Source: a virus
DNA: 64,000 nucleotides
IMG/VR virus record: IMGVR_UViG_3300036770_003093
Span: 1-64,000 of that record
Reading direction: 5' to 3' (one strand)
This document shows positions 1-64,000 of the stretch, piece by piece; the stretch's first letter is position 1; the number at the start of each line of letters is the position of its first letter. Below the pieces are notes generated by a model. That model saw only the letters and a list, made by a program, of their open reading frames with translations. It was not told where the DNA came from and searched no databases. Both the position numbers and the translations under genes were made by a program.

Positions 1-2027
1 TTTGGTTGTATAGCATTTACATTACTTAAAGAAGGATATTTAGTATAGCTAACACCAAGCAGTTCAGATTTTTTATCCTTGCTCACTTTTTCAGAAGCAT
101 CCCACACACTTCCTGAATAAACATCTGCATTGGCAGCCCATTTAATATCTTTAGATTTGGGATAGATTTTAAACCTAATCTTTCCTCCTCCACCTTCTAA
201 ATGACTAATTGTTCTATCTACAGGTTTAGTGAATGCTGAGATAGTGAACTCACCACCTGCTTTCTCATTATCCTCTATATGCTGCAATAGATTTTGCATC
301 ATGAGGTTTACATCAAAATCTGAATAAGCTCCTAAAACAGATACAAACTCTTGTCCTCTTGAATATATTTCTTCAGGGTTATATCGAATATTATTTACTT
401 TCTTCCAAGTTTCTATAATTTCTTTAGCTTGTTCATATTCTTTATTTTTTTCTATGAAACTTTGAGGTAATTCTCCTGCATTATCTAATTTTAGTTCTCC
501 TACATATTTATTTTTACTTAAACGATTTAGATATTCAATTGCTTCTATTTCAGTATTAAATTCTTCATTTATATATCCATCTGCTATAACACTTCCGTCT
601 TCATCATAAGACCACGTTAATCCAGTTACTCTCCATTTATTATTTGGTTTAAAATTACTCAAATCAACATCTTCAACATTTTTAGCTAACTCACTTATAT
701 GATTACTAGCTTCAGCATAAGTTTTAAACTTCCTATTGTCTGGAGTAGTATATTCTACTTCATATCCCGGAAGAATAAGTTTACTATTAGAATACGCTAA
801 TAAATCAGCTAAATCTCCAATAGTCATATTATCAGGAAGCTTATTTATTTCTACTTCTTTAAGACTTAATAAAGAACGAACAAATTGTTTCATTTCTTTA
901 AGAAGTCTTTTAAGTAATGATATTAACTTACCGTCTTTAACTTTATCTAATCTATCAGCAGTATATAAACCAAGCAACTCTACAATAGCTTCTTCTTGTT
1001 GTTCTTCTAAAGAATATTTATTATCAGGACTTTCTAAATATGGTTTGGCTTCTTCTGGAGAATCAAAATATCTATAACCAGATCTACCATTACTTAATCT
1101 ATAATTACCTAATTCAAAATATCCTTTTTCTAAAGTATTTTTATACTTATAATCTCTTTTAATCCTATCTAATACTTCTTTACCTCTGCCATATTCAAGT
1201 TCTTTGAGTAGGTTTTGGTATAGTTGAGAATTAGGTTTACTTAATTTTAAAGATTTAGCATAACTCTCAGCTTCTTTTCTAGTATCAAAATAATCAACAT
1301 CTCCTAAATTTTCATTAGAAAATGTTTCTAATTCAAATTTACCAGGAGCTTTAGGATCATTAGTTTTTCTTATCTTATATTTGAATCCACTAAGCTCTAC
1401 GCCATTTTTAATAGCTCTAATAATAGGGTGTCCTAATATTTCATGTATGGGAGTATCTAAAGTAGCATAAGCTAAATTAATTATAGCTGTATTATTTTTA
1501 ATTTTACCTTTGTATTCCTTACTTCTATCAGATTCAAATCTTACAGGAATACCTATTCTATCAGATACTCTTGCAGCTAAATCTCTAATAGTTTTTTCAG
1601 ATGCTATTTGTCCTTCTGTTGAGGCTAATTGAAAAGATCTATTTACATCTGGTTTAATTGGTGTTCCTAACTCTTGATAAAGGGCTTCAGGTTCAACACC
1701 AGCAAGTTCATCATTTGCTTGATCTAGAGATTTTAATCCAAGCTTTACTTCATAGGCTTTGATTAGTTTAGTTGGCGCCGCAAAGCTTACCACAACTTCT
1801 TTGGGCCCAGCATTGACCGTATACCAGTTATCTGTAAAAGCTGTGTTCTTATATTGACCAATTGACCAGTCTTTTACCATCTTTTCTAGATCACTCTCAG
1901 AAAAGTTTTCTGCTGATGTAGTTAAAGTTGTACCTTCTGGCTTATATAAACCATTAGTTTTTACAACTATATCTGTTATTAGTGATTGAACAGCACTGTC
2001 TGTTAAGTTTCTAATTTTGCACGCCAT
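1..2027 (-). CDS. Giant protein with HEILGH zinc-peptidase motif (partial, cut by window edge)
   Basis: The frame opens with ATG at 2027-2025 and stays open to base 1, so about 675 residues are visible and the C-terminus lies outside the window. Residues 195-200 read HEILGH (bases 1428-1445), the HExxGH form of the zincin active site, and an E-rich helix about 110 residues later (EEAIVELLG) could give the third zinc ligand. The sequence around it resembles the metallopeptidase domains of phage polyvalent proteins. It is the next gene after the RNA polymerase in the giant-protein series, and its N-terminus (MACKI) resembles those of the two preceding genes (MNCAI, MITCAL). The element GTATATTA sits 5 nt before the start, so it may have its own promoter. 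The peptidase motif is seen; ejection with the genome is inferred from position. Confidence 0.6.
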   Translation of the reverse strand, partial: MACKIRNLTDSAVQSLITDIVVKTNGLYKPEGTTLTTSAENFSESDLEKMVKDWSIGQYKNTAFTDNWYTVNAGPKEVVVSFAAPTKLIKAYEVKLGLKSLDQANDELAGVEPEALYQELGTPIKPDVNRSFQLASTEGQIASEKTIRDLAARVSDRIGIPVRFESDRSKEYKGKIKNNTAIINLAYATLDTPIHEILGHPIIRAIKNGVELSGFKYKIRKTNDPKAPGKFELETFSNENLGDVDYFDTRKEAESYAKSLKLSKPNSQLYQNLLKELEYGRGKEVLDRIKRDYKYKNTLEKGYFELGNYRLSNGRSGYRYFDSPEEAKPYLESPDNKYSLEEQQEEAIVELLGLYTADRLDKVKDGKLISLLKRLLKEMKQFVRSLLSLKEVEINKLPDNMTIGDLADLLAYSNSKLILPGYEVEYTTPDNRKFKTYAEASNHISELAKNVEDVDLSNFKPNNKWRVTGLTWSYDEDGSVIADGYINEEFNTEIEAIEYLNRLSKNKYVGELKLDNAGELPQSFIEKNKEYEQAKEIIETWKKVNNIRYNPEEIYSRGQEFVSVLGAYSDFDVNLMMQNLLQHIEDNEKAGGEFTISAFTKPVDRTISHLEGGGGKIRFKIYPKSKDIKWAANADVYSGSVWDASEKVSKDKKSELLGVSYTKYPSLSNVNAIQP

Positions 2028-2032
2028 GATAC

Positions 2033-2040
2033 TAATATAC
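2033..2040 (-). promoter_or_regulatory. GTATATTA start-proximal element, copy 1
   Basis: On the minus strand the octamer GTATATTA ends exactly 5 nt before the ATG at 2027. The same octamer at the same 5-nt distance precedes the genes starting at 42787 and 53186, and at 6 nt the gene starting at 45833. TATATTA could serve as a -10/-7 element, which would place the transcript start at or next to the ATG. A role in translation initiation is the alternative. Confidence 0.45.
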
Positions 2041-2046
2041 TAAATA

Positions 2047-5000
2047 TTAAGCACGGAAACATGTTCCGTCTAAATCTAGACCATTTAGATCTTCTTTATT
2101 GATTTTGTCTGCTTCTACACCTTCAATACCTTGTTGGTTCTCTCGTATGAGTTCTCTAACAGAAAATTTACCGGTGCCAGAAATTGGTAGACCAAACCTT
2201 TTATATATCTCACCATAAAGATAATCAGCAATAGCTTTTGACCCAGCATAGTCGCCGGCGATATCTTTAGTTTTCTGAGATATAAGTAAGCTATTATCCA
2301 TGATCACATTGTTCTCAGGATTGCTTAATACCTCTTCTATTTTTGCAAGCTGTTGATCAATTATCTTTTTTGCTTGTTCTACATTAGGAGTCTTAGCATC
2401 TGTAATACTTGGTGTTTGTAAAGGAGTCTTTGTAATACCTTTAGTACTAGATACACCCTGTACTGCAGGTTGTTTGTCTCTAACTTCAAATTCTTTAGGG
2501 AGAACTATGTTATCTGCTATAATATAGTTTTCATGTATATCTTGCCAAATTTGCTTAATTTCTTCTGTAGTAAATCCCGCTAAATCAGTTCCAAATTTTG
2601 TAACGTAGAACTTTAAGTCATCTCTAACTTTAGCTCTATCATTTAAGTCAATTACTTGATTATATATACTGTCTAAAGAAACACTTCTTTTTCCTTTAGA
2701 AAGATCTTTAGTTATAATTGCATACGATTGTCCTTGTAATCCTTTTGGTTCACCATATTTAGCACCAAATTTATCTACAGCAGTTTTAGCGGCTCCATCA
2801 CCATGTCTTCCTTCAGTATTACTACCAAATACAAATACTTCATTTGATTTAAGAGATGTAATATTTTCAGGAGTATATTCTATTTGAGAAGGTTGTACTG
2901 TAGTTTGAGTAGAGGGTTGAATTACTTCAAACTCTATAGCATAAGGATATTTTCCTACTAAGTTATCTGTTACAGCTTTCTCCCAACCTTCTTTTTGCCA
3001 TGTAGCATCTTGATACTCTTGGGTAAATGGTGTAACTTTTGTAATTCTAGTATATACTTGTCTTCCTGTTTTATCAGTCATCCTTATAACTTTACCAACA
3101 AGATCTGATATTTTAGATAAATTATAATCCTTAGCCATTCTTTGTATATCAGTCTTAGCTCTAGTAGTTCTAGTTCTATCTCCTGACATAATAAGATCCA
3201 TGGTAGATTTACCTGCAAACTGTGGTTGCATTTTTCTACCTCCATCTCCATCTTTAAAGTTTTGTTGAATCGGAGTTAGATTATCTGCTACGTCAAATTC
3301 ATTAGCAACGGTAGATGGTTGAGTAGCTCTAAATGTATTAGCATATAAATTATCTATAGCTTTTTTACCAGCTTCATTTATTTTACGCGTGCCTATACCC
3401 GCAAAATTTTTAGTAAGTTTTGGAATGCCTGAATACTCTTTAAATATTTCATCTATATAATCATATTGATACCATTTGTTATCAGATTGATTAAACACAT
3501 AAATAGGTCTCTCTCTTCCATCTATTTTTTCAGCAGCATAAGCAATTGCCCATCCTGTACCTCCAGATACATTAGCCATATCAAGGTTTCCTGTATCAGG
3601 TCTTGTATAAAAACTTTCAACTATAGCAAATACAGCATCTGAGTTTTTAATTTGGTACCAGTTTCTTCCTAACTTATTTATTGTTGCGGGATTTTTTGCA
3701 GCCTTTCCTAATCTTGATGCTCCTATTTGAACAACTTTTGCATATTCACTTTCGTCAGTTATAAGAGCTTGTGGATTATTTTCCATCAACCCTATTATTA
3801 GGTCTTTTTCTTTTCCTTCTTTTGCTCTTTTTAGCATGTCTTGATTATGCCAATTCATATTTGATACAGGATAATCAGCTGACCTAAAGTTAAAGTAAGC
3901 ATCAGCACCACGAGCTGCTCCAGAGTTATTTATATTTGATTGAGTTCTTCCTAACTTAATAGTTTTACCTTGTAAGGTAAATGTTGTTTCTGGCCCAGGT
4001 AAGTTAGTAGATGGTTGAGTAGGTTGTACTTCTATGTAACGTAAACCTGTTGATAAGTCTACATCTGAAATATAAAGCTCTCCTGTTTCCTGATCTATTA
4101 AATCATACAAGTTTTTTTCATTCAAAAACCATTTAGTGCTCTGAGGAGCAGTTTCTCTTTTGCCTGTTTGCGTATTATAAAACTCTTTAAATCTAGTCTT
4201 TGATGTAAAAAATTCTTCAGGTAAAGCTCTATTTCCTCTATACTGATTAAAGAGTCTAACATCCTCATCAGATATAATCTTTTCAGTTCTATATTGTTTT
4301 GGTTGAGGTTGTTGTTTAACTGTTTGTTCACCACCTTCCACAAAACCATCTTCTATATTATTAAAACCTATGGCTATTGGTATATAGCGAGCTTTTGTTT
4401 TAGAGTTTCTTATGTACGAAGATTTGGCGGCTTTCTCTTGATTTAAGACAGTTGGATAAACAACATAAATAACATTACTACTTTGATCAATAATACGATC
4501 ATATTGTTCATAAGGTTTTCGTGCATCTCTTAATTGCATGAACAAAAGATTGTTCATCTTTTTAGATCTAACTCCTCTTATTTTTTCTGGTATAAACCTG
4601 GTATATGCGCCTGGAACAGGTTTTACCTTACCCCGATTCCTATAAATTTTTACAGGTATTTTATTACCAATTCTGTTATTTTCCATAAAACTGGCATAAA
4701 AACTTTCTAAAAAGTTTTGAAAACTTTCTTTTTGATCCTTATTAACAGCATTTATAGCATTCTGAATAATAGGATTGATTTCAGTTTTAAAGTCAATAAG
4801 GTTTACCAGATTGCTAAAGTTTTTATTCAAACCCTCTTGTAAAAATATTACCTGCGGCAACATTCTGAACAAAAAGTTTATGGTCTTGATAGAGTCATCT
4901 GATAAACTTGGCACACGCTGCTTAACAGCATTAAAGTCTTTAAGGGCTTTTAATTCATTGTAATAAGAGGTACCGGTTATATTATCTAAACCTTTATCCT

Positions 5001-8000
5001 TAAGAGTAATGGTATCATAACCTTCTACAGACTCTACAAACAAACTTTGTAGAACAACAAACTGCTCTCTTAAAGCCTGGTTCTTTAACGCCAATTTGTT
5101 TAAAATCCTAGCAAAACTATTACGCTGGTTTTGGAATATAGCATAGCTATTAAGACTCTTAAAGTTTGCCCTATTTACCTTTTTAGTTTCTGAATCTAAC
5201 TCAGGATTGGTGTAATCTAAAATAGAATACTCAATCAAAAATCTAGCATAATCATCTACGTAAGGATAAAAGTTTTTAAAGTTGTCATTCTTTGATGCTT
5301 GATCATTATACATCTTGTATATCTGATTGGCATCTACCATTATTACAGGAACACCATTTTCAAAAGCTATATGAACACCTGATTTTAAAAAGTCAGCATA
5401 CTTTACAGGAGTATCTCTAGTAACACCTATCCCGTTGTAAGATGTAGATGAACCTAAAGTAAATCCTCTAACAGCATTTTGATATAACGCTAGTATAAGA
5501 TCGTTTCTAAAAAGGCTATTAATAATCTCATTACCATTGTTTTTACCAGATGTTTTGGCTTTTGCTAGTTTTCTATACTCATCATCATCATTAGATTTAC
5601 TGTTGATAAAGTCATCAACCTCAGACATAAACCTAAAAGGTAAAACTTCTTTTGCGAGCGCTATAGCAAAGTCTCCAATAAAAAATCCACCTAATATAGA
5701 TTTTTCAGGATCTTGAACCGCCTCTATTAAAGACCGATCTATTCTACCATCATAAAAAAGTTCAGCTATAGCAGCTTCTCTAGATCTTGTTGATAGATAT
5801 GTGTTTTCTCTAGTAGTATCCACATTTGTTGCCCGCGTAAATTTGGTAAACGCATCTGACATATTTAATATCTCAACAAAGTGTAATAACACTTTCTCTT
5901 GATAGTCTTTATCATAACCAGTAGGATCTAGCTGACTCTTTAAATCTGCAAGTTTAAAATCTTCAGTTACTTCTTGCTGAGATATATATACAATTCTTTC
6001 TACACTCTTTTGACCCAACAATTCTTCTAGAGCTTTTTCTTTTGATGTACCTGCTTTAACTTTTACAAACTCTCTTATTATAGGTTGAGATACAAAATAT
6101 ACAGCATATTCTACAGGTACCCCGGCCATGATCATATACATCAAAACTGGTGTGATCTCTTTATTACCCTGAATATAAAATATCCATGGATCTTTACCTA
6201 CGTCAACCCAACCATTAATCATCTGGTTAAAGACATCAGATATTTTATGAGAAGCGGCATCTTTTGTCTTAGCTGTATATGTGTTACTCAATGATATCCT
6301 TTTGCCACGTTTTTGATGAGGCATTAATATTCTAACAGGTATCTCTACAGTTTCCTGTCCAATATCAACTGTATAAGATTCTGGTGAAACAGCACCTAAG
6401 CTATTAAGTAATACATTATAAGTGTTCATGATGGCGCCAATACCTAAAGCATCCATGGCCGTCATATAAGCTTCATACTTACTAATGTTATACTCAGATT
6501 CAAATAGTCTTGTTGGACTAATAACTCCTGTATTTTTTGAAGTTGTGAGTCTTTCTAGAGGATTATAAGTCTGAGTTTTTCTTTTAAGCTCTGCTGCTAA
6601 ATCATCAAATATATCTGTGCTGTTAGGTGTTACTAAAGACACATAGTTTTCAGGGCTTAGTAATATATCTGTTGCTGTTTCTAGGAGGTCTGTTTGCAGC
6701 GCGCCGGTGAAATCACGCTCAACATCTAAAACATACTTAATCTCAGAAAGAAAATCTGATGACCTATCAATTGCGTCATTGAACTCATTTCTTACATCTT
6801 TAAGTTGTTCTATCTGATTGCGTAAAGGTTCTAGCTCTTCAAATTTTAACTTATCAAACTCCTGAATTTTGGAATATAGTCGTTTGTTAAACCTCTCCAA
6901 AATATTTTCACCTTTCTTGTTTAAAATCTTAGATGATATACGAAGAGCTTTTATAATGTCTTTATTCTCATAATCTGGTTTTGAAAGAGCTTTTTGTAAT
7001 GGTTTGGGTAAAAACTTTGATTGACCATTCTCTATATCTAAAGCAATCAGTTTATTAATATCCTCAACAATAAAGTCTCTACGAATCTTAGCATACTCAA
7101 GAATATTTGCGACACTATTAAGTTCTTCTTTAGTTACTTTCTTGTCAGCCTTAAGATTATCGATGATTTCTTTAACATACTTTTTAACATCTTTCCTATC
7201 TAAATTTAGCTCTTTCTCTAATTCAGAAATTCTATTTCTAACATCTTGTTTTGTAGCATATTTACTGGCAGATATTATTTTTCCAGACCTACTAATTCTT
7301 GGAAACAAAGATGGTAGTTTGTCAAAGTCAAAGTCACCACCAGACTTACCAACAATCTCAGATGGTAAAACAATTATGTTGCCTGCGCCAGGAGGTAAGA
7401 ACTCATATATCTCAGCAGCATCAATTGAACTTTGACCCTGAACAGGTATCCTTACACCAAGTATTGTTATAGCTTTACGATTATCATCCTTATCTAACCA
7501 CTTATCATCTTTTATAAGAGTATTCAACCTTTTAAGACTAGCTTCTAGATTAAGTACTTTTTTAGTAGTACCATCTTCTTGTTCAACAAATTCGTAGGTA
7601 CCTATTTTAATACCATTCAAATCTTTTCTCTGAAACAAGTTAAAATAATCACCATGCATTGTAAGAGCAACCTTCATAGCTTTTACTCTAACAGGATCAT
7701 ATTCATAAAATGGTAAGAAGTTATTTGTCCCTAACCATTTTTTACGCTCTGACTCAGTAGCTTTTCTCCAAAAAGATCCAGGTACCTGTACTAATCCTTC
7801 ACCATATGACTTTTGAAGTATAAGCCGGCGGCTGATTACAGAGAAAATAATAGACTCTATTATCTGAGCATTGGGTATCGCAGATAAATCATTTATGAAC
7901 GTACCCTCTTCAGTAACAGATAAAAGATCTACTATATACGATGGTATGTTCTTCTTCTCTAATTGCTTCTGTAAAAACGCTGCAAGCTTTTCTTTTGATC

Positions 8001-11000
8001 CTGAATATGTACCATCAGGATTCTTTACCCAACCAATTTCGTCTAAAAGATCATTCTCTAAGCTTTCTGTAACATCTTTAATTCTTTCTAAATACTTTTC
8101 TACTAGAACCTCCTTGCCAGGGATAATTCTGCCGTCTAAAAACAAGTTCTCAACAATTAACTTACGCATCTGCGTAGCAAATGTTTGACCTGCTTTCCAA
8201 AGATTAGTATTACTTGTAACCTCTTTTAAGTAAGAAATATTAACAGGATTGACAACAAACTCAACATCCATGTTAATCTTGTTGCGATCATTATCCTCAT
8301 ATAAATCTACAGGGTTTTCAACATTGGATATCTTTGAACCACTAGGGTATGTAATGTAATCAATGTTGTTGATAATCATAACTTTATGAATATCATTCAA
8401 CAAAGAATCTTCAATTACATTAGGTATTAAAGGTGAAAGACTAAACTTATGAAGCGCTGTAATAGGAGCTTCTGTTTGTAGATCACCATACATTTGAAGC
8501 TTGTATGTAGGAAAGAAAAACTTCGCGTCGTTTTCATCAAGTGTTTCTCCATTTACAATCTTTTGGTACAGCGCTTCTTGTTGAGGTAACCAGTTATCCT
8601 GTGCAATTTTTAAGTGACGGTATGTATCTAAATTGATATAACCGTGACCATCACCAATCTTCATACCGGCACCATAAGCTTTATCAAAAGCTTTTATAAC
8701 TTCATCTTTAATTTTCTTTTTGCTTCCTTTCTCTCGTTGATGTCTTAGCTCGGTAACCTTATTAATCATGTCATCAAGACTAACAGATCTAATACCTGTA
8801 TCTTCTTTAATGATTGATGTGTTAAGAATTTCTGTTGTAGCTTTTACAGCATTGTCTGGGCGAAGTTCTCGCATAACAGACTCACTGTATGTTTTGGGGT
8901 AATTTTTGTTTATTTCATCTAATATCCACTGATCTGTTATAAATCCAGGCCCACCAGAAGCAGCACCTGCATCATATTTGGTACCAGCTTCTTTTGTATG
9001 ATCATATTGAGCCATGTCACCATAGTAGAAATTATTCATTTCAAACCGGTGTATAAAGTAGTTAACAGTATAAGCTCTTAACAATACATTGTTTTTATCT
9101 TGAGGATTTAATCTTTCATTGTTTTGAGTATCAAAAACTCTATCTACAATGTTTTGGTCGATGAAAATTTCACTAGATGACTCATTAAATCTTTTTGTAT
9201 TTAACGCCTCATTCTTTTCAAAATAACTTCTTAAATCATTAGCAATTGCTGCCGAATTATTATCAATACTAACTCTAGAAGAAACACCTTCGGCAATATC
9301 TCTATAAAGATTTTCTTTAGTTTCTGCTGATAAAATATCATCAAATGCCGTAAATACATCGCCGGCTTTTCTAGTAACCTCTTTACCCTCAGAATCAATA
9401 ACTATTACATCTTTGTTTAAAGCTTGGTTTTTCTTGTAAAGATCATCTGTCTTAAATAAAAGAATCCTTTCATACTCAGCTCTTATATAGTTGTTTATAA
9501 TAATGTTAGCCTTAGAAGGTAAAATAGTATCTACAAAGCTATTAGCATCAACATATAAACTTGCGGAACCATTTTGATCCTGTATGTAATTCACGTACAC
9601 ACTAGATTTACTTTCATGCACAAGAGTAGGCATAATACCCTCTAGCATAAATGAGTAAAAGTCATTTATAAACTTCTGGTTTGCTGTTAAATCTGAGGCC
9701 GCTAAACCCTTAACTATATTACCATATTCATCTAATTTCTGGTATCCTAAATGGTAACCTATAAAAAGACTAAAGTTCTTAGTTCTTCTACCGTTTTTAT
9801 CAAACAGTTTTGATCTTACAATACTGTGTTTAAAGAAAGGGTTTAGCTCTTCATTGAACGCTGCATTAAAATCAACAGCCTGAGTAAGGTTTGAACTGCT
9901 GTTTATTGCCGCGGTTTTCCTAGTCATAGAATTATGCATAGAAACATCTGTCACGATATCCCCGTTTGCATTTAAGACGATGCTGTTATTATATAAAGGG
10001 CTATAAAGCATTTCAATATCTGCAATTTTACCCAGAAGTGTTCTTTGTGAAGTAAACTTTTTGACTTTTACAGTAAAGAATGAAAGAGGATTAGCTAAAA
10101 AATCTTGATTGTTTTTATGAGTTTCAATATCATTTTTCATTGAGAGAACCGCTTCTTTCAAAGCATCAAGCGAAATTTTTCCTGATCTGATAACGTTTTT
10201 AGTTGTATCTGTTAACTCAACACCTAATACCTCTAAAAACTCAAAAACCTTATCATATGATACCTTCTCAGTAATTCTTGGAAGTTTAGCAGGATCTAAA
10301 AGAATACTACCATCTCTATTAATAGGCGTTTTATACTTAAAATTAGAAGACCAATTATTGAAAACATTATTAAGACTGTTTGTTGCTCTACCAATAGTAA
10401 AAAGGTTACCTCTTATTGTTTCACCTTGTTCCGCATCTGCTTGTTGTGGCGATTGTCTGTTTAAAAAAGCTTCCATTTTAGCTTTATCAAAAGCCTGCCA
10501 GAAACCAATTAATATGTCAAGAAGGGTTTGTTTCTGTACAGTTTTTGAAGTCTGAGTAAAAGAGTCTTGGTTTGGCAACATTGCTTTTAAAACACCTAAT
10601 ACTGGAAAAGCATCAACAGCCTCACCTAGTTTATAAAGCATGTTATCATAAGAAGACTCATTGATCAAAGTCTTAGTTATTGCATTAATTGTATGACCTA
10701 GATTTTTAACCTTTGGAAAACCTAAACTATTACGTTTGTAAACAAACATTTTACCTCCAGCAATCAAGTCTGCATCTCGCCCCTCTGTAATGCTCACATC
10801 AGGAATTAAGCTAAGAATGGTTAATAACGCCTTTGGTAGATAGTCTATAATCAAATGATTATTTATCTTCTTATCTCCCATTTGTCCTTGCAACTCTTTG
10901 TTATCAGTAGCATCCGGGTTTGTTTCAGCCTCTATATCCTCATCATTTATAGAAACTAAGTTTGATATAGAGCTATTAGAAGATCTAGAATAGAAATCTA

Positions 11001-13839
11001 GTATACCGGTTGTTTCTTTATTTTGAGCATAAGCATCAATATCTCCAAAATTATCAACAACTATTTGTAAAATTCTTTTTTGGTTATTAAGATTATAGTT
11101 GTCTGGATCTTCCTCTAACTGCTCATTTATCTCTCGAAGCTTATCGTTAAAAGCAAATCTTATATCAGTAAATAGTATTCTCCTACCATTTTGTGTGTAT
11201 AAGAATAGCAGCGCTTTAGATTGTTGTTCAATACCTGATTTCTTAAGTATAGTATCTATTACCATACCATCTATAGACTCCCGTATAAGATTTAAATCCT
11301 CATCATTTAAGTTTAATGGTGTTTGATCTACAACACTCTTAGCACTGTTAAGAACATTAAACATTGAGTTGTTGATATTCGGTTGTAGATTTAATACTTG
11401 ACCAAAGTACAGTTTGTTAAATGCTTCCGCCACCGCGGGTACACTCATCGCATCTACATAAGCAGTTTTGTTGGTTACACCACCAAACAAAGACTTAAGA
11501 AAATTCCAGATTCTCCTAAACAAAGTATTTTTTACAGGAGAGCCTTTTTCTGGAGTTTGTTGGCGAGCATAATCTCTAAATTGCTCGGCCAAGTATTCTT
11601 CTATTTGAAAGAAAGAAGCATTACTAAACTTAACAACTTCTCCAGAAACAGTTTTAAAGGTGCCCGGTTTTTTACGAACCTCATTATATAACCTGGTTTT
11701 TTCTGCTACAGTTAAATACAACTGTGTAAATCCATGCCAAGCTTCGTGGTATATGTCTACAGCACTCGATCCTTTATAAAGGGTAATGCCTGATTTACTA
11801 AAAGTAGCCCACGCATTACTATTAACAATAGCTAATAATCTGTTTAGAGGAATATGTTTAGACAAAGGACTTTGGGCCCACCACTTTTCAGCAGCATCTA
11901 TCTCTTCCTGGGTAACCTTATTCTCTAGATCAGTTTGCCTAAAGAGCTCATCAAAATCAAAATTATCTGTATCTATAGACCCTTCTGGGTTTATATTTTT
12001 TGCATCGTCTTCTTCTGGTGTAGTTTCTGGCACCTCATCTGTTTCAACAGGAAGTTCTTCTTGAGCCGTAACATATTTAAAGTCTCTAGATAAAGCAAAA
12101 ACAAACGCAGGGTTCTGTGCTCTAAATTGACCATTTGCGTTTAAACCTGTAGCTTTTACACTAACATTGTTGTATACCCATTCATAATAGTTTCCGTTTT
12201 CTACTACGTTTAAAGTATTGTTTCTAACAGAAATATCATAGAATCTTCCTGATCGCCAGTTATTACGATTAATATTAACAGATAAATACTGTGAATTTCT
12301 ATCACTAAAAAACGCTTCTAATACTTCTTTAAGATTTTCAGCATCATTAATGTTATATACTTGAGTTTCTTTAGTTTTATCTTGTTTTACTATAATAGTG
12401 GTAACTGTTCCAGAATTTTTATCAAATATTAGATTGTTTGTCCTAGTATTTGGAATTGTTAATAGACCTTTACCCTTAACTTCTTGAAAAAAGGTTTTGA
12501 GATATTCAAATCTGGTTTGAAAATCAATAGCTACACCGCCTACAGTAATTTCTTTTTCTGATAAAAGAAAGATTACAGCATCTCGTAAATCAGTAAGATC
12601 GTTAAAAAGGGGTTTGTTAACCTCTAATGCTTGATTACTATTAGCAACTAAACCATTAAGTTTAAGAAATTGTTCCCATATAGCATTTTTGGCTGCAAAC
12701 TCTGTAAACTGAATCTTTTCACGGCGCTCTTCTTGCGGAACCTCATCCAGCTGTATCTCTAAACCATTTGCATCTAGTCTAATATCTTTTATTCGAGTAG
12801 GCCCAGAAGTATTAATATTTGGTGCCAGTATACCAGTAATTGGAAAAATGATTTTTGCACCCTTACGCACCTGACTTTTAGCTTCTTCTAAATGATAAAT
12901 TAACTCTGCCTGTTGTTCTGGAAAATTTTTTGAAGGAGCAATCTGTTCTTTTTCTCTTGGATATGTATATACTACTTTACCATTATCTTGATCAGTAATA
13001 TTCCCTTCCTCATCAAAGAATAAAGGGTTGCCATTTTTATCTGTTATTAATAAAATTAGTCCGTTGTTTTTTCTGTTTGAAAAAACATTTCTTTCAGCAG
13101 GTGTCATTAGACGAACATCTTTACTAAAGAAATCAAGTTCTAAACTCTTGTCTAAATCATTATGACGCATCAAGGTGTAGAACAAGTCTTCACCCTGAAA
13201 ATTAATTTGATTAATCCCTGAGTCTTCAGATTCAGAATCAGATTCACTTCTAAAAACAGCTCGCTTAAGATTATAAATACGTTGTTTAAATGGTGTAGTA
13301 TCCTCTAAATTTTGTGTAGCTGGTTCTACTTCTCCTTGACTAATTGGAGCAGCTTCCTGAAAAGTATCACTATTTGGTATCTCTCTATAAGTAAACTGTA
13401 CTGGTCTATTAGCTGCCTCAATACGACGCTTAGTATCTTCATTATTTTCATATTGACTAAGTACAATTCTTTGTTTGTCAACAATCTCTAATAACTCTCT
13501 TATATTTTTACTTTGAGCAACTACAAACTTTTTTACTTTATCAATATTTTTAAATGTTTCAATAGACTCACGAAGTTTGTTTAAGTCAAATCCTTTTTGT
13601 GCTAAATAACCCTCAATGTCTTGATTATAAAAAGCTATACCTCTAATCAAACCAGGTACTAAACGTGCATAAGCTAATGCTGTATTCTCATCATTAGTTG
13701 AGTTAAGAACTAACTTATATACTTTTTGAACACTTGGTATTAAAGAATATTCTCTATCTGCATTCTTAAGCTTTATAATATCACTTTTAAGAATAGCAGT
13801 AAGAGTTTTAATCTGTTCATCTGGAATAGCACAGTTCAT
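2047..13839 (-). CDS. Giant crAss-like RNA polymerase polyprotein with zincin and C-terminal SLOG/ASCH/A1S_2505-like domains
   Basis: 3,930 residues. Residues 2169-2173 are DFDFD (bases 7321-7335), the DxDxD Mg-binding motif of the beta-prime double-psi barrel. It is preceded at about 2130-2165 by an RIPVQGQSSI...EFLPPG...IIVLPSEIV stretch that lines up with the classic beta-prime order RxPTLHR...LHPLVC...NADFDGD. crAss-like phages (phi14:2 gp66 is the studied case) carry such a single-chain polymerase in the virion and use it for early transcription. Residues 698-702 are HEAWH, a zincin motif. The last 640 residues add a SLOG/DprA-like domain (about 3293-3503; SGAARGAD, SGGTGWAIAYA), an ASCH-like domain (about 3536-3640) and an A1S_2505-like domain (about 3660-3785; FGSNTEGRHGDGAA), joined by P/T/Q-rich linkers. 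The beta-side catalytic lysines could not be placed with confidence. Much longer than my recollection of gp66 (about 2,200 residues). Confidence 0.8.
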   Translation of the reverse strand: MNCAIPDEQIKTLTAILKSDIIKLKNADREYSLIPSVQKVYKLVLNSTNDENTALAYARLVPGLIRGIAFYNQDIEGYLAQKGFDLNKLRESIETFKNIDKVKKFVVAQSKNIRELLEIVDKQRIVLSQYENNEDTKRRIEAANRPVQFTYREIPNSDTFQEAAPISQGEVEPATQNLEDTTPFKQRIYNLKRAVFRSESDSESEDSGINQINFQGEDLFYTLMRHNDLDKSLELDFFSKDVRLMTPAERNVFSNRKNNGLILLITDKNGNPLFFDEEGNITDQDNGKVVYTYPREKEQIAPSKNFPEQQAELIYHLEEAKSQVRKGAKIIFPITGILAPNINTSGPTRIKDIRLDANGLEIQLDEVPQEERREKIQFTEFAAKNAIWEQFLKLNGLVANSNQALEVNKPLFNDLTDLRDAVIFLLSEKEITVGGVAIDFQTRFEYLKTFFQEVKGKGLLTIPNTRTNNLIFDKNSGTVTTIIVKQDKTKETQVYNINDAENLKEVLEAFFSDRNSQYLSVNINRNNWRSGRFYDISVRNNTLNVVENGNYYEWVYNNVSVKATGLNANGQFRAQNPAFVFALSRDFKYVTAQEELPVETDEVPETTPEEDDAKNINPEGSIDTDNFDFDELFRQTDLENKVTQEEIDAAEKWWAQSPLSKHIPLNRLLAIVNSNAWATFSKSGITLYKGSSAVDIYHEAWHGFTQLYLTVAEKTRLYNEVRKKPGTFKTVSGEVVKFSNASFFQIEEYLAEQFRDYARQQTPEKGSPVKNTLFRRIWNFLKSLFGGVTNKTAYVDAMSVPAVAEAFNKLYFGQVLNLQPNINNSMFNVLNSAKSVVDQTPLNLNDEDLNLIRESIDGMVIDTILKKSGIEQQSKALLFLYTQNGRRILFTDIRFAFNDKLREINEQLEEDPDNYNLNNQKRILQIVVDNFGDIDAYAQNKETTGILDFYSRSSNSSISNLVSINDEDIEAETNPDATDNKELQGQMGDKKINNHLIIDYLPKALLTILSLIPDVSITEGRDADLIAGGKMFVYKRNSLGFPKVKNLGHTINAITKTLINESSYDNMLYKLGEAVDAFPVLGVLKAMLPNQDSFTQTSKTVQKQTLLDILIGFWQAFDKAKMEAFLNRQSPQQADAEQGETIRGNLFTIGRATNSLNNVFNNWSSNFKYKTPINRDGSILLDPAKLPRITEKVSYDKVFEFLEVLGVELTDTTKNVIRSGKISLDALKEAVLSMKNDIETHKNNQDFLANPLSFFTVKVKKFTSQRTLLGKIADIEMLYSPLYNNSIVLNANGDIVTDVSMHNSMTRKTAAINSSSNLTQAVDFNAAFNEELNPFFKHSIVRSKLFDKNGRRTKNFSLFIGYHLGYQKLDEYGNIVKGLAASDLTANQKFINDFYSFMLEGIMPTLVHESKSSVYVNYIQDQNGSASLYVDANSFVDTILPSKANIIINNYIRAEYERILLFKTDDLYKKNQALNKDVIVIDSEGKEVTRKAGDVFTAFDDILSAETKENLYRDIAEGVSSRVSIDNNSAAIANDLRSYFEKNEALNTKRFNESSSEIFIDQNIVDRVFDTQNNERLNPQDKNNVLLRAYTVNYFIHRFEMNNFYYGDMAQYDHTKEAGTKYDAGAASGGPGFITDQWILDEINKNYPKTYSESVMRELRPDNAVKATTEILNTSIIKEDTGIRSVSLDDMINKVTELRHQREKGSKKKIKDEVIKAFDKAYGAGMKIGDGHGYINLDTYRHLKIAQDNWLPQQEALYQKIVNGETLDENDAKFFFPTYKLQMYGDLQTEAPITALHKFSLSPLIPNVIEDSLLNDIHKVMIINNIDYITYPSGSKISNVENPVDLYEDNDRNKINMDVEFVVNPVNISYLKEVTSNTNLWKAGQTFATQMRKLIVENLFLDGRIIPGKEVLVEKYLERIKDVTESLENDLLDEIGWVKNPDGTYSGSKEKLAAFLQKQLEKKNIPSYIVDLLSVTEEGTFINDLSAIPNAQIIESIIFSVISRRLILQKSYGEGLVQVPGSFWRKATESERKKWLGTNNFLPFYEYDPVRVKAMKVALTMHGDYFNLFQRKDLNGIKIGTYEFVEQEDGTTKKVLNLEASLKRLNTLIKDDKWLDKDDNRKAITILGVRIPVQGQSSIDAAEIYEFLPPGAGNIIVLPSEIVGKSGGDFDFDKLPSLFPRISRSGKIISASKYATKQDVRNRISELEKELNLDRKDVKKYVKEIIDNLKADKKVTKEELNSVANILEYAKIRRDFIVEDINKLIALDIENGQSKFLPKPLQKALSKPDYENKDIIKALRISSKILNKKGENILERFNKRLYSKIQEFDKLKFEELEPLRNQIEQLKDVRNEFNDAIDRSSDFLSEIKYVLDVERDFTGALQTDLLETATDILLSPENYVSLVTPNSTDIFDDLAAELKRKTQTYNPLERLTTSKNTGVISPTRLFESEYNISKYEAYMTAMDALGIGAIMNTYNVLLNSLGAVSPESYTVDIGQETVEIPVRILMPHQKRGKRISLSNTYTAKTKDAASHKISDVFNQMINGWVDVGKDPWIFYIQGNKEITPVLMYMIMAGVPVEYAVYFVSQPIIREFVKVKAGTSKEKALEELLGQKSVERIVYISQQEVTEDFKLADLKSQLDPTGYDKDYQEKVLLHFVEILNMSDAFTKFTRATNVDTTRENTYLSTRSREAAIAELFYDGRIDRSLIEAVQDPEKSILGGFFIGDFAIALAKEVLPFRFMSEVDDFINSKSNDDDEYRKLAKAKTSGKNNGNEIINSLFRNDLILALYQNAVRGFTLGSSTSYNGIGVTRDTPVKYADFLKSGVHIAFENGVPVIMVDANQIYKMYNDQASKNDNFKNFYPYVDDYARFLIEYSILDYTNPELDSETKKVNRANFKSLNSYAIFQNQRNSFARILNKLALKNQALREQFVVLQSLFVESVEGYDTITLKDKGLDNITGTSYYNELKALKDFNAVKQRVPSLSDDSIKTINFLFRMLPQVIFLQEGLNKNFSNLVNLIDFKTEINPIIQNAINAVNKDQKESFQNFLESFYASFMENNRIGNKIPVKIYRNRGKVKPVPGAYTRFIPEKIRGVRSKKMNNLLFMQLRDARKPYEQYDRIIDQSSNVIYVVYPTVLNQEKAAKSSYIRNSKTKARYIPIAIGFNNIEDGFVEGGEQTVKQQPQPKQYRTEKIISDEDVRLFNQYRGNRALPEEFFTSKTRFKEFYNTQTGKRETAPQSTKWFLNEKNLYDLIDQETGELYISDVDLSTGLRYIEVQPTQPSTNLPGPETTFTLQGKTIKLGRTQSNINNSGAARGADAYFNFRSADYPVSNMNWHNQDMLKRAKEGKEKDLIIGLMENNPQALITDESEYAKVVQIGASRLGKAAKNPATINKLGRNWYQIKNSDAVFAIVESFYTRPDTGNLDMANVSGGTGWAIAYAAEKIDGRERPIYVFNQSDNKWYQYDYIDEIFKEYSGIPKLTKNFAGIGTRKINEAGKKAIDNLYANTFRATQPSTVANEFDVADNLTPIQQNFKDGDGGRKMQPQFAGKSTMDLIMSGDRTRTTRAKTDIQRMAKDYNLSKISDLVGKVIRMTDKTGRQVYTRITKVTPFTQEYQDATWQKEGWEKAVTDNLVGKYPYAIEFEVIQPSTQTTVQPSQIEYTPENITSLKSNEVFVFGSNTEGRHGDGAAKTAVDKFGAKYGEPKGLQGQSYAIITKDLSKGKRSVSLDSIYNQVIDLNDRAKVRDDLKFYVTKFGTDLAGFTTEEIKQIWQDIHENYIIADNIVLPKEFEVRDKQPAVQGVSSTKGITKTPLQTPSITDAKTPNVEQAKKIIDQQLAKIEEVLSNPENNVIMDNSLLISQKTKDIAGDYAGSKAIADYLYGEIYKRFGLPISGTGKFSVRELIRENQQGIEGVEADKINKEDLNGLDLDGTCFRA

Positions 13840-13843
13840 AGAA

Positions 13844-16800
13844 TTAACATTTTGCGTTGTTAGCTAAATCGTTTTCAAGACCTTCAGAATCTTCAGTAAC
13901 CTCTTGTGTAAAAAATGAAGGATCAACCATTACTCTTTGTAAGTTTTCATCAGTAATGTTCAGCAAAAGAGTTTCTTCTGTAGTTAATTCTACAGGTGTT
14001 TCTGTTGCATCAACAATTGGATCAAACGTATTCATAAACTGAGAAGTACTAATTGTTTCTTTAACACTAGGATCTGTTACCAAAGATACAGTGATTTCTT
14101 TTTTAGTTGCATTATAAGATACGATTTTATAAGCAGTATTTATAGAAGGTGTTTCATCTTTTTTATGAAAAAAGTCAAACTCGCCAATTGGCCTAATCTT
14201 TAAATTATTAAGTTTCTCATCTAAAGCCTTAGTTAATAAATCTGTTGTTTCATCATAACCATAGTCTATAAGAAACTTAACTATATCATTTTTTAGAAGA
14301 TAAAGCTCTTCTGCTGTAGTCGCATTTGAAATTTTTTCGCGCAGTATGTCCGTAGCTTCTTGTTTATTTCTAAAGACACCTGTATCTGTTACAGCAACCC
14401 GTCCTATTGTTTCCCCGGTTTCTTTATCAACAATATTTAAAACATCTTCATAAACCATTGATATACCAAAATCTTCAATGACAGATTCTGATAATAGAGA
14501 GATTGTAAACTCTTTATCGCCGGGGTCTTGATATTGTTCTTTTTTATCAGTGTCTATATAAACAGCAAGCTTTACTATTTTTCCACTTATAGGTATCTTT
14601 AGTGTAAAACTATTATATTGTTTATTATAAGTTATTTTACCAGATAAAGTGTTTCCTGCTTTTATAAGTTCTCTAATAAAATCTGCTTTCTCGACTATAT
14701 ATTCAGCCTTTGGTCTTCTCTCTATTTTATTTAGAGTTTTAACTTGCTCATCAGTTAACTCAATTTCAGTGGGTGTTTCTTCAGCACCCTCTTCTAGAGC
14801 AGCTAGTTCTGCATAAGCACTGCTATCTTTTCTACCAACTTCTTCAAGAGCTTTCATAGCCTGCTCTCTAGTCATTGTGCCCTTTTTAACAGCGTCTACA
14901 TATTTTGCATCGTATTCATTGTTGATTTTATCAACATTATTATTGTATTTAAAAACAAAAAAAGTATCCGACGTTTTATCTACTTTTGTAAAACCTACTT
15001 CTGTTATTTTACCCTCTCTTGTAAAGATTTTATCTTCTTTTAATATACTCTTATCAGGGTTTTTTACATCATTGCTTAAAGAATTTTTATAGATTGTTTC
15101 TTTATCATTTAGTTTTTCCTGTCTTCCTCTTTCTATATCAGCTTTAGCACCTGTACCTGTGGCACCTTCACCTTCTAAAGCTTTTAGTTCTGCATCATAT
15201 TTAGCGTTGACAAAAGTTTCTAATGATGCAAGTTGTTTATATGAGTTTGCAATTTTAATAACTCCAGTCCCTGTAGGAGTAGAAAATTTAATACCGTTTG
15301 ATAAAGTAATTTCAATATTGTCGTTTTCTTTTGACATATAGAAATACGTAATATCCCAGTTAAAGTTTGTTTCTAGGAATTTCCAAATCTTTTCTGCAAA
15401 TTTTTTAGAGTCGGTATCCTGTATACTAATAAATTCACTTTGCAGCCTTTTAGCTTTTTCTATCTCAGCTTTAGCATCTGTAGCCCCACCAACTTCTTCT
15501 GTTTCTTCTTCTGTATCCTCAGTTTCTTCTTCTGTAACAAATGCTGATCTTTCTTTAAAGATTTCATCTACCATTTGAGATAGAGTCATTTCTCTTTTAG
15601 TATCATCATCTACAGAATCGCTAGCAAATACTACAAACTTTTCGTTCTCATTAATGGTGATAAAGGGTTGCTCTGGAGACAGCTCCTGATTCTTAACTTT
15701 TGAAGGTTGCTCTACACCATTTATTTTTCCTGTTGCTAAATCATAATCAACTTGTAATGGTAGAATACCAAGGTTTACTTTATCTAAACCGGTTATCTTT
15801 TGTAAAATACGTTTGTATATAATCTGCTGTAAAGCGTTTTTTATATAATTTTTATAAGTATCTGTACCTAAACCGTATTTTTTCCACTTTCCAGCTGTAC
15901 CAGTTTTTACGTCTACAATCCACCACTCTTGATTCTCGTCTATAAACAATAAGTCCATTTGACCAGCAATCTTTGTGTCTTCATCAAACAAGATTTCTGT
16001 TTCAGATGCTATTTGACCAACAGCCTCTCTAAAAGGTTTTAGAAGTTCTTCAAGTTGTTTTGCAGCTTCTTTAGATAATAGTTCTGTTTCTTTTACACTT
16101 GTATCTACATCCGCTACAAAGTCACGTACTCCAGCATCAAACTCGTCACCTACTTCTCTTGATGTATCATATAACCTTTCAGAAAGTGCTAATCCAAAAT
16201 CATCAAAATACTCTGTAAGAACATCTTTTGGAGTAGTAGGATTAGCCAATACTTCTAAAAAATCTGGTTTAGAAGCTATGTATTTATCAAATGCTTTTAA
16301 GGCTCTTTCTAAATTAAAGGCACCTCTTGTATATTTTACAATTGATTCTTCAAAATGTTTTCTTACATCAGTAGCCCTATTATTTTCTACTTCTTTTCTT
16401 AACTCAAGTAAATAAGTACTTACTGTGCTAACAACACCAAAAGGTTTAATTCTAAAATACCTTTGTAATATACCTTCAACAATTACAGTTACCCGGGCGT
16501 AATCTTCTTCATTAATCAAATATGCAGTAGATGACTTTAAAGGTTTACCGTCAGTTCCTGTTTCAACTGCCTGCATTCTTGCGGAAATAGCATTTAGTAC
16601 TCTTTCAATTTCTTGTTCTACAATAGCAACATCTTTATTTCTAAATGATTGTAGCTCTTTTAGAAATGCGCCAAGGTTATTTACATCTTCTTGTAAATCA
16701 GCGTAGCCAGCATCTGTTTTATTTAAACCAGAAAGTTTGTTCTTTAAAGACTGATAAAGACTACTAACATATAACAAAGACTGATCAGAGGTAACTTCTT

Positions 16801-17530
16801 GACCAGTTGTTTTGAGTTTAATATTGTCAGGCTTTTTTCTGCTTGGTGATACAGCGCCGGTACTTAATGCAGTATTATATTGTTCAATAATAGTCCTGGC
16901 AATCGTTGTCTTTAAAAAGTTATTTATATCCCTGTATAATAAAGGCTCTTTAGATTTAAGATCAGTAAACTTCTCATCAAGTCTGTCTTTAAGGGCCCGC
17001 AATTGAGCAAACTCAGAAGTATTAGGTAATAGCTCAAAGTCCTCATATGTAATATCAGAGACTACTATTTTTTCTCCAGGTACAAGACTAGTTTCTTTTT
17101 CTTCTTCCTCTTCTTCCTCTTCTGCAGATATAGGCGTAGTTGTCGTGGTGGTAGCAGTAGCAGGCCCCGTTGCTGTTGTACTTGGTAATGTCCCCGCAGG
17201 TCTAAATCCAATGTATATAAAAATGCGCTCTAAACCTTCTACAGGATCAGTAAACCTGTTAACCATGTCTAGAATAGCATCTTCTCTATACTTTGTTTCA
17301 TCTAGCAAAGTTTTAAAAGTAGAAATGCTTCTACCCTTATTGATAATAGCAAAAGCTGTTTGAACAAACATGGCCGCGCGATTTACACTACCAGTTTGTA
17401 AAGCGACCATATCAAACAAATCAGTCATATACTGATCAATGTCAAATGTCTCAGCATTCGCATTGATGTGAGCATACACATCATTAGCAAGATCAAATAC
17501 CTGTTCCCGGGTTAAAGCACAAGTTATCAT
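13844..17530 (-). CDS. Giant protein with PD-(D/E)XK (RecB/Cas4-like) nuclease domain
   Basis: 1,228 residues. A PD-(D/E)XK nuclease core is visible: IAGQMDLLF with D526, then WWIVDVKTG with D540 and K542, then NALQQIIYKRIL, the Q-x-x-x-Y helix typical of RecB/Cas4/AddB-type nucleases. A low-complexity acidic run (a string of Glu near residue 140) and Thr/Ala-rich linkers separate helical regions. It starts within the TGA of the preceding 1,114-aa gene (4-nt overlap) and lies 4 nt before the RNA polymerase gene, so it is made in step with both and is probably ejected with them. Substrate is unknown; host or competitor DNA degradation, or DNA end processing after entry, are both possible. Domain fold fairly sure, role inferred. 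The C-terminus ends NNAKC, with a Cys as in its neighbours. Confidence 0.7.
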   Translation of the reverse strand: MITCALTREQVFDLANDVYAHINANAETFDIDQYMTDLFDMVALQTGSVNRAAMFVQTAFAIINKGRSISTFKTLLDETKYREDAILDMVNRFTDPVEGLERIFIYIGFRPAGTLPSTTATGPATATTTTTTPISAEEEEEEEEKETSLVPGEKIVVSDITYEDFELLPNTSEFAQLRALKDRLDEKFTDLKSKEPLLYRDINNFLKTTIARTIIEQYNTALSTGAVSPSRKKPDNIKLKTTGQEVTSDQSLLYVSSLYQSLKNKLSGLNKTDAGYADLQEDVNNLGAFLKELQSFRNKDVAIVEQEIERVLNAISARMQAVETGTDGKPLKSSTAYLINEEDYARVTVIVEGILQRYFRIKPFGVVSTVSTYLLELRKEVENNRATDVRKHFEESIVKYTRGAFNLERALKAFDKYIASKPDFLEVLANPTTPKDVLTEYFDDFGLALSERLYDTSREVGDEFDAGVRDFVADVDTSVKETELLSKEAAKQLEELLKPFREAVGQIASETEILFDEDTKIAGQMDLLFIDENQEWWIVDVKTGTAGKWKKYGLGTDTYKNYIKNALQQIIYKRILQKITGLDKVNLGILPLQVDYDLATGKINGVEQPSKVKNQELSPEQPFITINENEKFVVFASDSVDDDTKREMTLSQMVDEIFKERSAFVTEEETEDTEEETEEVGGATDAKAEIEKAKRLQSEFISIQDTDSKKFAEKIWKFLETNFNWDITYFYMSKENDNIEITLSNGIKFSTPTGTGVIKIANSYKQLASLETFVNAKYDAELKALEGEGATGTGAKADIERGRQEKLNDKETIYKNSLSNDVKNPDKSILKEDKIFTREGKITEVGFTKVDKTSDTFFVFKYNNNVDKINNEYDAKYVDAVKKGTMTREQAMKALEEVGRKDSSAYAELAALEEGAEETPTEIELTDEQVKTLNKIERRPKAEYIVEKADFIRELIKAGNTLSGKITYNKQYNSFTLKIPISGKIVKLAVYIDTDKKEQYQDPGDKEFTISLLSESVIEDFGISMVYEDVLNIVDKETGETIGRVAVTDTGVFRNKQEATDILREKISNATTAEELYLLKNDIVKFLIDYGYDETTDLLTKALDEKLNNLKIRPIGEFDFFHKKDETPSINTAYKIVSYNATKKEITVSLVTDPSVKETISTSQFMNTFDPIVDATETPVELTTEETLLLNITDENLQRVMVDPSFFTQEVTEDSEGLENDLANNAKC

Positions 17531-20500
17531 TTACACTCAAGATTACTAGATAATTTATTTCTACTTGCAGTAACATCTGCGTTAAAAGCAAATGTATCAT
17601 CAATTAAAGAATCAACGCTACTAACACTTGAGTTAGCAAAACCTTTTTCTTCTTCTGTCACATCTGGTACATCACCACGCTCTTCTACAGGAACTGAATC
17701 TTTATTGTTAAGCTGACGTACAATCTCAAGAACCTCTATATAGTTTTGATACTCAAGAGAGTCAGAATCTACAATTACTCCTCGTCTTGTATCAATAAAA
17801 TTTATGGAAGTCTTTCTATTACTAGGCGCATTCACATAGTTTGTAAACTCTTCTGGAGAAATGTATATCTGAAAATTTTCAGCAAGATAGTTTAGAGCAG
17901 CATTCTTCTCATGGTTCTTTAAAAAGTTGTTGACAATTTTATCAGCATATGTTTTACGTTTGTTATACATATCCTGCATTATCAAAAAGTTTCTATTATA
18001 CTGCTCACTTAAAGCCGCCGGATCAAAGAAAGAATCAATAAATGGTTGTATGCTGCGTAAATTAGATTCTATAGTATGATAATCTACAAGTTTACCTAAA
18101 AACTTTTGAAGCTTCTCATCTTCTATATTTGATAAACGGGCACCTTCTTGTGTAGCAAGTGTAGTAAAAATGTTCTTTGATTTAGTATGAATACGAGCTC
18201 TTAGTTCTTGAGTTTTTTGCTCATATTTTTTCTTTAAGTTCCTTGTCATTTTCGCCTTTGCGCCACGTTTAGCAGTTTTATAAGCAGCACTGTTTTTAAG
18301 ATTTTGCCAAGCTAATTTAAACACATCATCATATCTTTTATACATCTGAATAAGATTGATCACTGAAACATTTTCAGGAATATTAAATGCGCCAAATGCA
18401 AACGCATCATCTAAAGATATCTCACCTAAAGATGTACCAACAGGTCCAGATATCATTGATAACAACTCTTTCTTTTTCTTTAGAGTTTCCTTGTCTTGTG
18501 GTTTAGTTGATGCTTCTAGTATCTCAATCTCACTTTCTAAAAGAACTATTTCATTGTAGGCTGTTTCTGGATTAAACATCATCTGGAATAAACTATTACT
18601 TCCTTTGTTTACTTCTGAGTGTAAATCCATGGCCTCTTTATAAAGGGCCTCCTTCCTCTCAAGTTGAGCATCAAAAAGTTCCCCGTGGAATGCCGCATTA
18701 AACACAGTATGATGATAAGCTTTCTCCCTAAGTTTAGCTAAAACATATTCTGGAGAATCTTTAATCATGCCTTCAGTTGATGCCTCTGCAGGTTTTTCAA
18801 AGTTTTCTAATACATAATTATATCTAGATTGAATAGCTTGAACCTTTTTCTTAAACTCTGGTGCCTGCTCTTTCATACTTTGAGCTTTCTCTTCAGTCAC
18901 ACCATATGCATCGGCAATGTCTTTTACATCAAGTTCTTCTAAAGTATCTAAGTTTTCCAAATAGTAATCAAGTGTTCCTGTTTGTATAGCAGTTAATATC
19001 CCGGATGCTCTTGCTGCATCACGCTCATTTTTCTGTTGCCATTCGTCATTTCTTAACTGAGCATTATCCATACCTTTTGCAAACTCATCTTGTGCTGCAG
19101 TATTAAAGAACCTACTGTCAAACATTACATCAACATCCTGCATCATTTCAGTCAATGTCTTTGCTAACTCAGGACCGTATTTATCTCTTGCTAGTTTATA
19201 ATTTTCATACTCAGCTTTATCAAAGAAATAGTTATAAGCAATTGGCGCCTTTTCAATACCGGCATTAATAGGTTTCATATGCATACCTATCAAGAAGCCA
19301 GAAAGAAATGTTTCTAAACCTTGACCGCTTAATTGTTTTTTTGCTCCATGTAAATACGCAGCTCTATGTGCAAGAGCATTTGCCGCCGTAGGATTGTCAA
19401 AAGCTTCTATGTAATACTTCTTTGCTCCCAGAGAAACAGCTTCTTGAAAAACTTCCTGGAAACCTTCCATAAAGTTAGACGCAGTATATCTTAATGCACT
19501 ACGAAGATGTTTTCTAGGATTTGTAAAAACTTTTAGAGGAGGTAAAATAGTGTCTTTTATAAAATCTATACTTGGTTTTTTACCTTTACCCGCAGCGTTT
19601 ATAACAAAATAACCGCCTTTTCTTTTAACTACATTGTCTGCAAAAGCGTTGCTTATTTCTCTGATTGGTTTAAAACCTCTAAAGGCATTACCAATAGTCA
19701 TACGATTACTTAGATATATAATCGGCCAGTTTAACCACGCGGCTTCTTGACCAGCTGATTCAGCACTTGTATAGATCTCTTTTACCTTAGCATCAGATAA
19801 AGGTTGATTGTTATTTTTTTGTAACTCTTTAGCATACAAACTTTTGTAAACTTCATTGTTTACAAAACCACCTTCTAGATTTGATTCAGATAAAGCAACA
19901 GATAACTCTTTAACATCTCTAAAAAATGCACCACCTGTGGTTGCTACTTTAGCTAAAGATGTAAGGTTCTTAGATTTTCTAAGATCCATAAATGCCTCTG
20001 TTGTTTGACGCAAAGGGTTAGCAAAGTTTACAAAATCACTACCCGCTGCTTTCCAGAATGTTTTAGCACGCATAGGATTTTTAGAAAGATTCTGTAATGC
20101 TTTACGAGTTTTGTTTAATGCACCATAGATATCACCAACACTACTAACTATTTTACTACCGCTACGCAGAGCTGCAGGTGCAGTACCTAGTCCTCTAGTT
20201 GCAGCCGTAATAGCAGCAGTTTCTGCTAATGACTCCATCGCTATACCAACAGTATAAGCAAAAGACATTTGTATATTAGATAGGCTTGATAGCATGCCTC
20301 CCCTGGATGAATAACCCATCTCTGTAGCTTTCTCATACTCACGAGCCTGATCAATATTACCAAGAGTTTTATTACTTGAGCTCAATAAATCTGGGATAGC
20401 CATAAATGAATCAATGGCACCACGTTTAGCTAATGGGAAAAAACTTTTAGTCATCATTCTGGTCCAATCATCAAACACACTTGTATTTGCATTGTACACA

Positions 20501-20871
20501 GATTCGTTATCTCTATAAGGATTAAAACCTAATTTGTTTTTTACATCTCCTAATGCATAGTATCTTTCAAAAGATTGACCAGATAAATCTTTACCACCAT
20601 ATTGAAACAGAGATGCTAGTCTTGGAGATCTAGCAGCATTAATGTTTGCAGCATCAGCTTTTTGTTGTAACTGTTGTTGAAAAAGTGTTGCTGGATCTCC
20701 TGATGTAGATGTTATTCCTGATGCTAAAGGATCCGCCGTTGTAGCATATGGATTAGGTCTACCAATAGCATTATTATAACCGCTTTGTAATACAGGATCT
20801 TTTGGTAAAATATCTCTTTGAATACCTGCTAATGGATCAAAATTAGCATTTGGTTCTTGTAACTCAGCCAT
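17527..20871 (-). CDS. Giant helical cargo protein, function unknown
   Basis: 1,114 residues, mostly alpha-helical. No catalytic motif recognised. Residues about 195-235 are a long weakly hydrophobic Ala/Thr/Leu-rich segment, followed by strongly basic regions, and a second hydrophobic patch (FLSGFLIGMHM) lies near residue 525. This pattern of amphipathic and hydrophobic stretches in a huge helical protein recalls podovirus ejection proteins that line a channel across the cell envelope, but that is only an analogy. The N-terminal about 110 residues are Pro/Asn/Gln-rich and include one YGG motif. Overlaps the start of the nuclease-domain gene by 4 nt and lies 2 nt after the 1,034-aa gene, inside the giant operon. 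Confidence 0.5.
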   Translation of the reverse strand: MAELQEPNANFDPLAGIQRDILPKDPVLQSGYNNAIGRPNPYATTADPLASGITSTSGDPATLFQQQLQQKADAANINAARSPRLASLFQYGGKDLSGQSFERYYALGDVKNKLGFNPYRDNESVYNANTSVFDDWTRMMTKSFFPLAKRGAIDSFMAIPDLLSSSNKTLGNIDQAREYEKATEMGYSSRGGMLSSLSNIQMSFAYTVGIAMESLAETAAITAATRGLGTAPAALRSGSKIVSSVGDIYGALNKTRKALQNLSKNPMRAKTFWKAAGSDFVNFANPLRQTTEAFMDLRKSKNLTSLAKVATTGGAFFRDVKELSVALSESNLEGGFVNNEVYKSLYAKELQKNNNQPLSDAKVKEIYTSAESAGQEAAWLNWPIIYLSNRMTIGNAFRGFKPIREISNAFADNVVKRKGGYFVINAAGKGKKPSIDFIKDTILPPLKVFTNPRKHLRSALRYTASNFMEGFQEVFQEAVSLGAKKYYIEAFDNPTAANALAHRAAYLHGAKKQLSGQGLETFLSGFLIGMHMKPINAGIEKAPIAYNYFFDKAEYENYKLARDKYGPELAKTLTEMMQDVDVMFDSRFFNTAAQDEFAKGMDNAQLRNDEWQQKNERDAARASGILTAIQTGTLDYYLENLDTLEELDVKDIADAYGVTEEKAQSMKEQAPEFKKKVQAIQSRYNYVLENFEKPAEASTEGMIKDSPEYVLAKLREKAYHHTVFNAAFHGELFDAQLERKEALYKEAMDLHSEVNKGSNSLFQMMFNPETAYNEIVLLESEIEILEASTKPQDKETLKKKKELLSMISGPVGTSLGEISLDDAFAFGAFNIPENVSVINLIQMYKRYDDVFKLAWQNLKNSAAYKTAKRGAKAKMTRNLKKKYEQKTQELRARIHTKSKNIFTTLATQEGARLSNIEDEKLQKFLGKLVDYHTIESNLRSIQPFIDSFFDPAALSEQYNRNFLIMQDMYNKRKTYADKIVNNFLKNHEKNAALNYLAENFQIYISPEEFTNYVNAPSNRKTSINFIDTRRGVIVDSDSLEYQNYIEVLEIVRQLNNKDSVPVEERGDVPDVTEEEKGFANSSVSSVDSLIDDTFAFNADVTASRNKLSSNLECK

Positions 20872-20873
20872 AG

Positions 20874-23800
20874 TTATTGAGGTATTACAGATTCAGGACT
20901 GATAATAGCTTTTATGTTTGCCATTGTAACTTGATCCATCATGTCATCATATTGTCTTAAAAGCTGGCTAAACTGAGCGCCGTTTGTAACTACGTTTCCT
21001 AAAACAGGATTAGTAACAGTATTGGTTTTATAAACCTGTTTTATAGGATCAAAGAATCTATAATCAACAGTTGCTGTATAACCTTGATATACTGGATCAA
21101 ACTGTATGTTTAAACTTGCATCACCACGGCGATTTTCTTCTTGATAGAATGGGCGCCCTTTATCATCTTTATTACTAGCAAAAATATTATATCGTGGATC
21201 TATATTATAGCTATCAAACAAACCAGATGTAAAACCATCTTCATCTCCATAAATAGTAAAACCTTGAGTTGTTAATTTATCTTTTATTGAAACAGCTGTC
21301 TCATCTGGAAGAGCTAGTTGTTTTATTGTAGAGTTAATAATCTCATCTGGGATGTTTGTAAACATATAACCCCGTTTATCTACACTACCGCCAATTTGTA
21401 ATAATGGAGCAATCTGAAATGATTGTTTACTATCTGGATCAATAGCTTCACTATATAATCTTTTGGTAATTTCTTTTATAACTTTTAACTCATCTTCATC
21501 AGCTAACTCTTTAGGATCATAACCTATTGATATTTTAGGAGCACCAACTAATTGCTGGTCAACTTTAGCTAAAGCAGATTTAATATCTGTCTGATAAGCT
21601 TGAAAATAACTCATATTAGTAGGTGTCTGCTTATACTCACCGGCAATTTTAAAGTTATTTACAGAAAGCTTACCATCAACACTTGTACCAAAAACACCTA
21701 AGCCTGCAGTCATAGGACTGCTAGGACTTATTTTTAATCCCATTTGTGGATCAGCTGCCATTTCTGCAGCTGTAGCATTTAAAGCTTTAAAAGCTTGATC
21801 ACTTATAGATTCAAAAAATACTTTTTTACCAGCTTCATCCGTAAGACGAGCGTTTTTAGGAGTATCAACATTATCTTGTATTAATTCACCCTTGTAAAAA
21901 ATATTCATTTTAGGTACATAAACACCAGACATAAAACCTGAAGGAGCAATAACATGTTGAATAGTTATATCTTTTCCAAACTTTAAATTCATATCTCTAG
22001 CAATCTCTTGAGGACTTCTTAATCCACCATCTGAATCAAGCATGCTTTGTTTAATCATATTAAACTGAGACTCACGAGCTTGTTTAACTTTTTCACTTGG
22101 TTTTAATAACCAACCAACAGCTCCAAGTACTGCTCCTGCACCATAAGGTACACTTTTAAGACTCTCTGCAGCTTCTCCAACATCTTCTAGCCAACTATTA
22201 CTTGACTCTTCATATGCTCTCATTGTAGCATCTAAAACTCTTCTATTAAACTCGTTAGTTTTTGATAAATCAACCTGTGCTGATTTAATACTTTGGTCAA
22301 TTTTTCTAAGTTCTCCAGCATATTGTACAAGCTGTTGACCAATTTTAGTTTTTAATAATCCCTCATTACCCGGTTTTAAAGGATCAATTGCTTCTAATAC
22401 AGGATTTATTGCAAATAAGCCGGTTGTTTTAGTTGCTTCACGATTTTGTTTAATCTTACTAAGAATGACTTTAGCTGTTGCAGCATCTGGTGTATTACTT
22501 TTTGAAACCTCATTTAAGTATTTAACTGTATTATTTACAGTAGTAATCTGTGTGTTTTTAACAGTTCTTTCACTTTCAGTAACAGTTTTTGCATAATCAA
22601 GAGGTTCTCTATCTTCATCAAGAAGATCTGCTGAAATTTCTTCAGTACCTATTTGTAACATGTTTAAGTTTAGAGCTTCTTGTTCTTTTTCACGCTGTTT
22701 AATCTTTTGTTCTTCTTCTAACCTTTTCCATGCTTGTTCTTCTCTAAACTGAGCACGAGCATTAGCACCTGCTTCACGCATTCTTGCTAAAGCAACAGCA
22801 TTAGCTTTAACTTTAATTTCAGCACCAAGAGCAGAGTTATTTATAGCGGCATATAGAAAATCACGATTCATCTTATAGTAAGCAACTATTGCATCTGCAC
22901 CTTGTGGTGTATATTGAGGTCCTGTTTGTCCAGATGAAATACCAGAAGGTAATACAGTTTTATAGCCACTATTAATATCATCGGCAATCTGTGTTACAGA
23001 TCTACGATTAATTTCATTGACCTGTATCTGTTCTTCAAGATTTTGTTTAGTTTGAACAAGGGGATGATTCTCTGTAAGATTAGGTATATCTGCAAGAAAC
23101 TTCTTTATCTGATCTAACTGATTCTGTAATGATGTCCCTTGAGTTTCAGCATTTTTCTTTGCATCATCAATCATTAATTGATAACCCTCATACTTTTCTT
23201 TAGCATATATAGAGTTGGCTTCTTCGCGAGATATACCCTGAGCCTCAGCACTACGTACAAAGTTTTCACGTTCTACATATGCATCTACAGCATACATTTT
23301 TTTAACAGCAGGATCCTCACCAATTAATGCTTTATAGTGCTCGTATAAAGGTACCTGTACAAGTTGACCATTCTTTTTAGTAACAATGTACATTCCTTGA
23401 GGAGTCTCTTGAACTACAGGTTTAAACTCTTTTGCTAGGTCTAAAGCCCGCTTCATTACATCAATCCTCGGTACAGCATCTGGTGCTGACATTAATAATG
23501 CTTGATCTGCAGAAGCATTCTTATACTCCTCCATTTTATACTGTATATACTGCGCACCAGGTTCCCAATATTTACCAGGACAGTTTTCACCAACACATGA
23601 TTTTAATGACTCTAATGAAGAAAAGTTTTCCATGGATTTTTTAGTGTAACCCATGTCATGTAAAAGATTCTTGTCATTATACAATGGTGAAAAAACCTGA
23701 AGAGCTTGCTGGACATTTTGATCCAAAGACAAGTCCATGCTAGTAATCTTTTGTATAGCAGCAACAGATTGTTTAAAATACTGATCTCTGTTTTTAATAT

Positions 23801-23978
23801 TATCCTCTCTGGTTAATGGAGCATTTAAAAACTTACCGTATACAGTATTTAACTTAGACCAGTTTTTATCATACTGATCTTGTTTCTTCTGAATAACACC
23901 CGCAAAAAAATTAAAATCAGGCTGAAAAGGCTGATACTGCGGAATATAATCTGTTACACCTTGTAAATAAGTAGCCAT
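20874..23978 (-). CDS. Giant cargo protein, function unknown, coiled-coil N-terminal half
   Basis: 1,034 residues. The first 15 residues are aromatic/Pro/Gln-rich (ending in the PQYQPFQPDF run). This is followed by about 350 residues of charged helix, then a K/E/Q-rich coiled coil (about residues 400-430). A short Gly/Pro-containing, weakly hydrophobic segment (AGAVLGAVGWLLK) occurs near residue 620. The last 250 residues are more beta-like, with many Asp and aromatic residues. No enzymatic motif was found. Position and size match the uncharacterised giant proteins between the tail muzzle protein and RNA polymerase in crAss-like phages. Spacing to neighbours is 2 and 4 nt, indicating coupled translation. 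Ejected cargo is the best guess. Confidence 0.5.
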   Translation of the reverse strand: MATYLQGVTDYIPQYQPFQPDFNFFAGVIQKKQDQYDKNWSKLNTVYGKFLNAPLTREDNIKNRDQYFKQSVAAIQKITSMDLSLDQNVQQALQVFSPLYNDKNLLHDMGYTKKSMENFSSLESLKSCVGENCPGKYWEPGAQYIQYKMEEYKNASADQALLMSAPDAVPRIDVMKRALDLAKEFKPVVQETPQGMYIVTKKNGQLVQVPLYEHYKALIGEDPAVKKMYAVDAYVERENFVRSAEAQGISREEANSIYAKEKYEGYQLMIDDAKKNAETQGTSLQNQLDQIKKFLADIPNLTENHPLVQTKQNLEEQIQVNEINRRSVTQIADDINSGYKTVLPSGISSGQTGPQYTPQGADAIVAYYKMNRDFLYAAINNSALGAEIKVKANAVALARMREAGANARAQFREEQAWKRLEEEQKIKQREKEQEALNLNMLQIGTEEISADLLDEDREPLDYAKTVTESERTVKNTQITTVNNTVKYLNEVSKSNTPDAATAKVILSKIKQNREATKTTGLFAINPVLEAIDPLKPGNEGLLKTKIGQQLVQYAGELRKIDQSIKSAQVDLSKTNEFNRRVLDATMRAYEESSNSWLEDVGEAAESLKSVPYGAGAVLGAVGWLLKPSEKVKQARESQFNMIKQSMLDSDGGLRSPQEIARDMNLKFGKDITIQHVIAPSGFMSGVYVPKMNIFYKGELIQDNVDTPKNARLTDEAGKKVFFESISDQAFKALNATAAEMAADPQMGLKISPSSPMTAGLGVFGTSVDGKLSVNNFKIAGEYKQTPTNMSYFQAYQTDIKSALAKVDQQLVGAPKISIGYDPKELADEDELKVIKEITKRLYSEAIDPDSKQSFQIAPLLQIGGSVDKRGYMFTNIPDEIINSTIKQLALPDETAVSIKDKLTTQGFTIYGDEDGFTSGLFDSYNIDPRYNIFASNKDDKGRPFYQEENRRGDASLNIQFDPVYQGYTATVDYRFFDPIKQVYKTNTVTNPVLGNVVTNGAQFSQLLRQYDDMMDQVTMANIKAIISPESVIPQ

Positions 23979-23982
23979 GTTT

Positions 23983-26900
23983 TTAACTAAATAATCCTTT
24001 GTATTGAGTAAAGTAATTAGGATCTATACCCTGTTGCTGAGAAGATGCTTTATATTCACGGTCATAATCTTCTTTTGCCAGTTTAGTAGCTTGACTATCA
24101 TCTAGATTAAACTTAGTTTTAAGCATATCTTTTCTTTTTGCAACCTCATCCCAATCATATGTAGATGCTGTTTGAGAACCATCAAATGGTTTACCAACAC
24201 CTGTTGGAAATATCATACCACCTGTAGATGGATCTACTCTATACTGTGGATAAAGGGTATTCAGTGCCTGCGCCTTGGCAGCATTAGTTATAGCATTAGT
24301 ATATGACTGAACATATTGCTGACGAGCTTGATTTTTTGAGTTTTCAAACTGTTGGTTAGCAATAGTGTTCTTATCAAATATATTGGTTGCCCTATCAGCA
24401 GCAGCTTTCCTACCAGCGTCTTGCAAACTAAGATTTATTTGATTTGCCTGGTTATAGATGTTTTGATTAGCATTATTTACAGAGGCCAGAGTATCAGCAA
24501 TGCTTTTAGCAGCATTACCCTGTAAGTCTGACATCCTAGAAGAAAATGCTTGTGGTCCACTATATGATGCTAATCCTTGAACAGCTTGTCCTGCAGCTTC
24601 ATTTATAGCTGCTATTTGACGATCTGGATCAATGTATGATGCAAACATTTGAGGTGGTTCGTATGGTGCCACAAAAGGCAACTGTTTGTTTATGTTATAT
24701 AAGCTTCCAAAGGTAGCTAAATTTATTGCTTCATCTTGAGCCCACCATGGAGCACCGCCCACCATAGGAGGTTGTGTAGTAACATCTTGTTTGGTTTCAT
24801 CTTGGGTTACTGTTTCATCAACAGGTTGTTCTGGTGTAAAGTCTTCCTCGCCATATTTACCAAAATCATATCCGGCAATTTGACCACGAGTAGTGTTAGC
24901 TAAAATAGCATCTGCTTGAGAAATAGAACCTGCAGCTTGACCTTCTAAACTCTCGTTAAATCTACCACGCTGTTCAATACTAAACTTGTCAAGTTTTGGT
25001 TTTACTTTTTCAGATGGACTTTGTAACAAATCTCTATACGCAATATAAGACATCTGTTGTGCTAATCCCATATCTCTTTTTGGTGGCGTAATACCTATTT
25101 GTCTTAGTTTAGCATCAATGTCTTTAGATGTTTCACCTTGACCTTTAACATCATAATTATGAGCAGCTAAAGCAAGATTAGCTTTTTCAAATTCTAGAAA
25201 TTGTTTGACTATCTCATCAGGTTCTAAGTTTCTAAGTGCATCTTTCTGGGCTTGTGTAATGTTTTTACCAAAGTATTGATTCTTGTCTAAACCATCTTCA
25301 AACTTTTGAACAAACTCTGCTCTTACATCAGGATCATCAAATGCTTTTTTTAACTCTTGATACTGAAAAGCAATGCCTTTATTCTTATTAAAAATCTTTG
25401 TAAACTCATCAGAATTTTCATCTATATCAAACGTTGCTGGTTGACTGGTAACTTTTTTAAACTTACCAGCTGTTGTCTGATATATGTCTCCAACCTGCAG
25501 TTTAGATTTATCAAATCCCGGGTCTGATTCTTTTGGATATTGATTATTATTCCCAGGAACTTTACTTGCTGGTACAGTTTGAGTTTGAGTTGTAGCTGTA
25601 GCTGGAGTTGTAGCTGGAGTTGTAGCTGGAGTTGTTACAGGAGTATACTCTGATAAAGTTTTATCAAAAGCAGCAGCTTGATTCTTTTTAGCATATGCGT
25701 CTTTTGCTATTGTTGGTCGGTAATCATAAGTGCTTTGATTTTCAATATAAAACTCACGTGGTGTTTTATTTGTCGTAGGCGCATTTTTTGTAAAGTCAAA
25801 ATTATTCCACATTAAAGATCTAGGAACAAAGTTTTCTTTAAAGTTTCTAACATACACATCAGGGTCAGCATTTACATTTTGCCCTGTTTGATATGCACCA
25901 ATAATTTTAGCATCATCAATACTACTGATATTACTAGGATTAGTTAGAAAAGAATTGTAATCAAAGGTTGGTACATCCTTAACTGTACCACCCATTGTAG
26001 TAGGATCTATCTCTCCGCTAGCAGCTAAAACCAAATCTTTAATTGATCTACCAGTATTAAATTTATAATCAACAAGTCTTACTTGCATTTCAGGTGGTAA
26101 AGAGTTATAATCTACACCTAAAGTGTTAAGTTCATCTACTGTTTTAGTTATATACTCTTTCATTTTGGTCTTATTGTTACCTGTCCAGTTATTATCTGAA
26201 TAGGTGTTTTGATAAGACGTATTGCTTTGCGTAGCTGTTTTACCACCAGTCATGCCAGCATCTCTTTCATGCTTTAGAATATATTTTGTCCACTCATCTT
26301 TCCAATTATTATAAGCTGTGGTAGGATCTCCTGTAGAACCACCGTCATCAAATATTGGTAAAGTTACACGCACACGAGATTTTGTTTGTCCACCGGCGCG
26401 CATATAATTTCTTGGTACACCACCATATTCCATTACTGGATTATAGTATGAGCCACCGTACATCATCATCATCTCCGGTGATACACCTTGCATCATTTCT
26501 GGACTCATCATCTCTTGGCCCATCATCTCTTGATCAGGTGCCATCATTTGTTGAGCTTCTGGCTCTTCTTGAATAGGGCCCTGGTTATATGATTCTCCAG
26601 GTGTTTCTTCTAATTGCTCTTGACCAGGTTGTCCTTGTGGTATTAACATTTCTGGACTAATACCTTTGGACTCTAGATAAGGCATCGCAATCACAGGTAT
26701 TCCTTGGGGGAAACCTTTAATAGATTCTTGGGCTAGTGCTAAAGCCCCGAGTTTAAGATTGATGTTCTTTAACATCATCTCTGCAGTACGAACTTGTAAA
26801 GTATCACTGTTTTTATCTTGGAGTGCTTTACGAAACTCATTACCCTTTTTATTGATATGCTCAGATATTTGCGCCGGCGTATATGCATTCTTACCCTTTT

Positions 26901-27261
26901 TTGTAGGCATACCAAAGTAGGCTAACAAATCAGGATCCTTTATCAACATAGCACGCGTGTCCGAAAAGATAAAGCTATTCTCAGGAAGATTTAAAGGTAC
27001 ACCACCACTTGAATGTCGTGGTCCAGATATCTTGTAGAATTCTGGTAAACTGTCTTGGTTAATATCTCCAAATACAGTTTCACCACCTTCTGCTTCAAGA
27101 TTAGCTTCTTCACGAGGAACACGAGTTAGTGTTTTGCGTTCTTGTAAATTAGGTTGTTTAAACTTATTTACATCAGCACCACCCCACATGCTCATCTGGC
27201 GAGCATTGGCAGTAACTTCATTTCCGTACTGTGCTTTAGGCAATGTTACTCTAACTTTCAT
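23983..27261 (-). CDS. Giant cargo protein with lysozyme-like domain and GG/KAQ motifs
   Basis: The ATG at 27261 (MKVRVTLPKAQ) is chosen; the longer reading frame starts with TTG at 27267 inside the preceding stop region. About 1,092 residues. Residues 7-13 are LPKAQYG, then a conserved-looking region (EGGETVFGDIN...RHSSGGVPLNLP). Residues about 190-275 are a Met/Gln/Glu-rich low-complexity stretch leading into a cluster of GG motifs (MYGGSYY, MEYGGVP, MRAGGQT, FDDGGS). Residues about 320-440 contain KHERDAG and LPPEMQVRLVDYKFNTGRS, resembling phage lysozyme-like domains; the catalytic residue is not certain. A TTPA-repeat linker lies near residues 540-560 (bases 25580-25640). Probably a cell-wall lytic ejected protein. 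Confidence 0.55.
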   Translation of the reverse strand: MKVRVTLPKAQYGNEVTANARQMSMWGGADVNKFKQPNLQERKTLTRVPREEANLEAEGGETVFGDINQDSLPEFYKISGPRHSSGGVPLNLPENSFIFSDTRAMLIKDPDLLAYFGMPTKKGKNAYTPAQISEHINKKGNEFRKALQDKNSDTLQVRTAEMMLKNINLKLGALALAQESIKGFPQGIPVIAMPYLESKGISPEMLIPQGQPGQEQLEETPGESYNQGPIQEEPEAQQMMAPDQEMMGQEMMSPEMMQGVSPEMMMMYGGSYYNPVMEYGGVPRNYMRAGGQTKSRVRVTLPIFDDGGSTGDPTTAYNNWKDEWTKYILKHERDAGMTGGKTATQSNTSYQNTYSDNNWTGNNKTKMKEYITKTVDELNTLGVDYNSLPPEMQVRLVDYKFNTGRSIKDLVLAASGEIDPTTMGGTVKDVPTFDYNSFLTNPSNISSIDDAKIIGAYQTGQNVNADPDVYVRNFKENFVPRSLMWNNFDFTKNAPTTNKTPREFYIENQSTYDYRPTIAKDAYAKKNQAAAFDKTLSEYTPVTTPATTPATTPATATTQTQTVPASKVPGNNNQYPKESDPGFDKSKLQVGDIYQTTAGKFKKVTSQPATFDIDENSDEFTKIFNKNKGIAFQYQELKKAFDDPDVRAEFVQKFEDGLDKNQYFGKNITQAQKDALRNLEPDEIVKQFLEFEKANLALAAHNYDVKGQGETSKDIDAKLRQIGITPPKRDMGLAQQMSYIAYRDLLQSPSEKVKPKLDKFSIEQRGRFNESLEGQAAGSISQADAILANTTRGQIAGYDFGKYGEEDFTPEQPVDETVTQDETKQDVTTQPPMVGGAPWWAQDEAINLATFGSLYNINKQLPFVAPYEPPQMFASYIDPDRQIAAINEAAGQAVQGLASYSGPQAFSSRMSDLQGNAAKSIADTLASVNNANQNIYNQANQINLSLQDAGRKAAADRATNIFDKNTIANQQFENSKNQARQQYVQSYTNAITNAAKAQALNTLYPQYRVDPSTGGMIFPTGVGKPFDGSQTASTYDWDEVAKRKDMLKTKFNLDDSQATKLAKEDYDREYKASSQQQGIDPNYFTQYKGLFS

Positions 27262-27263
27262 AA

Positions 27264-30200
27264 TCAAATGTATTCAATTGTTCCACCCATTTGCTGAATG
27301 TATGCTATTTCTTCTGGTGATAAATCCATTTCATATGTACCACCATACTTTAATACACCACCAAATTTACCAAAACCAGATGTAACACCTGGGCTAAACT
27401 GCTGACGTTGACCCATAAAAGAAGTGTAGTTTCTAGCAGTATCACCTAGATTTGCTTCTATACCTCCATCAAAATTAGCAAAAGTACTAGGTGTATAGTT
27501 AATAGGATCAGTTTCTCTTTCTAACATCTGAGCTTGAGCTAATTCCTGATCAGCTCTGTTCTTTAAGTTAGTTACAAGATTGGTTCCTGAATAAGCAATG
27601 TCTGCCCACTGTGAAGCACTTAAAGGATTCTTTACAAAATCAGCTTTAAGAGTTTTCATTGATGGATTAGCGCCAGCTTCAGCAGTAACTTCTTGCAAAG
27701 ATTTTGTAGGAAGATTAACTGTTTTACGTTGTTGATCTAACAATGAAGTATCAAATTCTTCCATAGGATTAATATCACCAAATGTTTTTCCACTAATATT
27801 AACTGTTTCAGGATATCTACTTCTTCCAACAAAATCTTCCATTTGAGATTGACCTTCATTTAAAGGACCTATTTGACCAGGAAGCATTATACTTCCTGGG
27901 ATGTTTTCTTCAGCAATAAATCTTGATGTGGTTCTTATATTATTTTGCCCTTGAGGGTTTTCTCGAGAATATAGACTTGGATTATTATAACCTTCTTGTA
28001 CCAAACTTGTCACATAATCTTTTACTTGTTTAGGAACAACATATTCACCGGTGTTTTGAAAAGTAGGTAATCCACCAGTTCTATAAAGATAAAGTTGACC
28101 ACCTTTTTGTCTATTTTTAAGAGGTGGCGCCACAGGAAATTTTTCAATAAACCTTTTATCTTCTGGATTTCGAGAATCAATATAAACTGCAGTATCTCCT
28201 TCTGTACCAAATCTTTCTGTTAAACACTCTAAAGAATATGGTTCAAAATTTGTACAACCATAACTACCAAATCTATTATCCGGTTGACTAAATCTTTCAA
28301 GTCTTGATTGATATTCTTCTGGATTATAATATGGTTTTGCACCTTTACCCTGTGAAGGATCCCACGTATAACCAGGTTTTGCTCCTGCACCATATACAAT
28401 ATGCATTGCTAAAGGAGTTGTAGCAATAGGCGCTTTTTTTCCAAAAGCAGCAATAGGCTGTTGTAAATATCCAGGCCAACCATAAATACTCTTATCGTAT
28501 TTCATTTTATATGTTCCTGTTGGAGTAGACCTTGCAGCAGGATTATTTCTTAAATATGGTACTTTATAAGGATTAACATTAGGATCTGTTTCATAATTTT
28601 TACCAGCTAGTCCTGTTAATACTGGAAATTTTTGATCAATTTTCCCCTCTCTTACAAAATTAATAGTTCCCGTCGCCTTATCAACAATAACTCCAGATTC
28701 AAGAGTATTTCTAAGATCATCCTCATAATACCCTTCACCTCTACCAAACAAAGAATTATCCACAGCATCTCTAACATCAAATGATCTTCTTTTTAACAAA
28801 GGTGGTGTTTCAACTTTTACTTTGTTAATCTCTTTAATGTTTTGTTTTTTTGCCTGTTGAACTTCTTTAGAAACTGTTACTTTTTGTTTAGTATTAGTAG
28901 AAACTTGTTTACCATAGTATCCTGGGCCCTTAAACATTTCATTAGTGCCTGCAGCAAAATCTTTAACAACTTGATTGTTAGCAGCAATTGTTGAAGGGAT
29001 TTTTGATTTTTGTACAGGTTGTTTTTTAACGGGTTCTGCAGAAGCAGTTTGATTAGGTTTTTTATTAATAAGTTGAATGTCTCCAGAAAGAAGTTTATTT
29101 CTTAACTGAGCATTTTGTTCATAAGTACCTGTATAAGGTTCATCAAAATAATCTTGGAATATTTTTTTTCTAGATTCAAAAGATGGATCATACCCTTTAC
29201 TCTTTACTATATCATAAAGTGTTGATCCACCTTTTTGAAAAAGTTTTGGATTTTTATAACCTGTTTTTTGAATAGAACTATTATTATTATAAGAACGTTG
29301 TAAAATATTTTCTTCTCTTATATTAAGAGCATCTATTTCATCTTGATTACTTAAATCAATAGGACCAACACCACTAATGTCAACTGTTTGAGGATCTGCA
29401 GTTGTTCTTAGATAATTTGTATTAAAAGAAAAAGGTTGTGTAGTTGATACATTTTTTGGATCTAACAAAGGAGGAACTCCAATAGCAGCTGATGTATTAT
29501 TTTGTGCAGAAGTATTACTTCCAGAAGATTGAGCTGCAGCAGGATTAGCAGGAGAAGATGATGTTTGTGTTCCTGAACCAATTGTTACAGGAGGAATTGT
29601 AATGTCAGAAGGGTTTGTATTTACTCTAATATCTTGATTCCAAGAAGAAGGTGCATTTTCAGCAGGTGTTACAGATGTTGAAGTAGATGATCCAGGAGCA
29701 TTTATTTGAGGAAGAGCTCTGCTAAAAGTCATTGAAACTTTACGAGGATTATATATGTTTCCTAGAAAACCTTTTGTTGCTTCTACATTAGATAGATAAG
29801 ATGCTTCTAAAGGAATTTTACCAGAGAGCATTAATTGATCTTTAAGATCTTTTTGACTTCTATTTGTCATGCGATATCCCCGGGGCATATACCAATCATT
29901 AGATATTGGTGCGGCGCCAAACATATGAAGCAAGCTACCTAATCCTCTACCGCCATATCCTCCATAGTTGCCAGGGTAATAACCTTGATTAGAATATTGT
30001 CTTGCTAACAACTGATTAAACTGCTCAGGAGTTAAGGTTATATTTTGAGTAGTTTGAGTATTTGTGTTTCCTGTAGTTTGGCTTCCATCTGTACTACCTT
30101 CGTATCTTGGTAAACCTCCATAACGCATCATCTCAGGTTGCTCAAAATAATCCATACTTTGGTTAAAAGCTTCCTCAGCCATGTTATTAGCAACATTGCG

Positions 30201-30860
30201 CTGTATTCCTGAAACAAACTTTTTTAAACGCTCGCCGCCATAAGAAGATGTACCCGTAGGCACACTATCTGTATTTACCATTTCTTGAGCCATGCCCCGG
30301 GCCGCTTTCTTAAGTTGAGATGTAAACTTGTTGCGGCCACGCTTCTTGCTACCACCATACATGTACTCCTCATCATAATCTGCTGTAGCTGCTTCAACAG
30401 CAGCATCATACTCAGCTTCTTCTTCTAAACCAGCAATTTCATCTGGAGTAGGTGAAACTATAGGTTTTTGTGGACTAGCATACTCATCCTCTTCTTCATC
30501 GCCATACATAGATTCGCCTTGCTCATCAACCATTTGATCTTGTTGACGAGACTGCTGCATAGTATAGTACTCTTGTATTGTACCAACAATTTCTTGTAAA
30601 GCAGCTTGCTGATCCTCTTGACTCATAGATGAAACTTTCTCATATATGTCATTAGGATCTTGTTGAGTAATCTCAGAATACATTTGTATGTATTCGATGA
30701 GTTGTTCATTACCACCACCTTGTTGTTGCTGTTGTTGCTGTTGAGACCATGGTGTTCCACCAACTTGATAACGAAACGTGTTTACATTGTCATCAGTCTG
30801 CATGTTGCCATAAAAAGCATAATCATATAGGTTGGCGCCGGGAGTATATTCTGGTAGCAT
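27264..30860 (-). CDS. Giant cargo protein with L,D-transpeptidase (YkuD)-like domain
   Basis: 1,198 residues. A YkuD-like domain spans about residues 700-900: NPAARSTPTGTYKM (the TPxG signature), AMHIVYG with His820, and SYGCTN with Cys869 as the presumed nucleophile. The classic SHGC motif is here SYGC, and the His-to-Cys gap is longer than usual. YkuD enzymes act on peptidoglycan stem peptides, so a cell-wall role during entry is likely. The N-terminus has a poly-Gln run (bases 30719-30745) and an acidic region. GG motifs recur (YQVGGT, MYGGSK, MRYGGLPRY, FQKGGS, YRTGGLPTFQ, KYGGTY), the last near the C-terminus. Low-complexity Ser/Thr/Pro linker at about residues 390-490. The stop codon lies 2 nt before the next gene's ATG. 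Confidence 0.6.
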   Translation of the reverse strand: MLPEYTPGANLYDYAFYGNMQTDDNVNTFRYQVGGTPWSQQQQQQQQGGGNEQLIEYIQMYSEITQQDPNDIYEKVSSMSQEDQQAALQEIVGTIQEYYTMQQSRQQDQMVDEQGESMYGDEEEDEYASPQKPIVSPTPDEIAGLEEEAEYDAAVEAATADYDEEYMYGGSKKRGRNKFTSQLKKAARGMAQEMVNTDSVPTGTSSYGGERLKKFVSGIQRNVANNMAEEAFNQSMDYFEQPEMMRYGGLPRYEGSTDGSQTTGNTNTQTTQNITLTPEQFNQLLARQYSNQGYYPGNYGGYGGRGLGSLLHMFGAAPISNDWYMPRGYRMTNRSQKDLKDQLMLSGKIPLEASYLSNVEATKGFLGNIYNPRKVSMTFSRALPQINAPGSSTSTSVTPAENAPSSWNQDIRVNTNPSDITIPPVTIGSGTQTSSSPANPAAAQSSGSNTSAQNNTSAAIGVPPLLDPKNVSTTQPFSFNTNYLRTTADPQTVDISGVGPIDLSNQDEIDALNIREENILQRSYNNNSSIQKTGYKNPKLFQKGGSTLYDIVKSKGYDPSFESRKKIFQDYFDEPYTGTYEQNAQLRNKLLSGDIQLINKKPNQTASAEPVKKQPVQKSKIPSTIAANNQVVKDFAAGTNEMFKGPGYYGKQVSTNTKQKVTVSKEVQQAKKQNIKEINKVKVETPPLLKRRSFDVRDAVDNSLFGRGEGYYEDDLRNTLESGVIVDKATGTINFVREGKIDQKFPVLTGLAGKNYETDPNVNPYKVPYLRNNPAARSTPTGTYKMKYDKSIYGWPGYLQQPIAAFGKKAPIATTPLAMHIVYGAGAKPGYTWDPSQGKGAKPYYNPEEYQSRLERFSQPDNRFGSYGCTNFEPYSLECLTERFGTEGDTAVYIDSRNPEDKRFIEKFPVAPPLKNRQKGGQLYLYRTGGLPTFQNTGEYVVPKQVKDYVTSLVQEGYNNPSLYSRENPQGQNNIRTTSRFIAEENIPGSIMLPGQIGPLNEGQSQMEDFVGRSRYPETVNISGKTFGDINPMEEFDTSLLDQQRKTVNLPTKSLQEVTAEAGANPSMKTLKADFVKNPLSASQWADIAYSGTNLVTNLKNRADQELAQAQMLERETDPINYTPSTFANFDGGIEANLGDTARNYTSFMGQRQQFSPGVTSGFGKFGGVLKYGGTYEMDLSPEEIAYIQQMGGTIEYI

Positions 30861-30887
30861 AATGTATGTATTACAGTTAAAATACGA

Positions 30888-33800
30888 TTATTTTTTGGAT
30901 TTAGAAAATCTGCGGGGTTGTTGTTGGGTTATGAAGTTTAGTACTGGGTCTGTTTGTAAAGGACCGCCGTCATCAAATCTATATTTAATTCCCGCATTGA
31001 TCATTGGTCTATTATCAAACATGTTGGCGCCGATATATGCACTACCTCTATTACCAACAGATTGTTCTATACCAAAACCAGGGTTAATAAAAGAACCATA
31101 ACCAGGTTCAAAAGCAAACTGATTACTTAAATATGGAGAAGTACCTGTGGGTAAATCATAACTTAAACCAACATCACCATATACACCAGTTCCAGATTCA
31201 CCTGGATATGTTCTTATCATACCATAAGGGTTTAATTTTGATCCACCACGTTGATAACTTTCTGGTTGTTGATTCATTAGTTGATTTGCTCCCACAGCTC
31301 CTGCTGCTCCTGTACCTATAGCATAAGGTGCTATTGCAGGAGCGTTGTTTATAATTTCTAAAAGTTTATTTTTATCTTTTATCTTCCAAGGAAGATCATA
31401 TCCATCCGATATTAAATGTAAATTATCTTCCATTGTTTTTAAATCAATAGTTTGTCCTGGCTTTAATCCCAATTTATTTCTAAATCTAAAAATTTCAGGA
31501 TATGCTTCAGAAGGTATTAATCTAACAGCATCTGTAAAATCATTCCACAATCTATGTAATATAGGATTATTTGTACCTAAAAGTAATTTTGTTTTATGAA
31601 TACCTTCATGTACCCCAATATCTTCTGTAGCATTTAAAGGAATAGACGCTTGATCAAATGGTTTTACATATACTCCACCTGGTTGATTTTGTCCCCATAA
31701 ATAATTACTTTTAATAGGGTTTTCTAAACTATTTAAAACATCTTCCCATTCAGCCTCTGTACCTCCATAATCTATAAACTTTTTCTTTGTTTCTGGGTTA
31801 TAAAACCAATCTTCTAGCCATTTATCAGCAGCTCTTGAAGTTTGAGTTCTTTGGTACGGTGCTGAATAAAATGAAGGTGTTTCAAATTTAGGGAGCACGT
31901 TTATATTTTCTTCTTGTTCAAAGTATTGAGATGGTTTTATATTTGATGGATTAGTATTTAATTCTACTGACTTATTAGGAACATTTACTTTAGGTTGTTC
32001 TGTACCCCTAAGACCATCTACAAAATCTTTTAGTGAATTACTATTTCCTGTTTTAGATGGTTTAACATCATGAACATGCATTTTTCCAGCTATATCTTCT
32101 ACTAAAGCCCTTTCATAATTTTTTTTATTTCCTTTTCCAAACTTATTAAGCATATCCATTTCATCAAAATCTAATATCATATTGTTATGATATTTTAATC
32201 GTACATCGTGTACATCTAAACCTTTTTCCAGAATTTTATTATAATCTCCTAAACCTCTACCTACATTATCTACAACAGAAACTGCATTAGGCGAACCTGG
32301 TATTTGTCTTGGTACTTCTACTTGTGGATATCCTTTCCACCAGTGAGGTGTATTAAAAGCTTTATCTTGTTGTATAAGTTGTTGCAAATCATTTGTACTA
32401 AAGACTTCAGCCTGGTTTAATTTATCTTTTGGTACAATAAATTCTGTATCATAGTTTAAACTAGCTTTTTGAGCTTCAGGAAAATTTTTTAAATTGTACG
32501 CCATACCTTCTTTTTTAGGTACTTTTAGTCTAAGTATGTTACCCTCATCTCCATCTAATCTACCCTCCATATAAAAATTCATTCTGCTAGGGTTTTTATC
32601 AAACCATTGACCATGATACTCATCAAGTGCTTTTCTAAAAGGCTCAGGTTCGTATTTTATTCGATTAAGTTTTCCTTGTAAATGATATGGTACTTTTTCT
32701 CCTTTTAGTATTTTATCTGCTATTAAATCTTCTAAAAATTGTTGTTCTGTGTAACCAGCAACAAAATCTTTAGGTTGTGTTCTATAAAGAAACATTTCAG
32801 GATTTTCTTCTAAAGCTTTAGGATTTAATCTCCAAGCATTTCTTAAAGGAGTCTTTGTTGTAGCATATCTACCAGCTTGTCTTAATCCTTGTGCTCCTAA
32901 ATTGACAGCACCTTTTGCTAATGGTGCAGCCATTGCAATCACTGTACCATAATCTGACATAGCTTGGATTTCTTCAGGAGTAAACTCTCTACGCAAACCC
33001 ATCATTCCAGATACTGGACTAGAGCCAATTAATAACTGATCAACACCTGTAAGGAAATCATTTATACTTTCTGGATTTTGAGCAATTCTCATTATAGAAG
33101 GTACACCGGTGTACTCTGCAAGAGGCGTGGGATCATAACCACCAGGTTTGAAATAACTACTTGCCCGCACTGGAGCATTTCTTATTACACCACGATTTCT
33201 TTCATACTCTTCAGCAGCAGTTGCATTAATTTGTCTAGCTGCTTTTATTGGATCTGGTTTAGTAGCAACATTAGTTGAAGATCTCTCCGCGGCTTTTTGT
33301 TTAGGTTCAAAATCTCTAAGCTGAGGTTTAGCTTTTGGCTTCTCCCAATTATATCTACCAGTTAATGGATTAGGTTGAAACAGTTGAGGATTAAATTGAC
33401 CTAGCATTTGAGCTTTTGGTAAAGAACCGCCAATTTGATATGGAAAATATTTTCTTGGTATTCGTATACCTGCAAATTTTATAGGCTGGTAATTAGAATT
33501 AATAATATTACTTACACCTTCACCTATTTCTTTTCTAAACAATGTTTTTTCAGGAAGTGATAATGTTGAAAAATCTTTATTTGAATAATTAGGACTTAAA
33601 TACTCGGAAGGATTTACATCAAACCTAATATTCATGTTTGGATTATTTCTTATTTCTGGTGGAAGAGTTAACTCCCCTTGTAAATAATCATCTGATACTG
33701 TTACTGATTTAGGTTTACCAGACATACCTTTAGCAGCAGGACTCATAGATTTTTCTAAATTTCTAATTTGTCTTTCTGATAATCTGTTAACTAGTACATT

Positions 33801-35447
33801 ACCTGGTCCAGGTCTTGTTTGCGGATAAAAACCAAGTCCTGATAAAACGTCAATTTTTTGATTAGGATTAGAAAGACTGCTATTAAAAGTTGCTGGATCA
33901 TATCCATACCAAGAACCTTTTAATGCTTTTTGTTCATCTGTAAGATTTAAATTACCTGCTTTTAAAAAACCTGGAATTTCATCTGGTTGCCAACGAACAG
34001 CATTAGCATATTGAGGAAGTTTTCCTCTTGGTATACTATATGCCAAATCTTTACCATAATCAACTACACCTTTTGGAATAGTATTAACAGCTTGTTTCAT
34101 TCCTGCAGTAACAGGAGCTTTAAGTGCTGAACCTAATACTGTTGCTGTACCTACAGCATCTAATGTATTAAAAGCTCCTTCAACATCTTCTGCCCTAAAA
34201 GATCCTTCACCAGTTAGAGGATTAACACCTTGTGTAGCATATTGAATCCCACCTGCAGGATTCATCCTAGCAAATGCGCCAACTGTCATTCCTAAATCAA
34301 CAAGAGTATTACCAGCACCTTTTAAACTAGTAACTGGATTTTGAGCAAATCTAACTGTTCCTGGAATACCTGTTAACTCTGCAGCTCCTTTAACACCTAA
34401 TACAGCAGCTCTTGATAAATCATCTCTTAAACTTGTATACTGGGGTGTTATTTTAAATTCTGGTAATGTTCTAGCTCTAACAAAATCTTCAGGATCACCA
34501 GACAAACTAGTAGTTAGTGTTCCTTGATTATATGCTTGCTCATATTCTGGTGTACCATATTTTACCTCATTAGGATTTTCTGTTTGTAATCCTGGTTGAG
34601 CTTTAGGTAATGACCCACCTGATTTAAAGTTTTTTCTAAAAGCTCTAAATGGTAATTTGTCTTTACCATCAGGGTATTTATGAATATTACTTTTTACTAA
34701 AGGTTTATCTTTTGAACCATCTCCTACATATTCATCATCTCCTACATAAATTCCTAAATGTGTTGGTCTATCTTTTTCATAGTACTGAATAATATCACCA
34801 ACTTGAAGTTGTTCATTAGGAACAAGGGTAAATCCGTATTTTGAATAATTTTCAAGGAAATCTTTGTTGTTAAGAACATCTTCAGGAATACCTGAATTTA
34901 AATTTGCTTCTTTAAATATATCACATACACCTTTTACACAAGTGTTGTCATAATACTTTTTTTCACCAGGAATAAAAAAATCTGAAATCTTTTCTGTAAA
35001 ACCTGCAGCAGGTCTTGACACATCATATAATTCTTCAACTAGTCTTTTTGCTGTATTAGCTAATCTTATGTTTTCTGGAATTTTTTCATCTATAACTGTA
35101 TACTCAGGTAAATTTATAATAGGTGTTGATAAACCATTTTGAGCCATGGGTAACTCAAGTACATTTAGACCAGGAACCTTGGGCTCCTCAAGTATATATC
35201 GACCACGAAACTTATACTTTTTTCCTGGATACATCATTTGTGTGTATCCTGTTTCATCCTGGCCTAGCACTGGATAAGGAACGTCTTCCATAGTGATATT
35301 ACCATCATCTGTTGGCACCAACGTAGTCATAAATGGAAAATCCCATTGACCTCTTTCAGATACAATGATACCTTTTACCTTTTGAAACATTTCATTAGGG
35401 CCCCCAGGTAACCCTTGACGAGAAGATTTAGAATATGCTTTTTTCAT
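30888..35447 (-). CDS. Giant cargo protein: NlpC/P60-like peptidase, possible ADP-ribosyltransferase, HEGIH zincin
   Basis: 1,519 residues. N-terminal cysteine peptidase of the NlpC/P60 or CHAP type: NTCVKGVC with Cys170/Cys175, VGDIIQYY, and THLGIYVGDDEYV with His230. Residues about 880-1005 (LYRTQPKDF, HGQWFDKNP, YDTEFIVPKD) fit an ADP-ribosyltransferase-like R...W/F...E pattern; this is tentative. Residues 1280-1284 are HEGIH, a zincin motif, with TEDIGV before it as in other phage peptidases. The last about 110 residues alternate Gly and aromatic residues (beta-rich). GGSLPKAQPG (bases 34590-34619) and GGSLPKAQ (33408-33431) are two near-identical copies of the motif shared with the two following giant proteins. 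Overlaps the muzzle gene's stop by 4 nt; 27 nt to the next gene. Likely envelope penetration. Confidence 0.6.
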   Translation of the reverse strand: MKKAYSKSSRQGLPGGPNEMFQKVKGIIVSERGQWDFPFMTTLVPTDDGNITMEDVPYPVLGQDETGYTQMMYPGKKYKFRGRYILEEPKVPGLNVLELPMAQNGLSTPIINLPEYTVIDEKIPENIRLANTAKRLVEELYDVSRPAAGFTEKISDFFIPGEKKYYDNTCVKGVCDIFKEANLNSGIPEDVLNNKDFLENYSKYGFTLVPNEQLQVGDIIQYYEKDRPTHLGIYVGDDEYVGDGSKDKPLVKSNIHKYPDGKDKLPFRAFRKNFKSGGSLPKAQPGLQTENPNEVKYGTPEYEQAYNQGTLTTSLSGDPEDFVRARTLPEFKITPQYTSLRDDLSRAAVLGVKGAAELTGIPGTVRFAQNPVTSLKGAGNTLVDLGMTVGAFARMNPAGGIQYATQGVNPLTGEGSFRAEDVEGAFNTLDAVGTATVLGSALKAPVTAGMKQAVNTIPKGVVDYGKDLAYSIPRGKLPQYANAVRWQPDEIPGFLKAGNLNLTDEQKALKGSWYGYDPATFNSSLSNPNQKIDVLSGLGFYPQTRPGPGNVLVNRLSERQIRNLEKSMSPAAKGMSGKPKSVTVSDDYLQGELTLPPEIRNNPNMNIRFDVNPSEYLSPNYSNKDFSTLSLPEKTLFRKEIGEGVSNIINSNYQPIKFAGIRIPRKYFPYQIGGSLPKAQMLGQFNPQLFQPNPLTGRYNWEKPKAKPQLRDFEPKQKAAERSSTNVATKPDPIKAARQINATAAEEYERNRGVIRNAPVRASSYFKPGGYDPTPLAEYTGVPSIMRIAQNPESINDFLTGVDQLLIGSSPVSGMMGLRREFTPEEIQAMSDYGTVIAMAAPLAKGAVNLGAQGLRQAGRYATTKTPLRNAWRLNPKALEENPEMFLYRTQPKDFVAGYTEQQFLEDLIADKILKGEKVPYHLQGKLNRIKYEPEPFRKALDEYHGQWFDKNPSRMNFYMEGRLDGDEGNILRLKVPKKEGMAYNLKNFPEAQKASLNYDTEFIVPKDKLNQAEVFSTNDLQQLIQQDKAFNTPHWWKGYPQVEVPRQIPGSPNAVSVVDNVGRGLGDYNKILEKGLDVHDVRLKYHNNMILDFDEMDMLNKFGKGNKKNYERALVEDIAGKMHVHDVKPSKTGNSNSLKDFVDGLRGTEQPKVNVPNKSVELNTNPSNIKPSQYFEQEENINVLPKFETPSFYSAPYQRTQTSRAADKWLEDWFYNPETKKKFIDYGGTEAEWEDVLNSLENPIKSNYLWGQNQPGGVYVKPFDQASIPLNATEDIGVHEGIHKTKLLLGTNNPILHRLWNDFTDAVRLIPSEAYPEIFRFRNKLGLKPGQTIDLKTMEDNLHLISDGYDLPWKIKDKNKLLEIINNAPAIAPYAIGTGAAGAVGANQLMNQQPESYQRGGSKLNPYGMIRTYPGESGTGVYGDVGLSYDLPTGTSPYLSNQFAFEPGYGSFINPGFGIEQSVGNRGSAYIGANMFDNRPMINAGIKYRFDDGGPLQTDPVLNFITQQQPRRFSKSKK

Positions 35448-38400
35448 CGAGATGAGTATTGAAGCTTTTCATTAAACGATCTTAGAATCATGTTTACATT
35501 TCCAGAAACACGTCTTCTAAAAAGTACATAGTTAAGATAGTGTCTAAACTTCTTACGCTGAGTTTGAAGTTTATTATAGTTTAGATTGTTTGGATTCAAA
35601 TCTTTTAAATAACCATTTGGTTGTGTGTTCCAAATTTGCCTTTGAGCAATAGGGTTAAACTCGCCGCGATCATCCGTGATATCCCAGAACTGATTAAAAC
35701 GAATTTTCTGTTCTTCTTTAGCATAAAGAATATCTATGCTGCCGGGGTTAATAATTGGATATGCAAGGTTTGCTATACCGTTATTCTTAGACTGCAGATT
35801 TAAGCGTAACAAACCAGAAGTTTGTTCTGTATTCCAGATCACTGCCTCATCAAAGTTGTAGTCTAAAATCTGAAAATCATCAGTACAGTTATTAAGATTT
35901 CTTGCAACAAAGGATTCTACAGTATATTCAACACTACGCATTGTAAATACTTGTTGTCCTGTTGCTACCGGGATCTCAATTTCAAAAGGATAGTCTACAC
36001 CATAATAGTTACAGTATTGCGCGCAGGTATTGTTGTGTCGCCATATACCAGATCCTTTAATACTAGAGAAGTGATTTTTTGAAGGTAATAATAGATCAGG
36101 TTTCCAATCATGGAAACTTATCCACATCTCATTTTTAAGGTCATAACTAATTGTCCATGATGCATCTTCAAAGTAGTTAAAGAATGCCTGATCACCGATC
36201 TTTACACGGATTACTCTATCAACAACAAACTCGTTAGTAGACGCATCATATAAAACTCGTTTGGTTCCTTTGTATTGATCCTTTAGATAGAAATCTTTCT
36301 TGGTAATATAAAGTATGGTGTCTACGTTTTCGTAGATTGTTTGCATACCAATACCGGCCACAGGGTTATCAATTAGTTTGAAGTTTGGAAAGTCTTTTAG
36401 CAATTCATATTGCATGTATTTAAAGAACCACCATTTCAAACCTGATAGAGATATCTCTTTTAGTTGACCGGTATACTGATATACTTTACCTTGATTTTGA
36501 CTAGTCCAAAACAATCCACCAGGGGTACTTATTACAGAACGTATGTCTTGACAAGACGCATACTCAAATGAGTTCTCAGCATTTACAATTCTTTGTTCCG
36601 CTTGAGAAAATAGTGCACCGTCGCCTAAAGTAACCTTTGTACCAAGATCAGTTTTAAGTTCATCTACACCTTGAAATATTACCGGGCTAGCATCTCTAAA
36701 GAAAAAGATTGCGCCATTTTTACTAATACTCTTGATCCCAGTAATATAGTTACGATAATCTTTATAGTTATTAGCTAAATAGATTCTCCAGCTATCTCTT
36801 ATCTGCTCATCTTGCTGAGGTAGTGAATACAATATCCGGTATGGAAAATATTGATAACAAAGTTGTGATACCTGCGGATCATAATTACGAGCTTGTAATT
36901 CACCCCAGGATATAAAGTTGTTGAATAACCTACTTATACTAAAAGACTCATCGTATGCATAGAAGTTATCAAACGGTATAACATTTGGGTTTGCGTTGAA
37001 CATGGTTTCCAGATCATTGAAACCATATGGATCATAGAACTTGTCTTTATCTTCTAAACCTTGTTCTCTAAACTCAGATAAGCGTTCTGTCTCAACAAAG
37101 AAATCTCTTACACCAGAATTGAATAGATAAAAGCAAGCATCAACATTATCAAAAACATTATTCTCATTATCTAAGTCATAAAAGTCTTCAGGCAGAATAC
37201 CACTACCTGATGATGGACTTGGCAAACTACCTGTTAAAATAGAGTTCATCGCTGAATTTACAGCTCCAGATAAAGTAAACTGTTTACTATTAACCCAAAA
37301 TCTAGGTTTTGTCAACATCCTATATGTATAGTAGTTGTATTCAAACCCATCAGGTTGACCATACAACCAATCATTAAAATAAAAGAATGTTGTCTTTTCA
37401 GTGTATCTCTGTATGTATGTGTCTCCACCAAAATATAAACATTGCGGCGCCGTAGTGCTATTAAGATTTAAACCAGAAGGTATAACTCTCTTAGTATAAG
37501 TTTTACCATTAACAGTAAAGCTAGATTGTATAAGAGTAGAGAAATCAATTTTCTGTTCGCAGTCTGTAATAGGAATTTGTTTAATACTATCTAGCTGACC
37601 ATACTGATTTTGTATTCTTACTTTAATACCACCATACCATGATGAGATATTTCTTTCAAACTCTTGTCTTGGATCTGAATAACTTGCTGGTTTAGCTAAA
37701 CTGTCATCTAGATTTGGTGGTAATAATAAGATTGTACTCTGATTATTAAGTGTAGTTTTTATACCAACAAAAGTATTTCGCTTAATATTATTGATTTTAA
37801 AATCCTCATCAAAAGTTATAAGCCCCGGTCTAATATATGCGTTTCTATCAATTTCTCTAGTTATGTTGTTAATAATTGGTCTTGCAGAATTTGAATAAAA
37901 ACCGTGGGCAATACTTTGAAGCGCATATTGAGCAAAAGGTGTAAATGCATAAATAGCACGCATTGCTGTTTCAGCACCTTCTGTAAAGAAATTAATAAAA
38001 TTAAAAAAAGGAAATAACGCATCAACAGCACCTAATGGAAGACCGTCATATGGTGTAGACTCATAAGTTTCTCTATACTCACCTGTTAAAAAACCTGGTA
38101 GAGTTTTTGCAAAACTATCATCTGCTGCTTGTGTTGCTTGCGATGTTGATGATTGACCACCAGGAAGTGCCGCTTGGCCTATTGCCGAAATACTACTTGC
38201 TGAAGTGCTACCTGCTGTAGATTGAAACGCGCTTGTAACATGTGCTCCTGGAATTGGAAAAAATGGAAAAAATGTTCCAGGAAGAGTTGTACCATTTAAT
38301 GTAGGTGGAAAAGCTATATTAAGACCCCTTGGTGAAGAATAACTTCTTTGCTTTTTACCATTAAGTTTAATGATACCATAAGCGGCACCTGCTATTACAG

Positions 38401-40486
38401 CAAATAGAACAAAAATGTTTTTGATTAATTTGAACTGTGGATGATCTTCAGGCTCCTGGAAATAATGTAAAGATTTACCATAAATGTTACTGTAGATCTT
38501 TAATTGTTTAGTACTTAGATATGGTCTATTAAAGTTTGTATCAGGTGAATGAAAACTTAAATAGTCATAAGTAAACTGATTTACAGTTGGACTTATATCT
38601 AAGAATGGATCTAGTTTAAGATCATTGAATGGGTAGTTTTGATACAGTACTGTTTCAATAAGATTACCCGTATTATCTTTTACATCATACTTACGCATGT
38701 TGTTGACAAGACCTTTAGCAATAATTGATCTGTTACCCTGACGTGTTCCTCTTAGTATTTCATACCCTACTATGTTTGTTATATCATTGCCGTCGTTGTC
38801 TTTAGGGAGCGCGATGTTTTCAAACCTTACACCCATGATGCGGATGAACTGATTTCCATTTGCATCTACCCTGAAATGCACAAGCTCGTTGCGATTTGAA
38901 TAACCATTAGGGTTATATTGATAGGTCTCAGGAAATTTGTGATGGCGAATATTTTTACCACACAAATCATAACTGCTATTAGGTATATTAAACACCCCGG
39001 TCCATGGCTGAGAACTTGAATTCCAAATATCTGGTTTATCATCAGGGTATATCTCTGTTGATTCCCAGTATCCCATATCACCTTCCGCAATGATTTGCCC
39101 TTGATAAGGTACGTCATCAACAGGCTTTGATATGTTTGGTGCAGAGGTAATAACCGCTGTGTTATATACCTGCCAGATTTCATTACCAGAACCCTCAGCA
39201 ATATTTTGTGCAGCATCTGCATTTGATACTGTTAAGAGATCATAGTTGTTATTTAAATTAGCAACACGCCCCGGTATATGATAAGAACGACTTTTATCAC
39301 CGGTATCATAAACCCACCTTATAAAAAATGAATATACCTCATCTCTTAAATAAGATGTTCTAAAGCCCCCTTTCTGATAATAATCGGCAGGGTATTCAAC
39401 AGAAACCCATTTAGCACCAATTAAGTTTGCTAGAGGTTGATAGTTGAAGTCTAACTTACCAGTTGGCCTAATTCTGAGTAAATACCTATTTACATCAAAC
39501 ACACCTTCGCTTTTCTCAAACACAGGATTTCTTAAAGGTATATTCTCAATAGGTACCGATGGTAACTCAGTAGCAATAATGTCTAGAGATATAATGTTTT
39601 GCCGGGTGCTGTAAACACCAATCCTCTTAGCAACAGTTTGTTGAGAAACTATAGATACAATTACAAGTTCAAACTCACTAAAGTTCTCTGTATCAGCATC
39701 CACTTCAATTTCTAAAGATCCTGCAAACTCAGAATCTCTATCAAATAAAACTTGAACATTACTCGGAGAAAAGTAGTTTGTTACTGTTTGTCCATCAATA
39801 CAATATGCTACTACTGCATAATATGAACCTGCTTGAAGATTACCACCACCGGGACCTTGACGCACCTTTAAACAAGGTGTTTTCATTAATGATGCTAAAC
39901 GCAATTTATCACAATCAAGCTGTGGTAAATCAACATATGTTGTACAACCATTAACTGTAGTAGGGTCTTGTTTCCATGGTGGACCATCCCACAATGACAA
40001 AGGTTGAATACAATCTTGTGGCCAAAGTTGTGGGTTACCAATGTTCATAACCCTGTCTGGGTTTAAACCATCAGCCCAATAAATTGACCATGTACAATCA
40101 GCATTTTCTCTTGATACACCAAGAATAAGATTCTCTTTCTTAAATGAAAGACAGTCGTCGTTTACAATTGTCAAATAACAACACTCGCTCTCATCATAAA
40201 GACCTATTTCTGAGTTAGTATTATTAGTAGAGTAAATAATCCACTTGTCACCAAATAGATGTGTTGTCCCTATAATTGGATATGGCGCAGCACCACACAA
40301 AAAGTTAGCAGGCTCATTTGATACTGTACCAACATCACCTGTAACAGTATTGTTTTGTAAATTTCTAGCATGTGTCCAAAAACCTTCAGGTAAGAATGTA
40401 GTATCTACATCCTTATTCATACCTTTTGTAAAAGGTCTTGTTACAACTGTGCTGCTAACATTTTCTGATGAACCTTTCTTTGCCAT
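35444..40486 (-). CDS. Tail stabilisation/muzzle-type protein of crAss-like phages
   Basis: 1,680 residues, mostly beta-rich with many aromatic and Asn residues. Begins with TRPFTKGMNKDVDTTFLPEGFW, a start typical of the very large crAss-like tail protein annotated stabilisation protein, called the muzzle in the crAss001 structure. It follows two ring-protein candidates directly, as in other crAss-like phages, and precedes the cargo genes. A hydrophobic segment at about residues 688-710 (IFVLFAVIAGAAYGII) is followed by a Gly/Ser/Ala-rich stretch of about 80 residues; such a segment is odd in a structural beta protein and might insert into a membrane or plug the barrel. Overlaps the preceding gene by 1 nt and the next by 4 nt. 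Family call from order, length and start; not tested by search. Confidence 0.75.
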   Translation of the reverse strand: MAKKGSSENVSSTVVTRPFTKGMNKDVDTTFLPEGFWTHARNLQNNTVTGDVGTVSNEPANFLCGAAPYPIIGTTHLFGDKWIIYSTNNTNSEIGLYDESECCYLTIVNDDCLSFKKENLILGVSRENADCTWSIYWADGLNPDRVMNIGNPQLWPQDCIQPLSLWDGPPWKQDPTTVNGCTTYVDLPQLDCDKLRLASLMKTPCLKVRQGPGGGNLQAGSYYAVVAYCIDGQTVTNYFSPSNVQVLFDRDSEFAGSLEIEVDADTENFSEFELVIVSIVSQQTVAKRIGVYSTRQNIISLDIIATELPSVPIENIPLRNPVFEKSEGVFDVNRYLLRIRPTGKLDFNYQPLANLIGAKWVSVEYPADYYQKGGFRTSYLRDEVYSFFIRWVYDTGDKSRSYHIPGRVANLNNNYDLLTVSNADAAQNIAEGSGNEIWQVYNTAVITSAPNISKPVDDVPYQGQIIAEGDMGYWESTEIYPDDKPDIWNSSSQPWTGVFNIPNSSYDLCGKNIRHHKFPETYQYNPNGYSNRNELVHFRVDANGNQFIRIMGVRFENIALPKDNDGNDITNIVGYEILRGTRQGNRSIIAKGLVNNMRKYDVKDNTGNLIETVLYQNYPFNDLKLDPFLDISPTVNQFTYDYLSFHSPDTNFNRPYLSTKQLKIYSNIYGKSLHYFQEPEDHPQFKLIKNIFVLFAVIAGAAYGIIKLNGKKQRSYSSPRGLNIAFPPTLNGTTLPGTFFPFFPIPGAHVTSAFQSTAGSTSASSISAIGQAALPGGQSSTSQATQAADDSFAKTLPGFLTGEYRETYESTPYDGLPLGAVDALFPFFNFINFFTEGAETAMRAIYAFTPFAQYALQSIAHGFYSNSARPIINNITREIDRNAYIRPGLITFDEDFKINNIKRNTFVGIKTTLNNQSTILLLPPNLDDSLAKPASYSDPRQEFERNISSWYGGIKVRIQNQYGQLDSIKQIPITDCEQKIDFSTLIQSSFTVNGKTYTKRVIPSGLNLNSTTAPQCLYFGGDTYIQRYTEKTTFFYFNDWLYGQPDGFEYNYYTYRMLTKPRFWVNSKQFTLSGAVNSAMNSILTGSLPSPSSGSGILPEDFYDLDNENNVFDNVDACFYLFNSGVRDFFVETERLSEFREQGLEDKDKFYDPYGFNDLETMFNANPNVIPFDNFYAYDESFSISRLFNNFISWGELQARNYDPQVSQLCYQYFPYRILYSLPQQDEQIRDSWRIYLANNYKDYRNYITGIKSISKNGAIFFFRDASPVIFQGVDELKTDLGTKVTLGDGALFSQAEQRIVNAENSFEYASCQDIRSVISTPGGLFWTSQNQGKVYQYTGQLKEISLSGLKWWFFKYMQYELLKDFPNFKLIDNPVAGIGMQTIYENVDTILYITKKDFYLKDQYKGTKRVLYDASTNEFVVDRVIRVKIGDQAFFNYFEDASWTISYDLKNEMWISFHDWKPDLLLPSKNHFSSIKGSGIWRHNNTCAQYCNYYGVDYPFEIEIPVATGQQVFTMRSVEYTVESFVARNLNNCTDDFQILDYNFDEAVIWNTEQTSGLLRLNLQSKNNGIANLAYPIINPGSIDILYAKEEQKIRFNQFWDITDDRGEFNPIAQRQIWNTQPNGYLKDLNPNNLNYNKLQTQRKKFRHYLNYVLFRRRVSGNVNMILRSFNEKLQYSSR

Positions 40487-41535
40487 TACAGTATATATGA
40501 TCTTCTATAAGGATAAGCTATCTGATTCCATGGATAGCTCTTAAACATGTCATAGTATTTAGCATACATTGCACGCCGGTTAGTTTCCCAGAGCTGTTTC
40601 ATCTCAGCAAAGTTTGGCATGTTGATAAAGCTTAATGCTGTATTACGAGCAGCTCTATATCTGGCTTCTATTAACTGCATCTTGGCAGTCACATCTTCGC
40701 CGTTCATAAGGAGATTCTCGAGTATGCGTTGTTTCAGCGCGTACTCATAATACTCATTAAGATACTCATGATCTGGCACCAGTAGATTACCATCTTCGTC
40801 TTCTAAAGAACCTTGGTAGTTTAGATACACATTACCATGCTCAAAATTGACATATAGGAAACCATCTTTGATCCAACCCTCGTGTTGTGATTTCCAATAT
40901 AAGTTTGGGCAACCACATTCTACGTCTTGTGATTCACGCAATCTTAATGGGTGCACACTACGATAATGACGAGTTTGTGATTTTAGAATCTGTACAATCT
41001 CATACTGCTCTCCCTTTTGATTCACAAAAGTTCGCGGGCGCACGCATACATTACCATATGGATTATTAGGATCATACACATTAGTTTGTGTATATACAGT
41101 ACCATTATCTCCGGGCATGCACATAGCAGGTGTACAACCACAAGGTGTGCAACCACAATCTGCACAGTTTACTGTAGGCTCTGCACACTGATTAATTGTT
41201 CCAGGTGTTTCTGTATAAGTAGGAACAACCTTAACTTCTTCAATATGAGTACCTTGTGGAACAAACTCTTTTGTTGTAAGATCTGCACAAATCAATGCGT
41301 AGTTTACACTAAAGAAATCTTCTGGAAGTTGAACCTTATAATTACAAACTTCTAGTACAGTTTCTTTAGTCATGTAAATCCTGAGACCTAAATCATAGGT
41401 AACACGTTTTGCAACCTTGATCAAAGTTTGTGGGTCAATCATATTATCCAAAGCATATTGCCTGAAATCAACGTTGACGTCCTCTAACAAACTGTCAAAG
41501 GTTTTATATTTAATTGTATAGTTATACGTAGCCAT
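40486..41535 (-). CDS. Tail-barrel ring (connector) protein with inserted Cys-rich loop
   Basis: 349 residues. Helical N-terminal part, a central beta-rich part (WIKDGFLYVNFEHG) and a helical C-terminal part ending in a YPWNQIAYPYRRSYIL tail. Gene position just before the muzzle gene matches the ring protein 2 position of crAss-like phages, and the helix-beta-helix plan resembles P22 gp4/T7 gp11-type head-tail connectors. A Cys-rich insert at about residues 115-145 contains nine Cys in a CxDCGCxPCGC pattern, probably a surface loop with metal or disulfide bonds. Both gene junctions are 1-nt TAATG overlaps. Confidence 0.6.
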   Translation of the reverse strand: MATYNYTIKYKTFDSLLEDVNVDFRQYALDNMIDPQTLIKVAKRVTYDLGLRIYMTKETVLEVCNYKVQLPEDFFSVNYALICADLTTKEFVPQGTHIEEVKVVPTYTETPGTINQCAEPTVNCADCGCTPCGCTPAMCMPGDNGTVYTQTNVYDPNNPYGNVCVRPRTFVNQKGEQYEIVQILKSQTRHYRSVHPLRLRESQDVECGCPNLYWKSQHEGWIKDGFLYVNFEHGNVYLNYQGSLEDEDGNLLVPDHEYLNEYYEYALKQRILENLLMNGEDVTAKMQLIEARYRAARNTALSFINMPNFAEMKQLWETNRRAMYAKYYDMFKSYPWNQIAYPYRRSYIL

Positions 41536-42206
41536 TACCGTAGAATATTCTGTTTATCATCTTGACCATCACTTGGAATACTGGCGCCGGCAGTAAGTTC
41601 TTTTAAAGCAAACTGCTCTATCTCAGCAAACAAGTAATCTGGTACATTAAAGTTTTGTTCCTGGCGCGGTATACACTGTTCTTCTGAGTCACACTGAAAA
41701 GCTCCAATATTACCTTCAAAGATTGCTTCTACCTTAATGGCTTCCCATGTTTGATTAGGTATATAGATATAATCGTTTATGATCCAGCAATAGACATTCT
41801 TGTTGTACTTAAAAGTACTAGTCTTAGTCATGGATGTGTATGTACCGGGATCAGTAATCGTTACAGATTGAGATCCATCAATAGATGTAATTGATCTAAA
41901 CATGGGACCATAAGTAGCATCTAAGATCTTTGGGAGTTTGTCTTTAGTACGCATGATGGTACAATTTGTTTTGATCCCAGAGCAACATGCTTCTATCTTG
42001 TCAACCTCAATAAGTTCTACACAAGGTAGCACGCTATAGATAGATGACATGCGAATAATCTTACCGCGGTCATCATCTCTCTTTATCAAGAGTTTAGCAT
42101 ATTTCAATATTACTGTATACAACATACGATCAGTAATGAAGCTGTCTTCATTGACAGCTTTCATTATACTCCGTAATCTTGATACAGCATCACCTATAGT
42201 ATTCAT
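41535..42206 (-). CDS. Tail tubular/ring protein
   Basis: 223 residues. N-terminal helices (DAVSRLRSIMKAV, DRMLYTVILKYAKLLI) followed by a beta domain with a W-I-x-N-D-Y-I-Y-I-P strand pattern and a C-terminal helix (FAEIEQFALKELTAG). This is the general plan of phage head-tail connectors (P22 gp4, T7 gp11), and its place between a small conserved gene and the next ring protein supports a ring of the tail barrel. Five Cys in the middle domain. Overlaps its neighbours by 4 and 1 nt, so stoichiometric production with the next ring protein is likely. Ring number not determinable from sequence alone. Confidence 0.6.
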   Translation of the reverse strand: MNTIGDAVSRLRSIMKAVNEDSFITDRMLYTVILKYAKLLIKRDDDRGKIIRMSSIYSVLPCVELIEVDKIEACCSGIKTNCTIMRTKDKLPKILDATYGPMFRSITSIDGSQSVTITDPGTYTSMTKTSTFKYNKNVYCWIINDYIYIPNQTWEAIKVEAIFEGNIGAFQCDSEEQCIPRQEQNFNVPDYLFAEIEQFALKELTAGASIPSDGQDDKQNILR

Positions 42207-42787
42207 ACATCAAATTCATTATAGTTAACCAGAGACTTTTCAATTAAGAACTTGCTCCGGCGTTTTTTAATTTGATCTTCAATTAGTTTAGAGATCTTCT
42301 TTTTACTGTCTACTACAATATATGTCTGCCAATAATCAGGAAAGGTTTTAGCAACAGTTCTTGAAAATAAACGCGCGGGTTTAAATTGCCATAACTCTCT
42401 GTTAGGAAAAGTATAACGGCTAGCATAATTGCTATAGAAGATCTTACCTAAATAACTATCAGATCCAATATTACTATGAATAACCTTTACGCCATATTTA
42501 ATTGATTTACCAAAGTCTATATTTTCTTTTTTAGGTCTTTGACAACTACCAATAAATACGTATCCCATTCTTTGTGGTAACTCTACACCGTCTCTGTTTT
42601 CAATAACTCTTTCAGTAACTTCAATGTTAAACTTCCTGATCACAGTTTTAAATTCTCTTATTGATAGCTTAGGCATATCAGGATTCTTTTCTGCAAATCT
42701 TTTTAAAAAGTCAGCATCAATCAAACTGATTTGTTTTTGAGCGAATCTAGGGAGATTTAAATCAGGCTTTTTAAACGCTTTATTCAT
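42203..42787 (-). CDS. Conserved-looking structural protein, first gene of the giant operon
   Basis: 194 residues, basic, mixed alpha/beta. No family recognised. A Gly/Tyr/Phe-rich middle (GYVFIGSCQRPKK, FGKSIKYGVKVIHSN) is followed by FPNRELWQFKPARLF and a basic C-terminal helix (QIKKRRSKFLIEK). It opens the operon: a strong terminator lies just upstream (42840-42857) and GTATATTA ends 5 nt before its ATG. Its stop overlaps the tail tubular gene by 4 nt. Position suggests a tail or head-tail junction part. Confidence 0.45.
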   Translation of the reverse strand: MNKAFKKPDLNLPRFAQKQISLIDADFLKRFAEKNPDMPKLSIREFKTVIRKFNIEVTERVIENRDGVELPQRMGYVFIGSCQRPKKENIDFGKSIKYGVKVIHSNIGSDSYLGKIFYSNYASRYTFPNRELWQFKPARLFSRTVAKTFPDYWQTYIVVDSKKKISKLIEDQIKKRRSKFLIEKSLVNYNEFDV

Positions 42788-42792
42788 AATTA

Positions 42793-42800
42793 TAATATAC
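42793..42800 (-). promoter_or_regulatory. GTATATTA start-proximal element, copy 2 (giant operon)
   Basis: GTATATTA ends 5 nt before ATG 42787, in the 111-nt gap that also holds the upstream terminator. A TTTG tetramer lies 20 nt upstream of TATATTA on the minus strand, which matches the -33 element spacing known for Bacteroidota promoters; the -7 side only partly fits TAnnTTTG. The best-placed candidate for the promoter driving the more than 42-kb operon. Confidence 0.55.
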
Positions 42801-42839
42801 TAATTATATGGCTTCTTTACAAATATATACAAAAAGCAA

Positions 42840-42857
42840 GCCCCCATTAAAGGGGGC
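42840..42857 (-). terminator. Intrinsic terminator after the 296-aa gene
   Basis: GCCCCC-TTTAAT-GGGGGC on the minus strand, a perfect 6-bp G/C stem followed by TTGCTTTTTG. It lies 41 nt after the stop at 42899 and before the promoter-like element at 42793, so it separates the fibre genes from the giant operon. The plus-strand side has no T tract, so it acts in the minus direction. Confidence 0.75.
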
Positions 42858-42898
42858 CGCTTCGTTGTCACAGATAAACCAACAAACTGAGACATATT

Positions 42899-43789
42899 TT
42901 AGCAAGGATCTCCTACAGTTACTGTACCACCTACAATATACCAAGAGTTATTGCTTGCACATACAGCCAGGGTACCTAATGGAGCAATAGCTGTTGGGCC
43001 AATAAACTCTCCACTGCAATCTACATAGTAAGCATTTGCACCACCACCGCCGGCAGTAAAGGTGATGTTGCGACAATCGTAGCAGCAACCACCAGGTGTA
43101 ATTACAATACCACTTGGTACAGGAATAATGGTTAAGTCATTTACTGAGCAAACAGAAACAGTTTCATTGACATCAATTGATGGGAATGCCTCTGTTGAAC
43201 CATCACAATCTGTAATGTTAAAGGTTGCACAAGGTGTAAGTGTTGCATCAGCAGTAGCAGTTACTCCTGGTACAGGAGGAGGATCAATAACTACACTAGG
43301 TGTACTAGTATAACCAGTTCCTGGCGCTACTAAGTTTACTGCAGCAATAGTATTTCCACCACCTACTACAGCATTAGCAGTAGCACCTAAACCACCTCCA
43401 CCAGTAATTGTTACTGTAGGCGGATTTAATGGATCATAGTTGGTACCAGCATTTGTTACAGTAAATGTCATTACTGTATACTGACACTCGATATCATAAC
43501 CATCACATGTAGGTACAGGGGTGAATGTTACTGAAAAAGGTACACGTTTGTTTAATGATACCTCTGATTCACAAGTTGGTTGTACGTATCCCTCAAAGGT
43601 TACTGCGTCACATGTCTCGTTATCAACAGTAGTAATAATGTTTGCATTACAAGATGCTCCTCCACCGGTACATGTTACAACAGTTGTACAATCATAAGGT
43701 GAAGAAGGACTGGTTCTCCAACATACGCGATGATTTCCTGCGTAGTTAGAATTAAAGGTTACCGTAATTGTTGCTGGTATTGGTGCCAT
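42899..43789 (-). CDS. Beta-rich fibre/decoration protein with GxGY repeats
   Basis: 296 residues, poor in charge, rich in Thr, Val, Gly and Cys, predicted all beta. The middle contains two copies of a short repeat (AGTNYDPLNPPTVTITGGGG and PGTGYTSTPSVVIDPPP) of the GxGY-x-x-P-x-V type found in many phage fibre proteins; a related module is inserted in the 542-aa virion protein. Evenly spaced Cys pairs suggest disulfides. Last gene before a terminator, 3 nt after the fibronectin III gene. Host contact or head/tail decoration is likely; the exact part is unknown. Confidence 0.5.
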   Translation of the reverse strand: MAPIPATITVTFNSNYAGNHRVCWRTSPSSPYDCTTVVTCTGGGASCNANIITTVDNETCDAVTFEGYVQPTCESEVSLNKRVPFSVTFTPVPTCDGYDIECQYTVMTFTVTNAGTNYDPLNPPTVTITGGGGLGATANAVVGGGNTIAAVNLVAPGTGYTSTPSVVIDPPPVPGVTATADATLTPCATFNITDCDGSTEAFPSIDVNETVSVCSVNDLTIIPVPSGIVITPGGCCYDCRNITFTAGGGGANAYYVDCSGEFIGPTAIAPLGTLAVCASNNSWYIVGGTVTVGDPC

Positions 43790-43792
43790 GAA

Positions 43793-44335
43793 TTATGAGT
43801 TTAATGTTCTTACTCTAATAGTTACTGAATTACAAGGGCCGCCACTAGCACATGCTGTAACAACACGAATGTAATATTCTGTGTTAGCAGTTAGACCAAT
43901 GAGTGTGTCTGTTAATAAGGTAGTCGCCACATTAGGTTGTGTAAATGGTCCTAACAAACTAGTAGCGACAGATAATTGATAATTTACTGCAGTAGGATTA
44001 CTTGTCCAGCTAACAGTAATAGCACTAGATGTTACATTACTTACAGATAAACCAGTAGTTGCTAGACATGTACCTGTTGGATCAATACAACCATCAATTT
44101 GATTAAGGATGTATTTTTCCATAATGTTACAGAGAGTGTCTCCTGTTTCAATAATAAATGGGTCAAGATCTACAATAGTGGGCCCGTTATAAACGACACA
44201 ACACATATTATAAAACTCTGAACAAATCTCAGGAGTAGGACAACCCACACCGCTTGGACAAGCAGGTGGGGTTGTCATGTAAGAATCACAAGTACATTTA
44301 GTCTTGCTGCAGTTACAATTGTTGCAGGTGCTCAT
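43793..44335 (-). CDS. Cys-rich fibronectin type III fibre protein
   Basis: 180 residues. N-terminus is a Cys cluster (STCNNCNCSKTKCTCDSYM), then a short helical part, then a fibronectin III domain at about residues 95-178 (ITVSWTSNPTAVNYQLSV, LTANTEYYIRVV). The same helical-plus-FN3 arrangement occurs in the neighbouring 498-aa protein, suggesting the two share an attachment mode. FN3 domains in phage tails usually mediate weak carbohydrate or surface binding. Separated from the upstream gene by 1 nt. Confidence 0.65.
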   Translation of the reverse strand: MSTCNNCNCSKTKCTCDSYMTTPPACPSGVGCPTPEICSEFYNMCCVVYNGPTIVDLDPFIIETGDTLCNIMEKYILNQIDGCIDPTGTCLATTGLSVSNVTSSAITVSWTSNPTAVNYQLSVATSLLGPFTQPNVATTLLTDTLIGLTANTEYYIRVVTACASGGPCNSVTIRVRTLNS

Positions 44336-44336
44336 T

Positions 44337-45833
44337 TTAGTATGTTAAGTTAGCTATTACTGAATCTGGAGCTTCACAAAGATCTGACAAAGTACTGGTT
44401 ATGTTATAAGAACATTCTTGTTCTTCAGAACCAACAACTATGCGCAGACGCACGCGATATGTGGTAGAACTTGTCAATCCACTAAATGTACCACTATAAG
44501 CAGCAGGAGCAGCTCCAGCAACTTGTACATATGTAGTAATCAAAGAGCCTGGTGAACCACCATCCCATAACTCAACATTGTAGGTAGCTACACCACCAGG
44601 GTGGTTAAAGCTCCATGCAATAGTAGTTGCTGTAGGAGTAAGTGTTACCACAGGACAAGGAATAGTATTATTCACAGTATCATTGAGCACTTGGAAACAA
44701 GTTTGACCAATAGATGTATTAGTAAAACATGTTGTAGCACTAATCGTAAAATCCAACAAAGGATTCAACGGTGTACTAGCTATTGATATTCCATAGTAAG
44801 TGCTATTGATAAGTGAAGGAATACTAACAATGGCATTGTAGAGATTTCCTGCTGTATCCAAAATTGTAAATGTGGTTGAACCAGAACACTCAACAAAACC
44901 TGCAGGAATAGTGCCGGTAAAGTATAAGCGAAGTTCTCCACTTACAACCAGAGCTTGAAGAACAATATCTAAATCTTCACAACCATTTGGACAACAGTTT
45001 GCTTGAATATTTTGTACTGCAGCACGCAAATCACATATGGTTAACCACATGTTTGTCACTGAGTCAGATAAGTTTGTTACAGTATTAACCCATCCAGGAA
45101 GAGATGACATATTACCTAAACCTGGTGCAAGTGCTGGGCTATTGTTTAGATTAGGACACTGATTAGCAATTGCTGAAAAAATATCAGCTGGTAAACCAGT
45201 AGAAGTTCTTAATTGACAAAACTGAGTTTCAAGAGCTTCTAAAATAATGTCAATTGTTGTAGGTACTGGTGGTGTAATTACACAATCAGGAGTAAAGCTT
45301 GGTAGTGTAAATGTGGGCGCCGGTGCATTTTCTAATGCTGTAACCCGAATATTTAACTGAGATATTGCTAACTGTATCTGAGTAATATCACTTACAATAT
45401 CACACAACCTGTTACCAATTAGATTTACGTAATCTGTTAGTGACAAAAAGCGAACTTGATCACCAAGGTTATTCGTGTAATAGAAGCATTCTGCAATTGG
45501 TACAACACAGTTATCTGGACAACCACCACCAGTGCTAGAAATACCAGGGACAGAATTTCCCTGTAATTCACAAATCTTCTGGATCAGAATATTGATAAGA
45601 TCCTTGAAGTTTTCTGGCGTAGGACAACCTAAATTTAAACATGTAAGATCATAATGTTGAAGATCAAACATGTCAATAAGTTTGCACAATTCTGTAGCTA
45701 ACTTATAAACTACATCAGTAATAGTATCTCCACTGCATAGATTAATGCATGGAATATCTGGGCCCTGCCACACTACACAGTTTGATGAAACCGGTGTGCA
45801 TCCGCCATTCTTATTTTTATTTACTGGTACCAT
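44337..45833 (-). CDS. Fibre protein with Cys-rich N-terminus and C-terminal fibronectin III domain
   Basis: About 498 residues from ATG 45833 (MVPVNKNKNGG). A longer frame begins with TTG at 45887 and overlaps the propeller gene, but the ATG has GTATATTA 6 nt upstream, so it is preferred. N-terminal Cys-rich helical part, a Ser/Asn/Leu-rich helical middle with heptad-like spacing (IQLAISQLNIRVTALENA, trimeric coiled coil likely), and a fibronectin III domain near the C-terminus (ATTIAWSFNHPGG, SSTTYRVRLRI). Probably a trimeric fibre. The gene order propeller - this gene - FN3 gene - beta repeat gene reads as a receptor-binding module. Confidence 0.6.
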   Translation of the reverse strand: MVPVNKNKNGGCTPVSSNCVVWQGPDIPCINLCSGDTITDVVYKLATELCKLIDMFDLQHYDLTCLNLGCPTPENFKDLINILIQKICELQGNSVPGISSTGGGCPDNCVVPIAECFYYTNNLGDQVRFLSLTDYVNLIGNRLCDIVSDITQIQLAISQLNIRVTALENAPAPTFTLPSFTPDCVITPPVPTTIDIILEALETQFCQLRTSTGLPADIFSAIANQCPNLNNSPALAPGLGNMSSLPGWVNTVTNLSDSVTNMWLTICDLRAAVQNIQANCCPNGCEDLDIVLQALVVSGELRLYFTGTIPAGFVECSGSTTFTILDTAGNLYNAIVSIPSLINSTYYGISIASTPLNPLLDFTISATTCFTNTSIGQTCFQVLNDTVNNTIPCPVVTLTPTATTIAWSFNHPGGVATYNVELWDGGSPGSLITTYVQVAGAAPAAYSGTFSGLTSSTTYRVRLRIVVGSEEQECSYNITSTLSDLCEAPDSVIANLTY

Positions 45834-45839
45834 GTTATT

Positions 45840-45847
45840 TAATATAC
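45840..45847 (-). promoter_or_regulatory. GTATATTA start-proximal element, copy 3
   Basis: GTATATTA ends 6 nt before ATG 45833, in the 29-nt gap after the propeller gene. A TTG lies 20 nt upstream of TATATTA, as expected for a Bacteroidota -33 element. It also helps fix the start of the downstream gene at 45833 rather than the TTG at 45887. Confidence 0.45.
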
Positions 45848-45862
45848 AATTTTTTGGGTTAT

Positions 45863-47560
45863 TTAGCAACTTGAACAACCTATACAACCAGATGTACAGT
45901 CAGATGTACAATTAGATGTACAACCACACTGACTGCTTACGCTAGTACAATTTTGAGGACCTGTTAGTTGCAACATTAGAAGTTTTTCTCTTTCTAGATA
46001 TGTTTCAAGCAGATCATACTCACAACATACAGTTATCCCATATCTCTTGGATAACATGTCTGAATAATATGCTTCAACAAATGCACAGTTTACAAGAATT
46101 TCTTTCTCCTCTGTACATGCTTTAGGAATATATCCAGGTTCAACATAAAACTTGGTTTTCTTTACAGGTTTAGGTAAACATAAATCACAGCGACTAAAGG
46201 ACGCAGTTTTTACAGTTGCTTGAATACAATCGCAACCTTCTTCACTACCTGCAGATACAGTCCAGCATTTTGGAGAACCTTGTATCTGAATTACATTACC
46301 AATTTCATTAGTAAGATCTTCATTAGAATAGATAATATCTGTAGGATCCTCACAGTTTGTTAGAATAAAACATGGTATTCTACAAACATCACAATCAGCA
46401 ATAATCTCATAAATAAAAGGTGATGGTGTAATAATAACCTCATCACAAGAACCATCAATAATTGTGTAGCAACCTTTTATACTCTCAGGTTGAGATATAT
46501 AAATAGTTGTACCAATCATGTTATTTAAATCAACACTAATGCTAATCTGTGAACCATCAGCACATGATTGTAATACGGTACATGTTGATGCTGCTGTATC
46601 TTCACTCCAAACAGCTCGTGGTAGATAATAAACATTATCAGATACTGAAACATTCAGCATTTCATCTGTAGTAGAATACACTGGACCACCACTACCTGCG
46701 CCACTTCCTGTTACATATCCATCAGTGGCAGTATACATATGAGCACCATGATGAAAATCCGCACCTGGTGTAGGACCACTTAAAACTATCCAGTTAGCAC
46801 CAGCATCAATAGTTTGCAGTCTAAGTTCTGAGTTACCGGTTGCCCATAATAAATTATCACTTCTCCATGTTAAGTGTAAAAGATTAGAACGTAGCTCAGG
46901 CGTGTATACAACAGTAAAAAGACCACCAGCATTTGTGCTTCTCCAAATATTATTATTGGTAACAGCAATAATTGTTTGTTGATCTTGGCTGATATGTATA
47001 CCAACAATAGGATCATTAATTGTTCCAATTGATCCTGGTAATGCACCCCAGTTAGAACCAGCATCTAAAGTGTAATATACCTCACCATTTACACCACCAA
47101 CAACGCCTATATTACTAGTGATAAAATGTACTGAATATAGATCAACCGGATTAGATGAATTATCTAATACTTGTCCAACTAAATTAAATGAATTAGCTTG
47201 ATTGTTAGAATAGGCAACTCTTCCTTGATCACCAACAACAACAACGTTGTTAGCATCAATATACCATACTTCACGCCAGGTAAATGCATTAGTCCACACA
47301 CTTTGGTAATTACCAGAAGGTGAAGCCCACAATACACCAGCATTGTTAGAAACAATAATACCTTTACTATTAGAAGGTACAGAACCTGTCATACCAACAG
47401 CAACTACTGAATCAGCAGATCCTGGTTTTGCCATGATATCCAATATGGAATCCATGCGCAAATTGGGAAAAAGATTAGATGTTAAATCAACCCATGGTGT
47501 GGTATGATTATCTAATCTTTTTACAAGACTATTGTCTCCAACTACATATGTTTTAAACAT
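45863..47560 (-). CDS. Beta-propeller (BNR/Ycf48-like) receptor-binding protein with Cys-rich tail
   Basis: 565 residues. The first about 330 residues contain repeated blades of the sialidase/Ycf48 type: WREVWYIDANNVVVVGDQG, YYTLDAGSNWG, IWRSTNAGGLF and TIDAGANWI, with the S/T-x-D/N-x-G-x-x-W Asp-box pattern. The C-terminal part has four spaced Cys-containing blocks and ends in a Cys/Ser/Thr-rich tail with CGC, CTSNC and GCIGCSSC runs (bases 45866-45950). Propellers at phage tips bind sugars or outer-membrane proteins. Start overlaps the upstream Cys-rich gene by 8 nt. Propeller call is sure from the repeats; the role as tail tip or head fibre is inferred. Confidence 0.75.
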   Translation of the reverse strand: MFKTYVVGDNSLVKRLDNHTTPWVDLTSNLFPNLRMDSILDIMAKPGSADSVVAVGMTGSVPSNSKGIIVSNNAGVLWASPSGNYQSVWTNAFTWREVWYIDANNVVVVGDQGRVAYSNNQANSFNLVGQVLDNSSNPVDLYSVHFITSNIGVVGGVNGEVYYTLDAGSNWGALPGSIGTINDPIVGIHISQDQQTIIAVTNNNIWRSTNAGGLFTVVYTPELRSNLLHLTWRSDNLLWATGNSELRLQTIDAGANWIVLSGPTPGADFHHGAHMYTATDGYVTGSGAGSGGPVYSTTDEMLNVSVSDNVYYLPRAVWSEDTAASTCTVLQSCADGSQISISVDLNNMIGTTIYISQPESIKGCYTIIDGSCDEVIITPSPFIYEIIADCDVCRIPCFILTNCEDPTDIIYSNEDLTNEIGNVIQIQGSPKCWTVSAGSEEGCDCIQATVKTASFSRCDLCLPKPVKKTKFYVEPGYIPKACTEEKEILVNCAFVEAYYSDMLSKRYGITVCCEYDLLETYLEREKLLMLQLTGPQNCTSVSSQCGCTSNCTSDCTSGCIGCSSC

Positions 47561-47762
47561 CGCTTAATCTTACACTTACTTTTTGAATAACAGGTGCATC
47601 AGATTTTGTAGGATTTGGTTGTACAAGTTTGTTTCTGTTTGTAAGAGACAGATCGTACTCATACTTCGCCGCGCAGTTTACACAAACTGAGCGTCCATCA
47701 GTAGCTGTTTTACGTTGACAACCACACCCTAGTTTACTTTTGCAATTTGAACATTGTGCCAT
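47553..47762 (-). CDS. Small zinc-ribbon-like Cys-rich protein
   Basis: 69 residues. Seven Cys within the first 32 residues: CSNCKSKLGCGC and CVNCAAKYEYD, two pairs of CxxC that could bind one Zn, plus CGC. Leader TTTAAAACCAACAAAT before the ATG is nearly identical to that of the 334-aa gene. Sits between the 180-aa protein and the propeller gene, whose start it overlaps by 8 nt. May help fold or attach the Cys-rich fibre proteins nearby; unknown family. Confidence 0.5.
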   Translation of the reverse strand: MAQCSNCKSKLGCGCQRKTATDGRSVCVNCAAKYEYDLSLTNRNKLVQPNPTKSDAPVIQKVSVRLSDV

Positions 47763-47781
47763 ATTTGTTGGTTTTAAATAG

Positions 47782-48324
47782 TTAGCAGGTTACACAATTA
47801 ATTTTATCAAGAAGTTTTACAGCATAGTTGTAAATATCCATACCTTTTGTTGGCTCGTGGCAGTATTCAACTGCAGCTTTAGCCGCATCTAATAGTGTAC
47901 GAATATATTGCAACTGACGCAGTTTATCTTTAACCTTAGCTGTAGGATCACAGTTTGCAAGGTTTAAAGCGCACAAAGCTTTCTCATATTTTTTGAGGGC
48001 TGCTGTTATACGCAGATGATTGTACTCTACATACAACTGATCAGATGGAGATAGACTATACTTAATAATCCATATTCCATCTGGTAAGTCTGTATATGTG
48101 GTACCACAACCACTAGTTTGTGTTCCTAAATCACAGGCCGTAATATTTAGATTAAAGTTTTCTGTTACACTTAACTCTTTAGAAAAAGAATATCCTGGCA
48201 ATGTTATATGCAGTGTAGGACAAGTGATAGGTAAACCTGTAGCATAAACGCTAGTATCTACCACTTTAAGAACACAACCAGTCATTATGGTTGGTACATC
48301 AAGACTTAAAACGTGATTTGCCAT
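47782..48324 (-). CDS. Virion protein of unknown function, beta N-half and helical C-half
   Basis: 180 residues. N-terminal half is beta-rich (TGCVLKVVDTSVY, DGIWIIKYSLSPSDQLY), C-terminal half helical with a K/L/A-rich region (KVKDKLRQLQYIRTLLDAAKAAVEY) and ends in CVTC. Cys-rich like its neighbours. First gene after the terminator at 48343-48378; TATATCTTA lies 4 nt before the ATG, a weaker form of the start-proximal element. No family recognised; a structural adaptor is plausible from location. Confidence 0.4.
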   Translation of the reverse strand: MANHVLSLDVPTIMTGCVLKVVDTSVYATGLPITCPTLHITLPGYSFSKELSVTENFNLNITACDLGTQTSGCGTTYTDLPDGIWIIKYSLSPSDQLYVEYNHLRITAALKKYEKALCALNLANCDPTAKVKDKLRQLQYIRTLLDAAKAAVEYCHEPTKGMDIYNYAVKLLDKINCVTC

Positions 48325-48342
48325 ATGCTAAGATATATAAGA

Positions 48343-48378
48343 AAAGGGAGAGGAGAGATAAACTCTCACTCTCCCTTT
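48343..48378 (-). terminator. Intrinsic terminator after the 542-aa virion gene
   Basis: On the minus strand, AAAGGGAGAG-T-GAGAG, a 5-nt loop, then CTCTC-CTCTCCCTTT, a 15-bp stem with one bulged base, followed by TCTTATATATCTT. It lies 21 nt after the stop at 48400. With the promoter-like element upstream of 50028, it makes the 542-aa gene a single-gene unit. Confidence 0.75.
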
Positions 48379-48399
48379 AACTTAAGATTTCAGAAATGA

Positions 48400-50028
48400 T
48401 TAGGGTATGTCAATCAAAGATGTTTCACAAGGAGTGCAAGATACCACCTCTAATTCTGGACACTGAGCGCAAGCAGTAAGCCATGCGTTAACCGTTTGTT
48501 CAAAACTAGTAGAGCGTGCATTTGCAACAATCTCCAACATGTACCGGTCATTATCAAACACTCCAGTAGGATTGTTGAAACGTGGTACACTGTGCAACAA
48601 GTAGTAACGATAGTAACGAGTGCTACGGTTAATTACATTGAACACGTTATCACCTTGAGTGATTTCCCGGATACGAATATCGGTTGCAAAGAAGTTTTGA
48701 CGATAGCTCTCAGAAAGAATCAAGTCACGCAAAACAGTCTCACCAAATCCGTTACCTTGTAGACCAAGACACTCAGTGCGGTTTACGCAGATGCCTTCAA
48801 ACTTACAAGGATCTCCAGTGTAATCTACCATAGAAGCATAGATCTGAATTGGCTCAACTTCATAGAAGTCAGATACTTGGAAAGAGCAGTTACCAAAAGT
48901 GGTATCTACATATGCACCAAACAATACCAAACCAGCACACTCACCAGAAGTATGACCAGGAGATACATAATTATCCCAAGTTCCATATACCACACCTGCA
49001 GGAGCAGGAGTTAATGCAGAAGTATTTGTTCCAGGAGGATACAACCAGTAAGTGCTACCACTTACAGTTTCAGAAATTACTACAGGGTAGATAAAATCTG
49101 CAAGGTAAGGTACGTTACGAGTAGTGTCCATGATTTGAGAGGCCCAGCCAATCATAACCAAGGTAGAATCTACAGGAGTAGGTGCCAATACACCAGGAGC
49201 GCAGCAACCAGTATAGTGATCCAAAGTGTTATACACTTGGTGGTTCAAGAAACGTAGTGCAGGAGAACCTTTGATGTCAAGACGCAAGTAGTAGGTCTCG
49301 TCACAAAGGAATTCAAAGCAACACTCACCATCTACACTGCTTCCATTTACTGCAGTTATAGTAATTGTAGCATCACCACTGTCACCAACAACTGTTACAA
49401 CATCACCAACTTTGTATCCATATCCAGGATTAACAATTGAAAAAGTTGCAATTGGATCAGGAGAAGGACCAGTTAAGGTTAAAACATTAATGGTCAAACC
49501 ATTACCGCTACCACCACTAGTAGTTTTTACACCAACTGTGTAGTTAGTACCAGGAGTAGTTAATGAAGCAGAAGTAACTGCAGTGTTGAACGGAGTTTTA
49601 CCAATGTTCACAATTGCTTGTTGAGGAACACAAGGCTCAACAACATAGAAATTTTGAACATATTTAGGATTGATCTCTTTAGACTTGTTGGTCTCTTGGT
49701 ATCCACCATGAAATTTACCAATCTTGTCATTTTCATAAAAAGATGAACCAGCAAGGATCAAAGGGCAACATGCACTAGCACCGCTCCATGAAGTATCAGT
49801 TCCTACAGATGCATAAGTATCTTTGTAAAAAAGACCATAAGCAGGAGTTGCTTTAGGATTGGTAGGAGCAATACTACGACCAGTAACAAATGCACCATTA
49901 AGGTTTACCATAGGCATACCTACACTGGTAACATAACCTTGATCCAAGCCTGCCGCCGTTGGCGACTCAACTTGATTTCCAGCAGTTCCTACGAACACTT
50001 TCTGGAAAGAATGATTAAAATAAGCCAT
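48400..50028 (-). CDS. Abundant-type virion structural protein (542 aa), unassigned
   Basis: 542 residues. A long acidic/aromatic beta-rich protein with an inserted GxGY module at about residues 155-230 (LTTPGTNYTVGVKTTSGG and NPGYGYKVGDVVTVVGD), the repeat type also present in the 296-aa protein. Cys occurs in pairs (ASACCPL, GECCFE, TGCCAPG, CAQCPEL, CTPC). The C-terminal part (STRYYRYYLLHSVPRF) is better ordered. Single-gene unit with a strong terminator and an AACCCTT leader also seen at the MCP gene, so high expression is likely. Not recognised as sheath or tube; crAss-like phages are short-tailed, so a head or neck part is more likely. Confidence 0.5.
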   Translation of the reverse strand: MAYFNHSFQKVFVGTAGNQVESPTAAGLDQGYVTSVGMPMVNLNGAFVTGRSIAPTNPKATPAYGLFYKDTYASVGTDTSWSGASACCPLILAGSSFYENDKIGKFHGGYQETNKSKEINPKYVQNFYVVEPCVPQQAIVNIGKTPFNTAVTSASLTTPGTNYTVGVKTTSGGSGNGLTINVLTLTGPSPDPIATFSIVNPGYGYKVGDVVTVVGDSGDATITITAVNGSSVDGECCFEFLCDETYYLRLDIKGSPALRFLNHQVYNTLDHYTGCCAPGVLAPTPVDSTLVMIGWASQIMDTTRNVPYLADFIYPVVISETVSGSTYWLYPPGTNTSALTPAPAGVVYGTWDNYVSPGHTSGECAGLVLFGAYVDTTFGNCSFQVSDFYEVEPIQIYASMVDYTGDPCKFEGICVNRTECLGLQGNGFGETVLRDLILSESYRQNFFATDIRIREITQGDNVFNVINRSTRYYRYYLLHSVPRFNNPTGVFDNDRYMLEIVANARSTSFEQTVNAWLTACAQCPELEVVSCTPCETSLIDIP

Positions 50029-50041
50029 TGTTTTAGATTAA

Positions 50042-50048
50042 AAGGGTT
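50042..50048 (-). promoter_or_regulatory. AACCCTT leader element, copy 1
   Basis: AACCCTT ends 13 nt before ATG 50028, within a 63-nt gap. The same heptamer precedes the 69-aa small basic gene, the 334-aa gene and the MCP gene at 13-17 nt. Confidence 0.35.
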
Positions 50049-50060
50049 ATAAACATATTA

Positions 50061-50068
50061 TAATATAA
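50061..50068 (-). promoter_or_regulatory. Candidate promoter core TTATATTA for the 542-aa gene
   Basis: TTATATTA lies 32 nt before ATG 50028 and differs from GTATATTA by one base. Being the only such element in the gap before an isolated, terminator-ended gene, it supports reading TATATTA as a promoter core rather than a ribosome site. Low confidence alone. Confidence 0.3.
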
Positions 50069-50091
50069 GAAAAAGTTTTTCAAATGCAAAA

Positions 50092-50589
50092 CTATGAAAG
50101 AAAAAGAAGTTTATATTTTGCAGCATTTATACTGTCTTTTACTGTATCTAAACTATTTACTATTTCAGAGTAAGGCATTTTAGCTTGCAGTTTTGTAATT
50201 ATTGCATACATATCTCTTAGATAATTTACAGCGTCTTGTAAATCATCTAGTTGTCTAGGGACAGATTCTGTATACTTTAATAGTTTTTCAGAAGCACCTT
50301 GATATCCTTCAATTAAAGAATCAGCATGATCTGGTAATGCATCATATAGATCATTAAGAGCTTTATGTGCAGCATATGAACCAGGTCCTGTAATCTTTAG
50401 ATGTAGTTTATGAAAGCTTGATGCTGCATTCATCATCTCTGTTGCACAGGCAGCAGTCATTGTGTCTAAGGAACTACCGCCCACACCTGTATCTGAAACA
50501 GGTTGTGGTTTTGCAGTTTCTTTATCTACAACTGGCCTGCTAATCTGTTTTGCAGGCTGCGGGTTGCGTTTTAGTAATCTAGTTTCCAT
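50092..50589 (-). CDS. Dps/ferritin-like helical protein (DUF5856-like)
   Basis: 165 residues. A Pro/Lys-rich 40-residue N-terminus, then four predicted helices. Residues about 58-100 (SFHKLHLKITGPGSYAAHKA, LYDALPDHADSLIEGYQG) follow the Dps pattern LHKLHW...FFxLHxxFExLYDEL...DxIAERI. From memory this is the small family annotated DUF5856 in phages and giant viruses. Dps proteins bind DNA and oxidise iron; the His/Asp/Glu ferroxidase ligands are only partly kept here (H-x-x-H and D-H-x-D). Placed between a ring candidate and the 542-aa virion gene, overlapping the former's gene by 1 nt, so it is probably made late and could be packaged. Confidence 0.6.
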   Translation of the reverse strand: METRLLKRNPQPAKQISRPVVDKETAKPQPVSDTGVGGSSLDTMTAACATEMMNAASSFHKLHLKITGPGSYAAHKALNDLYDALPDHADSLIEGYQGASEKLLKYTESVPRQLDDLQDAVNYLRDMYAIITKLQAKMPYSEIVNSLDTVKDSINAAKYKLLFLS

Positions 50590-51287
50590 TAGTTATTTTG
50601 TTCTACGCGTTGTTGTTCTCGCTGGTACTGAGTAAAGATCTCCATATCACCAGCAAGAATTGATGCTGCTTCGTCAATCATGACTTCTACAACATCATCT
50701 TTAAATTCACTTGTTACATCAGTTGTAGATGTGATTCCTGTATAAGGATCTACACAACCGGTAATCTGAATACGCCGAGGTTGGCGGTAATAGATAAAGT
50801 CTCCTTTTGTAACTTCAAACTCTTCGTTGGTATAAACAAAAAGTTTGCCGTCACGCAATGTAGCTACTGTCTCACCCCACTCAAAACTTGGACGTTTGTT
50901 TGTATCCTTTAGAATAATATCTAGGTTACCTTCTTCAACAAGATACACTACCATTCTCTTAGTGGGACAACATTCATTTTTAGCATGTACAGTTATTCTC
51001 TTCCATTGAAAATAATCAGCAGGTATTAGACCAAAACTGTAGTTTTCTTTGTCAGTAAGAATAAGGTTTGCTGAGGTTAAAAGAATTTGAAGGTCATCAA
51101 TGCGTCGATTGCTTTGCTCATCACCTTCTTTAAATTGGTTAAAACCATGAAGTTGACGGCGGCACCATTCGACTTGCGCTTTATTAAAAGCCTCAACAAT
51201 ATGCCAACACTCAAGATTATCATAATCCTGGCTATCAAGTTTGTTAAGCCGTTGTTTAATCTTTAAGGTAATTGTACTATTTAGCAT
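50589..51287 (-). CDS. Connector/ring protein next to the portal (tail-barrel ring 1 candidate)
   Basis: 232 residues. N-terminal helical bundle (ITLKIKQRLNKLDSQDYDNL, WHIVEAFNKAQVEWCRRQL), a central beta barrel (FIYYRQPRRIQITG) and a C-terminal helix (VVEVMIDEAASILAGDMEIF). This is the head-tail connector plan of P22 gp4/T7 gp11, and the first helix motif is common in crAss-like ring proteins. It comes before the fibre genes, apart from the two ring genes at 42206-40486, as ring 1 does relative to ring 2 in crAss001 by my recollection. TAATG overlap with the following Dps-like gene. Confidence 0.6.
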   Translation of the reverse strand: MLNSTITLKIKQRLNKLDSQDYDNLECWHIVEAFNKAQVEWCRRQLHGFNQFKEGDEQSNRRIDDLQILLTSANLILTDKENYSFGLIPADYFQWKRITVHAKNECCPTKRMVVYLVEEGNLDIILKDTNKRPSFEWGETVATLRDGKLFVYTNEEFEVTKGDFIYYRQPRRIQITGCVDPYTGITSTTDVTSEFKDDVVEVMIDEAASILAGDMEIFTQYQREQQRVEQNN

Positions 51288-51293
51288 GTCTTT

Positions 51294-51740
51294 TTACTTT
51301 TTACGTGCATTCTTTTTTGCACCAGCAATTCTATCAGCAGCTGTAGGTTTATTGTATGGGGGAGCTAGAGCAGCAAACTTAGCAGCTTTAGTAGAACCTC
51401 CTACTTTCATTTTAACACCACCTTTTTTTGCTTTATTGGGTATTGTATCCTTTACAAAATATTTTTCAGGATACATCAACATATTTGTATTTCTTCTTAC
51501 ATCAGAAGGATAATTTTTCATATACTCCTGAAAATTTAAACTCTCCTCAAGCTTTCTAGCATCTTCTTTAGCTTTTTGAAAGTCAAAAGCATTAATGTCT
51601 TTATTATCTACTGGACCTGCGGCCTGATATTTTTTTAATGACTTTTTATATGCAGACATAGCACCACCAGCTTTTTTATAAGCCATAGCTTTATTATCAT
51701 TAAAAACTTTAAGTGGATTGGGTTTATTAGTCTTTTTCAT
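51294..51740 (-). CDS. Small basic GG-motif protein (148 aa)
   Basis: 148 residues, strongly basic. Contains AYKKAGGAMSAYKKS, a central acidic/aromatic part (FQEYMKNYPSDVRR), then AKKGGVKMKVGGSTKAAKF and a basic end. It has an AGAGGATAA stretch before the ATG, the nearest thing to a Shine-Dalgarno in the window. Sits at the end of the small basic gene cluster, 6 nt before the ring gene. DNA-binding or internal head protein is inferred from charge only. Confidence 0.5.
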   Translation of the reverse strand: MKKTNKPNPLKVFNDNKAMAYKKAGGAMSAYKKSLKKYQAAGPVDNKDINAFDFQKAKEDARKLEESLNFQEYMKNYPSDVRRNTNMLMYPEKYFVKDTIPNKAKKGGVKMKVGGSTKAAKFAALAPPYNKPTAADRIAGAKKNARKK

Positions 51741-51742
51741 TT

Positions 51743-52006
51743 TTATCCTCTTTTAATATTTTTCCTCATCTTACCAAGAGTCTTAGCAAGTCTAGCTCTT
51801 TGAGCAGTCTTACCGGTACCTTTAGCTTTTTCGTTTAACCATGATTTTTTAATAGTGCCTTCAGGAGTAATTGCACCAGCTGCTTTAGCTGTAGCACGCA
51901 ATGACCCAGGTTTTTTAATAGCACCTTTAATCCAGCTGCCGCCAGATTTCATTTTAGTAAGCTTAGTTGGTGTCATAGAGCCACCACCACACATCATGCA
52001 CTTCAT
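51743..52006 (-). CDS. Small basic protein with KCMMCGGGS start (87 aa)
   Basis: 87 residues, about 30 percent Lys+Arg. Starts MKCMMCGGGS, then MKSGGSWIKGA, then a conserved-looking block GSLRATAKAAGAITPEGTIK and KAQRARLAKTL-like end. Similar blocks occur, from memory, in many small proteins of marine and Bacteroidota phages. The repeated short helices with spaced Lys/Arg suggest nucleic-acid binding. Confidence 0.5.
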   Translation of the reverse strand: MKCMMCGGGSMTPTKLTKMKSGGSWIKGAIKKPGSLRATAKAAGAITPEGTIKKSWLNEKAKGTGKTAQRARLAKTLGKMRKNIKRG

Positions 52007-52008
52007 AA

Positions 52009-52341
52009 TTATTTTTTCTTAGTTTTAATAGCTCCCCCACGTTTTTTGATCGGTGTTATTGTAGATTCAGTAACACTTCTTCTTGAATTTTTGCGAGGAC
52101 TTACAGTTTTTAAATTCATTCTAATAGAATCATCTTTACTAAAAAGATCTATATTATCTGTTCTAGAGTAGCTTTTAGGTTTAGCACTATATTTTTCAAA
52201 TTTTTTTACATACTCCTTCTCTGATATAGGTTTAGATCTTGTAAAAAGATTGCTTTTCGTATAACGCTTACGTGAATCAGAATCTTGCTTTGCTCCACCA
52301 GCTTGTGCTTTTTTTAAAGGTTTTTTAGATACATTTTTCAT
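52009..52341 (-). CDS. Small basic protein with KAQAGG motif (110 aa)
   Basis: 110 residues, Ser/Lys/Arg-rich, probably disordered. N-terminus KKPLKKAQAGGAKQ shares the KAQxG peptide with two giant cargo proteins (LPKAQPG, LPKAQYG). C-terminus KKRGGAIKTKKK. AACCTTTTAAT leader similar to the one before the 542-aa gene. Candidate internal head protein or scaffold peptide. Confidence 0.45.
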   Translation of the reverse strand: MKNVSKKPLKKAQAGGAKQDSDSRKRYTKSNLFTRSKPISEKEYVKKFEKYSAKPKSYSRTDNIDLFSKDDSIRMNLKTVSPRKNSRRSVTESTITPIKKRGGAIKTKKK

Positions 52342-52361
52342 GGTTATATAAAATTAAAAGG

Positions 52362-52643
52362 TTAACAATTCCATTTGCGCAAACTTTTATTAATCCTGCT
52401 ATTTGGATCTCTAGCTGTTTTAGCGCTTGTTAGTTTTTTCTTCATGCCCTCCATTCTTGAACAAAAGGATTTACGACGTTTGGCATCTTTGCTACCAGCT
52501 TTAAGCTCAGATGGTTTTTTGGTTACTGCAGTTTGTAACTTACTACCAGGATTTTCCCGGCGATAAGATGCTACACCTTTTTTGTTAAGACCCCCTTTGG
52601 GATCTTTACCCTCTTTACGTTGCCACGCAGCTGTCTTTGCCAT
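52362..52643 (-). CDS. Small basic DUF6321-like protein (93 aa)
   Basis: 93 residues. AAWQRKEGKDPKGGLNKKG, KRRKSFCSRMEGMKKKL and a final RKWNC fit, from memory, the DUF6321 family (WQRKEGxNPxGGLN...ARRKSFCxRM...LRKWxC) seen in phages and giant viruses. The most confident family call in the cluster. Function of the family is not known to me. ATG overlaps the upstream 56-aa gene's TGA. Confidence 0.7.
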   Translation of the reverse strand: MAKTAAWQRKEGKDPKGGLNKKGVASYRRENPGSKLQTAVTKKPSELKAGSKDAKRRKSFCSRMEGMKKKLTSAKTARDPNSRINKSLRKWNC

Positions 52644-52813
52644 CAGTTTTCACTTTTTAATAATTCCATAGCTTTCAAAAACCCGGCTTCATAAGCTTCT
52701 TTTACTTCTTCATATCTTTCATACTTAGAAATATGATCGCCTGTTTCCATTTTATGTTTTGAGGAGGCATATTCATCTGCTAATCCCCAATAATTAATTT
52801 CTGTCTTTGCCAT
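52643..52813 (-). CDS. Small acidic protein (56 aa), non-basic member of the cluster
   Basis: Found by eye: MAKTEINYWGLADEYASSKH to LLKSEN, 56 residues. It begins at the TAATG junction with the upstream 74-aa gene and ends in an ATGA overlap with the DUF6321-like gene, so it is read in the same chain. Unlike its neighbours it is acidic and helical (SKYERYEEVKEAYEAGFLK). The tight overlaps on both sides support it as real. Possible helper of the basic proteins; unknown family. Confidence 0.5.
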   Translation of the reverse strand: MAKTEINYWGLADEYASSKHKMETGDHISKYERYEEVKEAYEAGFLKAMELLKSEN

Positions 52814-53037
52814 TACTTTTTAAGTTTACGTACAGAAGTTCTCTGTGCAGGTTTAGATGCGTTATTTTGAACAATTGTAGACAATGCAGAAAGTTGCTGT
52901 TTAGCAAGATTCTGTACAGCTGACATACGAGATTTATCAGCCATGATTTCTTTAGCGCGTTGTAGAGTTGATAAGTCAGACTCAGTGCGCCACTTTTTTT
53001 CATCTACAGAAATAGAGATTGCTTTAGACTTAGCCAT
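52813..53037 (-). CDS. Small basic helical protein (74 aa)
   Basis: 74 residues, helical. ISVDEKKWRTESDLSTLQRA and KSRMSAVQNLAKQQLSALS look like an amphipathic helix pair, with a basic end TSVRKLKK. No GG motif. Lies 2 nt after the 48-aa gene, 1-nt TAATG overlap with the next. Unknown family. Confidence 0.5.
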   Translation of the reverse strand: MAKSKAISISVDEKKWRTESDLSTLQRAKEIMADKSRMSAVQNLAKQQLSALSTIVQNNASKPAQRTSVRKLKK

Positions 53038-53039
53038 AA

Positions 53040-53186
53040 TTATTTGGTTTTTGGTTTAACATTTCCGCCACGTTTGTAGGCAGGTTTCTTTTTACCAGCA
53101 GCTTTAAAGCGCTGTAGTTCTTCTACGCCGGCGCCACTTTGTACACCACCGTAAGCTTTTTTCTTTAAGGGTTTAGTCTTTTTCAT
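53040..53186 (-). CDS. Small basic GG-motif protein (48 aa)
   Basis: Read by eye: starts MKKTKPLKKKAYGGVQSGAG and ends YKRGGNVKPKTK, 48 residues, 17 Lys/Arg. Too short for a 60-codon cutoff. GTATATTA is exactly 5 nt before the ATG, so this gene may open its own transcript. Its stop is 2 nt before the 74-aa gene. Carries YGG and KRGG motifs like the other small basic proteins. Confidence 0.5.
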   Translation of the reverse strand: MKKTKPLKKKAYGGVQSGAGVEELQRFKAAGKKKPAYKRGGNVKPKTK

Positions 53187-53191
53187 AAGAT

Positions 53192-53199
53192 TAATATAC
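53192..53199 (-). promoter_or_regulatory. GTATATTA start-proximal element, copy 4
   Basis: GTATATTA ends 5 nt before ATG 53186, in the 18-nt gap between the 88-aa and 48-aa genes. Splits the small-basic-protein cluster into two transcription units if it is a promoter. No TTTG 20 nt upstream here. Confidence 0.4.
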
Positions 53200-53204
53200 A
53201 AAAA

Positions 53205-53471
53205 TTAACGATATCTTTTAGCTTTTTCGCGAGCACTTTTAGGTTGAGGTACAAACTGCTTACCTCTCTTATTACCTGCAGCTTTAGCTTTGTTTGTTGC
53301 GGCTTTCTCTCCTGCTGATAAGGAATCCCACGCGGCCTTGGGTAGATAGCGTTTCTTACCCTTGGATTTTACTTCTTTTGATGAACCACGTTTTTTGTTA
53401 GAATGTGTGCCAGAAGTCATCCATTCTTGCTTGGTCCAATCACGTAAACTTTGTTGTGGATCCTTAGCCAT
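53205..53471 (-). CDS. Small basic protein (88 aa), phage/giant-virus type
   Basis: 88 residues. LRDWTKQEWMTSGTHSNKK, RYLPKAAWDSLSAGEKAATN and GKQFVPQPKSAREKAKRYR form a recognisable pattern of small basic proteins found, from memory, in phages and large DNA viruses. Function unknown. TAATG overlap with the 66-aa gene. Conserved Trp and RYLPKAAW suggest a folded core rather than pure disorder. Confidence 0.6.
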   Translation of the reverse strand: MAKDPQQSLRDWTKQEWMTSGTHSNKKRGSSKEVKSKGKKRYLPKAAWDSLSAGEKAATNKAKAAGNKRGKQFVPQPKSAREKAKRYR

Positions 53472-53671
53472 TACTTTTTGGTTTTATAACCGCCACCAGA
53501 TTTTTTATACTCACTAGCTAATAGTTGTGCTTTGCGGGCACTCCATTCACCAGGATCACCTCCCTTAGAACCAGCTTTGATTCTATTGAAGATCGTCTTA
53601 CGTAAACCAGGCTTGGTGTAAACACCAGCCTGATTTACTTTAGACTTAGTTTTTGACTTAGAAGCAGCCAT
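53471..53671 (-). CDS. Small basic DUF5872-like protein (66 aa)
   Basis: 66 residues. RKTIFNRIKAGSKGGDPGEW and ARKAQLLASEYKKSGGGY match, from memory, the DUF5872 pattern (RERIKxGSKGGxPGQWSARKAQLLxxEYKxxGGGY) seen across phages, bacteria and giant viruses. Strongly basic. ATG overlaps the upstream stop by 1 nt. DNA compaction is inferred from charge only. Confidence 0.65.
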   Translation of the reverse strand: MAASKSKTKSKVNQAGVYTKPGLRKTIFNRIKAGSKGGDPGEWSARKAQLLASEYKKSGGGYKTKK

Positions 53672-53880
53672 TACTTTTTGCGAGCAGCGCCGCCTTTTTT
53701 CATCATAGATTTCTTGGCACCACCGTACATCATTTTGCCTTTGCCATCAGCAGCAAATGCAGGTACCATTTTGCCATCTTTTTTTACCATAGGCATAGAT
53801 CCGCCTTTTTTCATCATAGGTTTTGCTTTAGCAGCTCCACCTTTTTTCATGGTATTCATTTTGGGTTTTACAGCGTTCAT
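53671..53880 (-). CDS. KKGG-repeat protein (69 aa)
   Basis: 69 residues, almost only Lys, Met, Gly, Ala and Pro. Motif KKGG occurs four times (TMKKGGAAK, MMKKGGSMPM, MMKKGGAARKK plus MMYGGAKK). Protamine-like composition. Upstream leader has AACCCTT 13 nt before the ATG, also seen before the MCP gene, so it is probably strongly made. First gene of the small basic cluster, 18 nt after the 334-aa gene. Confidence 0.5.
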   Translation of the reverse strand: MNAVKPKMNTMKKGGAAKAKPMMKKGGSMPMVKKDGKMVPAFAADGKGKMMYGGAKKSMMKKGGAARKK

Positions 53881-53893
53881 TGTATAAAGGATT

Positions 53894-53900
53894 AAGGGTT
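53894..53900 (-). promoter_or_regulatory. AACCCTT leader element, copy 2
   Basis: AACCCTT ends 13 nt before ATG 53880; its first AA belongs to the stop codon of the 334-aa gene. Confidence 0.35.
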
Positions 53901-54903
53901 AAAGTGTCCAGTTACGCTCAACCTTCTTGGTAAGATCAAGCAGAATATCCTCATGCAACGGATTCTTTAAATACTCTACAACGTCAGCAACATTTCTTCC
54001 TAACAAAGCATTTGTTTCAGTGTGATAGATATAACCATCACCTTTGGTTAAAATGAACTTGTAGAAAGTTGAGTCTTTAACAATTGACCGGATTTTCAAA
54101 GTCTCCATGTCTAACTTAGTTGTATCCAGGAACTGATTAGCCGCGCGGGTTTTATTAGACTCAACACCTTCACCATTAATGAATCTGTCCATGGCGTCAT
54201 AGATAACGTCATTTGGAGTATTCTTTTTATAGATCTGGCTAGCTGCATCTACAACTTTAGCAACATAGAACAACTTACTGCTATTCTTATCATAAAGCTT
54301 TTGCAGTTCAGATAGTGCGCGGTTGCGTAGTTTTTTACCCTCGGTCTTAGTAACCATGGTTTCTTCTACCCTATCAAGATAAAATTTAGGTGGTACCGCG
54401 CGTGCGCGTGCGTCATCTAAACTTTTAGCAACAATAGAAAAACCTCCAGCATTAATAGCATGAAGCTTAATCCTGTCAAATGGATCACTAGGATCTAAGA
54501 ATACAGGATCGTTACCACAGCGCAACGTAATCTTGTTCCAGAAAGTTTTGTTGTTGGGTTGAAGCAGTTCAACCTTGTTCCAAAAATCTTTATCTTCTGG
54601 ATCAATAATGTTAGCTGCAAGCTCACGCTCTAGTTCAGCAACTGATGCGCGAATCTCACGAATATGAGCTTCACGAACTTCAGGGTCTAGTTTTTTGATT
54701 TCAGGAGCAAACTCGTTTAAACCGGTAAGGTAACGAGTAACACCATTCATCTCTACACAAGCTAACTGCTCTTCATGGTAAACACCATCATATAGAGTAA
54801 GCCCGTATTTTTCAAGACCTAGGTTAGAAATGTTGCCATCAAAATATGGCCTTACAGAAACAGGTGTTAGTTTCTTTGGATCTAAAGTTTCGACAATTGT
54901 CAT
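53899..54903 (-). CDS. Putative capsid-associated structural protein (334 aa)
   Basis: 334 residues, helical and acidic/basic mixed. Residues about 80-100 form a helix (EVREAHIREIRASVAELEREL), then a mixed middle (FLDPSDPFDRIKLHAINAGG) and a C-terminal helix (NPLHEDILLDLTKKVERNWTL). No enzymatic motif. Two genes after the MCP gene and before the small basic cluster, so a capsid auxiliary or internal head protein is likely. Leader TAACCCTTTTTAAAACCAACAAATC combines both leader motifs of this region. Confidence 0.5.
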   Translation of the reverse strand: MTIVETLDPKKLTPVSVRPYFDGNISNLGLEKYGLTLYDGVYHEEQLACVEMNGVTRYLTGLNEFAPEIKKLDPEVREAHIREIRASVAELERELAANIIDPEDKDFWNKVELLQPNNKTFWNKITLRCGNDPVFLDPSDPFDRIKLHAINAGGFSIVAKSLDDARARAVPPKFYLDRVEETMVTKTEGKKLRNRALSELQKLYDKNSSKLFYVAKVVDAASQIYKKNTPNDVIYDAMDRFINGEGVESNKTRAANQFLDTTKLDMETLKIRSIVKDSTFYKFILTKGDGYIYHTETNALLGRNVADVVEYLKNPLHEDILLDLTKKVERNWTL

Positions 54904-54920
54904 GATTTGTTGGTTTTAAA

Positions 54921-54927
54921 AAGGGTT
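54921..54927 (-). promoter_or_regulatory. AACCCTT leader element, copy 3
   Basis: AACCCTT ends 17 nt before ATG 54903, overlaps the stop of the 163-aa gene, and is followed by AAAACCAACAAATC, the second shared leader word. Confidence 0.35.
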
Positions 54928-55417
54928 AGTTAATTACTAAAAAGTGAATAGTCAAAGTGTTATTGAATGCATTTGTATCAATATTATAAATACGGATATC
55001 AAATGATCCAGCAGCAGGAGGACCATCAACAATAACTACAGGAATACCTGCACCAGGATGTTCTACAGTAAGAAGAATTGTACTAGTAGCAGTTACCTCG
55101 CTGTTATTCACAGTAAAGGCGGCATTGCTACCACCGGCTAGGGTACTAGAAACAGTTGTGATGCGACCAGATGCAGCATTAAGAGTAACAGCAGTTGAAA
55201 TAGCAGTTTGCTGAGTAACAGTAGAATTAGTTCCTAGAAAAGAATCATACAAATCAGAAACAAGCACATTTTTAAAGCTAGTAAACTCAATAGCCCATGT
55301 TTTGTAACCATCATCACGAGTAGAATCAGGATTACCAAACAATAGTAAGGCATTATCAGGTACAGTGGTAGAAACGATTTCGTTTGCTACTAAATATGAA
55401 AAATTAATCAGTTCCAT
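54926..55417 (-). CDS. Small head-fibre/decoration-type protein (163 aa)
   Basis: 163 residues. Residues about 70-163 form the beta domain widely found at ends of phage fibres: TQQTAISTAVTLNAASGRIT, AAFTVNNSEVTATSTILLTV and NAFNNTLTIHFLVI. The N-terminal about 65 residues (FSYLVANEIVSTTVPDNALLL) would anchor it. Lies directly after the MCP and its terminator, a place used for head fibre or decoration proteins. Confident on the domain, less on the location in the virion. Confidence 0.6.
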   Translation of the reverse strand: MELINFSYLVANEIVSTTVPDNALLLFGNPDSTRDDGYKTWAIEFTSFKNVLVSDLYDSFLGTNSTVTQQTAISTAVTLNAASGRITTVSSTLAGGSNAAFTVNNSEVTATSTILLTVEHPGAGIPVVIVDGPPAAGSFDIRIYNIDTNAFNNTLTIHFLVIN

Positions 55418-55439
55418 TGTTATAAGTTTTGGTAAGTAA

Positions 55440-55469
55440 AAATGGGGAGGATTTGACTCCTCCCCATTT
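55440..55469 (-). terminator. Intrinsic terminator after the major capsid gene
   Basis: AAATGGGGAGGA-GTCAAA-TCCTCCCCATTT on the minus strand, a perfect 12-bp stem with a 6-nt loop, then TTACTTACC. The strongest hairpin in the window. It lies 17 nt after the MCP stop at 55487, consistent with a separate, abundant MCP transcript. Confidence 0.8.
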
Positions 55470-55486
55470 GTTACTCAAGTTTATGA

Positions 55487-57103
55487 TTAGAATGAGCCGC
55501 CAGTGATTGGGTTACGCATAACAATCTTCAAAACTTTGGTAGGGTCTTTTACCCAGATTGCAGGCATAGTCTGAGTCATATACACACGGTAACCGTTGAA
55601 TTGACCAGAGCTTGCAAATCCTTGAGAACGTCCCATGTAATCCATGGTACCGTTTTGGTAGAACCACTTCAACTGATTATCCCAAGATAACTTCAACAAG
55701 AAGATGTTGTCATTAGTGTTATCAGTGATATCAAAGATGATGAAGCTGTAAGAAGACAAAGGATAACCATCAATGATTGGGTTTTCAATGTCGTTAGTAA
55801 ATACGTTATCAAACGCAGGGTTCAATACAAACTTCACGTTGGCCAAGAAAGGAATCACATAGCTAGTGTACGCAAATCCAAAGTTCAAGTCCATACCTTT
55901 ACCAGTGATAGCACCGATATCAGCAGCTTGAATCACCAAACCAGAGCTGATAGCTTCTTGTTTGATAGCCTCGTTGACCATACGCATACCACCCATACCA
56001 GTTTGTACAACTAGTGAACGTTGTGGATCTGGACCTTTGAATTCAACTTTACCATTGAAGAAGTTGAAGATCTCAGAGCGGAACAAGTCAAGGTTGAAGT
56101 TGTTCTTGTTGTAAACACGCTTGAAAGAGTTATCAAGCTGCTTCCATAGACCTACAGACAAACGCAAATCATCTGGACCATCTTGTTTGATACGTCCACC
56201 ATGTCCCCACATCAAGTAGGTTTCGATGTCAGTAGCAATTTTGGTCAAGTGAGCAGCTTCCATTGTGGTCAAGAAAGTGCGAGACAAATCTCCATTTTCC
56301 ATAGCACGCTTAACAGCATCTTTACCCATAGTTTTTACCATGTCTTCCAAAGACGTGATAGAAGGATCCATGCGCTTATCAAAGTTACGCCAGATCTCAG
56401 TTACAGGTACAGTACCGTCAGCATTCATACCACCTTTGATCATAAGATCAGCGCGAGAAGAAATGCTATAGTGAACGTGAGCTTCAGCACCACCTACGTA
56501 GTTGTAGAACTCACGGTATCCAGCACCGGTTTGAATATCAGAGAAACGCTCTCCATATTCTCCACGCGCAGAACCTTTACGGAATACACGGGTACCATTA
56601 GCAAGATACTTGTTGTCCAAGAACCGGTAGTTGTCATTGTTCACCAACTGCACAGTGTAGATAAATCCATCACCAATAGGCAGGATATCTTCAGCAGTGA
56701 TGTACAATTCAGCGCCGTTGTATTTGTCATAAGTGATGATATCACCATGACCAAACTCACGCTTGTTAATTTTAATCTTGAAGGTTTGACCATCAATACC
56801 TTTAGTAAGGTTGTTAGGCTCAATATCTTCAATAATGTAAGGAAGCTCAAGGCTTACTGGGGTTTGCCATTTGTACTCACCGCGAGCGTTATCAACCTGG
56901 ATAACATTCTTACCGCCAAAAGAGGACATTTGATAAAGAGGCATTTCTACTTTCTGAGCCATTGCCCAAAGGTCAACGGGGCCCATATCCATAGGTTCTG
57001 CATCTTTCAACATGTTCACTAAGTGGTAAGAATCCACGTGAGAACTGGCAGCATACTTGGTATCTCGGAGGAATATACCATTATTTAAAACTGGAGTTGC
57101 CAT
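55487..57103 (-). CDS. Major capsid protein, crAss-like HK97 fold
   Basis: 538 residues. Placed after TerL, portal and an acidic linker gene, followed by the strongest terminator in the window. N-terminus MATPVLNNGIFLRDTKYA and the long beta/alpha body with EAHVHYSISSRADLMIKGG, VWAM-type N-arm and C-terminal NQLKWFYQNGTMDYMGRS and PAIWVKDPTKVLKI fit a crAss-like MCP by order and length. HK97 fold is known for the family, not visible from sequence alone. AACCCTT leader 16 nt before the ATG. High confidence from context. Confidence 0.85.
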   Translation of the reverse strand: MATPVLNNGIFLRDTKYAASSHVDSYHLVNMLKDAEPMDMGPVDLWAMAQKVEMPLYQMSSFGGKNVIQVDNARGEYKWQTPVSLELPYIIEDIEPNNLTKGIDGQTFKIKINKREFGHGDIITYDKYNGAELYITAEDILPIGDGFIYTVQLVNNDNYRFLDNKYLANGTRVFRKGSARGEYGERFSDIQTGAGYREFYNYVGGAEAHVHYSISSRADLMIKGGMNADGTVPVTEIWRNFDKRMDPSITSLEDMVKTMGKDAVKRAMENGDLSRTFLTTMEAAHLTKIATDIETYLMWGHGGRIKQDGPDDLRLSVGLWKQLDNSFKRVYNKNNFNLDLFRSEIFNFFNGKVEFKGPDPQRSLVVQTGMGGMRMVNEAIKQEAISSGLVIQAADIGAITGKGMDLNFGFAYTSYVIPFLANVKFVLNPAFDNVFTNDIENPIIDGYPLSSYSFIIFDITDNTNDNIFLLKLSWDNQLKWFYQNGTMDYMGRSQGFASSGQFNGYRVYMTQTMPAIWVKDPTKVLKIVMRNPITGGSF

Positions 57104-57119
57104 GTTTTGTTGTTTGATT

Positions 57120-57126
57120 AAGGGTT
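57120..57126 (-). promoter_or_regulatory. AACCCTT leader element, copy 4 (major capsid gene)
   Basis: AACCCTT ends 16 nt before ATG 57103 and is followed by AATCAAACAACAAAAC, an unstructured A/C-rich leader. Part of a four-gene set; see findings. Confidence 0.4.
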
Positions 57127-57145
57127 AATTATTAAGTGTTAAAAG

Positions 57146-58402
57146 TTAAAATTTGAAAATGTTTTTGTTAGCGCGTTGTATAGTTTTTCTGGATTTATTA
57201 GTTGCTGTATCACTTTCACGCTCTACTACTGCAGAACCTACTCTACGAGCTTGTTCTGTTTTTAAGGAGCGCACAGTTTGCTCAGTTGCTGCGCGATTAC
57301 CTTGAGATTTAATTTTAGTTTTAAATCCTTCAGGATCTGCTAGCAACCATAGAGCTTCAGCAATTAACTCATGATTAGGTTCAACCCACTGATACTTTTC
57401 TAAAAGGTGCCCCAACAAGTTAGTTGGTTTACCACTAATAGATGGATATCCTGGTTGTACTAATCCAGTATAAAGCATATTTTGAGTCTTACGATCAAGC
57501 TTTACACCACCAAGTTCACCTTTTTCAAGAACACCATATACACTATCTACAAATTGACCTGCGATAGCTTGTTGTTGTTCTTTTTGTTTTTCCTGCTCTG
57601 CAATGCGACGGGCAACTTCTTTTTCTCGAACAGCCTCTAGTTTAGGTTTATACTGACTAGCTTTTTGCTCAAGACGATCCATATCTTTAAATGTTGCAAT
57701 CTCGTCTTCAATCTCGTCTTGTGACATATCACCTTTTAGAGATAAATACTGGCGAACAATTATTTCCTGATCATTAGGATCAGAAGGATCAAGTTCCATT
57801 GCCTCATTAACTTGAGACAGTTGTTGCATCATACCTTTCAAATCTGTTCCACCTTTAGATATATAATCCATAAGGTATTGCATTTCTCCAGGCATAGATT
57901 GAAAAATCTGCTGAGGAATTCTTTGAGAAAGTTCTGCTTCTTTTTCTTTCATGTTAGCTTCAAAAAGCTCACGAAAGTCTTTTGCAGAATACTCATCTAA
58001 AGGCTTGTCGTCATCAAATGGAAAAAGAACACCTTCTTCAATCATTTTTGATGCAAGTTCTACAAGACCACTCTTGTCAACTTTTTTACGACCACGACCA
58101 CTAGAATCCTCTTGTTGAGAGATTAAACTATCAAGTTCATTCAATGCTTCTTCAGCATCTTCAGTGCTTAATGATTCATCATCATTTGAAGTTTCAACCT
58201 TTGCAGCAGGTTTTGCTGGTTGCGGTTTATTGTCAAGGAACGAAGTGTCTACACCTGTAGACGAAAAGATATTAGGTTTTTTCTCATCTTCCTCTTCACC
58301 TTGAACAATGATGTTCTCGGCGCCGGGAAGAGCAAACAGTTCATCAATGTTGACATCTGCTTGTGTAACCTGTGTTACCTCTTCATTTTTATTTTCTGCC
58401 AT
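57146..58402 (-). CDS. Putative scaffolding protein (418 aa)
   Basis: 418 residues. Acidic, probably disordered N-terminal 120 residues (IVQGEEEDEKKPN, TEDAEEALNELD), then a helical part (LASKMIEEGVLFPFDDDKP, FRELFEANMKEK) and a long charged coiled coil around residues 250-300 (YKPKLEAVREKEVARRIAEQ), with a basic C-terminus (RKTIQRANKNIFKF). Acidic, helical, with a basic end and located between portal and MCP is the pattern of phage scaffolds. No protease motif seen. Leader AACATAAACCAACAAACA before the ATG, with CTATATTA further upstream. Confidence 0.6.
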   Translation of the reverse strand: MAENKNEEVTQVTQADVNIDELFALPGAENIIVQGEEEDEKKPNIFSSTGVDTSFLDNKPQPAKPAAKVETSNDDESLSTEDAEEALNELDSLISQQEDSSGRGRKKVDKSGLVELASKMIEEGVLFPFDDDKPLDEYSAKDFRELFEANMKEKEAELSQRIPQQIFQSMPGEMQYLMDYISKGGTDLKGMMQQLSQVNEAMELDPSDPNDQEIIVRQYLSLKGDMSQDEIEDEIATFKDMDRLEQKASQYKPKLEAVREKEVARRIAEQEKQKEQQQAIAGQFVDSVYGVLEKGELGGVKLDRKTQNMLYTGLVQPGYPSISGKPTNLLGHLLEKYQWVEPNHELIAEALWLLADPEGFKTKIKSQGNRAATEQTVRSLKTEQARRVGSAVVERESDTATNKSRKTIQRANKNIFKF

Positions 58403-58422
58403 TGTTTGTTGGTTTATGTTAT

Positions 58423-58430
58423 TAATATAG
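58423..58430 (-). promoter_or_regulatory. Variant CTATATTA element upstream of the scaffold gene
   Basis: CTATATTA followed by ATAAC lies 20 nt before ATG 58402. It differs from GTATATTA by one base and sits at a normal promoter distance, and TAAATTTG, a perfect match to the Bacteroidota -7 consensus TAnnTTTG, overlaps this region just upstream. Promoter for scaffold plus MCP is plausible. Confidence 0.35.
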
Positions 58431-58510
58431 ACAAATTTATTATATAAACTTTAAAAAGTTGAAATCGTTAGAGTTGTAATCAGGAAAAATAGTTTATTAT
58501 ATAGCACGCA

Positions 58511-61285
58511 CTATTTTTTCTTCTTATTTGATTCTGCTTCTTTCTCTTTTTTAATGTTCTTTAAATCATACTGATTCTTGTTTTCACGAGCAATTTGTAC
58601 CTGAGCATTTATTTTTTCTCGTTCAACTTGTAACTTTTCTCTTTGAATATTTAGTTTTTCAGCCTCTGTAAGCTTTCTATTAGTTTCTTTTTCTCGTTGA
58701 AGATTAGTTTGCTCTTGGTATTGTTCTGTTTCTCTGATTTCTTTCATGGCATCTTGATAGTCAGATTGCTCATTTTTATTAATATCCATCATAGAACCAT
58801 AGCCGGCAGCTCTAATTTCAGCAACAAGAATATCTTTTTGACGATCTTTCTCTTTTTCTGCAGCCTCATATTGTTGTTTCATCTGCTCTTCTTGTTGTTT
58901 AGCCTGTTGTGCTTGTTGAGCAAGTTGCTGTTCTTGTTGATACTGCTCTTGACGTTGAGCATTAGTTTTCTCCTCAATCTTCTTAAGAACACCAGAAACA
59001 TCTGCCATAGATTCAGCCTCAATGATTTGGCCAAGATCATATATGCTTGCGCCGGCAGTATTGTTTTGAACAGCTAGTTGTTTAATCTGATCTAAGATAG
59101 CTCTATGATTAGCTTTGGTTGTAGCATATACACCAATGTCTCTTAACAACAGATCAGTGCCATTCATCTGGAAGTTAACAATCTCGTCTTTAGAAGAGAT
59201 GTATTGTAAACGAGATGAAGGTTTAGTAGAATAGTAGTATTGTGCAATGTCCGTGCGCATCTGATGCACGCGAGGCATTAGATAGTCACAGTGTTGTATA
59301 AAGTACTGTTCTGTTTGAGCATATGACCCAACAACAGCTTGCTCAATAGCAGTAGCTGTTTGTTGACCAATTTGTTGACCCATACGTTGTGGTGTTACAC
59401 CAACTACTTCAAAAGCTTGCATCTTAAAGTAATTAGCAAGCTGGATCCTAGACATTAGTCTTTCTGTTTGAGAAAGATCTAGTTTTTGGAAGTGATTAAA
59501 GTTTAACGCATTCTCAGTATTAGTTATACTAGTATCTAAAGGTAGCATCTGAAAGTTCTTCATTGCTACATACGCCTTGGCTAGATTATTCCTACCCCAG
59601 TCTTCACCTGCAGAGTGGCGAGGTAAAGTATTTTGATCAAGTAGAATTACTGTACCAAGCTCGTCAACAAGAATATCAGCAATCTGGTTATTAACAATGT
59701 TATAACCAATTTGGAAAGGTTTCATCAAGTCGACGAGCGAAGTTGATCTAGTATTACGATCTGAGAAAACAGAACCCTCAACAGGCAACTTACAACCATA
59801 CAAGGTAGTATCACCTTTCATTTGGTAGCGTAGTCTTCCTGGACGATTCTTTTGTACACCTAGGTAAATAGGATTAATACCGCCGGGGTTATTCATTCCC
59901 CAAAAAGAAGGGTGATTGGGACCAATCTTTACACCACCCCAAACATCATTAATCCAGATCCAATCAATGTGCTCACCAAAAATTAAATTGTCTTTGTTTT
60001 TATTCTTAAACAGAGTAGTGTCATATACAGGCTTATCAGTCACAATATAATCTTCTCCAATAACAGCTGTTTCTACATTTCCTAGTTCATCAATTTTAGT
60101 TAGATGGCCTACGCGTCTTTGTGACTTCCAATATACAGTTGTTACTCTTAGTAAGTGGGCCACGCCAACATCCAAGTAATCCTCGCTCTCAGAAAGAATC
60201 CAGTTTACAATATCACCACCATTATAAATCCAGTTGTCATATACAGATGTAAACTGACGATATGCAAGACTTGGCATACTAGTATTCCACTCATGAGATT
60301 TCGTAGCATCATAGTAGGTGCCATCATTTTGATAACCTTGAATAGGATAACCTGCAGAGCGCACCGGGTAAATAGCTTCTAATGACTTAAGTTCATCCTC
60401 AGTCATCAAATAACCATATTTATCAATGACATCTGAAACAGATAACATATCTGTTTTACCTACCCAGTTACCCTGGGAGATATAACGAATATCCGGCGAC
60501 TTGTGATAGAAAGTTAAAACTGGATTCCAGAGCTCTACATCATAGTCATCTTCCATCATGTGAAAATGCCAAAACTCTCTATCTGTGATCAACATGTCAC
60601 GAAAAGCGCGTTCTTCTAACTCTTCAATTTTGAAACGCTCCATGTCATGCTGCATAAGGTGGGTAGCCCACTGTTCTGCTTGTGACTTATAGTTAGTTCT
60701 AAAGTAATCTTCAATTTCCGGTAAACTCTTTAGCTTTTCAGGTGATAGTTCTTGTTGAGCTTCTTCAGATTCAATATCCATGCCCATTTCGAGCAACTTA
60801 TTTGTAATCTTAATTTGAGCATCAGTTAAAAGATACTCTTCAACCATGGACTTCTTTTGTTCAAGAAGCTCATTATATGAATACTCGTCAATAGCTTTAA
60901 AATTGATTTTAGTGTTTCTTTTAGCAAATTCAGACACAAGAACATTAATTACATTTGGGATAATAGGATAGAACTTAAGTTCTAGTGCACTATAGTCTTC
61001 TTGTGTAAGAGTTTCAACAAGATCTGACATTTCATTGTTTTCACTAACAATATAGTCTGTCTTATCAATGATCCCCTTTGCTAATTTGTAGTTCTTCATA
61101 AGGCGCCGCGCATTACGACGCAGTTGCTTTATACCATTCCACTCTAACCAGTCAACATTCCAGGCTGCCCACTCATCAGTCTTTTCTTTGTCAGGTATAA
61201 ATTGTAAGGGTTGGGTAACACTACCTAACCTATTGTAATCTGCCTTTGCTCCATTCTTGAGCTGTAATGCATTATATATTTGCAT
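58511..61285 (-). CDS. Portal protein
   Basis: 924 residues. Directly follows TerL (1-nt gap), the usual portal place. N-terminus WAAWNVDWLEWNGIKQLRRN and KNYKLAKGIID, then the wing/stem region (RLMSRIQLANYFKMQAF, TPQRMGQQIGQQTATAIEQ) typical of crAss-like portals. The last about 155 residues are an uninterrupted Q/E/K-rich coiled coil (QQEEQMKQQYEAAEKEKDRQ), longer than usual for a portal crown or barrel and ending in KKKK. Twelve copies per virion are expected from the family. The long coiled coil is the notable point. Confidence 0.85.
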   Translation of the reverse strand: MQIYNALQLKNGAKADYNRLGSVTQPLQFIPDKEKTDEWAAWNVDWLEWNGIKQLRRNARRLMKNYKLAKGIIDKTDYIVSENNEMSDLVETLTQEDYSALELKFYPIIPNVINVLVSEFAKRNTKINFKAIDEYSYNELLEQKKSMVEEYLLTDAQIKITNKLLEMGMDIESEEAQQELSPEKLKSLPEIEDYFRTNYKSQAEQWATHLMQHDMERFKIEELEERAFRDMLITDREFWHFHMMEDDYDVELWNPVLTFYHKSPDIRYISQGNWVGKTDMLSVSDVIDKYGYLMTEDELKSLEAIYPVRSAGYPIQGYQNDGTYYDATKSHEWNTSMPSLAYRQFTSVYDNWIYNGGDIVNWILSESEDYLDVGVAHLLRVTTVYWKSQRRVGHLTKIDELGNVETAVIGEDYIVTDKPVYDTTLFKNKNKDNLIFGEHIDWIWINDVWGGVKIGPNHPSFWGMNNPGGINPIYLGVQKNRPGRLRYQMKGDTTLYGCKLPVEGSVFSDRNTRSTSLVDLMKPFQIGYNIVNNQIADILVDELGTVILLDQNTLPRHSAGEDWGRNNLAKAYVAMKNFQMLPLDTSITNTENALNFNHFQKLDLSQTERLMSRIQLANYFKMQAFEVVGVTPQRMGQQIGQQTATAIEQAVVGSYAQTEQYFIQHCDYLMPRVHQMRTDIAQYYYSTKPSSRLQYISSKDEIVNFQMNGTDLLLRDIGVYATTKANHRAILDQIKQLAVQNNTAGASIYDLGQIIEAESMADVSGVLKKIEEKTNAQRQEQYQQEQQLAQQAQQAKQQEEQMKQQYEAAEKEKDRQKDILVAEIRAAGYGSMMDINKNEQSDYQDAMKEIRETEQYQEQTNLQREKETNRKLTEAEKLNIQREKLQVEREKINAQVQIARENKNQYDLKNIKKEKEAESNKKKK

Positions 61286-61286
61286 C

Positions 61287-63491
61287 TTATTTAAAGTTTT
61301 TAAATGGACTCCTCTTCATACCTACTGGCAATACAGATTTGCCCATGTGTCTAAACGGACTATTATTAAATTTACTCAATTTATCTGATTTTTCCAATTT
61401 ACCGTCATCTCTAATTACACGCTTTACATATCCCCGGTTTGTTTGCTGAATTTTAGCAAATGCTACCAGGGCAGAAAAAGCAACTAATCTATCCACGTTA
61501 AGACCATCTTGATAAGCCTGCATTTCGCGCAATAGCATTATATCAGGTATACGTTCAACACCAAATTTTGTACGTACAACTTTACCATCTTCATCTATTT
61601 CCTCATCTAGCTTTTCTTGCAGATACTCAATAGCATAAGATAGAAGATGACTTTTAAATAAGGTGCCGGTATTCTTCCAACCATAATCTGCATATACAGC
61701 TTTGTTAGAAGTAATTTCTTTCAAGAAAAGTATCTGATCTTTTGGTACCAAATACTTTTGCTTACGCTTCATCATCATGTATTGAATAAATAAGCTGACG
61801 TTATTCTCTACAAGAGTCCAAGCATTATAAAATTCAATTATGTTTTCTAGGCGCTCATGAGTTTGCTTAATATCATCAAAACGGCCACACCAGGATGCAA
61901 CAATTTTATCTCCCTCTACATAACTATTTACAGTATCAGCTTCAACCTTTGTAACTTCCGTTGGAGCTTTATACACAAATATCGAGCACAACGAATCTGA
62001 CGTTGTAGTTTTTCCTTCTCCCACAGGGTCAATAGACGCGTAGTACATGCCAAAAGACGGATCCTTAACAGGGCGCTCGTATATAACCACGACACCCTCT
62101 TTATCAACCGCATTTTTAGGGACTGGAAATTCATTAATAGGGAGCTTACGAGTTTCTTTAATAACAACTTTATCATGTTCATCACGAATTAAATTAACAT
62201 ATTCAATAGAAATTTCTTTATCTAAAATACGTCTAATTTGCGCATTAACAAGATGTTGTGGAAACTTTGACTCCTTTCTATAAGCAAAAGCCTCTTCTAT
62301 ATTTCTAGGATGCTGTGATATACGCAATTGATACTTATCTGCCGGCAACTCTTTCTTCCATGTGGCAAACTGTTCTTCTAATGCTACAAGGGCTTCTTCC
62401 ACTTTTGAATTGCCATATTCGTCGATAAAGGGTGGCATTGACCACTGCTCTGGTATGAATAATCCAGATTTTCCATGGGTGCCGTCTTTATCAATAAGAT
62501 TTGATTCCACCGCGTAAATATCATTTACCTCTGGTTTTAGAATCATTTCTTTGAGAGGTTCACATTGATCAAGATCACCTACAGATCCTGCTGCTATAAA
62601 CATACCACTGGTTATAAAACCAGATTTTAGTGCAGGTCTTATATACTCAAAAGTATCATTCATCTTTGGTGCAATACCGGCTTCTTCATGAAAGAAGTAT
62701 TTACATGGACCACCTACACCATTTGTGGGATCTTTCTCAAATGACATACCTTGAATAGTACCTTTAAGACCAACCTCACTTTTTCTATTACCCTTACGCA
62801 CCTCAATCTTCTGTTGCCACATTAATGTCTTACTAGGATTGAATGGTCTATACCATGCAGTATGCTCATTCAAGAAAGCAGCATATTCATCTAGCATTTT
62901 CCAGGTACCTTTCTCATTAATGTAATCTTTAAGACTAGCACCCATTTTTAAGGTAACACCCTCTTCAAACCAAACCTGATTTATAAGCTTTGCAGAATGA
63001 AAGTATGAACTAGCAATCTGACGTTTCTTAAGAATGGCGCTGTGTTTATAATGAAGCTCTGCTAGTAACTCATAAAGGGCCATATGATACTGCGCGTCGC
63101 GAACTTTTGCAAAACCAAACAGGCTCTCTTCCTTATCGTAAATAGGTAAGAAATTAAGCCACATGTAGTAATCACGGCATACATACCATGTCTTATCACC
63201 AGAAATAACTATTATACCATTTCTGTTTTTTACTTTCTGATCATCCCAGTAGTTGACAAAATCTTTGCTTTTAATAGGCGCCTGGCAAAAATAGTTGCGT
63301 TCATTAAATATGGTTGCCTGTTCGTTAAAGATAGCAGTGTCTTCATTAAAACCATACTGACCTGGTTCTTTAAACCGGTCAAGTACAAAAGATTTAAACT
63401 CTTCACGATTACCAAATTCTGTAACTTCCCAGTTTCCATTACGCCAGGTTGGTATACGCTCATAGTATTTTACACCACTCCTACTGATCAT
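61287..63491 (-). CDS. Terminase large subunit
   Basis: 734 residues. ATPase: a degenerate Walker A at about residues 154-168 (LKKRQIASSYFHSAKLI, where the usual GKT/S is not present), Walker B at 264-272 (KYFFHEEAG with the catalytic Glu). Nuclease (RNase H fold): ASIDPVGEG with D488, DS at 499-500, and NVDRLVAFSALVAF near residue 680. Length and motif order fit crAss-like TerL. Drives ATP-dependent DNA packaging through the portal and cuts the concatemer. Overlaps the upstream gene by 11 nt. Confidence 0.85.
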   Translation of the reverse strand: MISRSGVKYYERIPTWRNGNWEVTEFGNREEFKSFVLDRFKEPGQYGFNEDTAIFNEQATIFNERNYFCQAPIKSKDFVNYWDDQKVKNRNGIIVISGDKTWYVCRDYYMWLNFLPIYDKEESLFGFAKVRDAQYHMALYELLAELHYKHSAILKKRQIASSYFHSAKLINQVWFEEGVTLKMGASLKDYINEKGTWKMLDEYAAFLNEHTAWYRPFNPSKTLMWQQKIEVRKGNRKSEVGLKGTIQGMSFEKDPTNGVGGPCKYFFHEEAGIAPKMNDTFEYIRPALKSGFITSGMFIAAGSVGDLDQCEPLKEMILKPEVNDIYAVESNLIDKDGTHGKSGLFIPEQWSMPPFIDEYGNSKVEEALVALEEQFATWKKELPADKYQLRISQHPRNIEEAFAYRKESKFPQHLVNAQIRRILDKEISIEYVNLIRDEHDKVVIKETRKLPINEFPVPKNAVDKEGVVVIYERPVKDPSFGMYYASIDPVGEGKTTTSDSLCSIFVYKAPTEVTKVEADTVNSYVEGDKIVASWCGRFDDIKQTHERLENIIEFYNAWTLVENNVSLFIQYMMMKRKQKYLVPKDQILFLKEITSNKAVYADYGWKNTGTLFKSHLLSYAIEYLQEKLDEEIDEDGKVVRTKFGVERIPDIMLLREMQAYQDGLNVDRLVAFSALVAFAKIQQTNRGYVKRVIRDDGKLEKSDKLSKFNNSPFRHMGKSVLPVGMKRSPFKNFK

Positions 63492-63993
63492 ATGCTAAGT
63501 TTTGGCCTCCGCGAACTGAGGATTGTTGTTCATCTTTAAGATCTCTGTATGCACCTTTAAAGCTTTCACGAATCTGTTGATACTTAGCTGCAGCATTAAC
63601 AAGAGAGTTGATATTACCATCTCTACCATGCTCAATTGGCGTATTTTCCATGTAATCTGCCAATCTATCAAGCATTGTTTTGATTCCCCTGTACGCGCGC
63701 GATGTTGGTGTTTCATACAGTTTCTTAACAACATCTAATGCATGCATGATATAAGCATCCTCTGTAGAAAAGTCAGCATCTATTTCTTGAAGAATAAGCT
63801 CTTCGCGATCAATATCTGGAACATCAAAAAAAGGATTTAGATCCGGGTTCATACAGGTCATGTAAAACACATACTGATAAATCTTAATATAGTTATCAGG
63901 ATATTCATCCATGATAGTCTTAAGACTTTTCATAGTGTAGCAGTGCTCAGTAGGCACCACAGCACCATTTTGAATATCAAATATTCTCACCAT
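63481..63993 (-). CDS. Conserved gene upstream of TerL, possible small terminase
   Basis: 170 residues as started at ATG 63993; the frame is still open at the window end, so the true start could lie outside. Helical throughout: MKSLKTIMDEYPDNYIKIYQ, FYMTCMNPDLNPFFDVPDID and a C-terminal helix (YQQIRESFKGAYRDLKDEQ). Position before TerL and size suit a small terminase or its substitute, but no DNA-binding HTH is evident. Stop lies inside the TerL start (11-nt overlap). Confidence 0.4.
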   Translation of the reverse strand: MVRIFDIQNGAVVPTEHCYTMKSLKTIMDEYPDNYIKIYQYVFYMTCMNPDLNPFFDVPDIDREELILQEIDADFSTEDAYIMHALDVVKKLYETPTSRAYRGIKTMLDRLADYMENTPIEHGRDGNINSLVNAAAKYQQIRESFKGAYRDLKDEQQSSVRGGQNLAYDQ

Positions 63994-64000
63994 TGTAATT

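What the first reader, a model, noticed from the sequence alone, without database searches (positions are those of the whole stretch)
27223..34619. Recurring GG-(S)-LP-[KRT]-[AYF]-Q/E peptide in three consecutive giant proteins
GGSLPKAQPG (34590-34619), GGSLPKAQ (33408-33431), GGLPRYEGS (30093-30119), GGLPTFQNTG (about 28046-28076) and LPKAQYG (27223-27243) are near-copies in otherwise unrelated proteins, always at borders between regions. Short words YGG/KKGG and KAQxG also occur in the small basic proteins at 51294-53880 (KKAQAGG). A common address tag for loading into the tail or head, or a cleavage site for a maturation protease, would explain it; I know of no description of such a tag.
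Basis: partly seen in the sequence, partly recalled or inferred. Interest (0 to 1): 0.75.

Follow-up and report, generated by a model that had tools for sequence, protein, structure and literature searches.

The report
Border tag in modular phage cargo
A short peptide (consensus KYGGSLPKAQxG) sits in the loose stretches between interchangeable building blocks of the giant proteins that a crAss-like phage probably packs into its particle and injects, which suggests a loading or cutting tag that nobody seems to have described.

Summary
All five peptides lie at the stated places on the minus strand, in three consecutive proteins (A, B, C) just downstream of the tail muzzle gene of a crAss-like phage. 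The two GGSLPKAQ copies are far beyond chance; the two GGLP forms are weak alone but conserved in two close relatives.

Collected from IMG/VR, the motif is KYGGSLPKAQxG. It is common in giant phage proteins and at chance level in 257 Gb of bacterial and archaeal genomes. It lies in predicted disordered linkers that frame folded modules: NlpC/P60 in A, L,D-transpeptidase in B, and LysM, ADP-ribosyltransferase and SET in relatives. Homology between proteins starts and stops at the tag far more often than chance. Two near-identical phages differ by a 716-residue insert bounded by GGSLPKAQ copies. Codon choice shows selection on the peptide, not on the DNA. Tags within one genome resemble each other, which hints at a partner that recognises them. 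In relatives, small basic proteins next to the capsid gene carry the tag too. Protein C resembles the cargo protein C1 family.

I favour a docking or loading tag (about 0.45) over a maturation cleavage site (about 0.3); the data do not separate them.

The parts
30888..35447 (-). Protein A (1519 aa), first gene after the muzzle: headpiece, tag variant, NlpC/P60 module, tag, further modules, tag, conserved C-terminal module
35181..35384 (-). Conserved ~70-aa N-terminal headpiece of A (ITM..V.YPVLG...MM.PG..Y.F.G), found in 63 proteins including Lbo-JY46 and Cellulophaga phi17:2
35133..35153 (-). Tag variant LPMAQNG after the headpiece; homology to the closest relative stops just after it
34623..35087 (-). 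NlpC/P60 peptidoglycan endopeptidase module (A residues ~121-275), fold like MepS, framed by two tags
34590..34619 (-). Tag GGSLPKAQPG (34.7 bits); start of a low-confidence stretch right after the NlpC fold; joint between different upstream and downstream modules in relatives
33408..33431 (-). Tag GGSLPKAQ (34.6 bits); homology to L007/G001 starts exactly here
31878..31895 (-). LPKFET, possible degenerate tag in A
   Evidence: regex only
27264..30860 (-). Protein B (1198 aa), with a YkuD-like L,D-transpeptidase module at about 28344-28691
30093..30119 (-). Tag GGLPRYEGS in B, conserved in L338 and L339
28047..28076 (-). Tag GGLPTFQNTG in B after the transpeptidase module; sequence conserved up to FQ and unrelated after it in L338 and L339
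27267..27323 (-). C-terminal helix-GG-strand end of B, LSPEEIAYIQQMGGTIEYI, conserved at the C-terminus of B relatives
23983..27267 (-). Protein C; fold search of its model finds cargo protein 1 (C1) family proteins of crAss-like phages
27223..27243 (-). Tag LPKAQYG at the disordered N-terminus of C (MKVRVTLPKAQYG)
26647..27147 (-). Confidently folded domain of C (residues 39-205, GPRHSSGGVPLNLP..FIFSD)
26329..26454 (-). Disordered GG-rich tag cluster in C (YGG..YGG..AGG..RVRVTLPIFDDGG)
51294..51740 (-). Small basic protein with a degenerate tag KKSLKKYQAAG (about 51618-51647); orthologues in relatives read KKSLPKAQxG

Best explanation
The peptide is a trans-recognised border tag of modular virion cargo proteins. 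[quoted passage not shown] They are strings of interchangeable folded modules, many acting on peptidoglycan, joined by disordered linkers that carry the tag. The tag most likely works as a handle: a phage structural protein lining the portal, tail barrel or capsid interior binds it in extended form, so that every module is loaded and held in a threadable chain whatever its own fold. That would let modules be exchanged freely so long as the joint keeps the tag. Shown by computation: the motif, its placement, module exchange at it, selection at the peptide level, coherence within a genome. Inferred: virion location of A-C in this phage, the existence of a binding partner, and docking rather than cutting.
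For: Consensus of about 11 residues, 147 matches at >=12 bits against 0 shuffled; near chance in cellular genomes but not in viral contigs. Breakpoints at tags 22/74 against 2.7 expected; with tags masked, near tags in both partners 38/191 against 0.6. 716-aa insert bounded by tags. Window A against L007 and the combinatorial joint at 34590. Disordered linkers around folded modules. Codon identity barely above expectation. Within-genome coherence z=5.3, controls up to 1.7. C resembles C1-family proteins. Headpiece protein phi4:1 gp040 is in virions by MS/MS. PhicrAss001 gp45 is enriched in [YF]GGx[LIV] (3 against 0.13, p=0.0002), and its two resolved segments (214-245 and 425-552, PMC10172136) begin at or within seven residues of such a motif. 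Small basic proteins share the tag.
Against: No binding partner is identified and no complex could be modelled. In gp45 the YGGPL before residue 214 is not in the resolved segment. The same facts suit a protease site about equally well. The tag is weak or absent in many relatives' A proteins (L092, L094-L098 show GG but few LPKAQ). The fold link of C to C1 is modest (E 4.5e-4 to 9.7e-4), and neither the sequence profile against gp45 nor the PDB fold search supported it.
Confidence: 0.45

Rival explanations
1. The tag is a maturation cleavage site. A, B and C are polyprotein-like cargo cut at every tag during assembly or ejection, so that single modules can pass the narrow tail and act separately; the N-terminal copies in C and the small basic proteins are propeptide sites, as with internal head proteins of T4.
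For: Tags at module borders and in disordered linkers, median module 336 aa; presence in small basic proteins; within-genome coherence as for a protease and its sites; phage P1 polyvalent proteins DarA and DdrB are cut before packaging (PMC5512222); candidate peptidases exist in the genome (NlpC/P60 in A; a DUF2201 metallopeptidase).
Against: No prohead-type protease found near the head genes in the ORFs scanned. Capsid, portal and scaffold-like proteins lack the tag. Conservation spans about 11 residues with no single invariant scissile pair (in small proteins GG is replaced by KK, L by V, P by K). Clusters of several GG motifs within 50 residues make little sense as cut sites. The authors of the PhicrAss001 structure treat gp45 as one chain bridging tail and capsid (PMC10172136).
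Confidence: 0.3
2. The tag is only a flexible, easily threaded linker that marks where modules join; its likeness is due to descent from one ancestral joint, with recombination at the shared sequence.
For: Recombination does use the tag: the L149/L154 insert junction lies in an identical 24-nt stretch. Tags lie in disordered stretches.
Against: A bare linker would not hold about 30 bits of sequence; synonymous codons are nearly randomised between copies (56.7% identical against 51.9% expected; 1 of 18 identical peptide pairs has identical DNA), so selection acts on the peptide. It also occurs at a protein N-terminus and in small basic proteins where nothing is joined in the same way.
Confidence: 0.2
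3. Double-glycine leader (bacteriocin type, LSxxELxxIxGG) cut by a C39-like peptidase, judging from the helix-GG ends such as LSPEEIAYIQQMGG.
For: Superficial match of the helix-GG element in A and B.
Against: Spacing is one to two residues longer, the element is at the C-terminus of B, GG is replaced by AG or LG in relatives (LIAAGADIEIL, LIELGYDFEVV), and no C39 domain was found in the ORFs scanned.
Confidence: 0.02

Closest known systems
Cargo protein 1 (C1, gp45) of PhicrAss001 and relatives
   Same: Gene position after the muzzle, GG-rich linkers with [YF]GGxL; C of the window resembles C1-family proteins by predicted fold; C1 parts are bound to portal and tail barrel
   Different: Here the function is spread over three proteins with many more modules and a far stronger LPKAQ tag; sequence profiles do not link C to gp45
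Polyvalent proteins of phages and conjugative elements (Iyer et al. 2017, PMC5512222)
   Same: Many unrelated domains in one virion-delivered polypeptide, lysozyme-type and ADP-ribosyltransferase domains, mosaic evolution, some members cut before packaging
   Different: The paper, as searched, describes no shared border peptide
Capsid-targeting sequences of T4 internal proteins and their gp21 cleavage
   Same: Short shared peptide on basic internal proteins and cargo (from general knowledge)
   Different: T4 tags are N-terminal single copies with [LI]xE sites; here copies are internal and repeated, and no cognate protease was found
Viral polyproteins with repeated cleavage sites
   Same: Repeated short motif between functional domains
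   Different: No cleavage shown; conservation covers more residues and varies at the likely P1 position

Membership tests
Crassvirales cargo protein C1 (gp45-like) | Encoded directly downstream of the muzzle | tested here: met
   A, B, C follow the muzzle-like gene 35444-40486
Crassvirales cargo protein C1 (gp45-like) | C1 compact, portal-bound domain | tested here: inconclusive
   Model of C hits C1-domain proteins and phi4:1 structural protein (E 4.5e-4, 9.7e-4); profile against gp45 fails and PDB fold search does not return gp45
Crassvirales cargo protein C1 (gp45-like) | Present inside virions | not testable with these tools
   Only by analogy: phi4:1 gp040 carries the A headpiece and is an MS/MS virion protein
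Polyvalent proteins | Two or more unrelated effector domains in one polypeptide | tested here: inconclusive
   Single recognisable domains in window A and B (NlpC/P60, YkuD); LysM plus YkuD in L154 and ART-PolyVal in L094, SET in L106
Polyvalent proteins | Delivered into the host | not testable with these tools
   Needs infection experiments
T4-type capsid-targeting sequence | N-terminal location | tested here: not met
   Most copies internal
T4-type capsid-targeting sequence | Cognate prohead protease in the head gene cluster | tested here: inconclusive
   None recognised in the head genes scanned with PHROGs and Pfam; not every ORF scanned
Double-glycine leader | N-terminal LSxxELxxIxGG followed by cargo | tested here: not met
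   Element at C-terminus of B, spacing differs, GG not kept

The most novel reading that the evidence does not exclude
A general address tag of phage ejection cargo: one phage-encoded receptor in the virion reads the same peptide on giant modular cargo and on small basic internal proteins, making the cargo a plug-in system in which any module framed by tags is packaged and injected.
Probability: 0.35. Interest if true: 0.9.

Novelty: new variant of a known kind. Interest (0 to 1): 0.72.

Why it matters
How crAss-like phages choose, load and eject their large internal proteins is open. A short tag found at module joints gives a direct handle: it predicts which proteins are cargo in hundreds of uncultured phages, lets modules be cut out in silico at their likely borders, and can be tested with a synthetic peptide. 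If it is a loading tag, it could also serve to put chosen enzymes into phage particles.

Tried and rejected
Sequence-profile comparison of C with PhicrAss001 gp45 gave no support, and the PDB fold search of the C model returned only chance hits. Search of annotated phage records with protein A and with the C N-terminus found nothing; only Lbo-JY46 was found with the headpiece. The idea that the motif is kept as a DNA recombination seam was tested by codon choice and rejected as the main cause. The bacteriocin double-glycine reading was rejected (spacing, C-terminal position, loss of GG). Motif occurrence in bacterial and archaeal genomes was at chance: 62 hits against about 60 expected by my arithmetic, 28 of 62 in frame, none repeated. 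The breakpoint test was repeated with tags masked because alignments could be drawn out by the tag itself. The small-protein hits in the window itself (6.6 and 5.1 bits) are not significant alone; only relatives make the case. Structure models use thin alignments (34 and 8 sequences), so low confidence in linkers is suggestive, not proof, of disorder; in the A model nearly everything after residue 303 is low confidence.

Full report
What is there. The window is the first 64 kb of a 118,243-bp viral record. Gene order and families mark it as crAss-like: terminase 61287-63491, portal 58511-61285, major capsid protein 55487-57103, ring-like proteins 40486-42206, a muzzle-like protein 35444-40486, and a 3930-aa protein at 2047-13839 that I take for the virion RNA polymerase from its size and place. 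Three proteins follow the muzzle on the minus strand: A (30888-35447), B (27264-30860) and C (23983-27267).

Chance. A profile built from 119 instances has the consensus K-Y-G-G-S-L-P-K-A-Q-x-G-x-E. It gives 147 matches at 12 bits or more in a non-redundant protein set and none in shuffles. The seed pattern fixed GG, LP and parts of KAQ, so only the flanking Y, K, S, G and E are unbiased. In the whole genome of the window it matches only A, B, C and, weakly, two small basic ORFs. As a DNA pattern, GGxLPKAQxG occurs in at least 119 stretches of IMG/VR (scan stopped at its limit), 81 of the 85 new ones in frame in ORFs of median 998 aa, and in 62 places in 257 Gb of bacterial and archaeal genomes, where about 60 are expected by simple base counting; only 28 of those 62 are in frame and none is repeated. 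The stricter YGGxLPKAQ pattern gave 62 stretches, 60 of them in frame in ORFs of at least 60 aa, mostly large GG-rich ones.

Where it sits. In the model of C the tag-bearing stretches 1-38 and 210-311 are below pLDDT 50, while 39-205 is well folded. In the model of A the NlpC/P60 module (fold like MepS, E 1.9e-4) is confident up to residue 275, and confidence falls exactly at the tag at 277; beyond residue 303 that model is uninformative. Modules found between tags include NlpC/P60 and YkuD in the window, LysM, YkuD and ART-PolyVal, and SET, LysM and PG_binding_1 in relatives. Distances between successive tags have a median of 336 aa.

Module exchange at the tag. Two near-identical phages (L149, L154; 97-98% DNA identity) differ by a 716-residue insert whose ends are GGSLPKAQ copies. 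Window A and its closest relative L007, with muzzle proteins 93% identical, share only residues 1-112, 671-727 and 1387-1519; the first stretch ends just after LPMAQNG (99-105) and the second starts at the tag at 673. At the tag 34590-34619 the same NlpC module is followed by different modules in L198 and L214, and the same downstream module is preceded by different ones in L006, L008, L009 and L010. Over all motif proteins, 22 of 74 homology breakpoints lie in a tag against 2.7 expected. With tags masked, 38 of 191 lie near a tag in both partners against 0.6 expected. Pairs are not fully independent.

Selection. Copies in one protein share 56.7% of codons against 51.9% expected from codon use, and only 1 of 18 identical-peptide pairs has identical DNA, so the peptide rather than the DNA is kept. 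Flanks of tags in one genome resemble each other (z=5.3) while control stretches nearby do not (z at most 1.7), with homologous flanks excluded. This fits a partner that differs between phages.

Other carriers. Small basic proteins downstream of the capsid gene carry the tag in relatives (39 hits at 8 bits or more against 3 shuffled), including orthologues of window 51294-51740. The N-terminal headpiece of A occurs in 63 proteins, also internally behind a tag, and in Lbo-JY46 and phi17:2; its phi4:1 counterpart gp040 is annotated from MS/MS of virions. The C model finds C1-family and phi4:1 structural proteins, though sequence profiles against gp45 fail. PhicrAss001 gp45 has three [YF]GGx[LIV] against 0.13 expected; its portal-bound domain starts at AFGGWL and its barrel-bound segment just after AYGGPLE (with PMC10172136).

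Mechanism. The safest statement is a peptide tag, recognised in trans, at the joints of modular virion cargo. Docking inside portal, barrel or capsid is my first choice because the tag is long, repeated even in close clusters, present on proteins with nothing to split off, and because no maturation protease was recognised. Cleavage remains a strong rival, since module borders carry the tag and P1 polyvalent proteins are cut before packaging (PMC5512222). Nothing run here separates the two; virion N-terminal proteomics would. No paper in the searched library names LPKAQ as a phage motif, but that library lacks most subscription journals.

Noticed in passing
window 27267-27323: B ends in a conserved helix-GG-strand element (LSPEEIAYIQQMGGTIEYI) kept at the C-terminus of B relatives, sometimes with AG or LG instead of GG; a separate C-terminal element of unknown role.
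   Followed up: partly
window 35181-35384: A ~70-aa headpiece domain found in 63 proteins, mostly N-terminal but sometimes internal behind a tag; no hit to it was listed in the Pfam scan of A.
   Followed up: partly
L014-L088, small ORFs downstream of the capsid gene: Small basic proteins are mosaics of short recurring modules (e.g. KFAALAPPYDKATFADRIAGAKKNARKK, KKWIQKAINPAHKGYCTPMSKPTCTPKRKALAxTLKKMAKK) joined by KKGG stretches.
   Followed up: no
L106:15393-20000 and L094:12474-20000: A SET domain and an ADP-ribosyltransferase (ART-PolyVal) lie inside tag-bearing cargo proteins of relatives.
   Followed up: no
window 50092-50589: A Dps-like protein (phrog_858, E 2.8e-20) is encoded among the structural genes.
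   Followed up: no
L003:16193-18581 (genome 99193-101581): DUF2201 metallopeptidase with VWA-like domain next to a protein with a weak AAA ATPase match; a candidate protease if the tag is a cleavage site.
   Followed up: no
PP438436.1 (L124, L127): Leptolyngbya phage Lbo-JY46 shares capsid protein, A headpiece and the MKIRIIGLPKAQIG start of C, though its recorded host is a cyanobacterium; the host may deserve a check.
   Followed up: no
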